Below are positions 1-54,479 of a stretch of 54,479 nt of DNA, piece after piece; the first letter of the stretch is position 1; each line of letters starts with the position of its first letter. The position numbers and the translations under genes were made by a program. Origin of the DNA: Bacteroidia bacterium (GTDB lineage Bacteria > Bacteroidota > Bacteroidia > Bacteroidales > UBA932); contig JAUMVX010000013.1 in assembly GCA_030529945.1 (NCBI GenBank), positions 1 to 54,479 on the forward strand, written 5' to 3'. The notes below the pieces were generated by a model. That model had not been told where the DNA came from and searched no databases. It was given only the letters and a program-made list of their open reading frames with translations.

Positions 1-528
1 CCGAATCATACTCCTTTCTCGTATCCTTGGGGAACAGGACGATACTACTTCAATGATTATCCCGTTCTGAAGACTCTTTCAGATGTGAATTATACTGATT
101 ATCGGGCGATGTTCAGATCGCGGAAGCTTTCGCTGCCCGAGGATTATCTTGTTCACGACGGTTACGTAGCCCCTCCTTCATACTGCATCCTCAGTCAGGG
201 GATGTCCTTATTCAGGAATGCACATCAGTATTTTTTTCTTCTGGGCAGAAAGGTTGAAGCTCTGAGTGATATAGCCGCAGAAATTGGAGATGGCGAGTTT
301 CTTACTGACAATGAATTGTTTTCAAAACTGCACGGCATCATCAAAAAGCAGTATGATAACGCAAGTTTAAGAGACCTGTCCAGAGCGCAGAAGCTGGATG
401 TCGCACGAATGCTCCATAATTCTTTCCGTTCATCGAATGGACAAATATCCAGAGTGCTGGATTTACCTCAGTACTTGGTGAATTCGCTTTTCCCGCTTTC
501 GGCTTCATACGCTGACATTTCGGGGTGA
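1..528 (+). CDS. Y1/RAYT-like transposase, 3' part
   Basis: The frame is open from the first base, so this is the C-terminal ~175 residues of a gene that starts outside the window; the GTG at 85 is only an internal codon. The early residues read SYPWGTGRYYF, resembling the YPWSS-type motif after the Y1 catalytic domain of REP-associated tyrosine transposases (IS200/IS605-like HUH superfamily). The C-terminus has a helix-turn-helix-like stretch (QKLDVARMLHNSFRSSNGQI). The HUH and tyrosine motifs would lie upstream and cannot be seen. The stop codon sits inside the first of two REP-like palindromes, which fits a RAYT-REP pair. Family assignment is by resemblance only. Confidence 0.55.
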   Translation, partial: PNHTPFSYPWGTGRYYFNDYPVLKTLSDVNYTDYRAMFRSRKLSLPEDYLVHDGYVAPPSYCILSQGMSLFRNAHQYFFLLGRKVEALSDIAAEIGDGEFLTDNELFSKLHGIIKKQYDNASLRDLSRAQKLDVARMLHNSFRSSNGQISRVLDLPQYLVNSLFPLSASYADISG

Positions 529-549
529 AAAAACGGCCGTTTTTCACCC
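523..549. repeat. REP-like palindrome 1
   Basis: A near-perfect palindrome with GGGTGA at one end and TCACCC at the other, centred on CGGCCG, with one extra A in the left arm. It contains the stop codon of the transposase-like gene. Could also work as a terminator, since the centre is flanked by A and T runs. Confidence 0.6.
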
Positions 550-573
550 TGAACGTCGTTTCAAGAGCCTTTG

Positions 574-600
574 GGGTGAATTAAAACGTTTATTTCACCC
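574..600. repeat. REP-like palindrome 2
   Basis: A second palindrome with the same ends (GGGTGAA / TTCACCC) but a different centre, AAACGTTT. It lies 24 bases after the first. Same tips and diverged core are what paired REP hairpins beside a RAYT gene look like. Confidence 0.55.
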
Positions 601-605
601 CCCCC

Positions 606-662
606 GAGCTAAAGCTTTTCTGAACAAGCTAAAGCTTTTCTGTACGATCTAAAGCTTTCTGA
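606..662. repeat. Tandem repeat of the glyS 3' end
   Basis: Three ~20-bp units each containing CTAAAGCTTT(T)CTG, beginning near 606, 626 and 646. The third unit is the last codons and stop of glyS on the minus strand; the two others continue downstream of the stop. AAAGCTTT is itself palindromic, so the units may form small hairpins at the glyS mRNA end. Confidence 0.6.
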
Positions 663-2187
663 GGAGGTTGTTCATATTCACTCTCTCGTCTATGAGTTTG
701 CGCAGTTCCGTGACAGGGACTCTTTCTTGAGCCATAGTGTCACGGTCACGGACGGTCACGCTGCCATCCACGAGCGAATCGTGGTCCACAGTGATGCAGA
801 ACGGTGTTCCGATGGCATCCTGACGGCGATAACGCTTGCCGATGGAGTCCTTCTCCTCATACTGGCAGTTGAAGTCGTATTTCAGCTCATCCATCACCTT
901 CTGGGCGAACTCAGGAAGGCCGTCCTTCTTCACGAGAGGCAGCACAGCAGCCTTTACAGGAGCGAGCGGAGCCGGAATGCTGAGCACCGTACGCGTCTCT
1001 CCGTTATCGAGCTTCTCTTCTTTCAGCGAATGGCTCAGAACCGCCAGGACCATACGGTCCACACCGATGGAAGTCTCTATGACATACGGAGTATAGCTCT
1101 CGCCCGTCTCCGGATCGTAATACTGGATCTTCTTGCCTGAGAACTTCTGGTGGTTTCCGAGGTCGAAGTCCGTACGGCTGTGCACACCTTCGAGCTCCTT
1201 GAAGCCGAACGGGAAATTGAACTCGATATCGGTAGCGGCATTGGCGTAGTGCGCGAGCTTCTCGTGGTCGTGGAAACGGTAATTCAGTGCGCCCATCCCG
1301 AGATTCACGTGCCACTGCATCCGCTTCTCCTTCCATACCTTGAACCAGTCCAGTTCCGTCCCCGGCTTGATGAAGAACTGCATCTCCATCTGCTCGAACT
1401 CCCTCATTCTGAAGATAAACTGACGCGCCACTATCTCGTTCCTGAAAGCCTTGCCTATCTGGGCTATTCCGAAAGGAAGCTTCATACGGCCGGTCTTCTG
1501 GACATTCAGATAGTTCACGAAAATGCCCTGTGCGGTCTCCGGACGCAGATAGATGGTGTTCGCTCCGTCGGCTGTGCTGCCCATCGACGTGCTGAACATA
1601 AGGTTGAACTGTCTCACATCCGTCCAGTTGCAGGTGCCGCTGATAGGACAAACGATGCCGCAGTCCATTATTATCTGACGATACTCGGCGAAATCATTGT
1701 TCTGCTCAGCCTTCACATAGCGGCTGTGCACCTCGTCATAGCGGGCCTTTTCACGGAGGACGTTAGGATTGGTCTCGCGAAACTTCGCCTCGTCGAAGGC
1801 CTCGCCGAACTTTTTGCGGCCCTTCTCGACCTCCTTATTCATCTTCTCCTCGATCTTGCCGAGATAGTCCTCGATGAGCACATCCGCACGATAGCGCTTC
1901 TTCGAGTCCTTGTTGTCGATGAGCGGATCATTGAAAGCACCCACGTGACCTGAGGCCTCCCAGATTCTCGGATGCATAAAGATACAGGAATCTATCCCGA
2001 CGATATTCTCGTTCAGGCGCGTCATCGCGTTCCACCAGTACTGCTTTATATTGTTTTTGAGCTCCACACCCATCTGACCGTAGTCATAGACAGCGGCAAG
2101 CCCGTCATAGATTTCACTGGAGGGGAAAATGAATCCGTACTCCTTGCAGTGTGCCACCAGCACCTTGAAAAGTTCATCCTGTGTCAT
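649..2187 (-). CDS. glyS: Glycyl-tRNA synthetase (dimeric, eukaryote-like type)
   Basis: Charges tRNA-Gly with glycine in the cytoplasm; class II synthetase of the single-chain homodimer type. Visible signatures are the glycine-enzyme motif RPETAQGIF (about residue 216), class II motif 2 FRNE (about 248) followed by RMREFEQMEMQFF, and a C-terminal anticodon-binding region. The frame extends upstream to a TTG at 2214, but that codon lies within the -7 promoter box (2212-2219), so the ATG at 2187 (MTQDELFK, 512 aa) is the likely start and agrees with relatives. It is transcribed alone. The stop is followed by copies of its own 3' end. Confidence 0.95.
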   Translation of the reverse strand: MTQDELFKVLVAHCKEYGFIFPSSEIYDGLAAVYDYGQMGVELKNNIKQYWWNAMTRLNENIVGIDSCIFMHPRIWEASGHVGAFNDPLIDNKDSKKRYRADVLIEDYLGKIEEKMNKEVEKGRKKFGEAFDEAKFRETNPNVLREKARYDEVHSRYVKAEQNNDFAEYRQIIMDCGIVCPISGTCNWTDVRQFNLMFSTSMGSTADGANTIYLRPETAQGIFVNYLNVQKTGRMKLPFGIAQIGKAFRNEIVARQFIFRMREFEQMEMQFFIKPGTELDWFKVWKEKRMQWHVNLGMGALNYRFHDHEKLAHYANAATDIEFNFPFGFKELEGVHSRTDFDLGNHQKFSGKKIQYYDPETGESYTPYVIETSIGVDRMVLAVLSHSLKEEKLDNGETRTVLSIPAPLAPVKAAVLPLVKKDGLPEFAQKVMDELKYDFNCQYEEKDSIGKRYRRQDAIGTPFCITVDHDSLVDGSVTVRDRDTMAQERVPVTELRKLIDERVNMNNLLRKL

Positions 2188-2211
2188 TATACTCGTAATT
2201 TTAACAACCTG

Positions 2212-2219
2212 CAAATTTA
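2212..2219 (-). promoter_or_regulatory. glyS -7 promoter box
   Basis: Minus-strand TAAATTTG matches the Bacteroidetes sigma-ABfr -7 consensus TAnnTTTG. It places the transcript start near 2205 and rules out the longer TTG start of glyS. Confidence 0.6.
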
Positions 2220-2263
2220 GTAACTCTTAAAAAAATAACTCCAATTTATTTTTTCATCCTTAC

Positions 2264-2809
2264 TTATAAAGTCTTCCGCGAATCGAAAACATCCGGAAAT
2301 GCCGAGATGATTTCAGAAGACGCTATCTCCCTGAGCGGAATCATCACGAAATCCCGTTTTGCCATCAGAGGATGCGGCACTGTCAGGCGAGAAAGCGCGA
2401 AACGCTGTGTCCCGATCAGAAGTATATCGACATCTATTACCCTCGAGTGATAAACCCTCCGCCCCTGCGCATCGTACTCCACATTCTGCACGCGACCCAT
2501 CTCGGACTCTATGCGCTTCACCGTGTCAAGCAGCCGGAGAGCCTTCTGAGCAGACATTTGGGCGGGTATCGCCGGTGAGGAATGAGTGAGCGGCTGCGGA
2601 AAGGTGTCCGAGGGCAAGTCGTATCGGAGCACGCAGTTCAGAAAATCCTCACCCTCGAAGCCCCACGCGGGCGTGGAGAGAGTGCGCGACGCCGCCACGG
2701 CGCATACGCCCAATGCCGCATCCATCCGCTTCTGTGCCTGCTCAAGGTTCGCGCTGCGGTCTCCGACATTGCTCCCGAGGCTGAAATATACGGGAATGCT
2801 GCGAAACAT
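2264..2809 (-). CDS. folK: HPPK, folate pyrophosphokinase
   Basis: Transfers pyrophosphate from ATP to 6-hydroxymethyl-dihydropterin in folate synthesis. Visible motifs are YFSLGSNVGDR at the N-terminus, TPAWGF, and the family block RVIDVDILLIG followed by VPHPLMAKRDFVMIPL. About 181 aa, a little long because of a Ser/Pro/Gln-rich loop of roughly 20 residues after VLRYDLP. The ATG at 2809 overlaps the stop of the upstream gene by one base (TGATG), so translation is probably coupled; a GTG lies one codon upstream. Last gene of the suf-linked run. Confidence 0.93.
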   Translation of the reverse strand: MFRSIPVYFSLGSNVGDRSANLEQAQKRMDAALGVCAVAASRTLSTPAWGFEGEDFLNCVLRYDLPSDTFPQPLTHSSPAIPAQMSAQKALRLLDTVKRIESEMGRVQNVEYDAQGRRVYHSRVIDVDILLIGTQRFALSRLTVPHPLMAKRDFVMIPLREIASSEIISAFPDVFDSRKTL

Positions 2810-3219
2810 CACGCCTGCTGTGCATTCTCCCCTTGCGGAGCGTCATCGAAGTCCACGTCAAATCCGAGTGTAACCTTGGCCTCGTCCGACATCATACTCT
2901 GGTCCCAGACCGGCTCGAAAACCAGATCGATTACGCATCCCTTCACGCCCGGGACATCCTCGACATTGCGCTTGACCTCCGCCATAACCTCGTCGGCCAT
3001 AGGGCAGTTAGGCGCAGTGAAGGTCATCTTTATGGACACTTCCCGGGATTTGCGGATGTTCAGTTCGTAAATCAGCCCGAGGTCATAAATGTTCACCGGT
3101 ATCTCGGGATCATAGACCTGCTTGAGGGCGAGTATCACATTCTCGTACAGAGGAGTAAGTTCCTTGACATCCTCCGCCGTGAGAACCTCTGCGTTATTGT
3201 TCACTTCGTTTTCCTCCAT
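2809..3219 (-). CDS. MIP18/DUF59 Fe-S assembly protein (SufT-like)
   Basis: 136-aa protein of the MIP18/PaaD/SufT family, which helps deliver or mature iron-sulfur clusters. It has an acidic N-terminal tail, then the family core DPEIPVNIYDLGLIYEL and the conserved Cys motif TAPNCPMADEV. The context supports the assignment: sufE and sufS lie upstream on the same strand, now separated by an insertion sequence whose end is 48 bases before this start. In other Bacteroidota a DUF59 gene often ends the suf operon directly after sufE. After the insertion it may rely on IS-borne transcription or a new promoter; no clear -7 box was seen next to it. Confidence 0.88.
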   Translation of the reverse strand: MEENEVNNNAEVLTAEDVKELTPLYENVILALKQVYDPEIPVNIYDLGLIYELNIRKSREVSIKMTFTAPNCPMADEVMAEVKRNVEDVPGVKGCVIDLVFEPVWDQSMMSDEAKVTLGFDVDFDDAPQGENAQQA

Positions 3220-3266
3220 TATGTTCCTCTTGTTTCGGTGCGCTTGTTTTGTTTAAAAATCATAAA

Positions 3267-4760
3267 CAATAGTTCGTTAAAAATTTAATATTTCAATAAT
3301 TTTCAAATACTTACAACAACAATAGCCCGTTTCGGAGCGCCTTGCGGCACCTCTCGAACGGCATAGAACAAGAGCCGAAAAAAAGTGTTAAAAAAGATGA
3401 AAAATAGTGCTTGAAATATTTGGATAAGTGCTTGATAATCACTAACTTAGAGTTTTCCAAACCTTCTAATTTAGTATGACGATTATCAAGCCTCTTACCC
3501 AGCTCAGAGAGATGATTTCGAGGTCCCTCTCCGGCCAGACAAATTTAAGCAAATCTTTTCAATCCTTCTTCATCGAAACCATGGAACTTATGCTGACACA
3601 TACAGGACGACTGAACTTCACTCAGATGGCGAGGTGTGGTCGCTCGTGCGAAAGCAGGTTCCGTCAGAACTTCAAGAAGCCGTTTGACTGGCTCTCGTTC
3701 AACAAGTCCTTCCTGGAGCCGACGAAGGGGCATCGCATTGCAATAGCCATCGATCCTTGCTACATATCAAAGTCCGGCAAGAAGACACCTGGCATCGACT
3801 GGTTCTGGTCCGGCTGCGCCGGTGCCATCAAGCACGGTTTGGAGATACTGGGGCTTTCCATCGTCGATGCTGACTCCAAGGATGCCGTGTTCCTCAAGGC
3901 CGAGCAGACCTTTACCGCAAAGATGCGAGGACGCAAGCCCAAATGCACCAAGGGCATGGATGATCCCGACTCCCTGACCGGCTGGTACCTGAGGATGCTG
4001 ACACGCAATGCCAGGCAGTTGCTTTCCATATGCAAACTTATCGTGGCTGATGCCTACTTCTCCAAAGAGAGCTTCGTCACTGGCGTCAAGGAACAGGGGT
4101 TCAACATCATAAGCCGCTTCCGCGATGACGTGAACCTTAAGTACCTCTACCGTGGCCCGAGAGCCAAGAAGAGAGGACGCCCCCAGAAGTTCGCAGGGAA
4201 GGTGGATCTCCACAACCTTGACATGAACGTCTTCAAGGAAGAGTACTCCGTGGATGGCAAGCTTGTCTACATGCTCTACACTGCCGATGTCTGGGCTGTC
4301 AGTCTTGGTCGTGAGGTTCGTGTCGTCATTGTTGACTATCTCGACTCCGACAAGAAGAAGCAGACACGCAAGGTCTTCTTCTCCACGGACCTGACACTGT
4401 CCGCCCGAGACATATTCGATATCTACCGGACGAGATTCCAGCTGGAGTTCGTTTTCCGCGATGCGAAACAGTTCACTGGACTGACCCACTGCCAGGCACG
4501 CAACAAGGAGGCGCTGGCCTTCGCGTTCAACGCATCTCTCTCTTCCGTCAACGTCGCCAGGGCCTATGCCCGGCAGGAAGGTCACAACCTTTCGGTCGGC
4601 GCGACCAAAACCTTGCTGCACAATGCTGCAATGGTGGACCGATTTATTGCAATGTCCGCTAAACACGCGAACTTGCGATTAAATAACACTGATTTCAAAG
4701 AACTTTTATTCTACGGCGTTCGCGCCGTGGCGTAACTTTTATAAAATTAACGAACTATTG
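3267..4760 (+). mobile_element. Complete IS4-superfamily insertion sequence
   Basis: Both ends are visible: CAATAGTTCGTTAA at 3267-3280 and its exact reverse complement at 4747-4760 (14-bp perfect terminal inverted repeats). They are flanked by a direct ATAAA at 3262-3266 and 4761-4765, a probable 5-bp target duplication. One transposase gene fills most of the 1,494 bp; about 195 bp of non-coding sequence lie at the left end. Intact gene, perfect ends and perfect duplication suggest a recent insertion. It landed between sufE and the DUF59 gene. Confidence 0.9.
3476..4735 (+). CDS. IS4-superfamily DDE transposase
   Basis: 419-aa transposase that would cut and join the IS ends. The DDE triad can be proposed from Asp93 (in AIAIDPCYISKSGK), Asp192 (in LIVADAYFSKESF) and Glu324. 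Residues Y317-x2-R320-x3-E324-x6-K331 form exactly the Y-(2)-R-(3)-E-(6)-K signature of the IS4 superfamily. The N-terminal ~80 residues are probably the end-binding domain. The gene is uninterrupted. A 5-bp target duplication is short for classical IS4 groups and closer to ISH3- or IS1634-like groups, so the subgroup is left open. Confidence 0.9.
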   Translation: MTIIKPLTQLREMISRSLSGQTNLSKSFQSFFIETMELMLTHTGRLNFTQMARCGRSCESRFRQNFKKPFDWLSFNKSFLEPTKGHRIAIAIDPCYISKSGKKTPGIDWFWSGCAGAIKHGLEILGLSIVDADSKDAVFLKAEQTFTAKMRGRKPKCTKGMDDPDSLTGWYLRMLTRNARQLLSICKLIVADAYFSKESFVTGVKEQGFNIISRFRDDVNLKYLYRGPRAKKRGRPQKFAGKVDLHNLDMNVFKEEYSVDGKLVYMLYTADVWAVSLGREVRVVIVDYLDSDKKKQTRKVFFSTDLTLSARDIFDIYRTRFQLEFVFRDAKQFTGLTHCQARNKEALAFAFNASLSSVNVARAYARQEGHNLSVGATKTLLHNAAMVDRFIAMSAKHANLRLNNTDFKELLFYGVRAVA

Positions 4761-4821
4761 ATAAAACTACACACGTTTTTTAAGCTCTTCTCAGAAGCCG
4801 TTTTTTCATTTTTTGTTTTCC

Positions 4822-5244
4822 TCAGGCAATTTCCGCAGCAGCGGCTTTCCGTATGGTCTCTATCATAGACAACAGCCCGTTCGCGCGGGTCGGCGAGAGA
4901 TTTTCCTTCAGACCTATCCTGTCCAGAAAGGAGAAATCATCGTCTGAGATTTCCTGAGGAGTACGGCCGGAATACACACTTATGAGCAGGGAAATTATGC
5001 CCTTTGTTATGATGGCGTCACTGTCCGCCGTAAAATAAAGTCTGCCGTTTTCTGTTTTCCAGTCGAGCCACACACGTGACTGGCAGCCCTTTATGAGCCG
5101 CTCCTCAGTCTTTTTCGACTCGTCGAGAGGAGGGAGATTCTTTCCCAGATCGATGAGGTATTCGTACTTGTCGAGCCATTCGTCATAGAGGGAAAAATCC
5201 TCCACCACCTGCTCCTGAGCTTCCTTAAGCGTCTGTCCTTCCAT
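4822..5244 (-). CDS. sufE: SufE sulfur acceptor
   Basis: 140-aa SufE-family protein that takes persulfide sulfur from SufS and passes it to the Fe-S scaffold. The acceptor Cys54 is in the family motif RLIKGCQSRVWL. It follows sufS by 47 bases on the same strand, so the two are cotranscribed. About 60 bases after its stop the IS right end begins. Full length. Confidence 0.94.
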   Translation of the reverse strand: MEGQTLKEAQEQVVEDFSLYDEWLDKYEYLIDLGKNLPPLDESKKTEERLIKGCQSRVWLDWKTENGRLYFTADSDAIITKGIISLLISVYSGRTPQEISDDDFSFLDRIGLKENLSPTRANGLLSMIETIRKAAAAEIA

Positions 5245-5291
5245 TATTGTCTGCCTTTATCATCTGTCGCACTTCCTGATAAAATGCTTCC

Positions 5292-6521
5292 TTATTTCAG
5301 CATATCTATGGCCCTGTCGAGGCTCTTTATGAAATATTCAGCCTCTTCGAGCGTATTATACGGCAGGAACGAGGCCCTGACCATTCCGCTCACTCCATAT
5401 CTGTCCATCAGAGGTTCCGCACACATCTGTCCGGACCTTACGGCCACTCCCATCTTGTCCAGAATCAGTGCAAGGTCCTCGTGATGAGCGCCTTCCACTA
5501 CAAAGGAAAATAGAGCGACCTTGTCGGATGTTCCACGGGGAACACCGAAAAGTCTGATCCTTCCATCCTCTGTCAAAGCCTTGAGCACATAGTCGCGCAC
5601 TGCCTCGTATTCACTTCGTATCTGCTTGTCTTTCATCGCTTCGAGCATCGCTATGCCCTGCACGAGAGTCGGAGTGCCGGAGATGTTCTGAGTGCCGGCT
5701 TCGAATTTCTGCGGGAGCGGCGCGAAAGTCGTGCGAGTGAAACTGACATTGCCGATCATCTCGCCGCCACCGAGGAAAGGAGGCATCTTTTCCAGGAGTT
5801 CGCGTCTGCCGTAAAGCACTCCCGTGCCCGGCGACGCGAACAATTTGTGACCGGAGAACGCGTAGAAGTCGCAGCCGAGTTTTCTTACGTCTGTACAGGA
5901 GTGAAGAACTCCCTGTGCTCCATCGACAAGTACTTTACAACCTTTTGAATGACAGATATCTACTATTTCTTCAACAGGATTCTCAAGACCGAGAACGTTC
6001 GAGATCTGCGCTATGCAGAGTATTCTGGTTTTCTGCGTGAGCAGGCTCTTCAGAACATCTAGTCTCGGATAGCCGTCCTCGTCCACAGGGAGGACTTTAA
6101 GCGTAGCCCCTTTACGCTCACAGGCGAACTGCCAGGGAACTATGTCCGAGTGATGCTCGCATTCGCAGACTATCACTTCATCCCCTTCTCTTATATAAGC
6201 TTCTGAAAATGAATAAGCTACAAGGTTTGTAGAATGTGTCGTCCCACTTGTGAAGATGATTTCTGACTGACTCTCGGCATTCAGGAACTTCCTCACGGCC
6301 TCGCGGGCATCCTCGTACTGCCCAGTGGCATCGGCCGCGATTTTATGCACTGCCCGGTGGAGATTGGCGCTGCAGGAGGAACTTAGCTCATACCATCTGT
6401 CCAATACGCTGCGCGGACGTAGGGAAGTGGCCGCGTTATCCAGATAGACAAGCTTTTTGCCATACACCCGTACCTCCAGCTGCGGAAAACAACTTCTGAG
6501 TTCTTCTATGGACATAATCAT
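5292..6521 (-). CDS. sufS: SufS-type cysteine desulfurase
   Basis: PLP enzyme that removes sulfur from cysteine to form a protein persulfide for Fe-S assembly. Lys226 in FSGHKLFASPG binds PLP, and Cys367 in RSGQMCAEPLM is the persulfide cysteine; both match group II (SufS/CsdA) desulfurases. 409 aa. The ATG at 6521 is only ~9 bases past the expected transcript start; the ATG at 6515 is an alternative. sufB, sufC and sufD are not in the window. A variable loop (residues 327-331, VPRGT) is encoded by a parS-like palindrome. Confidence 0.95.
   Translation of the reverse strand: MIMSIEELRSCFPQLEVRVYGKKLVYLDNAATSLRPRSVLDRWYELSSSCSANLHRAVHKIAADATGQYEDAREAVRKFLNAESQSEIIFTSGTTHSTNLVAYSFSEAYIREGDEVIVCECEHHSDIVPWQFACERKGATLKVLPVDEDGYPRLDVLKSLLTQKTRILCIAQISNVLGLENPVEEIVDICHSKGCKVLVDGAQGVLHSCTDVRKLGCDFYAFSGHKLFASPGTGVLYGRRELLEKMPPFLGGGEMIGNVSFTRTTFAPLPQKFEAGTQNISGTPTLVQGIAMLEAMKDKQIRSEYEAVRDYVLKALTEDGRIRLFGVPRGTSDKVALFSFVVEGAHHEDLALILDKMGVAVRSGQMCAEPLMDRYGVSGMVRASFLPYNTLEEAEYFIKSLDRAIDMLK
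5529..5544. promoter_or_regulatory. parS-like palindrome in sufS
   Basis: TGTTCCACGGGGAACA differs by one base from the ParB-binding sequence TGTTCCACGTGGAACA known from other phyla. It lies in coding sequence, in a poorly conserved loop of SufS. On its own weak; the second, better copy in mnmG makes it worth listing. Confidence 0.4.
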
Positions 6522-6538
6522 TAAGTCTTTGCAAATTG

Positions 6539-6546
6539 CAAAAGTA
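6539..6546 (-). promoter_or_regulatory. sufS -7 promoter box
   Basis: Minus-strand TACTTTTG fits TAnnTTTG. Together with the ruvA box at 6639 it makes a divergent promoter region between sufS and ruvA. Confidence 0.55.
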
Positions 6547-6585
6547 CGAAAGATATTTGGATATGTGTAGAAGCGGAAGTTGTTT

Positions 6586-6630
6586 CGTGATGATGAAAAA
6601 ATAAGGCATCATTTGGGGAGAAGAATCGTG
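6586..6630. repeat. Degenerate copy of the 46-bp intergenic repeat
   Basis: Begins GTGATGATGAAA and ends near GAATC, with AATAAG at the same offset as in the copies at 27858 and 28001. The middle has diverged. It lies between the divergent sufS and ruvA promoters. Confidence 0.4.
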
Positions 6631-6638
6631 AAGATTAC

Positions 6639-6646
6639 TAACTTTG
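6639..6646 (+). promoter_or_regulatory. ruvA -7 promoter box
   Basis: TAACTTTG fits TAnnTTTG, 26 bases before the ruvA ATG. Confidence 0.55.
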
Positions 6647-6671
6647 GGCATTACATAATATCTCTCACATT

Positions 6672-7265
6672 ATGATAGACTACATAAACGGAAAGATAGC
6701 TGAACTCTCCCCTACTTTTCTGGTGGTGGACAATTCGGGCATAGGTTACGGTGTGGAGATTTCTCTTCAGACCTATCAGGCTCTGGACGGAAAAGAAACG
6801 GCAAAAGTCTTTATATATCAGTCCATTAACCAGAGAGACTCCACTGAAGTGATGTACGGCTTCGCCTCGCGGGACGAGCGCGAGCTATTTAAACTCATTA
6901 TCGGAGTATCCGGTATCGGAGCAGCTTCGGCGAGAATCATCCTGTCCTCGATGAGTCCGGACGAGCTGCGTGATGCCATTCTTTCAGAAAATATCGCACG
7001 CCTGAAGAGCATCAAGGGTATCGGACTCAAGAGTGCGCAGAGGATGGTCCTGGAACTGAAGGACAAGATAGTGAAGGGTGAAGGAGCGGCTGTACAGCTG
7101 CCTGTGAAGGTAGACAATAACGCTGACATAGAAGAAGCGGCTAGCGCACTTCAGATGCTCGGCTTCTCCCGTCCTAACATCCAGAAAGCGATTCAGGCCG
7201 TACTGAAGGATGAGCCTGAGGCGAAGGTGGAGAAGATTATCAAGGAAGCTCTCAAACGACTGTAA
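6672..7265 (+). CDS. ruvA: Holliday junction protein RuvA
   Basis: 197 aa. Binds four-way DNA junctions and loads the RuvB motor. The N-terminal OB fold begins MIDYINGKIAELSPTFLVVDNSGIGY; tandem helix-hairpin-helix motifs follow (VSGIGAASARIIL and IKGIGLKSAQRMVLELKDK); the C-terminal domain III (about 145-197, ASALQMLGFSR...) contacts RuvB. ruvB is 9 kb away on the other strand. Convergent with mnmG, with 61 bases between. Confidence 0.96.
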   Translation: MIDYINGKIAELSPTFLVVDNSGIGYGVEISLQTYQALDGKETAKVFIYQSINQRDSTEVMYGFASRDERELFKLIIGVSGIGAASARIILSSMSPDELRDAILSENIARLKSIKGIGLKSAQRMVLELKDKIVKGEGAAVQLPVKVDNNADIEEAASALQMLGFSRPNIQKAIQAVLKDEPEAKVEKIIKEALKRL

Positions 7266-7326
7266 GAGACTCTCAGGCAAGGATTATCACGTTTTGAATT
7301 GTACCCTCGAAGCTTTCCTTGTGGGT

Positions 7327-9375
7327 TCAACGCCCGAAATAGACCAGCAGTACTGAGATGTCCGAAGGAGAAACGCCGGAAATCCGTGAAGCCTGGCCTA
7401 TGGTCGATGGGCGGTATTTCTTCATCTTCTGTCGGCACTCTATAGTCATTCCGCTCACCTTATCGAAATCGAAATTCTCCGGAATCCTAAGATCTTCCAG
7501 TCTGTGCAGCTTCTCGGCGAGAAGCCGCTCACGATCGATATAGCCGCTATATTTCAGAGAGACTTCCACCGACTCCACTACCTCCTTGCGCTGCATAGCG
7601 TTCAGACCTGCGGCAGCATCTGCGAGCTTTTCCGTCTCAAGCCGACAGGCGCAATTCTGCTTCAAAACTCCTATGGCATCGGCATAGGATGTCCCGACAA
7701 ATCCTGTAGGAAGCTGTTTCTTCTCGAGAATAAAGTCAGCGTATTCATCAAATGTCGGTTCCTTAATTATGTCTGTAGAAAAAGTTCCACGTGGAACATT
7801 CTCCAAAAGAGAAGCAAGTGATATCTCGGGACGAGCTGCTATCTCTGCTATCTTTTTAGAATCTGTAAGAGGAGAAGAACCTACTGACACGAGGTAAGCG
7901 TTTGCCTGATGCGCTGTAAGGTTATGGGACCCCACATAGTCTGAAAGAGCCTTTATCCTATCATACTTCCGCATAGTATAATCATAACGGAATTTGTCTG
8001 CGAGTCCGAGATGGTAAGAGCGGGAAGTAAGGCGTTCGTCAGCATTATCCTGTCTCAAGAGTATTCTGTACTCAGCTCTGGATGTGAACATTCTGTAAGG
8101 TTCATCCACTCCTTTCGTAATGAGGTCGTCTATAAGGACTCCTATGTACGATTCATCACGCGAAAGTACGAATGGCTCCTTTTCGGAAAGCTTGAGATGA
8201 GCATTAATTCCAGCCATAAGTCCTTGAGCAGCAGCTTCTTCGTAGCCTGTAGTCCCGTTTACCTGACCGGCAAGGAAGAGATTCTCCACACATTTGGATT
8301 CCAGAGATGCTCTGAGCTGGGTCGGGTCGAAATAATCGTATTCCACTGCGTAGGCTGGACGGAAGACCTTCAGATTCTCAAGCCCGGAGATGGAGTGCAG
8401 AGCATCCATCTGAACTCCGAGAGGAAGTGAAGAGGAAAAGCCCTGCAGATAATACTCTCCTGTATGACGGCCTTCCGGCTCCAGGAAAAGCTGATGACTG
8501 TCCTTGTCAGGAAAGACTCGGAGTTTATCCTCAATACTCGGACAGTAGCGCGGCCCTTTGCCGTGAATCATACCGGTAAAGAGCGGTGACTCGTCGAAAC
8601 CGCTTCGGAGTATGTCGTGAGTCCTTTCGCAAGTATGGAGAACGAAACAAGGCATCTGCTCTGTCCCGTTCTGGACAGTGGAAAGGTATGGGAGAAATGA
8701 GAACTTCTCGGGAGAGGAATCTCCGGTCTGTACAGGAAGTGCGGAAGTATCTACGGAGCGTATATCGATTCGCGGGGGAGTTCCGGTCTTCATTCGAGAA
8801 GATTCGATCCCCATAGAGACGAGCTGTCCGGTAAGAGAATCAGAGGAAGGCTCCCCTATTCTTCCTCCTTCGAAACTGTGCCTTCCGATAAAAAGCCTGC
8901 CTCCCAGGAAGGTCCCGGCGGTCAGAATAAGCGCTCGAGACTTGAAAATTGCGCCTGTGGTAGTATACACTCCCGCGATTTTTCGATTCTCGAAGAGAAA
9001 AGAAGTTGCAGAATCGACGTAAATATCTAATTTATAATTACTTTCGAGTATTTTTCTCCAGTTTAGAGAAAACTGTATTTTATCACACTGCGCTCGCGGA
9101 CTCCACATCGCCGGCCCCTTGGAGCGGTTTAGCATACGGAACTGCAGGGTGGAGGCGTCGGTCACTATTCCGCTGTATCCTCCGAGAGCATCTATCTCCC
9201 GGACGATCTGACCCTTGGCGATTCCGCCGACTGCAGGATTGCAGGACATCTTGGCAAGCGAAGTCATATCCATAGTGAGGAGCAGAACTGAAGACCCGAG
9301 ACGCGAAGCTGCCATAGCGGCTTCGCACCCGGCGTGCCCTCCCCCGATAACTATGATGTCGTAGGTGGATTTCAT
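7327..9375 (-). CDS. mnmG: tRNA uridine-34 modification enzyme MnmG (GidA)
   Basis: With MnmE it installs the carboxymethylaminomethyl group on U34 of certain tRNAs. FAD-binding motif VIGGGHAGCEAAMAASRLG at the N-terminus, GGIAKGQIVREIDALGG, and the conserved C-terminal tail QASRISGVSPSDISVLLVYFGR. At 682 aa it is ~50 residues longer than the usual ~630; the extra seems to be a segment after SLLENVPRGT in the helical C-terminal domain. Codons for VPRGT form the best parS-like palindrome in the window. ATGA overlap with ybeY shows coupling. Confidence 0.95.
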   Translation of the reverse strand: MKSTYDIIVIGGGHAGCEAAMAASRLGSSVLLLTMDMTSLAKMSCNPAVGGIAKGQIVREIDALGGYSGIVTDASTLQFRMLNRSKGPAMWSPRAQCDKIQFSLNWRKILESNYKLDIYVDSATSFLFENRKIAGVYTTTGAIFKSRALILTAGTFLGGRLFIGRHSFEGGRIGEPSSDSLTGQLVSMGIESSRMKTGTPPRIDIRSVDTSALPVQTGDSSPEKFSFLPYLSTVQNGTEQMPCFVLHTCERTHDILRSGFDESPLFTGMIHGKGPRYCPSIEDKLRVFPDKDSHQLFLEPEGRHTGEYYLQGFSSSLPLGVQMDALHSISGLENLKVFRPAYAVEYDYFDPTQLRASLESKCVENLFLAGQVNGTTGYEEAAAQGLMAGINAHLKLSEKEPFVLSRDESYIGVLIDDLITKGVDEPYRMFTSRAEYRILLRQDNADERLTSRSYHLGLADKFRYDYTMRKYDRIKALSDYVGSHNLTAHQANAYLVSVGSSPLTDSKKIAEIAARPEISLASLLENVPRGTFSTDIIKEPTFDEYADFILEKKQLPTGFVGTSYADAIGVLKQNCACRLETEKLADAAAGLNAMQRKEVVESVEVSLKYSGYIDRERLLAEKLHRLEDLRIPENFDFDKVSGMTIECRQKMKKYRPSTIGQASRISGVSPSDISVLLVYFGR
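7783..7798. promoter_or_regulatory. Candidate parS site in mnmG
   Basis: The 14-base core GTTCCACGTGGAAC (7784-7797) is a perfect palindrome and equals the core of the ParB site TGTTCCACGTGGAACA; 15 of 16 bases match. Genes for mnmG (gidA) lie near parAB and the origin in many bacteria. No parA or parB is in the window. Confidence 0.55.
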
Positions 9376-9797
9376 TTCAGAAGGGATTGTCTCATCGCGA
9401 GATAATAATTCTCCTTTTCGCGCATGGTCTTCTTCTGCTGCTCACTGTGGTCATCGTAGCCTATCAGGTGCAGAAGGCCGTGCACAATGACACGGTTCAG
9501 CTCATCCTCGAACTCGGTACCATAAAAGAGGGCATTCTCTCTGACAGAATCCACACTGATGAAAAGGTCGCCCGAAAGACGGTTCGCCTCGCAGTAGTCG
9601 AAGGTTATGATGTCGGTGAAATAATCGTGCTGAAGGTATTTCAGATTAATCTCCAGAATATAAGGGTCTGAGCAGAAAATGATCGAAATGTCGCCGAGAC
9701 GCTTGATTTCACTTTCCGCGACCATCTTAAGCCAGCGGTTGTTAAGCATCTTATGCTTGAACTGAAAGTCAGTGTCCTGAAGATGATATGTTACCAT
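9372..9797 (-). CDS. ybeY: Endoribonuclease YbeY
   Basis: Zinc-dependent RNase for 16S rRNA 3' maturation and ribosome quality control. The metal motif is HGLLHLIGYDDHS (HxxxHxxGxDH type); also SGDLFISVD and EDELNRVIVHG. An upstream in-frame start at 9890 exists, but the -7 box at 9866-9873 lies downstream of it, so ATG 9797 (MVTYHLQD, 141 aa) is chosen; this matches the usual length. Its stop overlaps the mnmG ATG. Confidence 0.93.
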   Translation of the reverse strand: MVTYHLQDTDFQFKHKMLNNRWLKMVAESEIKRLGDISIIFCSDPYILEINLKYLQHDYFTDIITFDYCEANRLSGDLFISVDSVRENALFYGTEFEDELNRVIVHGLLHLIGYDDHSEQQKKTMREKENYYLAMRQSLLK

Positions 9798-9865
9798 AAT
9801 AAGCTCGATGATTAAAAAAGGCCGGTGCCGACATCCGGTCGTGGCGGGCAGGCCGGTTTGCGGGG

Positions 9866-9873
9866 CAAAGTTA
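9866..9873 (-). promoter_or_regulatory. ybeY-mnmG -7 promoter box
   Basis: Minus-strand TAACTTTG, identical to the ruvA box. It decides the ybeY start. Confidence 0.55.
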
Positions 9874-10010
9874 TGGATTTTGCGTATCAATAGGGATGAA
9901 TTCTATAGAAAAAAGAGAGAAAACGCCTGTAAAGCCTGTATATGTCACATTTGAAAGGGGAAAAATAGGGAAGGTTTGCAGCAAAAATTGTTTTTATTCT
10001 GAAATATTTG

Positions 10011-10018
10011 TACCTTTG
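10011..10018 (+). promoter_or_regulatory. tonB -7 promoter box
   Basis: TACCTTTG fits TAnnTTTG, 32 bases before the ATG; a TTG lies about 20 bases upstream as a possible -33 element. Confidence 0.55.
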
Positions 10019-10050
10019 GGAGCCTTATAGGATATTAAAGATAAAAAGAT

Positions 10051-10743
10051 ATGGAAGTTAAGAAAACAAGTAAAGCAAGTCTCGAGAACAAAAGACTGCT
10101 GTTTGTTGAGATCGGCTTGGTACTTTCGCTTCTGGTAGTCTGGGGTGCATTCTCCTATACCTCGAGCGAGAAAGCAGAGCCCGTACTGCAGGCTGAAACG
10201 GTCGTAGTCGAGGAAGAAGAAATGATTCCTATCACTCAGGAGACCCCTCCACCGCCACCTGAGATCGCCAAGATTCCGGACCTCTCAGACCAGATCGACA
10301 TCGTGGACGATGAGATAGAGGTAGATGATAATCTCTTTATGAACCTCGAGGACGACGCAAATATGGGCGTGGAGATTATGGATTATGTAGAGGAAGTGGA
10401 GGAGGAAGTTGTAGAAGAGGAAGCGATTCCTTTCCAGCTCATCGAGGACAAGCCTATGTTCCAGGGCAAAGACGCGAACTACTTCACCAAATGGGTTAAC
10501 CAGCAGCTCGTATATCCTGAAATCGCGAAGGAAAACGGTGTTCAGGGCCGCGTTACCCTCCAGTTCACCATCAACCCTGACGGTTCGGTAAGCAATATCA
10601 AAGTGCTCCGCGGAGTGGACCCGTCACTGGATAAGGAGGCCGTCCGCGTAGTGGCTATGTCCCCTAAGTGGACTCCAGGAAAGCAGAGAGACCGTGCGGT
10701 AAAGGTTACATACACCTTCCCGGTTATCTTCAAGCTCCAGTAA
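10051..10743 (+). CDS. TonB-family energy transducer
   Basis: 230 aa. Transmits proton-motive force from ExbBD to outer-membrane TonB-dependent receptors. A basic N-terminus is followed by one membrane helix (about residues 14-32), a Pro run (TPPPPPEIAKIPD), a strongly acidic Glu/Asp/Val linker (about 75-130) and the TonB C-terminal domain (VYPEIAKENGVQGRVTLQF...VRVVAMSPKWTPGKQRDRAVKVTYTFPVIF). The acidic linker is typical of Bacteroidota. No exbB/exbD beside it. It ends in a clear terminator. Confidence 0.92.
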   Translation: MEVKKTSKASLENKRLLFVEIGLVLSLLVVWGAFSYTSSEKAEPVLQAETVVVEEEEMIPITQETPPPPPEIAKIPDLSDQIDIVDDEIEVDDNLFMNLEDDANMGVEIMDYVEEVEEEVVEEEAIPFQLIEDKPMFQGKDANYFTKWVNQQLVYPEIAKENGVQGRVTLQFTINPDGSVSNIKVLRGVDPSLDKEAVRVVAMSPKWTPGKQRDRAVKVTYTFPVIFKLQ

Positions 10744-10764
10744 GATAAAGCGAGACTGATAAAG

Positions 10765-10793
10765 AAGGCCGTCCGTCCGGATGGCCTTTTTTT
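10765..10793 (+). terminator. Intrinsic terminator after tonB
   Basis: 10-bp stem (AAGGCCGTCC with GGATGGCCTT, one G-U pair), GTCC loop, then a run of T to 10793. Confidence 0.85.
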
Positions 10794-10836
10794 AGTGAAA
10801 GGAGATAGAGCGCCAAGTCAATACAAACTCTGATAT

Positions 10837-12021
10837 ATGGTAGAAGAAAGACAGGAAAAAGCCGTATTCGTCGGTGTCATAACCCGGAGCGACGATGAGA
10901 GAAAAATAAAGGACTATCTGGACGAACTGGAGTTTCTCGCAGAGACTGCGGGGGCTGTGGGAGACAGGAAGTTCATTCAGAGACTGGACAAGCCGGAGAA
11001 ATCGACCTATATAAGAAGCGGAAAACTTGAGGAGATAGCGCAGTATTGTGAGGAAAATGAGATAAGCTACGTCATTTTCGATGACGAACTCACAGGTATG
11101 CAGCAGAGAAACATAGAGAAGGTCATAAAAAGCGCCCACGTAATCGACAGGACCAGCCTTATCCTGGAGATTTTCGCCCAGAGAGCCCAGACATCCTATG
11201 CGAAAATGCAGGTGGAACTCGCCAGATATAACTATATGCTGCCTCGGCTCGCAGGTATGTGGACCCATCTGGAAAGGCAGAGGGGCGGAGTAGGAACCCG
11301 AGGCGGTATGGGCGAGACCCAGATAGAGATAGATAGACGTATCGTAAAAGAAAGAATTGTCCGCCTTAAAGAGCAGCTGAAGAAAGTGGACAGACAGATG
11401 GCCACACAGAGGGGTAATCGCGGCAGTATGGTACGTCTCGCACTGGTAGGGTATACTAATGTAGGGAAGAGTACACTGATGAATACTCTTGCGAAATCCG
11501 ACGTGATGGCTGAAAACAAGCTCTTCGCCACGCTCGATACTACGGTCAGAAAGGTGGTTATAGAAAACGTCCCGTTCCTTCTGAGTGACACGGTCGGCTT
11601 TATCAGAAAACTGCCTACGCAGCTCATTGAAGCATTCAAGAGCACATTGGACGAAGTCCGCGAAGCTGATATTCTCGTCCACGTAGTGGACATTTCACAC
11701 CCTTATTTCGAAGAGCAGATGCAGGTGGTGGAGAGTACGCTGCGTGAGATCGGAGCGGGCGACAAACCTACCTATGTGGTTTTCAACAAGGTGGACCTGT
11801 ACAAGTCGGAAGAATATGACATCTATTCGCTGGAGCCGAAAGGTAGAGAACATATCACTCTGGAAGAGCTGAAAAACAGCTGGATAGCAGACGAAAAGAG
11901 TCCGTGCATCTTCATATCCGCGACCGGGAAAGTCGGGATTGAAAAACTCCGCAACGATCTCTATAAGATGGTTGCGGAGATTCACGCGGGACGTTATCCC
12001 TTCAATAATTTTCTCTGGTAG
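10837..12021 (+). CDS. hflX: Ribosome-associated GTPase HflX
   Basis: 394 aa. Splits stalled or stressed 70S ribosomes. N-terminal HflX domain, then the glycine-rich linker RGGVGTRGGMGETQIEIDRR (about 149-168), coiled coil, and the G domain: P-loop VGYTNVGKST (204-213), switch II DTVGFIRKLPTQL, NKVD. Convergent with sdhB, only 11 bases between the stops. Confidence 0.95.
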   Translation: MVEERQEKAVFVGVITRSDDERKIKDYLDELEFLAETAGAVGDRKFIQRLDKPEKSTYIRSGKLEEIAQYCEENEISYVIFDDELTGMQQRNIEKVIKSAHVIDRTSLILEIFAQRAQTSYAKMQVELARYNYMLPRLAGMWTHLERQRGGVGTRGGMGETQIEIDRRIVKERIVRLKEQLKKVDRQMATQRGNRGSMVRLALVGYTNVGKSTLMNTLAKSDVMAENKLFATLDTTVRKVVIENVPFLLSDTVGFIRKLPTQLIEAFKSTLDEVREADILVHVVDISHPYFEEQMQVVESTLREIGAGDKPTYVVFNKVDLYKSEEYDIYSLEPKGREHITLEELKNSWIADEKSPCIFISATGKVGIEKLRNDLYKMVAEIHAGRYPFNNFLW

Positions 12022-12032
12022 GGATCATCTCA

Positions 12033-12812
12033 TCAGTCAGAGAACTTGGCTCTGAGGAACTCACGGTTCAGACGGGCTATGTGAGATACGGAGATGCCCT
12101 TAGGACACTCCATCTCGCAGGCACGGGTGTTCGTACAGTTGCCGAATCCGAGCTCGTCCATCTTGGCTACCATAGACTTGGCTCTGCGCTTGGCCTCGAG
12201 ACGTCCCTGAGGCAGAAGTGCGAGGGAGCTGACACGTGCGGCTACAAAGAGCATCGCGGAGCCGTTCTTGCAGGTGGCTACGCAGGCTCCGCAGCCTACA
12301 CAGGCTGCGGCATCCATACTTTCCTCCGCCCTGTCGTGAGGAATGAGAATATTGTTTCCGTCCTGGGCAGCTCCGGTGCGCACGGAAATGAAACCACCGG
12401 CCTGAAGAATCTTATCGAAGGCTCCTCTATCTACCACGAGATCCTTTATTACCGGGAAGGCGGCGCTTCTCCAAGGCTCCACGGTGATGGTGGCTCCGTC
12501 CTTGAAATGACGCATAAAGAGCTGACAAGTGGTTACTTGGCTATCAGGACCGTGTGCGCGTCCGTCTATATAGAGGGAACAGGCACCGCAGATACCCTCG
12601 CGGCAGTCGTGGTCAAATGACACCGGACCGCTGCTCTTACACCCTCTCTCGACCGCTACAGGATCGCAGCCTTCACGTATAAGCTGCTCATTCAGAATAT
12701 CAAGCATCTCGAGGAAAGAAGCGTCTTCCTCTATGCCGCTGACGTGATAAGTCTCGAAATGTCCCTTATCCTTGGCGTTTTTCTGACGCCATATCTTCAA
12801 ATTGAAATCCAT
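12033..12812 (-). CDS. Fumarate reductase/succinate dehydrogenase iron-sulfur subunit
   Basis: 259 aa from the ATG at 12812 (MDFNLKIW); the frame extends further but into the end of the A-subunit gene. Carries electrons between the flavoprotein and the membrane. Three Cys clusters are seen: [11 protein letters not shown] for 2Fe-2[12 protein letters not shown] for 4Fe-4S, and [15 protein letters not shown] for the third cluster. Starts 7 bases after the A-subunit stop. In anaerobic Bacteroidales this complex usually works as fumarate reductase. Confidence 0.93.
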
Positions 12813-12819
12813 CTCCGTA

Positions 12820-14766
12820 TTAGTCTTTGTAGTTTCTTGTCTTAACCTCAATAAATTCGTACTCCAGAGGCTCCTTGTGGAGTTCAGGCTCTACATCCTC
12901 GCCCTTGTACTCCCAGGCCGCTACGTACATATATTCGGCATCGTTTCTCTTAGCCTCACCGTCTTCGGTCTGGCTCTCGACACGGAAATGACCGCCGCAG
13001 GACTCGTCTCTGTTGAGAGCATCGCGGGCCATAAGCTCACCTATTTCGAAGAAATCCTCGAGACGGAGAGCCTTCTCAAGCTCCTGATTGAACTCGAACT
13101 GGGTTCCCGGAACTTTCACGTTATTGTAGAACTCTTTCTTAAGCTCCTTTATCTTGGTGATGGCAGTCTTGAGGCCTTCCTCATCGCGGGCCATTCCGAC
13201 ATACTCCCACATAATGTGGCCGAGTCTCTTGTGGATGGAATCCACAGTCTCTTTGCCGTTTATGGAGAAGAGCCTGTCTATGCGTGCCTGCACGGCATTT
13301 TCTGCCTCATCGAATTCCTTGACATCAGTATTCTGCTTAGGCTCTGAGAACTTGTGTGCGAGGTAGTCGTTTATGGTGACAGGAACTACGAAATAGCCGT
13401 CAGCAAGACCCTGCATAAGGGCGGAAGCGCCGAGACGGTTTCCACCGTGGTCGGAGAAGTTGGCCTCGCCTATGGCATACAGGCCCGGAACTGTGGTCTG
13501 AAGATCGTAATCCACCCAGATGCCTCCCATAGTATAGTGGATGGCAGGGTATATCATCATAGGCTCCTCCCAAGGTGAAGAAGCGGTAATCTTCTCATAC
13601 ATATCGAAGAGGTTTCCGTAACGCTCGGCAACTCTCTTTTTACCCAGACGGTTGATAGCCTCGGAGAAGTCGAGGAACACGGCCTTTCCGCTCTCGTTTA
13701 CACCGTACCCGGCATCACATCTCTCCTTCGCGGCACGCGATGCCACATCGCGCGGAACGAGATTACCGAAAGCAGGATATCTGCGCTCGAGATAGTAGTC
13801 ACGGTCCTGCTCAGGAATCTGTGAAGGCTTTATACTGTGTTCACGGAGTTTCTTTACATCCTCCATCTTCTTCGGAACCCAGATACGGCCGTCATTGCGC
13901 AGGGACTCGGACATAAGGGTGAGTTTGCACTGCTGATCGCCGTGTACAGGGATACAGGTAGGGTGGATCTGCGCGAAGCAAGGATTTGCGAAATAAGCTC
14001 CCTTCTTGTAGCACTGCCAGGCGGCTGAACCGTTGCTGTTCATAGCGTTAGTGGAGAGGAAATAGGTGTTTCCGTAACCTCCTGTGGCTATGATAACTGC
14101 GTGTGCTCCGAATCTCTCGAGCTTGCCGGTGACGAGATTGCGGGCGATGATGCCCTTCGCCTCACCGTTCACCAGAACAAGGTCGAGCATCTCGTGACGA
14201 GGATAGCTTGTCACGGTGCCTGCGGCGATCTGGCGGTTCAGAGCGGCGTAGGCTCCGAGCAGAAGCTGCTGACCGGTTTGTCCGCGGGCATAGAAGGTAC
14301 GGCTTACCTGTACGCCGCCGAATGAACGGTTTGCGAGATAGCCGCCGTATTCGCGGGCGAAAGGAATACCCTGTGCTACGCACTGGTCGATGATCTGGGC
14401 ACTTACTTCAGCCAGACGGTAAACGTTCGCCTCACGTGCACGGTAGTCTCCTCCCTTGATGGTATCATAGAAAAGACGGTAAACTGAATCGTTGTCATTC
14501 TGGTAGTTCTTCGCAGCATTGATGCCGCCCTGTGCGGCAATAGAGTGTGCGCGGCGAGGTGTATCGCTGATACAGAAGACTTTGACATTGTATCCGAGCT
14601 CTCCGAGAGTTGCAGCTGCAGATGCACCGCCAAGTCCGGTACCTACTACGATGATCTCGAGTTTCCTCTTGTTGTTAGGACTGACAAGATGAATTTCTGA
14701 CTTGCGCTTGGTCCATTTTTCGGCAAGCGGTCCGGCAGGAATTTTTGAATTTAATTTATCGGCCAT
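12820..14766 (-). CDS. Fumarate reductase/succinate dehydrogenase flavoprotein subunit
   Basis: 648 aa. Interconverts fumarate and succinate. FAD fold [18 protein letters not shown], the histidyl-FAD region [15 protein letters not shown], substrate-binding [10 protein letters not shown] and the Arg-containing [17 protein letters not shown]. The start is set at ATG 14766 ([18 protein letters not shown]), as in relatives; an in-frame extension to 14832 adds residues of no known match. The cytochrome b subunit gene that normally precedes it is absent; an Ntn-hydrolase gene is there instead. Confidence 0.94.
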
Positions 14767-14846
14767 TTTATAGATGTTATGATTGAATTCCAAATTATCC
14801 GCAATTTTAGGCATTTTTAATGAAACGACCAATTCAAACCGCTTAA

Positions 14847-16091
14847 TTATAACATAAATGCGCTGAAACTCTCTTTATACGTTTCGAAGAATATCCCGCA
14901 AAGACGCGAATACTCCTGTAAAAACTCCTGCGGCTGCATATCCCCTCCGGCGAGGCGTCTATGCAGCTCATAGAATGAAGAATCTATCTTCTTCTCGGCC
15001 CGGGTGCAGCAGCGAAGCAGCGGGGGAGTCTCCCCCGTCCCCTTCAGAATATTGTCAAGACGCAGATATCTTTTTCCGTTGCTTAAAGAAAATGTAAAAA
15101 CGAAGTCTTTCTTAATCTGGAGCGCAAGCGAGCATATCTCGGCATTCCCCTCTTCGCCGGAAGCTTTCACATAAGAAGGAAGATAGTCGGAAGCGCAGCA
15201 GACAAGAGGAATCGCGACTGAGCAGGCGGGATACCCCAGAATAGTCCACATAACGCTGAGCGCAGGACTCTCTCCTGCCGCGACACCTTCTATGACTATG
15301 GAAGCCGATGTTATCTTCCTGGGTATGAAATCCTGGTCTATCCCTACCCCCGTGAAAGAAGTCCTGCGTGACAGAACCTTCCAGTCTTTCGCATAGTCGA
15401 GACCTGTCACAGAGTTGCGGTAGGAGCGCGAAAGAGAGTTAAACAAGTCGCTGTGGGAAAGGGAATTCCAGACCTTGGGAGAAGAGCGCAGCTCCGCCAT
15501 AATCGCAGAAGCTGTCTGATAACGTTCATACCCCTTCACATCCTCTCTGCGCCCCCGGAACGAGAAGTTAGTCACCACACGATAACCCGACTCAGACTCA
15601 TTCACGTCATATTTCACCCACGAATCGTTATTCACCTCATAGTAGGCAGCTCCGCCCGCAGCGTCGATGACTCCGAAATTTGCTTCCACACCTATCGGAC
15701 GCGCCAGCGCGTCCAATAATGCTTCGAATTCCACTACGGTCGCGCACTCCCCCAGCGCGCGGTACATCACCTGCCCTTCCCGGTCCATCTGCGAAGAGGG
15801 CACGGGGTCGTCTTTAATATTGTACGAAGCTGTGTTCATTATCGCGAAGCCGGCTTCGTTCAGACCGGTCCAGACTTCGCCTCCCTGCGAGGGAGAATTC
15901 ACCAGGCCTATGAAACTGTACACCGGACCCTTGAAATGCTCTACTCGGTTATTCATTTCGTCAGTGTCACGATGCTTGAGCATCAGAGGGCGTCCATCGG
16001 AGGTAACTCTTCCTGAGATTATCACAGAAGTGCAGCAGAAAGAGGGAACGGCTGCCGCGAGAAGAGCCGCCGTGAGTATAAATTTCTTCAT
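14847..16091 (-). CDS. Secreted Ntn-hydrolase, C45/choloylglycine-hydrolase-like
   Basis: 414 aa. A signal peptide ([19 protein letters not shown]) ends just before Cys20, which would become the N-terminal nucleophile (CTSVIISG). The following [29 protein letters not shown] and [16 protein letters not shown] resemble acyl-transferase/linear-amide hydrolases of the C45/C59 type. It would act in the periplasm on an amide bond; the substrate is unknown. The gene runs on the same strand as ruvB (33-base gap) and precedes the flavoprotein gene. Confidence 0.75.
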
Positions 16092-16124
16092 AAGTTATTA
16101 TCCATTAAGAAAGTTCTGGGCAAA

Positions 16125-17177
16125 TCATCCGAAAAGCGTGTCCTCCTTTCCCCGCCTGTTTTCCTCATACAGATTGTCGAGCCCCAAATGGGTGTAGGCG
16201 AGCTCGGTAGCTATGCGCCCCCTCTGAGTGCGCACTATGAAACCTTCCTTTATGAGGTATGGCTCGTAAACCTCTTCGAAAGTTCCCTGGTCCTCGCTGA
16301 TGGCTGTCGCGATGGTGCTCGCCCCGACGGGACCACCCTTGAAACTCGTGATAATGGTACGGAGGATCTTATTGTCTATGGAATCCAGTCCCCGGGTGTC
16401 TATCTTCAGCTTGTCAAGAGCGTAGCGTGTAATCTCCAGATTTATGTGTCCGTCTCCCATCACCTGAGCGAAATCTCGCACGCGCTTGAGCAGGGCGTTC
16501 GCGATACGCGGCGTACCCCGGCTGCGCAGGGCTATCTCCTTGGCGGCCTCGTTGTCTATGGTCACCTTAAGTATGTACGCGCTTCTCTTCACTATCTTTA
16601 CAAGCTCCGCGGAGTCATAGTATTCCAGAGCGCAGGTGATTCCGAAACGTTCGCGAAGTGGGGCGGTCAGGAGTCCGCTTCTGGTGGTCGCTCCCACGAG
16701 AGTGAACGGATTCAGGCTGATGCGCACAGAGCGAGCACCCGGCCCCTTGTCTATCATAATGTCTATGACATAGTCCTCCATAGCCGAGTAGAGATACTCC
16801 TCCACTTCCGGGGAAAGCCTGTGGATTTCGTCTATGAAAAGCACATCTCCCTTCTCAAGCGAGGTCAGAAGTCCGGCCAGGTCTCCCGGCTTGTCGAGAA
16901 CAGGCCCCGAGGTTATCTTCATATTCACCCCCATCTCGTTCGCTATGATATGCGCCAGCGTGGTCTTCCCGAGACCCGGAGGGCCGTGGAACAGAGTATG
17001 GTCGAGAGCCTCCTCCCGGAGTTTTGCCGCTTTTATGTAAACGCTTAAATTTGAGACGATTTCCTTTTGGCCCGTGAAATCTTCGAGTTCCTGCGGCCTG
17101 ATTATTCCGTCCAATTCCTTATCTTTGCTTCCGCTTGTGCTGCGGGGATCGAATTCGGTCATATCGCTGTCGTGCAT
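16125..17177 (-). CDS. ruvB: Holliday junction helicase RuvB
   Basis: 350 aa. Hexameric AAA+ motor for branch migration. Walker [14 protein letters not shown], Walker [10 protein letters not shown], sensor and Arg-finger region [20 protein letters not shown]-terminal winged helix ending [17 protein letters not shown]. The ATG at 17177 lies only a few bases past the predicted transcript start; the ATG at 17162 (MTEFDPRS) is an equally good candidate. Confidence 0.96.
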
Positions 17178-17185
17178 TTCGGATA

Positions 17186-17193
17186 CAAATATA
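17186..17193 (-). promoter_or_regulatory. ruvB -7 promoter box
   Basis: Minus-strand TATATTTG fits TAnnTTTG. It is at the left edge of the putative origin gap. Confidence 0.5.
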
Positions 17194-17427
17194 AGTTTTT
17201 ATTTAAATAGTTTGATTATTCTTATACGGCTGTGGAAATGTTAATAACGCAGTAAACGATTTGATTTATAAGGAATTATATTCAGGTAAAAGTGTTAAGA
17301 ACCTTGTTGGCTGATTTTGGAGAGAATGTGGAAAAGAATCCGCGCCTTTTTATTCACTTTTTTATGCCGGGTTATCAACAGGTTTATTAACAGTTTTCCA
17401 CAGTTTTTTGAGACAAAATGTTGATAA
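17188..17427. other. Putative replication origin (oriC)
   Basis: AT-rich 240-bp gap between divergent ruvB and mfd. DnaA-box-like 9-mers against TTATNCACA: TGTGGAAAT 17231-17239, TGTGGAAAA 17327-17335, TTATCAACA 17372-17380, TTATTAACA 17384-17392, TTTTCCACA 17394-17402, and TGTTGATAA 17419-17427 over the mfd start. Four have one mismatch and two have two. 17188-17226 is nearly all A/T and could be the unwinding element. To the left most genes are on minus, to the right on plus. Two parS-like sites lie 10-12 kb away. dnaA is not present, which is common in this phylum. Not proven: G/C skew could not be computed. Confidence 0.45.
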
Positions 17428-20400
17428 GTTCATCTTCCTGCGAAAAACTTAAGACGAGACTGAAAACTCGCGGGGACATTTACTGTACAGGCCTCTATCT
17501 GTCCGCCAGATGGATGGTTCTCTCGCAAGCCGTAAGCGGGGGAGTCCAGTTCATAATACTTCCGGACAAGGATAATGCCGAGTACTGCGCCGCCGACCTT
17601 TATAATCTTCTGGAAGGGGACGTGGTATTCTTCCTTCCGTCTTCCGGGAAGGGGATAGAGAGAAGCAACTACAAGTCCTCCCTCGGAGTTCAGCGCACCG
17701 CAGCCATAGAGAAACTCATATCCTCCGGTGACTCTTCTTCACTTCTGGTGATAGTCACCTATCCGGAAGCCCTCGAGGAGGGGATACCCTCCAGAGAGAA
17801 GATAGCCTCATCCATCCTTACCGTACGCAAGGGGGATGAAATATCATACGATGACATTCTCGAAACTTTAGGTTCGAGGGGCTTCGAGAAAGTGGACTTC
17901 GTTTCCGCCCCGGGGCAGTTCGCTCTGCGCGGCTCCGTAGTGGACATATTCTCATACTCTTCCAGCGACCCCTACCGCCTTTCGCTCTGGGGAGACGAGG
18001 TGGAGGAAATACATTCGTTCGACTGCAATACCCAGCTTTCCAAAGAAAATCTCGATAAGGCCGAAATAGTATCCTCCACGGTTTCAGAAGGGGAGTCCGA
18101 AATATCCATAGCATCGATTCTTCCTCAGACTGCGAATATATGGCTGGATTCTTCCGATATGTATTCGCACAAGGATTTCTTCAGGGACTATTCGGATTTC
18201 CGCAGAATTTTCCTCGAGATGCCCATATCCTCTCCGGTAGAGAATCCTGTCAAGTTCAGCATTTCCCCTCAGCCTGTGTTCAACAAGAACTTCGAGCTGC
18301 TCTCCATAGACATCCGTGCGAAAATCGAGCAGGGCTTCAAAGTGCGTATCTACGGCGAGAAGAAATCTCAGATGGAAAGGCTTAAATCCATTATGTCTCA
18401 GGACGCTTCGCTGATGCCTGAGTTTATCGTCGGCAAAAACCTTCACAGCGGATTCATAGACTCGGAGAACAAAGTCTGCTGCTACACCGACCACGAAATC
18501 TTCGACCGCTTCCACCGCGTCAGCATAAGGCGGAGCGTGGACAAAAGCGAGCAGTTGACATTGAACGAGCTCAGCTCGTTCAATGTGGGAGACTACATCG
18601 TGCACATCGACCACGGTGTGGGAGTGTTCGGAGGTCTGGTGCGTATGCGTGACGATCACGACAGGGTGCGGGAAGTGGTGAAACTCATCTACAAGGACAA
18701 CGACATAGTTTTCGTCAGCGTACACGCGTTGAACAAGATTTCGCGCTTCCGCTCGAAGGATGGAGAAGTTCCGCGCATAAACAAACTCGGCTCGAAGACC
18801 TGGTCGAATCTGAAAAGCAGCGCCAAGTCGAAGGTGAAGGATATGGCGAAGGATCTGATTCAGCTCTACGCCAAACGGAAAGCTTCGAAAGGTTTCGCCT
18901 TTTCGGCTGACACCTATCTTCAGGAAGAGCTCGAATCTTCATTTATGTTCGAAGATACTCCGGACCAGGAAGCGGCTACGAGAGCTGTTAAAGCAGATAT
19001 GGAGGACAGCTGTCCGATGGACCGCCTCGTGTGCGGTGATGTGGGTTTCGGAAAGACTGAAATCGCGATACGAGCCGCATTCAAGGCCGTCACGGACGGA
19101 AAGCAGGTGGCGGTTCTCGTGCCTACCACCATACTCGCTCTGCAGCATTACAACACTTTCTCCTCCCGCCTGAAAGACTTCCCCTGCACCGTGGAGTACG
19201 TCAGCAGACTGAGAAGCGCGAAAGATCTGAAAAAGATACGGGAGAATCTCGCTTCGGGAAAGACTGATATAGTGATAGGTACGCATAAAATTCTCAGCAA
19301 CGGATTCGAATTCAAGGATTTGGGACTGCTCATAATAGATGAGGAGCAGAAGTTCGGAGTGGCGGCGAAAGAGCGTCTGAGACAGATGAAGCTGTCCGTG
19401 GACACCCTCACCCTTACTGCTACCCCTATCCCCCGCACCCTTCAGTTTTCGCTTCTTGGCGCACGGGATCTTTCCATAATAAACACCCCTCCGCCGAACA
19501 GGATTCCGGTACAGACCGAGATTATACTTTTCGACGAAAAAGAAGTGAAAAGCATAATCAATTATGAACTGAACAGGGGAGGACAGGTGTTCTTCCTGCA
19601 TAACAGGGTCGAGGAACTACAGTCCATCCACGACATACTGCACCGTCTCGTTCCCGACTCCCGGATATGCATCACCCACGGGAAGATGGAAGGAAGTGTG
19701 CTGGAAAAGAGAATGCTCGAATTCATCAGGGGAGACTATGACATACTTCTCACCACCACCATCATAGAGAACGGTCTGGACATCCCGAATGCGAACACCA
19801 TCATAATAAATCAGGCTCAGAACATAGGTCTGAGCGACCTGCATCAGCTTCGCGGAAGAGTGGGACGCTCGAACAGGAAGGCCTTCTGCTATCTCATAGT
19901 GCCTCCTCTGGTTTCCATCACGGACGACGCCCGCCGCAGACTCAAGGCCATAGAGGAATTCTCCGACCTGGGGAGCGGTTTCAACATAGCTATGCAGGAC
20001 CTGGACATAAGGGGAGCAGGCAATCTTCTGGGAGCAGAACAGAGCGGCTTCATTATGGATATGGGCTATGAAACTTATCAGAAAATAATCTCCGAGGCCC
20101 TCGAAGAGCTGGGAGTGGAGGCCGGATTAAGCAATGTGGCTACCAGAAATTCCCTTGTGGACGAATGCTCCATAGAAACAGACCGTCCGGCTATGATTCC
20201 TGACGGTTATCTGGACGTGCAGGCTGAAAAGATACGTATCTATAAACAGCTGGATTCTATGGTGAACGACAAGGAGATAGACCGCTTCTACAAGCAGCTG
20301 GAGGACCGTTTCGGAAAGGTTCCTGCGGAGCTGGACAATCTGTTCTGCGTAGTGCGTCTGAGGAATCTGGGAGCATCGCTGGGATTCGAAAAGATCATAT

Positions 20401-20594
20401 TCAAGAATTCCCTCTTTATACTCTTCTTTACAAGCCGGTCGGATTATTATAAATCGGATATATTCACCCGCATCCTGGCCCGGCTCGCAGATGTTCCGAC
20501 ATTCGAAATGAAGCAGACGGACAAGTTGAAACTGGTCGCGAGGGGAGTGGAAAGTCTCGGTTCAGCCCTCGAACTGTTGAGAAAATTAAGATAA
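17418..20594 (+). CDS. mfd: Transcription-repair coupling factor Mfd
   Basis: 1058 aa. Removes RNA polymerase stalled at DNA damage and recruits UvrA. N-terminal UvrB-like module, the polymerase-interacting CarD-like domain (GDYIVHIDHGVGVFGG, about residue 393), then the translocase: Walker A GDVGFGKTE (about 540), DEEQ box (about 641), TATPIPRTLQFSLLGARDL, and RGRVGRS with IRGAGNLLGAEQSG; TRCF C-terminal domain at the end. Slightly shorter than E. coli Mfd (1148). A DnaA-box-like sequence overlaps its ATG. Confidence 0.96.
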   Translation: MLISSSSCEKLKTRLKTRGDIYCTGLYLSARWMVLSQAVSGGVQFIILPDKDNAEYCAADLYNLLEGDVVFFLPSSGKGIERSNYKSSLGVQRTAAIEKLISSGDSSSLLVIVTYPEALEEGIPSREKIASSILTVRKGDEISYDDILETLGSRGFEKVDFVSAPGQFALRGSVVDIFSYSSSDPYRLSLWGDEVEEIHSFDCNTQLSKENLDKAEIVSSTVSEGESEISIASILPQTANIWLDSSDMYSHKDFFRDYSDFRRIFLEMPISSPVENPVKFSISPQPVFNKNFELLSIDIRAKIEQGFKVRIYGEKKSQMERLKSIMSQDASLMPEFIVGKNLHSGFIDSENKVCCYTDHEIFDRFHRVSIRRSVDKSEQLTLNELSSFNVGDYIVHIDHGVGVFGGLVRMRDDHDRVREVVKLIYKDNDIVFVSVHALNKISRFRSKDGEVPRINKLGSKTWSNLKSSAKSKVKDMAKDLIQLYAKRKASKGFAFSADTYLQEELESSFMFEDTPDQEAATRAVKADMEDSCPMDRLVCGDVGFGKTEIAIRAAFKAVTDGKQVAVLVPTTILALQHYNTFSSRLKDFPCTVEYVSRLRSAKDLKKIRENLASGKTDIVIGTHKILSNGFEFKDLGLLIIDEEQKFGVAAKERLRQMKLSVDTLTLTATPIPRTLQFSLLGARDLSIINTPPPNRIPVQTEIILFDEKEVKSIINYELNRGGQVFFLHNRVEELQSIHDILHRLVPDSRICITHGKMEGSVLEKRMLEFIRGDYDILLTTTIIENGLDIPNANTIIINQAQNIGLSDLHQLRGRVGRSNRKAFCYLIVPPLVSITDDARRRLKAIEEFSDLGSGFNIAMQDLDIRGAGNLLGAEQSGFIMDMGYETYQKIISEALEELGVEAGLSNVATRNSLVDECSIETDRPAMIPDGYLDVQAEKIRIYKQLDSMVNDKEIDRFYKQLEDRFGKVPAELDNLFCVVRLRNLGASLGFEKIIFKNSLFILFFTSRSDYYKSDIFTRILARLADVPTFEMKQTDKLKLVARGVESLGSALELLRKLR

Positions 20595-20599
20595 TTTCT

Positions 20600-20607
20600 T
20601 ATATTTG
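20600..20607 (+). promoter_or_regulatory. coaX operon -7 promoter box
   Basis: TATATTTG, 29 bases before the coaX ATG and just past the mfd stop. Likely promoter of the five-gene envelope operon. Confidence 0.55.
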
Positions 20608-20635
20608 CCTCCCTTTGTGTTTTTAGACTTGACAG

Positions 20636-21367
20636 ATGGCAAATCTGCTTATAGAAATAGGCAATACGGCTCTGAAGGGCGCATATGCCGATGCCTTGAC
20701 TCTGGGCAGGACATTCCGTTATCAGGGCGAGAATAAGACAGAGTACATCCTTTCCCTTATGGAAAAGGAGAAGCCCGGCGTTCTCTGCATATCTTCGGTT
20801 TATGAAATATCCTCATATGAAGAGTCGCTCCTGCGCAAGCTTTGTCCGCAGCTCATTCTGCTGGATCCGTCGCGATCCCGCGACTTCCTTTCGGGCAGAG
20901 GTCTTCCGGATTATCTGACCTGCGACCGCGCAGCGGGGATAATTGCTGCCAGGCATCTGTTCCCGGGAAAGGGATGCACCATCATAGATTTCGGGACTAC
21001 TCTGACGGTGGATTTCCTGTCCTCTTCAGGGGATTATGCCGGCGGAAACATCTCGCTCGGATGCAGGACCAGATTCAAGGCGCTGAACCGGTATTCCAAG
21101 GCTCTTCCGCTTGTGGACATCCCCTCTGAGATATCTTCCAAGGGACATTCCGTGGCATCGTCCATAGAGAGCGGCATCATTTCAGGCATAATGTTTGAAA
21201 TACAGGGCTATATCGATTCGAACACGGAGAATGTCACCATATTTACAGGTGGTGACGCTATTTATTTTGCAAAGAAAATGAAAAATCCCATCTTTGTAGT
21301 TTGTAATCTTGTAATGATGGGATTAGCTATTATAACGGACGATTATGTCAGGAAAAACATTGGGTAG
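20636..21367 (+). CDS. coaX: Type III pantothenate kinase
   Basis: 243 aa. First step of coenzyme A synthesis; ASKHA fold. Motifs: N-terminal LLIEIGNTALKGAY (phosphate 1), CDRAAGIIAARHL (pantothenate), TIIDFGTTLTVDFL (phosphate 2) and GGNISLGCRTRFKAL, IFTGGDA. First gene of the envelope operon. Its end overlaps the next start by 23 bases. Confidence 0.94.
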   Translation: MANLLIEIGNTALKGAYADALTLGRTFRYQGENKTEYILSLMEKEKPGVLCISSVYEISSYEESLLRKLCPQLILLDPSRSRDFLSGRGLPDYLTCDRAAGIIAARHLFPGKGCTIIDFGTTLTVDFLSSSGDYAGGNISLGCRTRFKALNRYSKALPLVDIPSEISSKGHSVASSIESGIISGIMFEIQGYIDSNTENVTIFTGGDAIYFAKKMKNPIFVVCNLVMMGLAIITDDYVRKNIG

Positions 21368-22670
21368 GTTACTCTTTTCTGCGGCCGCGATTCTGCTCGC
21401 GGAGTTTGCCGTATTCGCGCAGTCGGGCGCATACAGCGGTTACACTCCGTATTCCATCTTCGGCATAGGGGAGCTGGGCAGTCAAGGCTCCGCGTATAAC
21501 AGAAGTATGGGCGGAGTCGGAATAGCCGGCAGGAACAGACGCTATCTGAACTATATGAATCCCGCGGCGGTGACAGCCAGAGACACTCTCTCCTTTATGG
21601 CCGATATGTCCCTGCAGCAGAATAACAAGGTTTTCCACCAGAACGGAATCCGTTCAGTGAACAATACTTTCAACGTTAACGACCTTGCCCTTTCTTTCCC
21701 CGTCTATAAGACCGCGGCTATGATGGTGGGGCTTGCCCCTTACAGTTCCACGGGCTATGCCTACACCTCCGAAGTGGAGTCCACGGACGTGCTCAGCAAG
21801 GCGGGCAGTACCAGCTATGTCGCACAGGGGCAGGGAAGCATATACAAGCTCTTCGTCTCGGCGGGCGTGATGTTCCGGGACCGTCTCAGCATCGGAGTGG
21901 AGGGAATACAGTACTTCGGAAACATAGACAAGGCTAATACCCTGTCATTCGGAAATTCCGCATACAGCAACATTTCGAGCGGCAGTAAACTCATCCTGCG
22001 TTCCACTTCCGCCAAATTCGGTCTTCAGTACGAGCAGCCGGTGGGAACGGGGTCCTCGATAGTCGCGGGAGCGACCTGCTCGCTCAAGTCCAAGATCAGA
22101 GGATTCGCCACTAATTATGAAATCTCCTCCGGAGCTTCACAGAATGATACTCTGCGTTATGTCACGGATACGCTGAAATATGCCTCTCAGAGAGTGAGCA
22201 TTCCTACGGAATGGGGAGTCGGAATATCCTATAATCACAGGAACAAATGGAGAGTCGAAATGGACTACACCCGTTCAGACTGGACCGGTTCGGGGATGTC
22301 CGAAGCCGAGGGTTTCGCTGTTTCCGGAACTTCCAGAATCACGGCCACCAACTCCGAATCTCTGCGTGCCGGTTTCGAGATAGTACCTAACCGCAACGAT
22401 GTCCGCTACTTCTACAAACGCTGCGCATACAGGGTGGGCGCATATTACGACAAGTCTTACTATCTGATGGACGGGAATCAAGTGAAAGCCTATGGAATCA
22501 CGTTCGGAGGCACGATTCCGGTGTTCAGATACTATAACGGCATAAGTTTCGCCGTGGACTTCGGACAGAGGGCTTCCACTGCCGGGAATATGATTCGGGA
22601 ACGCTTCATAAACTTCTCCGTAGGTTTCAACATTTTCGACTACTGGTTCCAGAAGGCCAGATATAATTAG
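21345..22670 (+). CDS. Outer-membrane beta-barrel protein
   Basis: 441 aa. Signal peptide (cleavage after AVFA), then GIGELGSQGSAYNRSMGGVGIAGRN and the line of alternating amphipathic strands expected of a FadL/PorV-like barrel, ending in an aromatic residue region (DYWFQKARYN). This uncharacterised protein follows coaX in many Bacteroidales. It begins inside coaX, so translation is probably coupled. Role unknown; a structural or lipid-handling outer-membrane role is an inference from lptC and ppiD in the same operon. Confidence 0.75.
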   Translation: MSGKTLGRLLFSAAAILLAEFAVFAQSGAYSGYTPYSIFGIGELGSQGSAYNRSMGGVGIAGRNRRYLNYMNPAAVTARDTLSFMADMSLQQNNKVFHQNGIRSVNNTFNVNDLALSFPVYKTAAMMVGLAPYSSTGYAYTSEVESTDVLSKAGSTSYVAQGQGSIYKLFVSAGVMFRDRLSIGVEGIQYFGNIDKANTLSFGNSAYSNISSGSKLILRSTSAKFGLQYEQPVGTGSSIVAGATCSLKSKIRGFATNYEISSGASQNDTLRYVTDTLKYASQRVSIPTEWGVGISYNHRNKWRVEMDYTRSDWTGSGMSEAEGFAVSGTSRITATNSESLRAGFEIVPNRNDVRYFYKRCAYRVGAYYDKSYYLMDGNQVKAYGITFGGTIPVFRYYNGISFAVDFGQRASTAGNMIRERFINFSVGFNIFDYWFQKARYN

Positions 22671-22701
22671 ACAATCCGTAAAAAAGTAAAATTATACCAT
22701 A

Positions 22702-24030
22702 ATGAAAAAATTTAGTTTAGTTATCGCCGCGATGGTGGCCATCTTCCTGTCGGGTTCGAATGCTTCCGCCCAGGGGAAATACGGTGCGGACAGTGCCGAA
22801 TGCATAAAATATCTTTCTTACTACAAGGAATATTTCAAGCAGAAGAATTACGACGAGTCACTTCCGAGCTGGAGAAAAGCATATCAGATCTGCCCTCCTA
22901 CCGCGAGCCAGAACCTGCTCATCGACGGTACCACCCTTCTCAGAAGGCTTGTCACCAAAAACGCGAAGAACGCCGAGTATAAGGCGGCCCTTCTGGACTC
23001 CCTTCTCGCCATCCACGACATCAGAGCGCAGTATTATCCTAAATATAAGATTACATCACTGAATAACAAGGCGGTGGACGTTTCCAACTACCTCAAGGAT
23101 GATTCCGCCCGCGCATTCGAAATTTATTCTTCCGTGATAAAGGAGAACGGAAAGGAAACCAAGCCTACCGTCTATATTTTCGCCTTCAACTCCGCGCTCG
23201 AACTTTATCAGGGCGGCAAGATGAACGCCGGTGACCTCATCGGTCTGTATGAGGATTATATGGAGCTTATCGAGGGCACCAAGCCTGCGAAGGAAAGCGA
23301 CAAAGAGCAGCTTGCAAGCGTCAAGACCGACCTCGAGAGCCTCTTCATCTCCAGCAAGGTGGCTTCCTGCTCCGACCTCATCGCCCTCTTCACCCCGAGA
23401 TACGAGGCAAATCCTGCGGACGATGCGCTCGTGAGCAACATCGTCAAGATAATGAGCATAACCGAGGACTGTACGGACAATGACCTCTATCTGAAGGCCG
23501 TAACCTCTATGCATAATAATAACCCTTCCTATAACTCCGCTTATTTCCTCTACAGGGTGAACGCATCCCGCGGTCTGAAGGATGACGCCGTCAAGTATCT
23601 CGAAGAGGCTATCGCTTATCCGGACTGCGAAGAGACTAAGAAGGGCGAGTATAATTATGAGCTTGCCACATACTGCTATAAGAACGGTATGCCGGCCAAG
23701 GCATTTGCTGCCGCGCAGCTCGCAGCGACCCAGAATACCGAGTACACAGGCAAGGCTTACTTCCTCATCGCCAATATCTGGGGTTCCACAGTCTGCGGCG
23801 GAGACGAAATCGCAAAGCGCTCTCCGTATTGGGTAGCGGTAGATTATCTCCAGAAGGCGAAGAACGCGGATCCTTCCCTCGCCGAGGAGGCTTCCAAGCT
23901 CATCAGCACTTATGCCGCATACTATCCGCAGACGGCTGAGGCCTTTATGTACGATGTTACGGATGGTCAGTCATACACCGTATCCTGCGGAGGAATGAGG
24001 GCCACCACAGTCGTCAGAACCCAGAAATAG
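22702..24030 (+). CDS. Periplasmic TPR-repeat protein
   Basis: 442 aa with a signal peptide (MKKFSLVIAAMVAIFLSGSNASA). The mature part is all-helical, with TPR-like units such as YYKEYFKQKNYDESLPSWRKAYQIC and YELATYCYKNGMPAKAFAAAQLAA. Likely a protein-protein scaffold in the periplasm. Sits between the barrel gene and lptC, 31 and 6 bases from its neighbours. Confidence 0.75.
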   Translation: MKKFSLVIAAMVAIFLSGSNASAQGKYGADSAECIKYLSYYKEYFKQKNYDESLPSWRKAYQICPPTASQNLLIDGTTLLRRLVTKNAKNAEYKAALLDSLLAIHDIRAQYYPKYKITSLNNKAVDVSNYLKDDSARAFEIYSSVIKENGKETKPTVYIFAFNSALELYQGGKMNAGDLIGLYEDYMELIEGTKPAKESDKEQLASVKTDLESLFISSKVASCSDLIALFTPRYEANPADDALVSNIVKIMSITEDCTDNDLYLKAVTSMHNNNPSYNSAYFLYRVNASRGLKDDAVKYLEEAIAYPDCEETKKGEYNYELATYCYKNGMPAKAFAAAQLAATQNTEYTGKAYFLIANIWGSTVCGGDEIAKRSPYWVAVDYLQKAKNADPSLAEEASKLISTYAAYYPQTAEAFMYDVTDGQSYTVSCGGMRATTVVRTQK

Positions 24031-24036
24031 AATACT

Positions 24037-24666
24037 TTGTCCGGAATACGGCATACGTTCAGGATGATGGCAACCACCCTCGTGGTTGCTATCATCGTCT
24101 TTTCGTGTCGGGACAAATTGGGCGAAGCCCAGAAACTGGATCTGGAGACCACTCCTGTCCAGGTAGTGGACAGTATGCTTGCCATCCAGAGTACGAACGG
24201 GGTGGTGCAGATGCGTATGGAGGCTCCGAAGATGGAGCGTTACGACACTGATTCCACGTCCTACGAGTCTTTTCCCGACGGGCTGTCGGTCTATGCATAT
24301 ACATCGGAGGGTCTGCTGGAGACTACCATCTTCTCGGACAACGCTATGCACGTCAAGTATAAGCGCGGAGACAAGGAGACCTGGGAGGCTTTCGGCAACG
24401 TGGTCATCCAGAATGTCATAAAGCAACAGACTATGGAAACGGACACGCTGTATTGGGACCGGGCGAACAAGGAAATCTATACTGACTGCTATGTCAGGAT
24501 GTACTCGGCGGACGGTTTCAGCCAGGGTTTCGGAATGCGTTCGGACGAGCGTGCGAGCAATGCGATTCTGCATCGGCCGTTCAATAATTTTATGGTGGTG
24601 GTGCGGGACACTACGGCCGTTGTGGTTGATTCTGTTAATTTTATCGGGCCTTTTCCGAAAAAATAG
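24037..24666 (+). CDS. lptC: LPS export protein LptC (lipoprotein)
   Basis: 209 aa. Passes lipopolysaccharide from LptBFG to LptA. A short lipoprotein signal ends in the lipobox VFSC; the rest fits LptC/OstA strands (VDSMLAIQSTNGVVQMRMEAPKMERYD, AMHVKYKRGDKETWEAFGNVVIQN, ETDTLYWDRANKEIYTD). Start: TTG at 24037 is preferred because it supplies the basic n-region (GIRHTFR) that the ATG at 24064 would lack. Six bases after the TPR gene. Confidence 0.85.
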   Translation: MSGIRHTFRMMATTLVVAIIVFSCRDKLGEAQKLDLETTPVQVVDSMLAIQSTNGVVQMRMEAPKMERYDTDSTSYESFPDGLSVYAYTSEGLLETTIFSDNAMHVKYKRGDKETWEAFGNVVIQNVIKQQTMETDTLYWDRANKEIYTDCYVRMYSADGFSQGFGMRSDERASNAILHRPFNNFMVVVRDTTAVVVDSVNFIGPFPKK

Positions 24667-24768
24667 TTTCGCATTTGTCAGAAAATCACTATCTTCGCAG
24701 CCCTATTGGAATGTTTTGTTCCGCTGAGGCGGAAAAGAGTTGTAAGTAATTAAAAATGAGATAATAAA

Positions 24769-26868
24769 ATGGCGGTTCTTCAAAAACTACGCACGAAGTT
24801 CGGTCTGGCGATTTCCATTCTGGTCGCTCTGGGCCTGCTTTCGTTCATTATCGACCCGACCCAGGTGGAGTCGGCCTTGAATTCGATGTCTTCAAAGTAT
24901 GATGTAGGAGAAGTGAACGGTAAATCCATATCCTACACCGATTTCCAGGAAGAGGTAGAAAAATATACGACGATAAGCGAGATGCTTACAGGCTCTTCCG
25001 CAAGCTCCGCGGCTCAGCAGCAGCAGATCCGGAACGCTGCGTGGCAGGGTCTCGTGGACAAGTACCTTGTCGTAAAGAACGCCAAGGCGGCGGGCCTCAG
25101 AGTAGGCGAGGCCGAGATGGTGGAACTCACCACCGGTGACAACATCTCTCCTGTCATCCTCCAGAGCGGTGTGTTCTCCGACCAGAACGGCAATTTCAAC
25201 CCGGAGAACGTGGTGACATTCGTCCAGAATGTCTCTTCCGACGAGACGGGCCGTCTCAAGATGTACTGGGACTATCTCCAGAACACGGTGTATAACCAGC
25301 AGTTCTACCAGAAGTACGGGGCTCTCTTCACTTACAGCAACGCTGACAATGCCCTCACTCTCGCCAAGGACGTAGAGGAGAACAATAATACCACGGACGT
25401 GGAATTCGTGATGATTCCTCACTCTTATGCCGTAGATTCCACCATCGTGGTTTCCGACAGCGAAATAAAGAGCTATTACAATTCCCATAAGAAATTCTTC
25501 CGCCAGACGGCAAGCCGCGACATAGAGTATGTGGTATTCGAGGTGGTGCCTTCCCAGGACGACATAAACGAAGCAAGTAATAGAGTCGCCGAAGTTTACG
25601 ATGATTTCTGCACTACGGACAATATGAAGAGTTTCCTCCTGAAGAATTCGGACCGTTCCCTCTCCACCTACTGGTTCAAGGCGGGTGAGCTGAACACCAT
25701 TTCGACGGACGTGAACGACTATGCATTCGGTGTCGACACAAAGAACGCTTCTCCTATCTTCCGCTCCGGCAACACTTTCTATGCAGCCAGAGTTATGGAC
25801 AGCTCAATGCTTCCGGATTCCGTATATGTGAAGCATATTCTCCTCCAGGGTGACAAGGCGGACCATCTTGCCGACAGCCTCTGCACAGCGGCCTCTCAGA
25901 AAGGCGCGAGCTTCACAAATCTCGTGGCTCTCTATTCCACAGACCAGAATTCCGCCGCTGACGGCGAACTCGGAAACATCGGCTGGATGACCCAGAGCTA
26001 TATGATTCCGGGCTTCGAGTCCGTAATCGACGCACAGGTAGGTAAGCCGTTCGTTCTCAAGACACAGTATGGCACCCACGTGGTTCTGGTAAGCGAGAAG
26101 ACCAAGCCTGTCCTCAAGAAGCAGGTGGCCATCCTCGAGAAGACCACTCTCGCGAGCAACCAGACCTTCAACGAATACTACGCCAAGGCTAACAAGTTCG
26201 CAACTATCGCCAACGGCAATTACGAGAACTACCGCGCAGCCGTGGATTCTCTCGGAGTATATTCGCATCCTATGAACCGCGTCACGGAGGCTACCGAGGC
26301 TTACGGTGCCATCGATAACGCGAAGGAGGTGACACGCTGGATCTTCGACAACAAGAAGGGCAAGGTTTCGAACATCATCACCGTGAACCAGAACTGCTTC
26401 TTCATCACTGTGGTGAAGGATATCCACGAAGAGGGTTACGCCAAGATTTCCGAGGTGTCTTCCACTATCCGCCAGCAGCTCTATGCCGAGAAACTTTCCG
26501 AGAAGAAGGCTGCCGATGTAGCCGAGCAGATAAAGGGTCTCACCACTCTCGACGAGATAGCTGAGAAGCTCGGAACGAGCATCAGCACCGAGACAGGAGT
26601 GGCGTTCTCTTCACTTTCGTCCCGCTCTCTGGATCCTAAGTTCATCGGCGCTCTGAGTATCGCTCCTGAAGGAAAGATTTGCGGTCCTGTAGCCGGAAGC
26701 ATCGGCACTTACGTATTCAAGGTGACAGGACGCGAGGTAGCTTCCTTCTATACTGAGGACGATGCCAAAGTCTTCCGGAATCAGAAGAATCAGTATAACA
26801 GCCAGATGCTCGTGCCTGTAATGTCAGCCGACGCTGAGGTTGTGGACCACAGGGCACGTTTCTTCTAG
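24769..26868 (+). CDS. Peptidyl-prolyl isomerase, PpiD/SurA-like
   Basis: 699 aa. Membrane-anchored periplasmic chaperone. One N-terminal helix (about 14-29), SurA_N-like region (GEVNGKSISYTDFQEEVEKY) and a parvulin domain (about 350-450: VKHILLQG...ADGELGNIGWMTQSYMIPGFESVID...TQYGTHVVLVSEK). Helps fold outer-membrane proteins leaving Sec. It ends the envelope operon, after a 102-base gap. Confidence 0.9.
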   Translation: MAVLQKLRTKFGLAISILVALGLLSFIIDPTQVESALNSMSSKYDVGEVNGKSISYTDFQEEVEKYTTISEMLTGSSASSAAQQQQIRNAAWQGLVDKYLVVKNAKAAGLRVGEAEMVELTTGDNISPVILQSGVFSDQNGNFNPENVVTFVQNVSSDETGRLKMYWDYLQNTVYNQQFYQKYGALFTYSNADNALTLAKDVEENNNTTDVEFVMIPHSYAVDSTIVVSDSEIKSYYNSHKKFFRQTASRDIEYVVFEVVPSQDDINEASNRVAEVYDDFCTTDNMKSFLLKNSDRSLSTYWFKAGELNTISTDVNDYAFGVDTKNASPIFRSGNTFYAARVMDSSMLPDSVYVKHILLQGDKADHLADSLCTAASQKGASFTNLVALYSTDQNSAADGELGNIGWMTQSYMIPGFESVIDAQVGKPFVLKTQYGTHVVLVSEKTKPVLKKQVAILEKTTLASNQTFNEYYAKANKFATIANGNYENYRAAVDSLGVYSHPMNRVTEATEAYGAIDNAKEVTRWIFDNKKGKVSNIITVNQNCFFITVVKDIHEEGYAKISEVSSTIRQQLYAEKLSEKKAADVAEQIKGLTTLDEIAEKLGTSISTETGVAFSSLSSRSLDPKFIGALSIAPEGKICGPVAGSIGTYVFKVTGREVASFYTEDDAKVFRNQKNQYNSQMLVPVMSADAEVVDHRARFF

Positions 26869-26879
26869 AAAACGGCGAA

Positions 26880-27845
26880 TCACAGACCTATGGTGAGAAG
26901 GACGGGAAGGTGGTCAGAGAAGCCTCCTTTCCAGCGCGGGCCTGAATAGGTCCGCAGCGGTCTAAGGCCCGGATGGGCAGGATCCTTTTCCATCAGAAAT
27001 TGCAGAGGGCGGACGCGAAAGCGTGCGCCCTCCCGCATTATCCGGGGCGAGACGAAGGCCAGGTCGATGAGCTGCCACTCCCCGTTGAAACGGATGCTGC
27101 CCCCAAATGAATCCGGCTGCGGAACGACCATCTCAAGCGACGGAGGCAGAATGTCGAAGAGGGCGGCGGGCGGCTGCTCGTTGAAATCCCCGATCGCCAC
27201 GCGGGCGCTCCATCCCTCCAGTTCGAGAGAGTCGCTCAGAGTCCTCAGCCGCTTCATCGCCCGCGTCCTGAGATCTTCCGAAGCCTTCCCCCCGTATTTC
27301 GAAGGGTGGTGATTCACCAGTATGGCCAGAGAGTCGCCCTCTGAGGTGATAAACTGCGTCAGCAGAATGTCGCGCGTGGCGAGACTGTCTATCCTGCAGG
27401 GTTTCGAGGACAGGGGAGTGAGACGTGAAGAGCGGTAAAGCAGAGCACAGTCTATCCCCCGATGGTCGTGCGATTCATAGTGGATGAAGCGGTAATCGAG
27501 CTTGCGCAGCAGAGTCGATGAGAGCAGCCGTCTCAGCACTCCGGCATTCTCTATCTCCGCTATTCCCACAGCATCCGGCAGGCATCCTTCCCCGTCCGCG
27601 ATGTACAGAAGCGATTTCGAGAATAGCCCGCACTTGGCATAGAAGCGTGAGGCGCTCCAATGCTTCTCTCCGGAGGGCGAAAACTCCCGGTCCGAATCTC
27701 CCCCGCCCGAGTCGATATAGTCGAAGAAGTTCTCGCAGTTCCAGAACATCAGAAGGAGTGAGTCCCCGGGCGGAGTTTCTGCGGCCGCCTCTGCGGCCAA
27801 TCCGGACAGAACCGCCGCCATCAAATAAGTTTTCCACAGTCTCAT
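26880..27845 (-). CDS. Secreted endonuclease/exonuclease/phosphatase-family protein
   Basis: 321 aa. Signal peptide (ending AEAAA), then EEP motifs: MFWNCENFFDYID, AEIENAGVL, IHYESHDHRGIDCALLY, IGDFNEQP and GGFSDHLPVLL. Divalent-metal phosphodiesterase fold; the substrate (DNA, RNA or a phospholipid) cannot be told. Opposite to its neighbours. Very G+C-rich and arginine-rich compared with the genes around it. Confidence 0.88.
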   Translation of the reverse strand: MRLWKTYLMAAVLSGLAAEAAAETPPGDSLLLMFWNCENFFDYIDSGGGDSDREFSPSGEKHWSASRFYAKCGLFSKSLLYIADGEGCLPDAVGIAEIENAGVLRRLLSSTLLRKLDYRFIHYESHDHRGIDCALLYRSSRLTPLSSKPCRIDSLATRDILLTQFITSEGDSLAILVNHHPSKYGGKASEDLRTRAMKRLRTLSDSLELEGWSARVAIGDFNEQPPAALFDILPPSLEMVVPQPDSFGGSIRFNGEWQLIDLAFVSPRIMREGARFRVRPLQFLMEKDPAHPGLRPLRTYSGPRWKGGFSDHLPVLLTIGL

Positions 27846-27857
27846 AGTTCAAGCGTT

Positions 27858-27903
27858 TACTGATGATGAAACACTAAGCAGGCAAGCATTTCAGGAATCA
27901 CTT
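27858..27903. repeat. 46-bp intergenic repeat, copy A
   Basis: Matches copy B (28001-28046) at 37 of 46 positions with no gaps. It starts TACTGATGATGAAA and ends TCAGGAATCACTT. The two ends are loosely inverted (TGAT / ATCA), so it may fold. Located in the 304-bp gap between the EEP gene and ychF. Confidence 0.6.
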
Positions 27904-28000
27904 GGTCTGCAAATTACGGAGATTTCACCTCCCGCGGTCAGAAAATGTGGCGAAATACCGCCCCTTCCGTTACGAATCCTTAATTCTCGATATAATTCTT

Positions 28001-28046
28001 TAGTGATGATGAAAGAATAAGTTGGTAAGTTTTTTAGGAATCACTT
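28001..28046. repeat. 46-bp intergenic repeat, copy B
   Basis: Starts TAGTGATGATGAAA, ends TAGGAATCACTT; AGTGAT and ATCACT form a 6-bp inverted repeat at the tips. Same orientation as copy A, 143 bp away. Degenerate or half copies occur at 6586, 30499 (reversed), 38266 and 42165. Confidence 0.6.
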
Positions 28047-28050
28047 AACG

Positions 28051-28098
28051 CGAGACAGGCAGTTTTCGGCCCGGGCCGAAAAAACCCTGCCGCGAGTG
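28051..28098. terminator. Long palindrome between EEP gene and ychF
   Basis: A perfect 20-bp palindrome (28063-28082, centre CCCGGG with TTTT/AAAA ends) nested inside GGCAG (28058-28062) and CTGCC (28087-28091). Could end transcription from either direction or act as a binding site; it lies 30 bases before the ychF -7 box. Confidence 0.5.
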
Positions 28099-28121
28099 AA
28101 GCGTTGTTACGCGAGAATGAC

Positions 28122-28129
28122 TATATTTG
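28122..28129 (+). promoter_or_regulatory. ychF -7 promoter box
   Basis: TATATTTG 20 bases before ATG 28150. It shows that the in-frame ATG at 28096 is upstream of the promoter and not the start. Confidence 0.6.
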
Positions 28130-28149
28130 CTATTCAAAGCTATTACGGA

Positions 28150-29253
28150 ATGTCACTGAAATGTGGAATAGTCGGATTGCCTAACGTCGGCAAATCCACC
28201 CTCTTTAACTGTATAAGTTCGGGAAAGGCGCAGAGCGCCAACTTTCCTTTCTGCACCATCGAGCCGAATCTCGGCTCCACTAACGTACCTGACAGACGGC
28301 TGGACGCCCTTTCGGAGCTGTGCAAGCCGAAACGTACCGTGCCGGCCACGGTGGACATAGTGGATATCGCAGGACTCGTGAAGGGAGCGAGCCGGGGAGA
28401 AGGCCTCGGCAACCAGTTTCTCGCGAACATACGCGAGACAGACGCCATCCTGCACGTGCTCCGCTGCTTCGATGACGGCAACATAGTCCACGTGGACGGC
28501 AGCGTAGATCCCGTAAGAGACAAGGAAGTGGTCGATGCGGAGCTTCAGATAAAGGACCTCGAGACCGTGGAGGCCCGCCTTGCCAAGGTGCAGAAGCAGG
28601 CCAGAATCGGCGCGGACAAGGAAGCGAAGAAACTTGCGGACCTGCTCGAAAGATATCGTGCAGCCCTTCTGGAAGGCAGATCCTGCCGCAGCGTGACTCC
28701 AGCGAATGAAGAGGAGGAAGCTATGGCGAAGGAACTTTACCTTCTGACGAACAAGCCCGTAATGTATGTCTGCAACGTGGATGAAGCGTCGGCCGCTACG
28801 GGCAATACCTATGTGGATGCTGTCCGCGAGGCCGTGAAAGCCGAGAACGCCGGAATCCTGGTGATAGCCGCCAAAACCGAAGCTGAAATAGCCGAAATCG
28901 AAGACTACGAAGACAGGCAGATGTTCCTTCAGGAGCTCGGTCTCGAAGAGTCCGGAGTAGTGCGTCTGATTCAGAGCGCCTACAGTCTTCTCGGTCTTCA
29001 GACCTTCTTCACCGCCGGTGCCGACGAGTGCAGGGCCTGGACTATCCGCAAAGGCGACAAGGCCCCGAAAGCGGCCGGAGTGATCCATTCGGACTTCGAG
29101 AAGGGATTCATCCGCGCCGAAGTCATCAAATTCGACGACTATATGTCCTATAAGTCCGAAGCCGCCATCCGCGCAGCCGGCAAGATGGGCATAGAAGGCA
29201 AGGACTACACCGTGCAGGACGGCGACATAATGCACTTCCTGTTCAACATATAG
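28150..29253 (+). CDS. ychF: Ribosome-binding ATPase YchF
   Basis: 367 aa. Obg-family P-loop protein that prefers ATP and binds ribosomes. P-loop [47 protein letters not shown], altered G4 motif NVDE in place of NKxD, and C-terminal TGS domain ([40 protein letters not shown]). Start fixed by the -7 box and by homologues (MSLKCGIVG). Confidence 0.96.
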
Positions 29254-29257
29254 CCAC

Positions 29258-29293
29258 GTGTGAAATGCCTTGAAAAACAAGGTATTATCACAC
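29258..29293. promoter_or_regulatory. Hairpin between ychF and galK
   Basis: GTGTGA and TCACAC enclose AATGCCTTG-AAAAA-CAAGGTATT: a stem of about 15 bp with one bulge. No T run follows, so it is a processing, attenuation or operator structure rather than a plain terminator. Confidence 0.5.
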
Positions 29294-29313
29294 AGAGGAA
29301 TAAGACACATAAA

Positions 29314-29343
29314 ATGGCAACTAAAACTACCAGAATAAGATGA
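29314..29343 (+). CDS. Possible 9-residue leader peptide before galK
   Basis: ATG at 29314 opens a 9-codon frame (MATKTTRIR) whose TGA overlaps the galK ATG as ATGA. This could couple translation of galK. Tiny frames arise by chance; no conservation can be checked here. Confidence 0.2.
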   Translation: MATKTTRIR

Positions 29344-30491
29344 AAAACAAGATTCAGGAAAAATTCCGGACCCTTTTCGGCGAAGAGGGACGTTTTTTCG
29401 CGTCCGCCGGACGCATCAATCTCATAGGCGAGCATACCGACTACAATGGCGGTTATGTATTCCCGGGTGCCATAGACAAGGGTATAATGGCGGAAATAGC
29501 CCTGAACGGTACGGACAGGGTGAAAGTCTTTTCACTTGATTACGATGAGTTCGTGGAATTCGGCCTGCGCGAAGAGGACAAACCTATCCAGCAGTGGGCA
29601 AGATATATCTTCGGAGTCTGCCGCGAGACCATCAAACGCGGCGGGAAGGTGGGCGGCTTCAACGCCGTCTTCGCGGGAGATGTTCCCCTCGGTGCCGGCC
29701 TCAGCTCTTCAGCCGCCATCGAAAGCTGCTTCGCCTTCGCTCTCAACGAACTGAACGGTAACGCCATAAACAAGTTCGAACTCGCGAAGATAGGGCAGAG
29801 TACCGAGCACAACTACTGCGGGGTGAACTGCGGCATTATGGACCAGTTCGCTTCCGTCTTCGGAAAGAAGGGCTGTCTTATACGCCTCGACTGCAAGACT
29901 CTGGAATACAAATATTTCCCGTTCGACCCGGAAGCTGCCGGCTATCGTCTGGTACTGATAGATTCCTGCGTGAAGCACGAGCTCGCCTCCTCCGCCTACA
30001 ATGACCGCCGCGCCTCCTGCGAGGCTGCTGCCGCCGCCATCCGCGCCCGTCATCCGGAGGTGGAATTCCTCAGCGATGCCAAGCGGGTATGGCTTGAGGA
30101 AGTCCGTTCCGAGATAACGGAAGAGGATTTTCTCCGTGCAGAATATGTCATCGGCGAGGTTCAGAGAGTGCTCGATGTCTGTGATGCCCTCGAGAGAAAC
30201 GACTACGAGACGGCAGGCGAGATGATGTACCAGACACACTTCGGAATGAGCCGCCTCTATGAAGTGTCCTGCGAGGAGCTTGATTTCCTGAACAGGATAG
30301 CCAGAAAGATGGACGTGAGCGGCTCCCGCGTTATGGGCGGCGGCTTCGGCGGCTGCACCATAAACCTTGTGAAGAAAGAACTCTGTCAGCCGTTCATAGA
30401 ATCTGCGGTAGAGCTCTTCACGACCCGCTTCGGCCACGCTCCGAAGATTTACAACGTGGTCATCTCAGACGGCGCGCGCGAACTGGAGTAA
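29340..30491 (+). CDS. galK: Galactokinase
   Basis: 383 aa. Phosphorylates galactose to galactose-1-phosphate (Leloir pathway). GalK signature GRINLIGEHTDYNGGYVFPGAID, GHMP ATP motif VPLGAGLSSSAAIE, GIMDQFAS and GGGFGGCTINLV. No galT or galE adjacent. Followed by a strong terminator. Confidence 0.96.
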   Translation: MKNKIQEKFRTLFGEEGRFFASAGRINLIGEHTDYNGGYVFPGAIDKGIMAEIALNGTDRVKVFSLDYDEFVEFGLREEDKPIQQWARYIFGVCRETIKRGGKVGGFNAVFAGDVPLGAGLSSSAAIESCFAFALNELNGNAINKFELAKIGQSTEHNYCGVNCGIMDQFASVFGKKGCLIRLDCKTLEYKYFPFDPEAAGYRLVLIDSCVKHELASSAYNDRRASCEAAAAAIRARHPEVEFLSDAKRVWLEEVRSEITEEDFLRAEYVIGEVQRVLDVCDALERNDYETAGEMMYQTHFGMSRLYEVSCEELDFLNRIARKMDVSGSRVMGGGFGGCTINLVKKELCQPFIESAVELFTTRFGHAPKIYNVVISDGARELE

Positions 30492-30517
30492 GCCTTAGGG
30501 TGATTCCTGACATAACT

Positions 30518-30571
30518 GCGGTCCGGGCAAGAAATACGATGTTTTTTCCACTTGTCCGGACCGCCGTTTTT
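30518..30571 (+). terminator. galK terminator
   Basis: 14-bp stem: GCGGTCCGGGCAAG (30518-30531) with CTTGTCCGGACCGC (30551-30564), one G-U pair, 19-base loop, then TTTTT at 30567-30571. Confidence 0.75.
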
Positions 30572-30584
30572 CGAGGGATTTCCG

Positions 30585-30592
30585 TATCTTTG
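30585..30592 (+). promoter_or_regulatory. metF-metH -7 promoter box
   Basis: TATCTTTG, 28 bases before ATG 30620. It excludes the longer metF frame that begins at 30500. Confidence 0.6.
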
Positions 30593-30619
30593 CGCCTTAC
30601 GGACTTAACCCCCAAGGTA

Positions 30620-31546
30620 ATGAAGATATCAGAAATCCTTTCCGCTTCAGAAAGACCTTTCGCGTCGCTGGAAATCGTCCCGCCGCTGAAAGGACTGACC
30701 AAGGCTGAACTCCTGGACAGCATCCGGCCGTTTATGGAGTTTCGCCCTCCTTTCGTGAACATCACCAGCCATAGGGACGAAATCGAGTATGTAGCCCGTC
30801 CCGACGGGGGTTTCGACCGCCGTCAGGTACGCCGCCGCATAAGCGAGACGGCGGTATGCGCGGCCATACAGAGCGAATTCGACATAGAAGTGGTCCCGCA
30901 CGTAATCTGCGCCGGAGCCACGGCGCAGCAGATAGAGTCCCTGCTTCAGGACTTCAGATTTCTGGGCTTGGACAATATCCTTGCGCTCCGGGGAGACAGT
31001 CTGCTGGGCGAGAAACGTTTCTCTCCCGTCCCCGGGGGTTACACCCACGCGAGCGAACTCGTAAAGGCGGTGAGAGAATTCGAAAGCTGCGGCGGCAAGC
31101 CTTTCTGCATAGGCGTGGGAGGATACCCCGAGAAGCATTTCGAAGCCCCGAATCTCGAGCAGGACATAGCCCGTCTGAAAGAGAAGGTGGATGCGGGAGC
31201 CGACTATATCGTCACGCAGATGTTCTTCGACAACGAAGCCTTCTACCGTTTCACCGACCTCTGCCGCCGCTCCGGCATCACCATACCTATCATACCGGGA
31301 CTCAAGCCCCTCTCCACCGCCAGACAGGTCTCCCTGCTGCCGGAATCCTTCTCCATCGACATCCCGGAACCGCTCGCCACGGAAATACAGTCTCACGCCT
31401 CCGACAGCCGCGCCTGCTACGAGATAGGCCGGCAGTGGTGCCTGCAGCAGTGCCGCGATCTGCTCGCCCACGGGGTGAAGGCGATACATTTCTATACTAT
31501 GGGTCGTCCGGACAATGTCCTGGACATACTCAAGGAGTGTTTTTGA
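30620..31546 (+). CDS. metF: Methylenetetrahydrofolate reductase
   Basis: 308 aa. FAD enzyme that makes 5-methyl-THF for methionine synthase. TIM-barrel motifs: SLEIVPPLKG, PPFVNITSHRDE, VVPHVICAGATAQQIESLL, NILALRGDS, GADYIVTQMFFD, IIPGLKPL. The ATG at 30620 (MKISEILSAS) is chosen because the transcript should begin near 30599. metH starts three bases after its stop; the two act in sequence. Confidence 0.94.
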   Translation: MKISEILSASERPFASLEIVPPLKGLTKAELLDSIRPFMEFRPPFVNITSHRDEIEYVARPDGGFDRRQVRRRISETAVCAAIQSEFDIEVVPHVICAGATAQQIESLLQDFRFLGLDNILALRGDSLLGEKRFSPVPGGYTHASELVKAVREFESCGGKPFCIGVGGYPEKHFEAPNLEQDIARLKEKVDAGADYIVTQMFFDNEAFYRFTDLCRRSGITIPIIPGLKPLSTARQVSLLPESFSIDIPEPLATEIQSHASDSRACYEIGRQWCLQQCRDLLAHGVKAIHFYTMGRPDNVLDILKECF

Positions 31547-31549
31547 CAG

Positions 31550-34500
31550 ATGATAGATTTCGAAAAAGACGGTCTCGACCGGATACTGGTCCTGGACGGC
31601 GGAACCGGCACTATGATTCAGCGCTATGGTCTTGAAGAGCAGGACTATAGGGGCAGCGTGTTCGCAGATGCCGCAGCGGAGCTGCAAGGCGACAACGAAT
31701 GCCTGAACCTCACCCGCCCCGACATCATCGAGTCCATCCACCGCGCCTACATAGACGCCGGAGCCGACATCATAGAAACCAACAGCTTCAACGCGAATGC
31801 CATTTCCCAGGCCGAATACGGACTCGCCGACAGAGCCCCCGAGATGGCATTGGCCGCCGCCAGGACAGCAAGAAGAGTCGCGGACAGCGCGGGCAGGCGA
31901 GTGCTCGTAGCCGGAAGCGTCGGCCCCAGCGGCAAATCTCTCACGCTCGCGTCCGACCTGAACCGTCCGGCGTTCCGCCAATACGGTTTCGAGAAGATGC
32001 GCGAAGCTTTCGCTGCGCAGATCCGCGCCCTCATAGACGGAGGAGTCGATCTCATACTCATCGAAACCTGCTTTGACGCATTGAACGCGAAAGCGGCCAT
32101 AAGAGCTCTCGAGGATGTCTCCAGAGGCTTTCCGCTGATGATTTCGGCTACTGTCAGCGACCGCAGCGGCCGCACCCTCACCGGGCAGACGCTCGAAGCG
32201 TTCTACACCGCCGTCTCGCACGCGAATCCCTTCTCCTTCGGCATAAACTGTGCGCTCGGCCCCGCCGAAATGCTCCCTCTGGTGGAAGAAATCTCCCGCT
32301 TCGCCCCCTGCCGCGTGAGCTGTCATCCGAACGCCGGCATCCCGGACGAAAGCGGCGCATATACGATGACCCCGCAAGCCTTTGCGCAAGACCTTTCGCT
32401 TATGGCCCGCGAAGGCCTGCTGAACATCGCCGGAGGCTGCTGCGGCACGGGCCCCGAACACATAAAGGAATTGGCGGAAGCCATCAGAAATGTCAGCGCG
32501 AGGAAGGTGCCGAGAGCAGATAAGCATCTGAGCGTCAGCGGACTGGAGACGGTAACGATAGACCGCAGCCGCAACTTCACGAACATCGGCGAGCGCACGA
32601 ACGTCGCCGGCTCGCGCAAATTCGCCAAACTCATCGCTGCGGGCGATTACGACAGTGGTCTGAAAGTCGCCGCCGGACAGATCGAGGGCGGAGCGTCGAT
32701 AATCGACGTGAATATGGACGACGCGATGCTCGACAGCACTGCTCAGATGCAGAATTTCCTGCGTTGCGCCTCGAACGACCCTGCGGTGTCGCGGGCGGCG
32801 GTGATGATCGACTCCTCGCATTGGGAGACGCTGCTCGCGGGTCTTCAGAACGTCCAGGGGAAGTCCATAGTGAACAGCATCTCGCTGAAAGACGGCGAGG
32901 AGGAGTTTCTGCGCCGTGCGGCGGAAATCCGCGATATGGGAGCGGCGATGGTCGTGATGGCCTTCGACGAAAAGGGACAGGCGACAGACTTCCAGCGCAA
33001 GATACAGATAGCGGAAAGAGCATACAACTTACTGACAGGCATAGGAATACAGCCGCAGGACATCATATTCGATGTGAACGTCCTGACCATCGGAACCGGA
33101 ATGCGTGAGCACGAGAGGTACGCGATCGACTTCATCGAAGCGGTACGCTGGATAAAGCAGAATCTCCCCGGTGCGCTGACTTCCGGCGGCATCTCGAACC
33201 TCTCCTTCGCCTTCCGCGGGAACAACGCCGTCCGCGAGGCTATGCACTCCGCGTTCCTGTACCACGCGATAGCGGCCGGCCTCGATATGGCCATCGTGAA
33301 TCCCGGAATGCTCCAGATCTACGACACGATAGAGCCCGAGCTGCTGCGCAGCGTGGAGGATGTCATCTTCGCGCGCGACGCACTCGCCACCTCCCGCCTC
33401 GTCGCGAAAGCCCAGGAAATGCTCGCAAGCGCGGACGGCAAGCCGTCCAATCCCACCTCCTCCCCCGGGGCACCGTCCATCACCGACCCGCTGCAGCGTC
33501 TTTCCGAGGCTCTGGTCAAGGGGGCATCCGACACACTGGAAGAAGACCTCAAACTCGCTCTCTCCCGCCTGGGCAGTCCTTCCGCGGTCATAGAAGGCCC
33601 GCTGATGGCCGGAATGGAAAAGGTCGGAAAGCTTTTCGGGGACGGGAAGATGTTTCTGCCACAGGTAATCAAGTCCGCCAAGGTGATGAAGGATGCGGTA
33701 GCCATACTCCAGCCCTATATCGACGCTGAAGGCTCCGATGCCGAGGGCTCTGCAGCCGTCAGGAAGAAGGCGGTCATAGCTACGGTGAAGGGCGATGTGC
33801 ACGACATCGGAAAGAACATCACGGCGATAGTGTTGCAGTGCAATGGCTTCGAAGTCCACGACCTGGGAGTGATGGTGCCGGAAGAGGACATTCTGGACGA
33901 GGCGGTAAGAATCGGTGCGGACATCATAGGCGTGAGCGGGCTCATCACCCCGTCTCTTTTCAGGATGGAGGAACTCTGCCGCAAGATGACCTCCGGCGGA
34001 TTCATCACCCCTCTTTTCGTGGGAGGAGCCGCAGCGTCGGCTAAGCATACCGCCCTCAAGCTCAGGCCTTTATATAAGAACGTACATTATGCTCCGGATG
34101 CCTCCGGGACAGCCGTCAAGGCTGTCCGCTGCGTGAGCGACCCGGAAGCTTTCGCCGCAGCCGAAGATGCTGAGTATGACCGCCTCGCGCAGCTTTCACA
34201 TATGGCTTCCGCTGCGACGGCGGAAAGTACCGTGAAAGGCAGAGCCGTTTCAAGAATTCAGACCATAGCGTCTGCGGGTGAGTGTCCTTGCTGCGGAGTG
34301 AAGAAGACAGCAGCGTGGAGACCGGCGGATATTCCATTCAGAAGGCTCAGCGTAAGAGAAGCTTCGGAGTCTATCGACTGGAGAATGTTCGACGCAGTCT
34401 GCGGCACGGCCCGGGCGGACGCAGGGCTGAAAGAGCAGACGCGGACAGAAGCCCGCCGCCTGCTGGAAAGCGTGGAATATGACATCAGAGTGGCCGTGCG

Positions 34501-35050
34501 CTTCTTCGACTGCTTTACCGAGGATGATACCATATTCTCTTCGGACGGCGTTCTTCGTCTTCCTATGCTGCGTCACGCCTCAGGGGAGTGCCTGTGTGAT
34601 TTTCTGCCCGACAAGTCTTCGGGCCAGCTTTCGTCTTGCGGACTTTTCGCCGCGTCCGTATTCGGTGGGGAAGAGAAGGACCTGCTGCATCACGCAGTGA
34701 GAGTATCTCTGGCAGAGGCCGCATCAGCGTGGATGGGGAACAGGGTAAGGGAAGGATTGGCCGAAGGCCTGAAAGTCATAATGCCGGGCATAGGGTACAA
34801 CTGCTGTCCTGACCACAGTCTGAAGGCTGATGTGCTCGCGCTGCTGCCGCCGGAGCTGGAAATCAGGCTCACCGAGGGGTACGCGATGCTGCCCGATTCG
34901 AGCGTCTGTGGACTTGTGCTTGCGCATCCGAACGCTCATTACACTGCGCTCCAGTGTCTGGAGAGCAGTGAACTCTCGGCCTACGCCCTGCGGCGGGGCA
35001 TCAGCTTCGAGCGGGCGCGGCAGCTTCTGGGTTTCCTGCTGTCGGAGTGA
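31550..35050 (+). CDS. metH: Cobalamin-dependent methionine synthase
   Basis: 1166 aa, four modules. Homocysteine domain (1-~315) with zinc Cys in FGINCALGP and GGCCGTGPEHI; pterin domain (~330-610, RSRNFTNIGERTNVAGSRKF); B12 cap and binding domain (~650-870) with DVHDIGKN (about 749-756) whose His ligates cobalt; C-terminal reactivation domain. The last is short, and Met1078 stands where the AdoMet-binding Arg of RxxxGY is expected (IMPGIGY). Cotranscribed with metF. B12 riboswitch not seen. Confidence 0.95.
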   Translation: MIDFEKDGLDRILVLDGGTGTMIQRYGLEEQDYRGSVFADAAAELQGDNECLNLTRPDIIESIHRAYIDAGADIIETNSFNANAISQAEYGLADRAPEMALAAARTARRVADSAGRRVLVAGSVGPSGKSLTLASDLNRPAFRQYGFEKMREAFAAQIRALIDGGVDLILIETCFDALNAKAAIRALEDVSRGFPLMISATVSDRSGRTLTGQTLEAFYTAVSHANPFSFGINCALGPAEMLPLVEEISRFAPCRVSCHPNAGIPDESGAYTMTPQAFAQDLSLMAREGLLNIAGGCCGTGPEHIKELAEAIRNVSARKVPRADKHLSVSGLETVTIDRSRNFTNIGERTNVAGSRKFAKLIAAGDYDSGLKVAAGQIEGGASIIDVNMDDAMLDSTAQMQNFLRCASNDPAVSRAAVMIDSSHWETLLAGLQNVQGKSIVNSISLKDGEEEFLRRAAEIRDMGAAMVVMAFDEKGQATDFQRKIQIAERAYNLLTGIGIQPQDIIFDVNVLTIGTGMREHERYAIDFIEAVRWIKQNLPGALTSGGISNLSFAFRGNNAVREAMHSAFLYHAIAAGLDMAIVNPGMLQIYDTIEPELLRSVEDVIFARDALATSRLVAKAQEMLASADGKPSNPTSSPGAPSITDPLQRLSEALVKGASDTLEEDLKLALSRLGSPSAVIEGPLMAGMEKVGKLFGDGKMFLPQVIKSAKVMKDAVAILQPYIDAEGSDAEGSAAVRKKAVIATVKGDVHDIGKNITAIVLQCNGFEVHDLGVMVPEEDILDEAVRIGADIIGVSGLITPSLFRMEELCRKMTSGGFITPLFVGGAAASAKHTALKLRPLYKNVHYAPDASGTAVKAVRCVSDPEAFAAAEDAEYDRLAQLSHMASAATAESTVKGRAVSRIQTIASAGECPCCGVKKTAAWRPADIPFRRLSVREASESIDWRMFDAVCGTARADAGLKEQTRTEARRLLESVEYDIRVAVRFFDCFTEDDTIFSSDGVLRLPMLRHASGECLCDFLPDKSSGQLSSCGLFAASVFGGEEKDLLHHAVRVSLAEAASAWMGNRVREGLAEGLKVIMPGIGYNCCPDHSLKADVLALLPPELEIRLTEGYAMLPDSSVCGLVLAHPNAHYTALQCLESSELSAYALRRGISFERARQLLGFLLSE

Positions 35051-35073
35051 GCTTGTGGGACTGAGCTTTGACG

Positions 35074-35838
35074 CTATTTGTCGAAGATTACGCGGGCCTC
35101 TCCGAATTTAAGGACTATGTCGATGCGAAGAGGCAGCTGCCGCTCGTCCGGCGTGGTGTAGAAACGCAGAACGGTCTCTTCGGATACGCGCCCCTTTTTA
35201 TCCACCGTGTTTTTCACGAGAGTGAACACGCGGCAGAGTATCCTGCCGCTGCCGGTCTCCACTTTTTCCAGTCCGCCGTAGCGCAGATGCTGCTCGTTTA
35301 CGCGGCGCGAACCCGCCATATTCAGAGTGATGCGGGAGCCGGGGGAGAGAGAGGAATTGTCCTTCGAGCGCACGTACTGCACGAGTGAAATCATATCGAA
35401 GATAGGCTCGGTGCTTTCTCCGCCGCCCTCGCGTACGCGTCCGTCAGTGTAGGTTTTGACTATTCTGGCTTTGTGGAGTCCGTCTTCCGAGGAGAAATAG
35501 ACTTTCTCGTCCACTATGTCATTGCCTTCGATGCAGCTTTTGCGGAAGAACAGTGGTGTGCAGTCTGCGGTCAGAAAGGTCTCGAGCGTGTCCCGAAGCA
35601 CGAAGACTCTGTCCGCCGCGCGGTTGCCGTTTGCCGTGAGGGTGGTTCTGAACGCCTGTTTCCCCTCATAGACCGTGGCGCGGGTGTCGAGACTCGCCTT
35701 GCCTGCGTTTATCCAGGACCAGGCGACTTTCATCCGGAGGGTGTATTCCAGATGCTCTCCGTCCTTGAGCACGTTCGAGGCTCCCGCTCCGGGCAGAAGC
35801 GTGAAGGCGGTCAGAAATATGGCCAATATCCGTTTCAT
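35074..35838 (-). CDS. DUF3108 periplasmic protein
   Basis: 254 aa with signal peptide (ends PGAGA). DUF3108 pattern: GEHLEYTLRMKVAWSWINAGKASLDT near the N-terminus and a C-terminal FYTTPDERQLPLRIDIVLKFGEARVIF. Predicted all-beta, outer-envelope or periplasmic; no known activity. It follows the CpXC gene by one base, so the two form an operon. Confidence 0.8.
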   Translation of the reverse strand: MKRILAIFLTAFTLLPGAGASNVLKDGEHLEYTLRMKVAWSWINAGKASLDTRATVYEGKQAFRTTLTANGNRAADRVFVLRDTLETFLTADCTPLFFRKSCIEGNDIVDEKVYFSSEDGLHKARIVKTYTDGRVREGGGESTEPIFDMISLVQYVRSKDNSSLSPGSRITLNMAGSRRVNEQHLRYGGLEKVETGSGRILCRVFTLVKNTVDKKGRVSEETVLRFYTTPDERQLPLRIDIVLKFGEARVIFDK

Positions 35839-35839
35839 C

Positions 35840-36514
35840 CTATGCGAACCTTTCGTTTATCCAGTCCGTGTTCACCCTGCAGAATCCTTTCAGGGACGCG
35901 GTGAGACGGGGGTTGCGGCGCAGGATGCCGGCACTGTCCTCATAGACGTTGAAGCCGACCTCGGCAAGCTGCATCTGGCCGTCCTGCGGATATGCGAACT
36001 GAATGTGGTGGTCGGCGCCGTCTATGCGCAGGAAACGGAAAGGCGCGTCGGCGAGCTTTTCCGCGAGAACTTTATCCTCCCCGATAAGCTCCAGACGTGT
36101 CAGGTGCTTGCACAGCTCCATCACTGCATCGTCCAGACCGGAGTCGAATATTTTCACCTTTTCTATAAGTTCGCCCGGCTCGTCCACGAATCTCAGGACG
36201 TAGTCCGAAAGGCCGTCTATGCCCGCATACATTTCCCGTGCCTTGGCTTCCAGGACTTCATCCCCGAGAGTAAGCCAGAGCATAAGCTTGGCGGCGGGGT
36301 CGTGGTAGAGGAGCTTTTCCCGGATGAGGTTATTGGCCCCGCAGTGCGGGCATTCGTGCAGAAAGAGGGAACCGTCCTTCAGTGCGGCCTTCAGCTCGGG
36401 GGAGTCTGAGGCGTTTATGCTGTCATACGTCCTGGCGACGGAAGATGCTCCGCAGCGGGCGCAGCTCAGCTGAATATCCTTGTGATTATCCATATCCATA
36501 CGGAAGGGGACCAT
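35840..36514 (-). CDS. CpXC zinc-ribbon protein
   Basis: 224 aa from ATG 36514; ATGs at 36499 and 36493 are alternatives. N-terminal paired cysteines (SCARCGAS and ECPHCGAN) form the zinc ribbon of the CpXC family, followed by a helical body. Function unknown. A longer frame reaches 36958 but overlaps the transporter gene and its promoter, so it was cut. The -7 box at 36536-36543 supports this. Confidence 0.75.
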   Translation of the reverse strand: MVPFRMDMDNHKDIQLSCARCGASSVARTYDSINASDSPELKAALKDGSLFLHECPHCGANNLIREKLLYHDPAAKLMLWLTLGDEVLEAKAREMYAGIDGLSDYVLRFVDEPGELIEKVKIFDSGLDDAVMELCKHLTRLELIGEDKVLAEKLADAPFRFLRIDGADHHIQFAYPQDGQMQLAEVGFNVYEDSAGILRRNPRLTASLKGFCRVNTDWINERFA

Positions 36515-36535
36515 CAAAAATCGGCCCCAATCACG

Positions 36536-36562
36536 CAAAAATAGCAAAAATGAGTATATTTG
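36536..36562. promoter_or_regulatory. Divergent -7 boxes, CpXC gene and transporter
   Basis: Minus-strand TATTTTTG (36536-36543) and plus-strand TATATTTG (36555-36562) are 11 bases apart, back to back. The two promoters must compete or be controlled together. Confidence 0.55.
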
Positions 36563-36623
36563 TCCTCTACTACGCAAATTATAGCGTGGGGATGTGTATT
36601 GCTGAAATTTAAACCTTGTAGAA

Positions 36624-37940
36624 ATGAAAGAAAATTTCAAGTCTGAGGACTGGATGGCGTGCTGGCTCGGCTTCATCGTCATCATCATCGCCATAGTATC
36701 CGTCCTGACCGGATGGTTCGATTTCTCGGCGCTTAAATTCAAAACCTGGACATTGTGGGAGAATGTGGAATCCGCAAGCCTCCTGAGCCAGTTCACTTGG
36801 GACTTCGCGGGTAAGCTCGTTCTTACTTTCGCGGTTCTGGCCGCTCTGTTTACCGGAGCCGTGAAGATACAGGGGGGCAGCGTGAAGGAGTATCTTCCTG
36901 CATTCGCGACGCTCTTCGTTCTGGCGATCATCGTGCGCCTCATCAGCGCGGAGTTCACTCTGAACCGCTATCTCGAATGGGCCTTCTGGGCTCTTATAGT
37001 GGGCCTTCTGGTATCCAATACCGTAGGAGTTCCGCAGTGGCTGAAGCCTGCCGTGAAGACAGAATTCTATATTAAGACAGGTCTGGTGATAATGGGCTTC
37101 TCCGTGCTTTTCTCCACTATCGCCAAGTTCGGTCTCTACGGTCTCGGCATAGCCTGGATAGTCACCCCTATCGTCATCCTCTTTATGTGGTGGTTCGGCG
37201 TGAAGGTCCTGAAGATTGACAACAAGCCTCTGGTCATCACGATGGCCTCCGCCACGAGCGTCTGCGGTACTTCGGCGGCCATCGCAACCGGAGCAGCCTC
37301 TAAGGCGAAAAAGGACGACATCGCGATGACGGTCTCCATCTCCATCATCTTCACGGTGCTTATGATGGTGTTCGAGCCTATGATCATCCGTGCGGTGGGA
37401 ATGAGCCCGATTATGGGAGGTTCGCTCATCGGCGGCACCATCGACTCCACCGGAGCTGTAGTGGTGGCCGGTACTGCCCTCGGCGGCGAGGCGCAGACAG
37501 CGGCCGTGCTCGTGAAGTCCATACAGAACATCCTCATCGGCTTCATAGCCTTTTTCGTGGCCATCTTCTTCGCGACTCACGTGGACAAGACTCCCGGCAC
37601 GAAGGTAGGGGCTTCCGAAATCTGGGTACGTTTCCCGAAATTCATAATAGGCTTTTTCGCTGCGTCCCTCATCGCCTCCTTCATCATCCTCCCGATATTC
37701 GGAAACGATCAGGTAGGAGCCATTAACAAGGTTCTGGACCAGTATAAGAACTGGGCTTTCGTGCTCGCTTTCGTCTCCATCGGTCTGGACACGAATTTCA
37801 AGGACATCATCAAGAAGACTCAGGGAGGCAAGCTCGTGTGGCTCTACATCGTGGGCCAGAGTTTCAACATAGTTCTGACCTTCTTCGCCGTATGGCTCCT
37901 GCTCTCCGGCGTGATCTTCCCGATTCCGTCCCTGAATTAG
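36624..37940 (+). CDS. YeiH-family transporter (putative sulfate exporter)
   Basis: 438 aa, about eleven membrane helices. Family features: GLLVSNTVGVPQWL, FYIKTGLVIMGFSVLF, ATSVCGTSAAIATG and GGTIDSTGAVVVAG. The family is annotated as putative sulfate exporter; substrate unproven. A small membrane protein follows by five bases. Confidence 0.85.
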   Translation: MKENFKSEDWMACWLGFIVIIIAIVSVLTGWFDFSALKFKTWTLWENVESASLLSQFTWDFAGKLVLTFAVLAALFTGAVKIQGGSVKEYLPAFATLFVLAIIVRLISAEFTLNRYLEWAFWALIVGLLVSNTVGVPQWLKPAVKTEFYIKTGLVIMGFSVLFSTIAKFGLYGLGIAWIVTPIVILFMWWFGVKVLKIDNKPLVITMASATSVCGTSAAIATGAASKAKKDDIAMTVSISIIFTVLMMVFEPMIIRAVGMSPIMGGSLIGGTIDSTGAVVVAGTALGGEAQTAAVLVKSIQNILIGFIAFFVAIFFATHVDKTPGTKVGASEIWVRFPKFIIGFFAASLIASFIILPIFGNDQVGAINKVLDQYKNWAFVLAFVSIGLDTNFKDIIKKTQGGKLVWLYIVGQSFNIVLTFFAVWLLLSGVIFPIPSLN

Positions 37941-37945
37941 AACCT

Positions 37946-38221
37946 ATGGCCGGGATGAATAAAACCTGGAAAGTGATTACCGTCATAGTGATGGTAATCA
38001 CTTTTCTTGTCGCCCTGTATATAATGGCCAACGGACTCGGGCTTGTCCCCTCGCTGGATTTCGGCGCGGGAGCTTATTACTATGCCGACATTCCGGGTTT
38101 CGAAAAGATAGTCCGCACCGACTCATACGATTCCCATCTGCCCCTTTCTCTGGCCATACTGCTCTTTCTCGCCTGGGGGGCCTTCGTTTACTGGCTCTGG
38201 ACCAGAATCGACAGGAAATAG
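37946..38221 (+). CDS. Small two-helix membrane protein
   Basis: 91 aa from ATG 37946 (MAGMNKTWKV); the in-frame extension back to 37838 lies inside the transporter gene. Two membrane helices: VITVIVMVITFLVALYIMANG and LPLSLAILLFLAWGAFVYWLW, with a DFGAGAYYYADIPG loop. Probably a partner of the transporter. No family recognised. Confidence 0.65.
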   Translation: MAGMNKTWKVITVIVMVITFLVALYIMANGLGLVPSLDFGAGAYYYADIPGFEKIVRTDSYDSHLPLSLAILLFLAWGAFVYWLWTRIDRK

Positions 38222-38261
38222 AAAAACGCCTCAGAAGCCGTTACGGGTCTGAGGCGTTTTT
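38222..38261. terminator. Bidirectional terminator
   Basis: Perfect 14-bp stem, AAAAACGCCTCAGA (38222-38235) with TCTGAGGCGTTTTT (38248-38261), 12-base loop. A on one side and T on the other serve both the transporter operon and ridA. Confidence 0.9.
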
Positions 38262-38265
38262 TGCG

Positions 38266-38312
38266 TTATTTCAGGAATCACTTTCTTAATGATTCCTGCA
38301 CAGTCACTTGGC
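38266..38312. repeat. Half copy of the 46-bp intergenic repeat
   Basis: ATTTCAGGAATCACTT equals the 3' half of copy A; TGATTCCTG follows in reverse at 38289, so half repeats face each other. Confidence 0.45.
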
Positions 38313-38678
38313 GGCGAAAGCGTCGATTTCCACTTTCGCGCCCTTCGGCAGCGCCGCTACCTGATAGCAGACGCGGGCGGGCTTGTCCCCCGGGAAGTAT
38401 TCGGCATAAACGGCGTTCATAGCTCCGAAATCCGCGATGTCCGTCAGCAGGACGGTAGTCTTCACCACGTCATCGAAACTGTAGCCGGCCTCGGCGAGGA
38501 TATGTCCTATATTGTCGAGGCTGCGGCGTGTCTGGGAGACGACATCCTCCGGCATAGCTCCGGTGGCTCCGTCGACCGGAAGCTGTCCCGAGATGAAGAG
38601 GACGCCGCCGGCTTCGATGGCCTGGGAATATGGCCCCACAGCTGCCGGGGCCTTCTCTGATGCGATGATTCTTTTCAT
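38304..38678 (-). CDS. ridA: RidA-family imine deaminase
   Basis: 124 aa, standard length. Hydrolyses reactive enamine/imine by-products of PLP enzymes. Catalytic Arg102 in KPARVCYQVAALPKGAKVEID; also PAAVGPYSQAI and GQLPVDGATG. Twelve bases after the C69 dipeptidase gene, same strand. Confidence 0.94.
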   Translation of the reverse strand: MKRIIASEKAPAAVGPYSQAIEAGGVLFISGQLPVDGATGAMPEDVVSQTRRSLDNIGHILAEAGYSFDDVVKTTVLLTDIADFGAMNAVYAEYFPGDKPARVCYQVAALPKGAKVEIDAFAAK

Positions 38679-38690
38679 TTTATATGGATT

Positions 38691-40415
38691 TTATTTCTTT
38701 TCCTCGATGACTGAGCCGTGGTCTTTTACGACCGCCTCTTTCCACTTCTCGGTATAGCCCGGCTGGGTGATGCCTATAGGCAGGCCCTCGTAGTCCTCGG
38801 AATGGATGAAAGCTCCGTTCTCGTCCTGGGCCTTGACATTGCCGTCGATGAATTTCACGAGCAGCGTCTCCTCAAGCCTGGTCCAGGCCTCGAACTGCTT
38901 CTGTGCAGTGTTCACGGTATATTCCGTAAGGGCCTTGCGTACTTTGCGCAGGGCGCTTTTGCCTCCATTGCCATAGAGCTGCAGAAGCTGTCCGTCGAAA
39001 GTGGGAACCTCCGTGTCCATCTGAGCGTTCTCGAAAGAGTCGATCCTCTCGCGGACGTAAGGAGCCATCCGGTCGTACATCTTATAGCAGGCGTTGGCGA
39101 CGCGGTTGCACATCCAGAAAGTGGAGGTAGGGGAGTACTTCAGGATATTTCCGTTACCTACGCGAAGGCACTCCGGAACTTCGGAGGTGTTCGCATAGAT
39201 CGGAGTGAGATAAGATGTCGCGGCATCATCACAGCCGAACCACTGCAGGGCCCCGATGACATCCGGAAGACCCGGACGGGACTGGGCCACGAACCAGAAA
39301 CCTGTCTGCTGGGTCGCGAGTGCACGCTCGTTCAGGTAGCTTTTGCCCTCATACTCGAAATACATAGGCCTCCAGCGGTAAGGCAGAGCGTTTCCGCCCG
39401 CGCCGATGTCCGTGGTCATATCCATAGGAGTGCCCTCGAAGTGGTCGCGCATAACATCGGCCACGTTCTTGACGCTGATTTTGCGTGAAGGCTTGACGAA
39501 GAGAGGCATAGGGTTGCCGAAGTTGTAACCCATAGCGTAGTCGAGCCAGTCGGAGGCAGGCCGGGTGACTTCCCTGCCGTTTTCGTCCATATAGGTGAAC
39601 TGACCGTCACAGAGGATATTGAACGCGCTCCATACACGGGCGTCGCAGCCCCTGACGGTGCCGAAGTCGAGCGGGCAGTAGGTGTCGCAGAAGCTGAATT
39701 CGCTGTCCTCTCCGTCGAACCAGCCCTTTTCGCGTGCGAAACTGATCACATCAGGAGCGTAGAGACAGTTCTCGGGGTCGTCCAGAGGGAAGCGGGATAT
39801 TCGCGCCTGGTTAGCGTGTGCACAGATGTAGCCGTCAGGGATGCGTCTTGCAACCCAGAGCATACCCTTGCTGCCTTCACCCTTGCCGATGAGGTCCATC
39901 ACCCAGGCTTCCCGGGTGTCGGCGATGGAGAAGCTCTCGCCCTCGGAACCATAGCCGAATTCATCGGTGAGGCTTACCATAATCTGGATAGCCTCGCGTG
40001 CGGTGCGGGCTCTTTCGAGCGCAGTGTAGATCAGAGAGCCGTAATCCATTATGCCCTGCTTGTTCTCCAGCTCGGTACGTCCGCCCCAGGTGCTCTCGGC
40101 GATTATGAGCTGATGCTCATTCATATTGCCCACTCTCTGATAGGTACGGGCTATCTGTGGGATGTAGCCGCGGAATCTGTAGCTGTCCCAGTCGTCCACG
40201 CGGCGCAGGGCTCCCGCTTTCCAGTCGCCCGCGGCCTGGAAATACAGCTCTCCGTAAAGCTGGTGCGAATCCGCAGAATAGGAAATCATCGCGGAGCCGT
40301 CGGTACTCGCTCCGTGCGTGATTATGACATTGGAACAGGCGTCCGTTCTTGTGGCCGTCACTGTCGCAAGGACTGCGGCTGCAAGGCAGATGGTGGTGAT
40401 GAAGTGTCTGGTCAT
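38691..40415 (-). CDS. Secreted C69-family dipeptidase
   Basis: 574 aa. Signal peptide ends at Ala26, leaving Cys27 as N-terminal nucleophile (CSNVIITHGASTDGSAMIS), the hallmark of peptidase family C69 (PepD). Other family marks: NEHQLIIAESTWGGR, GSEGESFSIADTREAWVMDLIG, HANQARIS. Acts on short peptides in the periplasm. Second Ntn-hydrolase with a Cys right after the signal peptide in this window. Confidence 0.92.
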   Translation of the reverse strand: MTRHFITTICLAAAVLATVTATRTDACSNVIITHGASTDGSAMISYSADSHQLYGELYFQAAGDWKAGALRRVDDWDSYRFRGYIPQIARTYQRVGNMNEHQLIIAESTWGGRTELENKQGIMDYGSLIYTALERARTAREAIQIMVSLTDEFGYGSEGESFSIADTREAWVMDLIGKGEGSKGMLWVARRIPDGYICAHANQARISRFPLDDPENCLYAPDVISFAREKGWFDGEDSEFSFCDTYCPLDFGTVRGCDARVWSAFNILCDGQFTYMDENGREVTRPASDWLDYAMGYNFGNPMPLFVKPSRKISVKNVADVMRDHFEGTPMDMTTDIGAGGNALPYRWRPMYFEYEGKSYLNERALATQQTGFWFVAQSRPGLPDVIGALQWFGCDDAATSYLTPIYANTSEVPECLRVGNGNILKYSPTSTFWMCNRVANACYKMYDRMAPYVRERIDSFENAQMDTEVPTFDGQLLQLYGNGGKSALRKVRKALTEYTVNTAQKQFEAWTRLEETLLVKFIDGNVKAQDENGAFIHSEDYEGLPIGITQPGYTEKWKEAVVKDHGSVIEEKK

Positions 40416-40438
40416 TTGCTTCTTTTTCTATTAATAGC

Positions 40439-40446
40439 TAAATTTG
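40439..40446 (+). promoter_or_regulatory. -7 box for the 40482 gene
   Basis: TAAATTTG, 35 bases before the ATG. Confidence 0.5.
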
Positions 40447-40481
40447 TACATTATGTGGGACAACAAAGCTAATCATTTTTT

Positions 40482-40883
40482 ATGACTAAACGAGTATTTT
40501 CATCACTTGCCGCCGTGCTGCTCTGCGTTTTTGCCCTTGCGCAGGAAAACGATCCTCAGAAGAGGGAAAAGGAGTTCTTCGAGAATCTGGACAAGCAGAT
40601 CGGGCAGCTCACCTCGCAGCTGGACCTGGAAGACTGGCAGGTCTTTTATGTGGACTCCATACTTACCCACGACTATCAGGCTATGCAGAAGGAACTTATG
40701 GCGCTACAGCAGAAAAAGGTGTCAAACACCGACATATATAATGAAGTCGCCTTCAGATGGCAGGACAGGATAGACGAATCCCTGCAGAAGGTCTTCAATG
40801 AAGAGCAGTGGGCCAAATATCAGAAGAACGGGGCCGCACGCGCGAAGAAAGCGCGTGACAAGCGGCGCGCCAAGATGAAGTAA
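40482..40883 (+). CDS. Small secreted helical protein
   Basis: 133 aa. Signal peptide (MTKRVFSSLAAVLLCVFALA), then a highly charged all-helical body (KREKEFFENLDKQIGQL..., FRWQDRIDESLQKVF) and a basic tail (ARAKKARDKRRAKMK). Resembles small Bacteroidales DUF proteins with Spy-like helices, but no family is recognised. Periplasmic. Confidence 0.65.
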   Translation: MTKRVFSSLAAVLLCVFALAQENDPQKREKEFFENLDKQIGQLTSQLDLEDWQVFYVDSILTHDYQAMQKELMALQQKKVSNTDIYNEVAFRWQDRIDESLQKVFNEEQWAKYQKNGAARAKKARDKRRAKMK

Positions 40884-40896
40884 TCACAATTATTCG

Positions 40897-40904
40897 TACA
40901 TTTG
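40897..40904 (+). promoter_or_regulatory. pheS -7 promoter box
   Basis: TACATTTG, 22 bases before the pheS ATG. Confidence 0.55.
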
Positions 40905-40926
40905 CAGGATTTTAACAGTTTCTCAT

Positions 40927-41961
40927 ATGAAAGAGGAAATTCAGAAAGTGCTTGCAGACCTGTCTGAACTCAGATGTCAGACCCGGAAAGATGTCGAGGA
41001 GGCCAGAATCCGCTTCCTGGGCAAGAAAGGCGAGGTTACGAAACTCTTCGACGAGTTCCGTACGATGGACAAGGAGATGAAAAAGGAGTTCGGAAAGACC
41101 CTGAACGACCTCAAGCAGACGGTTCAGAACAGGATAGAGGAGTTCAAGAACCAGGCCGCTTCCGAGGATTCCACGCAGGCTGCCGCGCAGGATCTGACTA
41201 TGCCGGGAGACGCTATCGCCCTCGGTTCGCGCCATCCTGTATCCATAGTGCGCCAGGAGATAGTGGACATCTTCCGCAAGTTCGGTTACGATGTGGCCGA
41301 GGGACCCGAGATCGAGGATGACTACCACGTGTTCGAAGCCCTGAATTTCCCTCCGAACCATCCCGCCAGAGATATGCAGGACACTTTCTTCGTTTCCGCC
41401 GGTCATCCGAACCCGCTCCTGCTGCGTACCCACACTTCTTCGGTGCAGGTCCGCGCTATGGAGACGATGAAACTCCCTATCCGTGTCATCTGCCCGGGAC
41501 GCGTGTTCCGCAACGAAGCCATAAGTGCGCGTGCGCACTGCATCTTCCATCAGGTGGAGGGTCTCTACATCGATGAAAACGTGACTTTCGCCGACCTCAA
41601 GCAGGCTATCCTGCTTTTCGCCCGCGAGATGTTCGGTCCCGACACTGAAATCCGTATGCGTCCTTCCTTCTTCCCGTTTACGGAGCCATCCGCCGAGGTG
41701 GACGTGAGCTGCAACATCTGCCACGGCAAGGGTTGCAATATCTGCAAGGGTACCGGCTGGCTGGAGATTCTGGGCTGCGGTATGGTGGATCCTAACGTTC
41801 TGGAAGCGAGCGGCATAGACTCCAAGAAATATTCCGGCTTCGCTTTCGGTATGGGTCTGGAGCGCATCGCGATGCTGAAATGGAGGGTTAATGACCTGAG
41901 GCATTATTTCGAGAACGATATGCGTTTCCTTCGTGAATTCAGCTCCGCCGTCGAGGTGTAG
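40927..41961 (+). CDS. pheS: Phenylalanyl-tRNA synthetase alpha chain
   Basis: 344 aa. Catalytic subunit of the alpha2beta2 enzyme. N-terminal coiled coil, then GSRHPVSIVRQEIVDIF, motif 2 region VICPGRVFRNEAISARAHCIFHQVEGL, and motif 3 GFAFGMGLERIAMLKW. pheT is not adjacent, as often in Bacteroidetes. Full length. Confidence 0.97.
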   Translation: MKEEIQKVLADLSELRCQTRKDVEEARIRFLGKKGEVTKLFDEFRTMDKEMKKEFGKTLNDLKQTVQNRIEEFKNQAASEDSTQAAAQDLTMPGDAIALGSRHPVSIVRQEIVDIFRKFGYDVAEGPEIEDDYHVFEALNFPPNHPARDMQDTFFVSAGHPNPLLLRTHTSSVQVRAMETMKLPIRVICPGRVFRNEAISARAHCIFHQVEGLYIDENVTFADLKQAILLFAREMFGPDTEIRMRPSFFPFTEPSAEVDVSCNICHGKGCNICKGTGWLEILGCGMVDPNVLEASGIDSKKYSGFAFGMGLERIAMLKWRVNDLRHYFENDMRFLREFSSAVEV

Positions 41962-42014
41962 AAGCATCTCCGGAGCGGGTATCCGGACGGGCGAGTGAAT
42001 TTTTAGTGCAAAAG

Positions 42015-42045
42015 TTTGGAGTTCTGAAAAAACTTCGTACCTTTG
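42015..42045 (+). promoter_or_regulatory. tRNA-Gly promoter, both boxes
   Basis: TTTG at 42015-42018 and TACCTTTG at 42038-42045, separated by exactly 19 bases: the best full Bacteroidetes -33/-7 pair in the window. Confidence 0.75.
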
Positions 42046-42055
42046 CAGTCCCGAT

Positions 42056-42131
42056 GCGGAAATAGCTCAGTTGGTAGAGCGCAACCTTGCCAAGGTTGAG
42101 GTCGCGGGTCCGAGCCCCGTTTTCCGCTCCA
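42056..42131 (+). tRNA. tRNA-Gly (GCC anticodon)
   Basis: Complete cloverleaf of 76 bases. Acceptor arm GCGGAAA with TTTCCGC; D arm GCTCAGTTGGTAGAGC; anticodon stem CAACC/GGTTG around TTGCCAA, anticodon GCC at 42089-42091; T arm GCGGG/CCCGT with the TCCGAGC loop. CCA is encoded (42129-42131). The accessory patch lies directly downstream, so it may be an integration site, but no second copy of its 3' end was found. Confidence 0.97.
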
Positions 42132-42136
42132 CAGAA

Positions 42137-42165
42137 AAGGCTGACCGGAATGGTCAGCTTTTTTT
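42137..42165 (+). terminator. tRNA-Gly terminator
   Basis: GGCTGACC stem, GGAAT loop, GGTCAGCT and a run of seven T. Confidence 0.85.
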
Positions 42166-42182
42166 AGTGATGATGAAAAAAT
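42165..42182. repeat. 5' part of the 46-bp repeat
   Basis: TAGTGATGATGAAAAAAT equals the first 14 bases of copy B and then diverges. It abuts the tRNA terminator. Confidence 0.4.
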
Positions 42183-42369
42183 CTACGGCTAATCAAACCT
42201 ATGCTTTTGCAGGTGAGCCAGAGAGGAACACCGTAAATTCGCCAATGCGAACCGTGAAAGGGACGGGCACCCGTAACAGTGTATTTTTTATAAAGAGCAG
42301 ATAATCGAGAATTATATCACCAAATGACACTTTTTCTGATTGGCTTTTTGGATAACTAAAGAAAACAAC

Positions 42370-42377
42370 TACCTTTG
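42370..42377 (+). promoter_or_regulatory. -7 box for the AAA_14 ATPase
   Basis: TACCTTTG. The transcript start should fall at about 42384, inside the inverted repeat that follows. 42183-42369 holds no gene I can support. Confidence 0.6.
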
Positions 42378-42418
42378 TAATCGAAAACCACGTCACTCGG
42401 TGACGCAAAATTCGATTA
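42378..42418 (+). promoter_or_regulatory. Nested inverted repeat in the ATPase leader
   Basis: Outer arms TAATCGAA (42378-42385) and TTCGATTA (42411-42418); inner arms CGTCAC (42391-42396) and GTGACG (42400-42405) around TCG. The outer left arm directly follows the -7 box and the right arm ends three bases before the ATG. Operator or structured leader that hides the start codon. Confidence 0.6.
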
Positions 42419-42421
42419 GCG

Positions 42422-43678
42422 ATGAAAGCCATTGAACGAACAATTTATCTGGACGAACTCATTTCTCTGCGAAATAACGGGATGATTAAGGTCATAACGG
42501 GAATGCGCAGATGCGGCAAGTCTTATCTTCTTTTTGAGATATTCGCTTCTTATCTCGAGACAGACGGCACCGCTCCGGACCATATCATAAAAGTAGACCT
42601 GGAGGACTATAAGAACCGGAGCATGAGAAATCCCGATAACCTTTACGCCTTTGTGGAAAGCCATGTCACTGATGATGGAATATATTATATCCTGCTGGAC
42701 GAGGTTCAGATGCTCGATGACTTTGAAGATGTTTTGAACGGTTTTTTGAAGATGCGGAATGTGGATATCTATGTAACCGGCAGTAATGCGAAGTTTCTGT
42801 CCAAAGATATTATTACGGAGTTTCGCGGACGCGGTTTTGAGGTAAAAATGTATCCTCTGAATTTTAGGGAGTATATGTCCGCCTATTCCGGAACAGTGCA
42901 GGCCGGACTCAATGAATATATGTTGTATGGAGGACTTCCGCAGATATTGTCGTATGAAACCGAAGAGCAAAAAGTACGCTTCCTGAAATCACTGTTTGAC
43001 GAAACGTACATTAAGGACATCAAGGATCGCTATGACATACGCAAAGACGATGACTTGGAAGAACTCATCAGCATCATGGCCTCCGGAATCGGTGCGTTGA
43101 CCAATCCGAGCAAGCTGGCCAATACGTTCCGAAGCGAAAAGAAATCCGTCATATCCTACGATACAGTCAAGGATTATATCGATTATCTATGTGATTCGTT
43201 CCTGATTGAGAAATCCACCCGCTACGACATCAAAGGAAAGCGGTATGTCAATTCCCCTTACAAATATTACTTCATAGATTTGGGACTGCGCAACGCACGC
43301 ATCAATTTCCGCCAGTCGGAAAAAAGCCATCTGATGGAGAATATGGTTTACAATGAATTGAGGGCACGTGGGTTCAATGTGGACGTGGGGGTCGTTCCTG
43401 TCGTGACAAAAGATGAAGACGGAAAACAGAAACGATCCACACTTGAAGTCGATTTCGTCTGTAATTTGGGGAGTAGACGTTACTACATACAGTCGGCATA
43501 CCGTATGGAGTCTGACGAGAAAATAAAGCAGGAACGGGCTTCTTTGCTGAAAGTGGATGATTCATTCAAGAAGATCATCGTTATCGGAGAAGAAAGTCCG
43601 GTGACAAGGGATGAATCCGGCATCACAACCATAAGCATTTATGATTTCCTGCTGAAGGACAATTCATTGGAATTGTAA
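42422..43678 (+). CDS. AAA_14/DUF4143 ATPase
   Basis: 418 aa. N-terminal AAA_14 domain: Walker A GMRRCGKS (27-34), Walker B YYILLDEVQML (~89-99), VTGSNAKFLS sensor region. C-terminal DUF4143 (~200-390) with the PD-(D/E)xK-like EVDFVCNLGSRRYYIQSAY. This family is common in accessory regions of Bacteroidetes; its biological role is unknown. The stop lies only ~8 bases from the decayed toxin fragment, so its arrival probably deleted the rest of that gene. Confidence 0.85.
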   Translation: MKAIERTIYLDELISLRNNGMIKVITGMRRCGKSYLLFEIFASYLETDGTAPDHIIKVDLEDYKNRSMRNPDNLYAFVESHVTDDGIYYILLDEVQMLDDFEDVLNGFLKMRNVDIYVTGSNAKFLSKDIITEFRGRGFEVKMYPLNFREYMSAYSGTVQAGLNEYMLYGGLPQILSYETEEQKVRFLKSLFDETYIKDIKDRYDIRKDDDLEELISIMASGIGALTNPSKLANTFRSEKKSVISYDTVKDYIDYLCDSFLIEKSTRYDIKGKRYVNSPYKYYFIDLGLRNARINFRQSEKSHLMENMVYNELRARGFNVDVGVVPVVTKDEDGKQKRSTLEVDFVCNLGSRRYYIQSAYRMESDEKIKQERASLLKVDDSFKKIIVIGEESPVTRDESGITTISIYDFLLKDNSLEL

Positions 43679-43685
43679 ACCGGCT

Positions 43686-43860
43686 AATGTCCTCGCTGAA
43701 GCGCTGAATCAGTCCCATCCCTTGCTCAGTGAAGTCCCGCCTTTGAACAGGAGGAACGGACCGCACTTTGTGTTGAACTGTGCTTTCAGGATGATTGTAA
43801 CCCACCAGTCCTTTTCAACTGCCCGATCTTAGATTCTTCTGTCCTTTGCGGCAGCCTGAA
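43686..43860 (-). pseudogene. AbiEii-type nucleotidyltransferase toxin remnant
   Basis: Translating the minus strand gives VEKDWWVTIILKAQF, then LLFKGGTSLSKGW, and after a one-base frameshift near 43712, LIQRFSEDI. These are the N-terminal hallmarks of AbiEii/AbiGii toxins, including the nucleotidyltransferase GGTSLSK motif. An in-frame stop precedes VEKDWW, the start is missing, and everything after the SEDI strand is gone at the ATPase gene. Clearly dead. Confidence 0.75.
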
Positions 43861-44288
43861 CCGATAAGGCTGCGCTTCTTCCCTTTGACAGCAAAATTCT
43901 TGGGAACGGCTCTTTTGAATGTTATCGTCCGTCCGTCAATGGTGATTGTCCTTGCCGAGCCGGATGTCAGGAATACCGGGTTCATAGGCATCTGCGTTGA
44001 AAGCCCCAAAAGATTCAGCGCCGTAGCCCCGGTCGGAAGAATCTGAGCCTTGTCCCTTTCCGCGATAGCAGATGCGATGTCGGAAACCGGAGGATAGACC
44101 AGTCCGAATCCGGTCTGTTCCGTTTTGAGATATACCCCTCTGGATAGATGATGGAGGTCTCCGGATTTGACAAGGTCGGAAAGGATTTTTCCGACATACT
44201 CGTCATCATACTCGGGGAAACTGTTGTTGAATAACAGCGTTCCGTTCGTTGCAGAGCTAACTCTCTCTCTTATAGCATTTACTACCAT
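43815..44288 (-). pseudogene. AbiEi/DUF6088-type antitoxin, C-terminally truncated
   Basis: 157-aa frame. The first ~130 residues look like DUF6088/AbiEi antitoxins: winged-helix start (ILSDLVKSGDLHHLSRGVYLK), VSDIASAIAERDKAQILPTGATALNLLGLSTQ and TITFKRAVPKNFAVKGK. After KGK the frame turns to low-quality sequence (KRSLIGSGCRKGQKNLRSGS) that overlaps the toxin remnant, so an internal deletion fused the two genes. The N-terminal DNA-binding part may still be made. Confidence 0.7.
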
Positions 44289-44330
44289 ATTGTATTTTCA
44301 TTGCGAGTATGGTTTACTCGGTAATTTTTG

Positions 44331-44338
44331 CAAAAATA
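44331..44338 (-). promoter_or_regulatory. -7 box for the antitoxin-like gene
   Basis: Minus-strand TATTTTTG, 42 bases before ATG 44288. The promoter outlived the genes it drove. Confidence 0.5.
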
Positions 44339-44365
44339 CCGACACTTTCGGATTCTGCCAATACT

Positions 44366-44566
44366 TTATCTATGTGTTTGTTCACGGCCTGCGGCATTTC
44401 TCCAAGTTAACATATATAGGCGGTAATCACGTAGCATCTTTCGGTTTACATCATCATAATGGTCATCCTCCACTACATACTTGATTGCCTGACGAGCAAT
44501 CGGGTTGTACCGGACGCTGAAAGCAGACCGAAAAATAGGAATATTCTTCTTTTTGATTATATTTGT
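44366..44566 (-). pseudogene. Unidentified protein fragment
   Basis: Protein-like minus-strand frame without a start codon: FSVRYNPIARQAIKYVVEDD, then HYDDVNRKMLRDYRLYMLTW. Composition looks like real coding sequence, but I do not recognise the family. It is cut off by the GH3 promoter. Rest of the 338-base gap 44289-44626 holds only promoter elements. Confidence 0.35.
44559..44566 (+). promoter_or_regulatory. GH3 operon -7 promoter box
   Basis: TATATTTG, 61 bases before the ATG. Confidence 0.55.
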
Positions 44567-44578
44567 GACTTGAACCGA

Positions 44579-44609
44579 ACCTGCGGAACGCGGATAATCC
44601 TGCGGAACG
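44579..44609. repeat. Direct repeat in the GH3 leader
   Basis: CCTGCGGAACGC at 44579-44590 and 44598-44609, 19 bases apart (about two helical turns), in the 5' leader. Possible regulator or processing site. Confidence 0.5.
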
Positions 44610-44626
44610 CATAAAAAATATGAAAG

Positions 44627-46324
44627 ATGGGTACTAAAAACAAACTCGTCGCCAACACTTTGCTTGGCCTGGCCGGAGGCATACAGTATCTCCAGCTCAA
44701 GAAAGCCTGCAAACAGCCGCGCAAAACCACTGCCAACACCCTTCGTCAGATTCTGGAATACGCCAAGGACACCGTCTATGGGAAGGAACACCATTTCGCC
44801 GAGATTCTCGGCGCCGCTGATGACGAACAGCTCTTCCGTCTGTGGCAGCAGAACGTCAAACTGAATGATTACGAAGATTTCCGTCCGTATGTGGAAAGAC
44901 ACAAGCACGGCGAGAGCGACATCCTCTTCCCGGGCAAGCCTGTCCTTTACGCAACCACCTCCGGAACCACCTCCGAGCCCAAATGGATTCCGATCACCGA
45001 GCGTTATCTGAAGACCATTTACGGCAAGATGACGAAGGTCTGGCTCTTCAACTTCATAAAGAACCGCCCTAACGTCTTCGGAGGGAAGATTCTGTCCATC
45101 GTGGGCAAGGTGGTCGAGGGCTATGCGCCGGACGGGACCGTATTCGGATCCGTGTCGGGCGTCACCCAGCGCGACTGTCCAGGCTTCGTGAAGGCTCTGT
45201 ATTCGAACCCGCAGTGCGTCTATACCATCGCGGACTACAACGCCCGCTATTATGTGCTGATGCGTATGGGCATCGAGCAGGACGTCACCCTCATCGTCAC
45301 CGCGAACCCTTCCACCATCATAGAGCTGCAGAACAATGTGAACCGCTTCTATGACGAGTATGTGACTGATATCGAGAACGGTACGATTTCGGACAAGATT
45401 AAGCTCGACACAGCCGTGAGGAAGGAGCTCGAAGCCTGCGTGAAGCCTAACCCGAAAAGGGCTGCGGAGCTTCGCGCTCTCAAGGCGAAATACGGAGACA
45501 AGGTGCTTCCTAAGCACTACTGGCCGAATATGCAGCTGCTGAACACCTGGAAGTGCGGAAACACCAGAGTCTATCTCGACAAGTTCAAGGACTCCTTCCC
45601 GGAGGGTATGCTCCATCAGGAATTCGGCTACTTCTCCTCCGAGTGCCGTTTCGGCCTCGTTCTCGACGACACGCTGAACACCGTCCTCTTCCCTCACTTC
45701 CATTACTATGAGTTCGTCGCCGAGGAGGAAATGGACAGCCCGAACCCGAAGTACCTGCAGATAGACGAGCTTATCGACGGCAAGCGCTATGTCCCTTACG
45801 TGACCACCTTCGCCGGCCTGTACCGCTACAATATGAATGACCTCATCGAGGCGGGGCCGAAGTTCGGGAACACCCCTACCGTCCATCTCATCCAGAAGAT
45901 AAACGGCATCGTGACCATCACCGGAGAAAAACTCCACGAGCGTCAGTTCATCGATGCAGTGCACAAGGCTGAAGAGGAGACCGGTATGAAGACCCGTTTC
46001 TTCATAGGCTTCGCAGACCTGGACATCTCCGCATACCACTTCTATTATGAGTTCGCGGACCGGAGCACGACTCAGGCCGCGGCGGAGGAGTTCACCAAGG
46101 CAGTGGACAAGTACCTGCGCAAGGAAAATGTCGAGTATGTAGCGAAAAGAGACTCCCTGCGCCTGAAAGACCCTGTGACTCACCGGCTTATCCCCGAGTC
46201 CTTCGAGACGTTCAAGGCTCGCTGCATAGCCGAGGGTTCCCGCGATGGCCAGTTCAAGCTGAACATACTGCTCCAGGACGAGAAGCGTCACGCCAAGTTC
46301 AGAGAACTGGTGGTAAAAGACTGA
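44627..46324 (+). CDS. GH3-family acyl-acid-amido synthetase
   Basis: 565 aa. Member of the GH3 fold (first known from plant auxin conjugation): activates a carboxylic acid with ATP and joins it to an amine. ATP motif YATTSGTTSEPKWIPIT (~108-125), later TTFAGLYRYNMNDLIE and IVTITGEKLHERQFIDAVHKAE. The acid and amine used by bacterial members are unknown. First gene of a tight operon with a HAD phosphatase and a PlsC-type acyltransferase, suggesting a lipid amide pathway. Confidence 0.88.
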   Translation: MGTKNKLVANTLLGLAGGIQYLQLKKACKQPRKTTANTLRQILEYAKDTVYGKEHHFAEILGAADDEQLFRLWQQNVKLNDYEDFRPYVERHKHGESDILFPGKPVLYATTSGTTSEPKWIPITERYLKTIYGKMTKVWLFNFIKNRPNVFGGKILSIVGKVVEGYAPDGTVFGSVSGVTQRDCPGFVKALYSNPQCVYTIADYNARYYVLMRMGIEQDVTLIVTANPSTIIELQNNVNRFYDEYVTDIENGTISDKIKLDTAVRKELEACVKPNPKRAAELRALKAKYGDKVLPKHYWPNMQLLNTWKCGNTRVYLDKFKDSFPEGMLHQEFGYFSSECRFGLVLDDTLNTVLFPHFHYYEFVAEEEMDSPNPKYLQIDELIDGKRYVPYVTTFAGLYRYNMNDLIEAGPKFGNTPTVHLIQKINGIVTITGEKLHERQFIDAVHKAEEETGMKTRFFIGFADLDISAYHFYYEFADRSTTQAAAEEFTKAVDKYLRKENVEYVAKRDSLRLKDPVTHRLIPESFETFKARCIAEGSRDGQFKLNILLQDEKRHAKFRELVVKD

Positions 46325-46331
46325 TGCCGTT

Positions 46332-47084
46332 ATGCTTAGAGCCGTGATATTCGATCTCGACGGGACTCTCTACGAGTCTCGCCGGTTTCCTTTGCGGCTC
46401 ATCCTTTCCGACCCGCTGCACATAAGCTACCTCGGAGCAGAAAGAAAAGCCCGCAAACAGCTTCGTGACAGACATTTCGCCAGTATGCACGATTACTATG
46501 AAGCCCTGTTCTCCACTATGGGGAAAGGCTCCGGGAAACGTGCGCTCAAATCCCGCGAATGGTTCTACAGCCGCTATATGCCTAATCAGGTGCGCATCAT
46601 ACGCGACAGTTTCGGCGCACGCGAAGGGGTGAAGGGAATGCTGCGGCAGCTGCGCGACAGGGGTTACAGAATAGCCCTGCTATCGGACTACAGCTTCGTC
46701 CAGGAAAAGCTCGCCGCCTGCGGACTTTCAGCTTCAGACTTCGACGCCGTATGGGAAAGCCCGGCGCTCGGAGGTCTCAAACCGCTCCGCGAAGTGTTCC
46801 TGAAAGCGTGCGAGGCATTGTGCGTGCAGCCCGGCGAAGCCTTGATGGTCGGAGACAAAGCCGACACGGACGGAGGAGCATTGGCCGCAGGCCTCAGCTT
46901 CATCCGCATCGCGAGCAGCGAAAAGTCTCGCGCGAGTTCCTCTCCGGCGGAGCTTTCTCCCGGTCCTCGCTTCGCTCGTCCAATCGAACCCCTCGCATCT
47001 GCCACGATGCTCTGGAGCGAGTTTCTGCGTTACTGCGACTCTCTTCCGGCGCTCTCCGCGCGGAAGGTTCCGATCAATTTCTGA
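46332..47084 (+). CDS. HAD-family hydrolase
   Basis: 250 aa. Motif I IFDLDGTLYES (nucleophile Asp), helical cap, motif II LLSDY, motif III Lys in GGLKP, motif IV GDKADTDGGAL. Likely a small-molecule phosphatase; substrate unknown. Seven bases after the GH3 stop and three before the acyltransferase. C-terminal ~40 residues are Ser/Ala/Pro rich and poorly conserved looking. Confidence 0.85.
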   Translation: MLRAVIFDLDGTLYESRRFPLRLILSDPLHISYLGAERKARKQLRDRHFASMHDYYEALFSTMGKGSGKRALKSREWFYSRYMPNQVRIIRDSFGAREGVKGMLRQLRDRGYRIALLSDYSFVQEKLAACGLSASDFDAVWESPALGGLKPLREVFLKACEALCVQPGEALMVGDKADTDGGALAAGLSFIRIASSEKSRASSSPAELSPGPRFARPIEPLASATMLWSEFLRYCDSLPALSARKVPINF

Positions 47085-47087
47085 AAT

Positions 47088-47942
47088 ATGGGCAAAGGCG
47101 TCGATAATCTGAAATATCGCCAGATGCAGGTGCAGCCGGGCGTGTACCTGCCTGACATTGACATCGAATATCCTGAAGAGGATCCTGAGAAGAAAATCGC
47201 CCCCGTGCGGTATAATGGACGACAAGTGGTTCTGGATGAAACGTTTCCGTATCGCGACGAATCCTTCCATTCGCGGCTTCATCATCTGCTGAACCGTCTG
47301 ATGCTCGTCTGTCTGGTGAGCTGGCTGAACCGCCTGCGCTACGGGCTGAAGATCGAGGGCAAGGAGAATCTCAAGAAGTATCGGGAACGTTTCGCTGACG
47401 GGGCGATGACGGTGTGCAATCACGTCTATCGCTGGGATATGGCCTGCGTGCTGGCCGCTACGGGCTACAGGACCACCTGGTTTCCCATCTATGGCGACCA
47501 TATGAGGGGGAAGGATATGTGGTTTATGCGTTACCTGGGAGGTGTGCCCGTGCCCGAGACACGCGGCGGTATGCGTCCGTTCTCGGAAGCCTTCGATGAG
47601 TATCACCGGCGGAAGGATTGGCTTCATTTCTTCCCGGAGTCGTGCAGCTGGAAATTCTACGCTCCCATACGTCCCTTTAAGAAAGGAGCCTTCACTATGG
47701 CTTACAAGTACGGTCTGCCCGTGATTCCTATGGTGCTTTCCTATCGCCCGCGCACAGGCATCCATCGGCTTTTCGACAAGAAGGAGATTCCGCTCGTGAC
47801 CCTGCACGTGGGAACTCCGGTTTTTCCGGACCTCACGAAAAATGTCAAGGAAGAATCGCACCGCCTGCTCACCGAGGCTCACGCGCAGATGGTGCGGATG
47901 GCAGGCATCCTGAAGAACCCTTGGCCGGACTGCGCCCGGTGA
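47088..47942 (+). CDS. PlsC-like acyltransferase
   Basis: 284 aa. HxxxxD motif NHVYRWDM (~108), YRTTWFPIYGDHMRG, GGVPVPETRGGMRPF and FPESCSWKFYAPIRPFKKGA, equivalent to the FPEGTRS block of glycerophosphate acyltransferases. Attaches an acyl chain to a lipid precursor at the inner membrane. Third gene of the operon. Confidence 0.85.
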   Translation: MGKGVDNLKYRQMQVQPGVYLPDIDIEYPEEDPEKKIAPVRYNGRQVVLDETFPYRDESFHSRLHHLLNRLMLVCLVSWLNRLRYGLKIEGKENLKKYRERFADGAMTVCNHVYRWDMACVLAATGYRTTWFPIYGDHMRGKDMWFMRYLGGVPVPETRGGMRPFSEAFDEYHRRKDWLHFFPESCSWKFYAPIRPFKKGAFTMAYKYGLPVIPMVLSYRPRTGIHRLFDKKEIPLVTLHVGTPVFPDLTKNVKEESHRLLTEAHAQMVRMAGILKNPWPDCAR

Positions 47943-47948
47943 CTGAGG

Positions 47949-48107
47949 GTGCCGGGCTGCCCCGGCATCACCGCCAAGACCTTCTTCCAGTTCGCCAAAG
48001 ACTCCGGCATCCCGCCCCCTTCCGCCGACCGCTATGTCAAGAAATGTGTCGAGGAAGGTAAACTCGAGAAAGTCGAGCGCGGGAATTATAGGAAGAGGAG
48101 GGAATGA
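47949..48107 (+). pseudogene. Winged-helix C-terminal fragment
   Basis: In the same frame, directly after the acyltransferase stop, about 50 codons read FFQFAKDSGIPPPSADRYVK and KCVEEGKLEKVERGNYRKR before TGA. This matches the C-terminal winged helix seen in DUF3987/primase-type proteins of mobile elements. No full gene is present; probably a relic. The remaining 48108-48251 holds no gene or clear promoter. Confidence 0.5.
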
Positions 48108-48251
48108 TATTATTGTATTACTATTTAAGGTTTCCCTCAAACTGCGTTATAATGGGACGGGTATCTCGGTTGTGAGATAAAACTTTCAACGTTCTTGCAA
48201 GTATCCGGCTGGTGTCGCGTCATAGCAAGTAGACAACAAAACCAAACGGAT

Positions 48252-49037
48252 ATGCGACACACATTCATTATCATTGCAGCGGCCCTGCTTGCCCTGACAA
48301 GCTGCGGAAACCATTCCGCATCACGGCTGATTTACCCGCCCTACTTCGAGCAGAAAGCCGGTCTCCCCGGCTCTCTTGACAGTCTTGCATTCTACGAGGC
48401 CAATCATTACGATTATGCCTCCTGGCTCTTGAAGCATCCGGAGACGCTGCTTCACAGTCCTGTCGAATATAGCGACAGTCCATATCATTGCTACACGACT
48501 AGCGCTGATAGAAAGTTCCGTGTCTACTCAGTTCTCGACCAGAATCGTATGTCAGACACCTATGCCTACAACATCATCCAGTACACCACTTCGGACCAAT
48601 TCGACGATGTCAGCCTCTCCGTGGAAACCTTAAGTCGCGACATCATACAGCAGATAGGCATGATTAGCATAGGTGCAAAGACATATTATCTTCCTATCAC
48701 CAACCTCTATGTATTCCATCAGGGCGAATACTTCCGCTGCTCTATCAGTGCCTTCTCCGTAACGGAAAACCATCTTCTCAAAAAAGAGAAGCTCTTCCTA
48801 ACCCGCGATGGCCGATATCTGGACACCATAGATGTAGAATGGGATGATAATGGCGGCACTTTGAGCAATGATGACTTGTTCGGAATACGGCTTGACAGCA
48901 TGTTCAACACTCATGAGGTTCAAATTCAAGTTATTGATGGAGTCACCGGCGAAGCACTGAACAGGACCCTCTCGTACAAATGGGATGGCCGATATTTCAA
49001 GTATTCCGGCAAATCATATGTTGTCCCTGCAAATTAG
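48252..49037 (+). CDS. Lipoprotein of the BrxL-like operon
   Basis: 261 aa from ATG 48252 (MRHTFIII); the frame reaches back to 48195 without a signal. Lipobox LTSC, lipid Cys18. The mature part is beta-rich, with Tyr/Asp/Ser abundance and blocks such as LSVETLSRDIIQQIGMISIG and YKWDGRYFKYSGKSYVVPA. No family recognised. First gene of a four-gene unit; next start is nine bases on. Confidence 0.75.
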   Translation: MRHTFIIIAAALLALTSCGNHSASRLIYPPYFEQKAGLPGSLDSLAFYEANHYDYASWLLKHPETLLHSPVEYSDSPYHCYTTSADRKFRVYSVLDQNRMSDTYAYNIIQYTTSDQFDDVSLSVETLSRDIIQQIGMISIGAKTYYLPITNLYVFHQGEYFRCSISAFSVTENHLLKKEKLFLTRDGRYLDTIDVEWDDNGGTLSNDDLFGIRLDSMFNTHEVQIQVIDGVTGEALNRTLSYKWDGRYFKYSGKSYVVPAN

Positions 49038-49046
49038 GAGACGGCC

Positions 49047-49520
49047 ATGGAATGGTTACGAAACATATGGGAGGCTATCCTGGAGTGCATTCGCAAGGCT
49101 TGTGACAGGCTTCTTGACATACTGGAGGCTCGCTGCCAGGAAAAGGATGTCATCAAGGTTGGCTCATCGGAGTACACGGTTACACGCATATTTCCGTGGA
49201 AATACCGCGTAACCATTCGGAATGGCCAGACTCGGATACTTGACATTAAACACGCATGGGACATTACCGAGATAATTAAAGAGGCCATAATAGACCGCAA
49301 TAAGGCCACTGTCCATAAAACAATAACCATAAGCGGGCAAAAAACCAAAGCGGACAAGGTAAAGCAAACTCCTATAGAGGAGAGGCAAGCGGATGTTAAA
49401 AAGCCCCTCAAAAGAATTACCCGGCTTGTCAATCCGGTGCAAAAACAAAAAGAGGACTCGAAACCCGAACAACCTACATATACTCCAATAGCAGGAGCAG
49501 TTATAGATAATTCATTTTAA
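49047..49520 (+). CDS. Small basic protein of the BrxL-like operon
   Basis: 157 aa. N-terminal amphipathic helix (MEWLRNIWEAILECIRKACD), a small beta segment (KVGSSEYTVTRIFPWKYRVTI), then a long Lys/Gln/Pro-rich, probably disordered tail. No family recognised. Between lipoprotein and AAA+ genes (gaps of 9 and 11 bases), so it may link the cytoplasmic ATPase to the membrane; that is a guess. Confidence 0.65.
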   Translation: MEWLRNIWEAILECIRKACDRLLDILEARCQEKDVIKVGSSEYTVTRIFPWKYRVTIRNGQTRILDIKHAWDITEIIKEAIIDRNKATVHKTITISGQKTKADKVKQTPIEERQADVKKPLKRITRLVNPVQKQKEDSKPEQPTYTPIAGAVIDNSF

Positions 49521-49531
49521 ATCACAAGAAT

Positions 49532-51091
49532 ATGGAAATCAGTAACAAGATTAGGGAAACTTTCCCCCAACTATCTACACTTCAAGACCAGACAAGAGCC
49601 AATCTCTTTGCCGGGAGGGACCTGCCTGGATTCGTGCAGGCCTATCTTCTGATGAGGTTCACTGTAGCCGACACCGGTGTCATCGATGAGGAAGGGCTTA
49701 AGGAATACCTTGCCACAAAGATGACCAATGACGGCGGCCTTGTCCGTAGCAAACTACTGTCAGGCGAAAAGGTCAACCTTACCTGTCGATTCTATGTCAA
49801 GAGCGACCTACAGGAGGGTATGACCGCTTTCACAGTTTCAGACATCGAACTCGGGGCGAATGCATACATCCTCCAATCCATTGTCGATGAAAACAAGGAC
49901 AATCTTTGCGATGGCGAAAATTGGGGCAACATAACAATGGAATATGTTCAGCCGGAAGGGAGGCGCAAAGGCTATGTCAATATGATATCATATCGTCCTT
50001 TCCGTCCGCTCGCAGTTGATTTGGACTATTACGCGAAGGCACGTCAGGCTTTCTCAACAATGGAATGGATTGATGCTCTCGTTGCTTCAATGGGCTATAA
50101 TCCCGATGTTTTCGAGGGCGGGGATGAAGAAGATACTACCGGAAAGAAAATAGAATTCTGCTCCCGTCTTCTCATTGCGACAGAGCCCCGTGTCAACATT
50201 ATTGAACTCGGCCCCAAGGGTACCGGAAAGTCCTACTTCTACAATAACAACAGCAAATACCTGTGGCTTCATGTCAATGGAGGTACTACACGCGCAGAAA
50301 TGTTCTACAACCGCTTGACAAGGCAGTACGGCCCACTCAAAACGCATGACGGTCTGGGCATAGATGAAGTGACCACCTTTGACATCAAGGATAATGAAGT
50401 GCGTTCCATACTCAAAGGCTACCTTGAGGCTGGCAAGGCAGCGATTGGAAAAGTTACATTCGCATCAAATTGCGGTATCTGTCTCCTTGGGAATATCCCT
50501 CTTTCAGAGCAGCTGCTGCCCTATGGCACAGATTACTATCGCTATCTGCCCGGCATTTTCCGAGAGTCTGCCCTGATGGACCGCTTCCATGGCTTTATTC
50601 AAGGATGGGAGATACCCCGGCTTTCAGTCGGTAGTATATATACCGGCTGGGCCATCAACATGGAGTATCTGTCCGAAATTATCCATTCGCTCCGTACCTG
50701 CCCCGAATATGGGAAGATCTTTGATGAATTGGTTTCTTACGACCCCTCAGCAGATCTCCGCGATGTTAAGGCCGTAAAGAAGCTTGCCACTGCGTACACC
50801 AAACTCTTTTTCCCTCACATCAAGACTCTTGATGGCCTCTCCGAAAGCGAAAAGCAGGAGTTTATGGATGCCTATCAGAAGTATTGCCTCGCTCCCGCTA
50901 TAGAAAAGCGAGGAATCATACGCGAGCAGTGCCACCTGCTCGATAAGGAGTACAAACTTGAAATGCCCGAGTTTTATATCTCCTGTCCCGTCGAAGCCGA
51001 TAGCCCTGACGATGATGCGGTCAGCCATAAGGAATTTTCCATTGTCGACGAACCCGAGAATCTGTCCAAGGATGAAGCCACGAACAATTAA
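49532..51091 (+). CDS. BrxL-like AAA+ ATPase lacking the Lon domain
   Basis: 519 aa. Matches the ATPase core of the BrxL/TIGR02688 family: Walker A ELGPKGTGKSYFY (225-237), VNGGTTRAEMFYN (248-260), Walker B LGIDEVTTF (275-283), sensor-1 CLLGNIPL (317-324), arginine-finger block LMDRFHGFIQGWEIPRLS (348-365) and the post-ATPase helices (RDVKAVKKLATAYTKLFFP, 410-428). BrxL of BREX phage defence is ~680 aa and ends in a Lon-protease-like domain; here the chain ends after the helical part with an acidic tail. No other BREX gene is nearby. Confidence 0.8.
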   Translation: MEISNKIRETFPQLSTLQDQTRANLFAGRDLPGFVQAYLLMRFTVADTGVIDEEGLKEYLATKMTNDGGLVRSKLLSGEKVNLTCRFYVKSDLQEGMTAFTVSDIELGANAYILQSIVDENKDNLCDGENWGNITMEYVQPEGRRKGYVNMISYRPFRPLAVDLDYYAKARQAFSTMEWIDALVASMGYNPDVFEGGDEEDTTGKKIEFCSRLLIATEPRVNIIELGPKGTGKSYFYNNNSKYLWLHVNGGTTRAEMFYNRLTRQYGPLKTHDGLGIDEVTTFDIKDNEVRSILKGYLEAGKAAIGKVTFASNCGICLLGNIPLSEQLLPYGTDYYRYLPGIFRESALMDRFHGFIQGWEIPRLSVGSIYTGWAINMEYLSEIIHSLRTCPEYGKIFDELVSYDPSADLRDVKAVKKLATAYTKLFFPHIKTLDGLSESEKQEFMDAYQKYCLAPAIEKRGIIREQCHLLDKEYKLEMPEFYISCPVEADSPDDDAVSHKEFSIVDEPENLSKDEATNN

Positions 51092-51105
51092 TTTCTATAC
51101 GCATC

Positions 51106-51636
51106 ATGAAAAAGTTACTAAAAGTCTTGCTTATCAAGGTCCCCGTGTGGTTCTTGATACTTAGTGCCGCTGCCACTTTCGCCTATAAGTGGGTGCCGGT
51201 CAAATACACTCCTCTCATGGCTCAGCGAGCCATCGAGAACATGGACGACATCAGCTATAGCCGCAGCCAGAAATGGCTACCGATAGACAAACTTTCTTTC
51301 TCCGCCAAGCAGGTAATGCTTGAGAGGGATGCCGCCGAGGATTTCAACCTAATTTTTGATAAAGCCGTGCAGTATGCTTTTATGCTGGACACCAAAGACA
51401 ATGTGCTCCACAAGTTCATCGGGAAATGGTTCTCATTCTTGGTTCAGAATCTCTGGAGTCTGGAGCGCACCATGGAGGTCTATCTGAATGTCACAGAGAT
51501 GGGCCTGGGAATCTATGGCATTGAGGCAGCTTCGGAGTACTATTACGGCAAAGGAGCAGATAGGCTCACAAAGTCCGAAACGGCAAGGCTGATTACCTAT
51601 AGCAACCGTTTGCTAGCCGAAAAACGACAGAAGTAA
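51106..51636 (+). CDS. Transglycosylase-like (MtgA/GT51) protein without catalytic motifs
   Basis: 176 aa. One N-terminal membrane helix (~8-27), then MtgA-like VPVKYTPLMAQRAIENM, WLPIDKLSFSAKQVML, and a C-terminal half close to GT51 enzymes (LVQNLWSLERTMEVYLNVTE, then GIYGIEAASEYYYGKGADRL). The catalytic EDxxFxxHxG is altered to RDAAEDF and the GGSTITQQ block is missing by a deletion. It is ~65 residues shorter than MtgA. Likely a binding or sensing derivative. 14 bases after the BrxL-like gene. Confidence 0.75.
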   Translation: MKKLLKVLLIKVPVWFLILSAAATFAYKWVPVKYTPLMAQRAIENMDDISYSRSQKWLPIDKLSFSAKQVMLERDAAEDFNLIFDKAVQYAFMLDTKDNVLHKFIGKWFSFLVQNLWSLERTMEVYLNVTEMGLGIYGIEAASEYYYGKGADRLTKSETARLITYSNRLLAEKRQK

Positions 51637-51658
51637 CGGTAATAAATAAACAAATTGC

Positions 51659-51666
51659 TAATTTTG
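51659..51666 (+). promoter_or_regulatory. -7 box for the FN3-like lipoprotein
   Basis: TAATTTTG, 23 bases before ATG 51689. Suggests a transcription unit separate from the BrxL-like operon. Confidence 0.5.
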
Positions 51667-51688
51667 TTATTTGTAAAGACCTGCATAT

Positions 51689-53911
51689 ATGAGCCTCCGC
51701 GCAATCTTTAATAAAGTCCTTGAACCGGCCGTAATTATTGCGGTTGGCACAAGTCTGCTTCTTTCATGCAATGAAGAATATCACTATACCCATGGAAGTG
51801 TCTATGGCACGATAACCGATGCAACCACAGGTGACAGCATAGAGAACTGCAATGTCAGCGTCAGTGATGCATCCGGCAACATAGTCGACAGGCAGACTAC
51901 CGATGACAAGGGTACATACAAGACAAAAGACATCTCCGAAGGCAAATACACCGTATCCGTTGAACGGGAGGATTACTATGCAGGAGCCAGCAAATCAATC
52001 CAGACAACTCCGGGCGAAACGACACAATGCGACATTCAGCTGAGCCGTCTGCCCGCCAAGATAACTGCTGATACGGAGGAGATAGATTTCGGAGCGGATG
52101 AAAGCCTCACGACCATATCATTCAAGATAGTCAACCGCTATCTGGATGATCTGGACTGGGTTGTCGAATACGACTGCGAGTGGATTGCGTCGGTTTCGCC
52201 CGACAAGGATAATCTCGCTCACGGGAAGACAGCGACAATCATTGTCAAGATAGACAGGGAGAAGCTTTCCGCAGGAGACAATAAGACGAATCTCGTCGTG
52301 AAATCCCGTAATGGCCAGGGCGGAGTCAATATCGCTATCAAGGCTGTCGGCGCATACAGGGAGTCTCCCAGCCTCAATGTAACCGGGGTTTCAAATATCG
52401 ACATGACTTCAGCCGTTCTCAATGGAGAAATCGTAAAAGTCGGTACTCCTGCATATTCCCGGAGAGGCTTTACGTGCAGCCACACATCGATGGATGACAA
52501 TGCCTCCGAACTGCTTGCGGAAGTCAACTCAAACGCTGCCTTCTCATATTCGGTTTCTGGCCTTGAGGCAGGCAAGAAATACTATGTCAGGGCTTTTGCG
52601 TTCAGCGAATACGCCGGCAAGGTCTGGAGCGCCAACGAGGCCTCATTTAGCACGATTGGATCTTATCCGCAGGTAAGGACAGATGATGTTTCGTCCCTGG
52701 ACTTGACAAAGCGGACATGTGTCCTCAACGGTTATATAGAGCAGACAGGGAATCCCGCATACCAGGAGAGAGGCTTCTGTGTCAGTGACAGCGTGGAGCC
52801 AACTGTGGAGAATTCAAAATATACCGTAGCAGGCTCCGGAACCGGTCAATACACATTTTCATTGCAAGACTTATCTACAGAAAAGACATACCGTGTACGG
52901 GCGTATGCCATTCAAAATGGCAATGCATTCTATGGTTCGACTATCTCTTTCTCCACGGTCACTACCCCTACGAGCGTTGCGACTACTGGAGCATCGTCTG
53001 TCAATCATAATTCCGCAGTACTGAATGGCACAATAATGAATGACGGAAATCCCAAATACACAGAACGTGGTTTTTGTTATTCCACGAACAATAAAACCCC
53101 GTCCATTACGAATTCCAAGATATCCGTTACGGGAACTTCTGCAAAGGATTTCTCATACTACTTGTCCGGCCTGGAGTACAACAAGACTTTCTGGTTCCGC
53201 GCCTATGCAATCCAGAACAGCCAGCCTATTTATGGCGATGTCGCATCCTTTGAAACCACATGGGCAGAGACCACGGTCTTCACCATGGATGCAAGCGAAA
53301 TCAAATACTACGAAATGACCCTTAACGGGCAAATCAATGCTGCCGGTACACCTGCTTACACTCAGAAAGGATTCTGCTATAGTATTCTTGAAGAGAATCC
53401 TACATTGAACAATTCCACCAAACTTGTTGTTTCCGGTTCTTCAGAAGGTCAGTTCAGTTATCATCTCACAGGCTTAACAGGCGGCACAGCTTATTATTAT
53501 CGTGCTTTCGCAATACAAGATGGAACGACAATATACGGCGATGTCAAGTCTTCAACGACCTATTCTCCTCCTATGGTCGTGACAACGGATGCTTACGCAA
53601 GGCCCGATGCCGGGACATTCAATCTTTCATGGACGATAGAACTGACCGGAGTGTATGGATATAAAGGCAATCCCGAGTGCAACGATTTCGGATTCGTATA
53701 TGGCCCCGGAGACAACCCGACAGCCGAAAATACTTATGGATATACAGTTGTGCAAGCAACCAAGATTGAGCCGTTTGCAAACAGTCAGGGCAGTTTCTCT
53801 GTCACATTAACATCGATGCCCGGATATCAGAAGTATTACTACCGTGCATACGCCAAGACTTCTTTGGGGTATACCTACGGAGAAGTGATGGCAGTCAGCA
53901 CCCAGCCATAG
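51689..53911 (+). CDS. Modular FN3-like surface lipoprotein
   Basis: 740 aa. Lipobox LLSC (Cys27), then a carboxypeptidase-regulatory-like beta domain (~36-115: GSVYGTITDATTGDSIENCN), a BACON-like domain (~122-222), and five modules of ~95-100 residues with the pattern AVLNG..GNPxYxERGFCxS...YxxRAYAIQNG..YG. The modules resemble FN3-type repeats of Bacteroidetes surface proteins. Probably exposed at the outer membrane; ligand unknown. Convergent with the last gene. Confidence 0.8.
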   Translation: MSLRAIFNKVLEPAVIIAVGTSLLLSCNEEYHYTHGSVYGTITDATTGDSIENCNVSVSDASGNIVDRQTTDDKGTYKTKDISEGKYTVSVEREDYYAGASKSIQTTPGETTQCDIQLSRLPAKITADTEEIDFGADESLTTISFKIVNRYLDDLDWVVEYDCEWIASVSPDKDNLAHGKTATIIVKIDREKLSAGDNKTNLVVKSRNGQGGVNIAIKAVGAYRESPSLNVTGVSNIDMTSAVLNGEIVKVGTPAYSRRGFTCSHTSMDDNASELLAEVNSNAAFSYSVSGLEAGKKYYVRAFAFSEYAGKVWSANEASFSTIGSYPQVRTDDVSSLDLTKRTCVLNGYIEQTGNPAYQERGFCVSDSVEPTVENSKYTVAGSGTGQYTFSLQDLSTEKTYRVRAYAIQNGNAFYGSTISFSTVTTPTSVATTGASSVNHNSAVLNGTIMNDGNPKYTERGFCYSTNNKTPSITNSKISVTGTSAKDFSYYLSGLEYNKTFWFRAYAIQNSQPIYGDVASFETTWAETTVFTMDASEIKYYEMTLNGQINAAGTPAYTQKGFCYSILEENPTLNNSTKLVVSGSSEGQFSYHLTGLTGGTAYYYRAFAIQDGTTIYGDVKSSTTYSPPMVVTTDAYARPDAGTFNLSWTIELTGVYGYKGNPECNDFGFVYGPGDNPTAENTYGYTVVQATKIEPFANSQGSFSVTLTSMPGYQKYYYRAYAKTSLGYTYGEVMAVSTQP

Positions 53912-53913
53912 TA

Positions 53914-54479
53914 TCAGAACTTATATACAATCGCAAGTCCGGCACCGTTGTTATACGCAATGGGTGCCAGAGAAAGTTTGTTCTGGCCTTGATAGGCATC
54001 CCTGTTAGACAGGGCATTGACAACCCCATAGATGTATGTCGCAGCGAACAAGCCGGCTGAAGCTATCTGCCCGGCTCGGCACTTGTCCATGTTGCCTTGA
54101 TAGTGGTTTCTTGCCTTTTCGGCCTCGGGAGATCCAGAGGCCACTGTGTCATAGTTCCTCTTGCTGGCGTTATATGAAGTGGTGCTGACGATGAACCCGC
54201 CGATGGATGCGGCATAGCCTGCGCAGATGCCTATGCCATTAGCCGTTCCTCTCTTGGTGTGAGAACGGAACAGGTTTACTGGAGGAAGGAAGGACATAAG
54301 GGTATAATTCGAATCTCGTTTTTTCGCTTCTGCCTCCCGGTTATCTACTATCTTTTGAACTTCACCTTTCAGATACTCGTATCTGATTGTATTATCTTCT
54401 GTCAAAGCATAGTTTTCTTCTTTGGACAAGGCGTAATATGCTGACACGATATCGTAGGCAATCAACTCCTTGGCCACCG
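53914..54479 (-). CDS. Partial membrane-associated protein, C-terminal part
   Basis: The frame runs off the right edge; ~187 residues are seen. Two or three hydrophobic helices (GIGICAGYAASIGGFIVSTT, QIASAGLFAATYIYGVV), a charged region with SYNASKRNYDTVASGSPEAE and a C-terminal beta end YNNGAGLAIVYKF. The layout recalls DUF5683-like Bacteroidetes envelope proteins, but the family is not certain. Only two bases separate its stop from the neighbouring stop. Confidence 0.5.
   Translation of the reverse strand, partial: VAKELIAYDIVSAYYALSKEENYALTEDNTIRYEYLKGEVQKIVDNREAEAKKRDSNYTLMSFLPPVNLFRSHTKRGTANGIGICAGYAASIGGFIVSTTSYNASKRNYDTVASGSPEAEKARNHYQGNMDKCRAGQIASAGLFAATYIYGVVNALSNRDAYQGQNKLSLAPIAYNNGAGLAIVYKF

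Follow-up and report, generated by a model that had tools for sequence, protein, structure and literature searches.

A BrxL motor outside BREX, encoded beside a tail-bearing small protein and envelope genes in a Bacteroidia bacterium

The four-gene BrxL operon

The window analyzed here, a stretch of 54,479 nucleotides of contig JAUMVX010000013.1 from a Bacteroidia bacterium, carries an operon of four intact genes on the plus strand in the order LP, SB, BrxL and TG. The genes are separated by gaps of 9, 11 and 14 bases, exactly the layout described in the first-pass annotation (reading frames were taken from a longest-ORF script, and some start positions may be off). LP (48252..49037, +) is the first gene and encodes a 261-aa predicted lipoprotein with the lipobox TSCGN, recognized by eye. 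It was found at E 1.2e-7 by a profile built from the 369-385-aa LPs of genomes G785, G1385 and G1482, and its match to SidC_N (E 0.0047, below the cut-off of that family) was given no weight. SB (49047..49520, +) lies directly 5' of BrxL and encodes a protein of 157 aa with a pI of 9.5, which ends in the C-terminal tail GAVIDNSF (49494..49517, +). BrxL (49532..51091, +) encodes 519 aa of the short form, consisting of BrxL_N and an AAA+ domain. TG (51106..51636, +) encodes a membrane protein that goes back to a monofunctional peptidoglycan glycosyltransferase. A lipoprotein-like protein of 740 aa, in which CarboxypepD_reg and FN3 domains are recognized, is encoded 52 bases 3' of TG on the same strand (51689..53911, +) and may represent a fifth gene of the operon. 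The GC content of the operon is 0.46-0.49, compared with 0.53-0.58 in the preceding 3 kb.

The window BrxL matches Pfam BrxL_ATPase (1e-92) and BrxL_N (2.8e-13), NCBIfam TIGR02688 (343 bits, cut-off 329), the PADLOC BrxL profile (1.3e-146) and the solved BrxL 8EMC (3.5e-40). The profiles and a motif alignment show the AAA+ core of BrxL, with the Walker A/B, GN and DRF residues invariant across seven aligned BrxLs of the orphan group described below. Neither a Lon domain nor a nuclease domain was found at the C-terminus of the window protein, and these matches uphold the earlier description of a BrxL-like AAA+ ATPase without Lon. Solved BrxL is described, in the available passages of its report, as a DNA-binding restriction factor whose DNA binding is ATP-dependent (PMC10164562). 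Its Walker B Glu280 and its Lys287 both have counterparts in the window BrxL, and its Arg104 aligns with Gly96. The counterpart of Lys287 is Asp in the BrxLs of G785-G787 and G789.

TG matches Transgly at 8.6e-13, covering only positions 78-150 of the 178 in the profile, and the intact TG of genome G261 covers positions 12-175 at 9.6e-43. A comparison of the two reveals that the stretch with EDxxFxxHxG and STISQQ, motifs of active peptidoglycan glycosyltransferases, is present in G261 and missing in the window. Because this catalytic stretch is absent, the window TG is very probably catalytically dead. It resembles MtgA (TIGR02070) in its C-terminal part at 90.9 bits, but this is half of the curated cut-off of 182.65 and the catalytic stretch is lacking. 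The name transglycosylase-like membrane protein, given in the first reading, describes the kinship of TG, and an active enzyme is not supported.

Evidence that the window BrxL stands outside BREX

Thirteen BrxLs encoded without a BREX-type neighborhood, termed orphan BrxLs and including that of the window, form one branch in a tree of 61 short BrxLs, with a support of 100/100 and in all 200 bootstrap trees examined. This clade has a long stem (0.69) and lies among the BrxLs of type-4 BREX, a label that for most control loci means clade plus a PglZ-like upstream gene. The tree was calculated without L031, L113, L119 and L127, which are contig-cut or copies, and another tree without L031. Five of seven PglZs from type-4 loci pass NF033445 (BREX_PglZ_4) with 449-639 bits against a cut-off of 140; the PglZ-like protein of L078 scores 33.7 bits, below the cut-off, and that of L079 matches only PglZ_2, weakly. 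Judged by its place in the tree, the window BrxL originates among type-4 BREX BrxLs, an origin that the first-pass annotation had missed. Locus L116 (G1236), in which a short BrxL follows a 269-aa non-PglZ protein, was considered as an orphan and rejected, as the tree places it in the type-4 clade.

The window genome (G000, 95.7% complete) possesses a single BrxL and gives no match to the type-4 BrxC profile, which was positive in 4/4 genomes with a known type-4 locus. Six of the seven orphan genomes tested (G000 and G785-G789) lack type-4 BrxC; the seventh, G261, has it together with a separate BREX locus. No PglZ is found beside BrxL in the window, and visual inspection of the flanks of the operon showed no PglX methyltransferase or PAPS reductase. 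The lack of a PF08665 match for PglZ in the window genome was rejected as evidence, since this profile is also silent in G019 and G119, both of which have type-4 loci; the matches of about 520 aa that it gives in other relatives are presumably PorX. The single BrxL and the missing type-4 BrxC support a place of the window BrxL outside BREX, and we consider a BREX-independent BrxL module to be real with high confidence. The module is rare and patchy in the genome samples (2/299, 1/393, 4/399, 3/240 and 4/237).

Type-4 BREX, composed of PAPS reductase, BrxC, PglZ and BrxL, shares with the orphan module the short BrxL without a Lon domain and an upstream gene that often bears an acidic-aromatic tail. 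It differs in that type-4 BrxC is lacking from six of the seven orphan genomes tested, and that orphan loci have SB or an FHA protein in the place of PglZ and often have envelope genes nearby. Type-1 BREX shares BrxL_N, the AAA+ core and, upstream of about half of its long BrxLs, the tail, whereas the window BrxL has no C-terminal Lon-like domain and no PglX, PglZ or BrxC was seen beside it.

A C-terminal tail shared with PglZ

At 13/13 orphan loci, a protein encoded upstream of BrxL ends in an acidic tail with a terminal Phe. The gene is the immediate upstream neighbor except in G1385, where it lies two genes upstream. PglZ, the 5' neighbor of BrxL in BREX, often has a similar ending (KKKGFEEEELF, GSIDDEFDL). 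By a tail rule set post hoc, after the tails had been seen, and applied to loci related by descent, the tail is present in all 13 orphan proteins, 39/48 type-4 upstream genes, 14/27 type-1 upstream genes and 7/314 other ORFs. The counts cover those loci whose upstream gene could be read, 48 of type 4 and 27 of type 1, with L031, L119, L017 and L103 left out and L116 scored as a type-4 failure; the 314 background ORFs exclude BrxLs and upstream genes. One of the seven background positives is the SSB of the genome (DEVDDLPF), and none of them is a BrxL. Ser/Thr precedes the Phe in 11/13 orphan tails, in contrast to the Leu-Pro-Phe of this SSB. The first-pass annotation had missed the shared tail.

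The G1482 version of the tail, SIDDSF, terminates an FHA-family protein, and five type-4 BrxLs themselves end in a like motif, two by rule and three by eye (for example KGFTENKLF); the tail thus moves between proteins. Since like tails occur on BrxL itself and on the SSB of the genome, BrxL is not fixed as the receptor. We infer that the tail may serve as a docking peptide whose most likely receptor is the BrxL ring; docking on BrxL is judged slightly less likely than not.

Ten members of the SB family find each other in leave-one-out searches at E<=1.1e-22. The window SB has the same position and tail as these proteins, but in profile searches the bodies of the window and G261 SBs show no detectable kinship to the family (the window SB was not found at E<=0.01 in one and gave E 1.3 in another). 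A single profile comparison of the window body yielded a P of 0.0046 over 25 columns with a probability of 7.6%, so body homology is weak, and the window and G261 bodies compare at E 0.55. The window SB is therefore tied to the family by position and tail. Its match to PADLOC PDC-S19 (E 0.003, 15 bits) was given no weight. Searching SB profile A4 over 398 genomes gave 11 matches (best E 0.02) that were all taken as chance and did not include the window SB, and the 'smallTM' protein set is not claimed as a family, as it fails leave-one-out.

Envelope genes around the orphan loci

An envelope-type gene is found near 9/13 orphan loci, or 11/13 when tentative giant proteins are included. The families are LP at four loci, M50B at five, SanA at two, and transglycosylase or class A PBP at three, and the same families, searched with orphan-derived profiles, occur at 0/12 control loci. 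A cruder count, of loci where any gene from 4 kb upstream to 3 kb downstream has a lipobox or an N-terminal TM/signal segment, gave 9/13 orphan against 4/12 control loci, so the contrast is weaker under this general measure. In G1328, a class A PBP gene (Transgly 2.2e-17, Transpeptidase 1.6e-11) lies 11 bases 5' of SB. Three loci, in G827, G789 and G1610, encode giant membrane proteins that were considered as SEDS-PBP fusions, a reading for which Pfam, PDB and a general PBP profile gave no support. That profile matches 3/13 orphan loci and none of the giants, the Pfam transpeptidase match of the G827 giant is sub-threshold (E 0.0014), the other two have no such match, and no PDB sequence matches any of the three. 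They are called transpeptidase-like from SxxK, SxN and KTG motifs read by eye; G789 has no clear KTG, and the motifs of the G1610 giant are visible only through invariant SxxK and SxN alignment columns.

The envelope genes vary from locus to locus. An orphan module of this BrxL clade is present in 13 genomes, with envelope-type genes close to most of its loci. Among the 13 loci read, the window alone has the exact four-gene set, and what recurs is a tail protein 5' of BrxL plus a varying envelope gene. Conservation of the gene set, on which the first-pass annotation made its reading depend, is thus partial, and that reading is supported in part. Defence-type genes also lie nearby, namely HsdM (G1385), a reverse transcriptase (G787), an integrase (G786; a tyrosine recombinase 3.4 kb 3' of BrxL) and a Card1-type nuclease (G827). 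Kinase, FHA and PP2C genes lie upstream in G786 and G1385, and the kinase/PP2C neighbors there point to regulation no less than to defence.

Discussion

We propose a BREX-derived module, with the operon as one member, that uses SB in place of PglZ as the adaptor of BrxL. If the tail is a docking peptide for the BrxL ring, SB would therefore take the place of PglZ. The basic and amphipathic-looking N-terminus of SB may hold the complex at the inner membrane, where it would adjoin the lipoprotein and a peptidoglycan-synthase-like or M50B protein. The envelope partner could signal a breach such as phage DNA injection, upon which SB would load BrxL on the entering DNA, and the ATP-driven ring would coat the DNA or move along it. 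The transglycosylase of the window, being very probably dead, would act as a sensor or anchor rather than an enzyme. This explanation as a whole, with adaptor SB, membrane-held motor and response to DNA entry, is our best one and is held tentatively, with the balance somewhat against it. The leading candidate role is defence at the point of DNA entry, although it is unproven and somewhat less likely than not. The fullest version, in which a new adaptor family and a portable tail shared with PglZ hold the ring at the inner membrane, and peptidoglycan-synthase-like or protease partners trigger it to seize entering DNA, seems unlikely when taken as a whole.

The same envelope genes could belong to a cellular device unrelated to defence, in which BrxL was recruited to remodel or regulate the membrane proteins that build peptidoglycan. 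At some loci this device would be controlled by a Ser/Thr kinase, an FHA protein and a phosphatase, and foreign DNA would not be its target. The class A PBP of G1328, the intact transglycosylase of G261, the tentative transpeptidase-like giants at three more loci and the upstream kinase, FHA and PP2C genes of G786 and G1385 would fit such a device. However, the module is distributed like mobile defence genes, four loci have an HsdM, reverse transcriptase, Card1 or integrase gene nearby, the window TG is very probably dead, and the available passages on solved BrxL describe a restriction factor that binds DNA (PMC10164562); we consider this reading unlikely. SSB tails are known to recruit partner proteins, and sliding-clamp peptides end in LF. 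The tail may have a housekeeping replication protein as its docking site, either by mimicking the SSB tail or by acting as a peptide of the sliding-clamp type, and SB and PglZ would then bring BrxL to replication forks and not to each other. The acidic residues and terminal Phe common to SB, PglZ, some BrxLs and the SSB are consistent with this, as is the inhibition of phage DNA replication by BREX, given in the passages available from two studies (PMC11974810; PMC13326643). Against it, the tail is usually carried by the gene adjoining brxL, and the Ser/Thr before Phe in most orphan tails departs from the SSB ending, and we hold docking of this kind to be improbable.

Two further readings appear far less probable. 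The operon might be what is left of a BREX locus that decayed, its neighbors being there by chance, as the confinement of the four-gene set to the window, the degenerate TG, the SB body unlike its family and the lower GC of the operon would allow; but the single, fully supported orphan clade with its long stem, the intact reading frames and ATPase motifs, and the recurrence of LP and tail argue against decay. Conjugation or entry exclusion, suggested in the first-pass annotation, could be the task of the operon within a mobile element, a reading that draws on the envelope proteins and the recombinase of G786. No direct sign of either was found. No conjugation genes were noticed on reading the orphan loci, one short-peptide scan of viral contigs returned 16 pattern matches of which none is a relative, and in each of five phage or plasmid records BrxL is preceded by a large PglZ-like gene, as in BREX. 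We regard this reading as very improbable.

Reuse of BREX components is also a feature of the BREX-Related (BR) systems (Rakesh and Krishnan 2026, PMC12839542). As far as the parts covered extend, these are headed as DUF499-centred, BrxL is given as specific to BREX types 1 and 4, and a BrxL-only system does not appear. Full-text literature searches returned no description of a system like the present one. A BrxL motor without the rest of BREX in relatives of Bacteroides, with a tail protein adjoining and envelope genes often near, suggests a previously undescribed system. As far as our searches show, the orphan module is the first BrxL motor with a neighborhood of its own without PglZ/BrxC, often with envelope proteins. 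In pull-downs, BrxL joins other BREX proteins, by a route that the available passages do not give (PMC11974810). If the proposed docking is true, the tail would also supply the rule, so far lacking, by which BrxL is recruited in BREX, and a short tail on the protein encoded just 5' of BrxL, in BREX or outside it, would provide a simple and testable answer.

The window operon is not an ordinary BREX locus

The four genes described in the first-pass annotation (lipoprotein LP, small basic protein SB, the ATPase BrxL and the transglycosylase-like membrane protein TG, with gaps of 9, 11 and 14 bases) were confirmed by ORF reading. Profile matches likewise bore out its claim that BrxL lacks a Lon domain, and assign the protein, which has BrxL_N and BrxL_ATPase, to the short type. 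The window is the entire contig C42, so that the gene neighborhood is visible only to 2.8 kb past TG. TG matched the C-terminal half alone of the Transgly profile, and the stretch with the catalytic motifs is absent from TG when aligned to the intact TG of the relative G261, because of which TG is judged by sequence to be nonfunctional as an enzyme. Elsewhere in the genome, Transgly occurs in two further genes, whose open reading frames span 761 and 790 aa.

The window operon is not an ordinary BREX locus. Its genome (G000) carries a single BrxL, and a type-4 BrxC profile found no match in it or in the five genomes G785–G789 (loci L023–L027). The same profile was positive in 4/4 genomes with a known type-4 locus, among them G261, which also carries an orphan BrxL; the test covered 7 of the 13 orphan genomes (G000, those five and G261). 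PglZ absence by Pfam PF08665 was discarded: the model was silent in G019 and G119 despite their type-4 BREX loci and therefore cannot show BREX absence.

Orphan BrxLs form one clade

BrxL was searched in samples of 299, 393, 399, 240 and 237 genomes (E<=1e-100 in the last two) and in one scan of named genomes. Thirteen orphan loci, with BrxL outside BREX, were identified (G000, G261, G785–G789, G827, G1385, G1328, G1482, G1610 and G1603); the samples yielded 2/299, 1/393 (the window itself), 4/399, 3/240 and 4/237. A tree built from 61 short BrxLs unites the 13 orphans in one clade with support of 100/100, present in 200/200 bootstrap trees examined, the tree program warning of long end branches, that of the window BrxL included. 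Rooting on L078 and L079 places the clade inside the type-4 BrxLs, and an earlier 8-member tree is consistent with it. The second short BrxLs of G261 and G1603 group with type-4 BREX. Clade and gene context coincide, though context was read independently of the tree. Another rearranged locus (L143:6368-7177, G1236) has a 269-aa non-PglZ protein without the tail described below before a type-4-clade BrxL.

Upstream proteins share an acidic C-terminal tail

The protein upstream of each orphan BrxL ends in an acidic tail with terminal Phe: GAVIDNSF (window), GASIDYSF, GFDIDTSF, GFEIDTTF, GFEIDSSF, GFEIDTSF, KINIDLTF, GAEVDESF, GFEENNVF, GFEENDIF, SIDDSF, GYELDDSF and GFDMDDSF; in G1385 the LP gene sits between BrxL and the tail-bearing gene. 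Type-4 PglZ, which precedes BrxL, ends for example in KKKGFEEEELF, GIIEEDLF, GSIDDEFDL, GNINDMFDL or VEEDDLFDF, and similar endings were seen at cyanobacterium and abditibacterium plasmid loci. A rule that requires Phe within the last four residues and, in the last six, one or more Asp/Glu but no Lys/Arg/His held for 13/13 orphan, 39/48 type-4 and 14/27 type-1 upstream proteins and for 7/314 other ORFs, a large contrast, whose Fisher values overstate the case because the rule was set post hoc on kindred loci. The PglZ annotated as BREX-4 on a methanogen plasmid, which ends in EEEEYDFGWEN, does not follow it. An earlier and stricter rule, that the protein end in [IV]Dx[ST]F, held for 8/314 ORFs of a different background set, all 8 at the SB position.

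Among 65 short BrxL rows, some of them copies, five type-4 BrxLs themselves end in a tail-like motif, such as KGFTENKLF or GAEENQLF. Two of these (L084, L087) follow the rule, and three (L090, L091, L093) were recognized by eye. The tail is thus portable between proteins. The SSB of the window's genome is one of the seven background ORFs that follow the rule. BrxL and a replication protein are both possible receptors of the tail.

The NCBIfam model NF033445 ends 35-41 residues short of the PglZ C-terminus in L029, L032, L034, L036 and L075, so that the tail falls outside the model. In type-1 loci (L013-L019, L046-L058, L100-L109), PglZ-position genes before the long BrxL often carry acidic-aromatic or RD[IL]DDL[FL] tails, of which the consulted passages of the PglZ paper make no mention. 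The main text of PMC11974810 contains neither 'C-terminal tail' nor 'C-terminus' nor 'disordered'.

Ten loci encode members of an SB family (202-276 aa), which start with a hydrophobic, basic-looking N-terminus, continue with a middle region with RDxEFExEL followed by F-x-W/F and then a linker rich in Pro and Lys, and end in the tail. Leave-one-out profiles recovered each of the 10 at E 1.1e-22 or better. No member (0/10) matched Pfam or NCBIfam at E<=0.01, the family profile matched no PDB sequence, and 0/3 of the members tried matched PADLOC. The window and G261 each hold a tailed 157-aa protein at this position, likewise with an 11-base gap to BrxL and with no detectable kinship of their bodies to the family (window E 1.3; G261 not among the matches listed) or to each other (E 0.55). 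A single hhalign hit paired window IFPWKYRVTI with the F-x-W motif (P 0.0046, probability 7.6%). In G1482 an FHA-family protein (E 1.2e-4) occupies the position with its tailed end, and there the contig stops.

Envelope families often neighbor orphan BrxLs

The LP family lies near 4/13 orphan BrxLs (window, G785, G1385, G1482), an M50B-like membrane protease near 5/13 (G785, G786, G1482, G1610, G1603), SanA/DUF218 near 2/13 (G785, G786), and a transglycosylase or class A PBP near 3/13 (a degenerate copy in the window, an intact one in G261 and a PBP with two domains in G1328). At least one of these was found near 9/13 orphan loci, or 11/13 counting three related giant membrane proteins in G827, G789 and G1610 (1658-2024 aa; L110:2673-7946, L142 reversed 4149-9125, L140:305-6379), tentatively assigned by transpeptidase-type motifs (SxxK and SxN) close to the C-terminus and without clear Pfam or PDB match. 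Only G787 and G788 have neither; the G788 contig is 3.9 kb long. Profiles of these families matched 0/12 control loci; a general PBP profile, built from PBPs of the window genome and that of G1328, matched 3/13 orphan versus 0/12 control loci. A cruder count of any lipobox or N-terminal TM/signal gene gave 9/13 versus 4/12 from 4 kb before to 3 kb after BrxL, a range in which BREX genes occupy much of the controls' upstream side.

Other neighbors include FHA (4/13), Ser/Thr kinase (2/13) and PP2C (3/13; in G261, 7 kb downstream) proteins. Beside the G827 module lies a large gene run (L112:6084-19899) whose products include a Card1-like CARF nuclease, an ATPase-like protein that matches DDR weakly and proteins for which Pfam gave no clear match. 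Downstream of the G1385 module (L137 reversed 12376-16348), a precursor-like peptide with four CRNSGYKDP repeats adjoins two radical-SAM-like proteins (by eye), and two radical SAM genes lie upstream of the G785 module (L023). KptA/Tpt1 RNA 2'-phosphotransferase genes (L023:11820-12359, L138:9590-10129) and, by eye, metallophosphoesterase-like genes occur near two orphan modules.

Comparison with known BrxL and proposed model

BrxL is specific to BREX types 1 and 4 according to PMC12839542, whose consulted parts contain no description of a BrxL-only system. Among the papers listed by full-text search, in which subscription journals are scarcely covered, no title or abstract opening pointed to orphan BrxLs or paired BrxL with peptidoglycan genes. 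Glu280 and Lys287 of type-1 BrxL both have counterparts in the window BrxL, the latter being Asp in G785-G787 and G789. In contrast, Arg104, a tested pore residue (PMC10164562), aligns with Gly96, which counts against full carry-over from type-1.

Gene set, clade, tail, frequent envelope neighbors and ATPase motifs are all observed. We propose that SB, placed at the membrane, would be a stand-in for PglZ and would dock on BrxL. Upon a presumed trigger, SB would bring the BrxL ring to DNA coming in across the envelope, possibly in defense.
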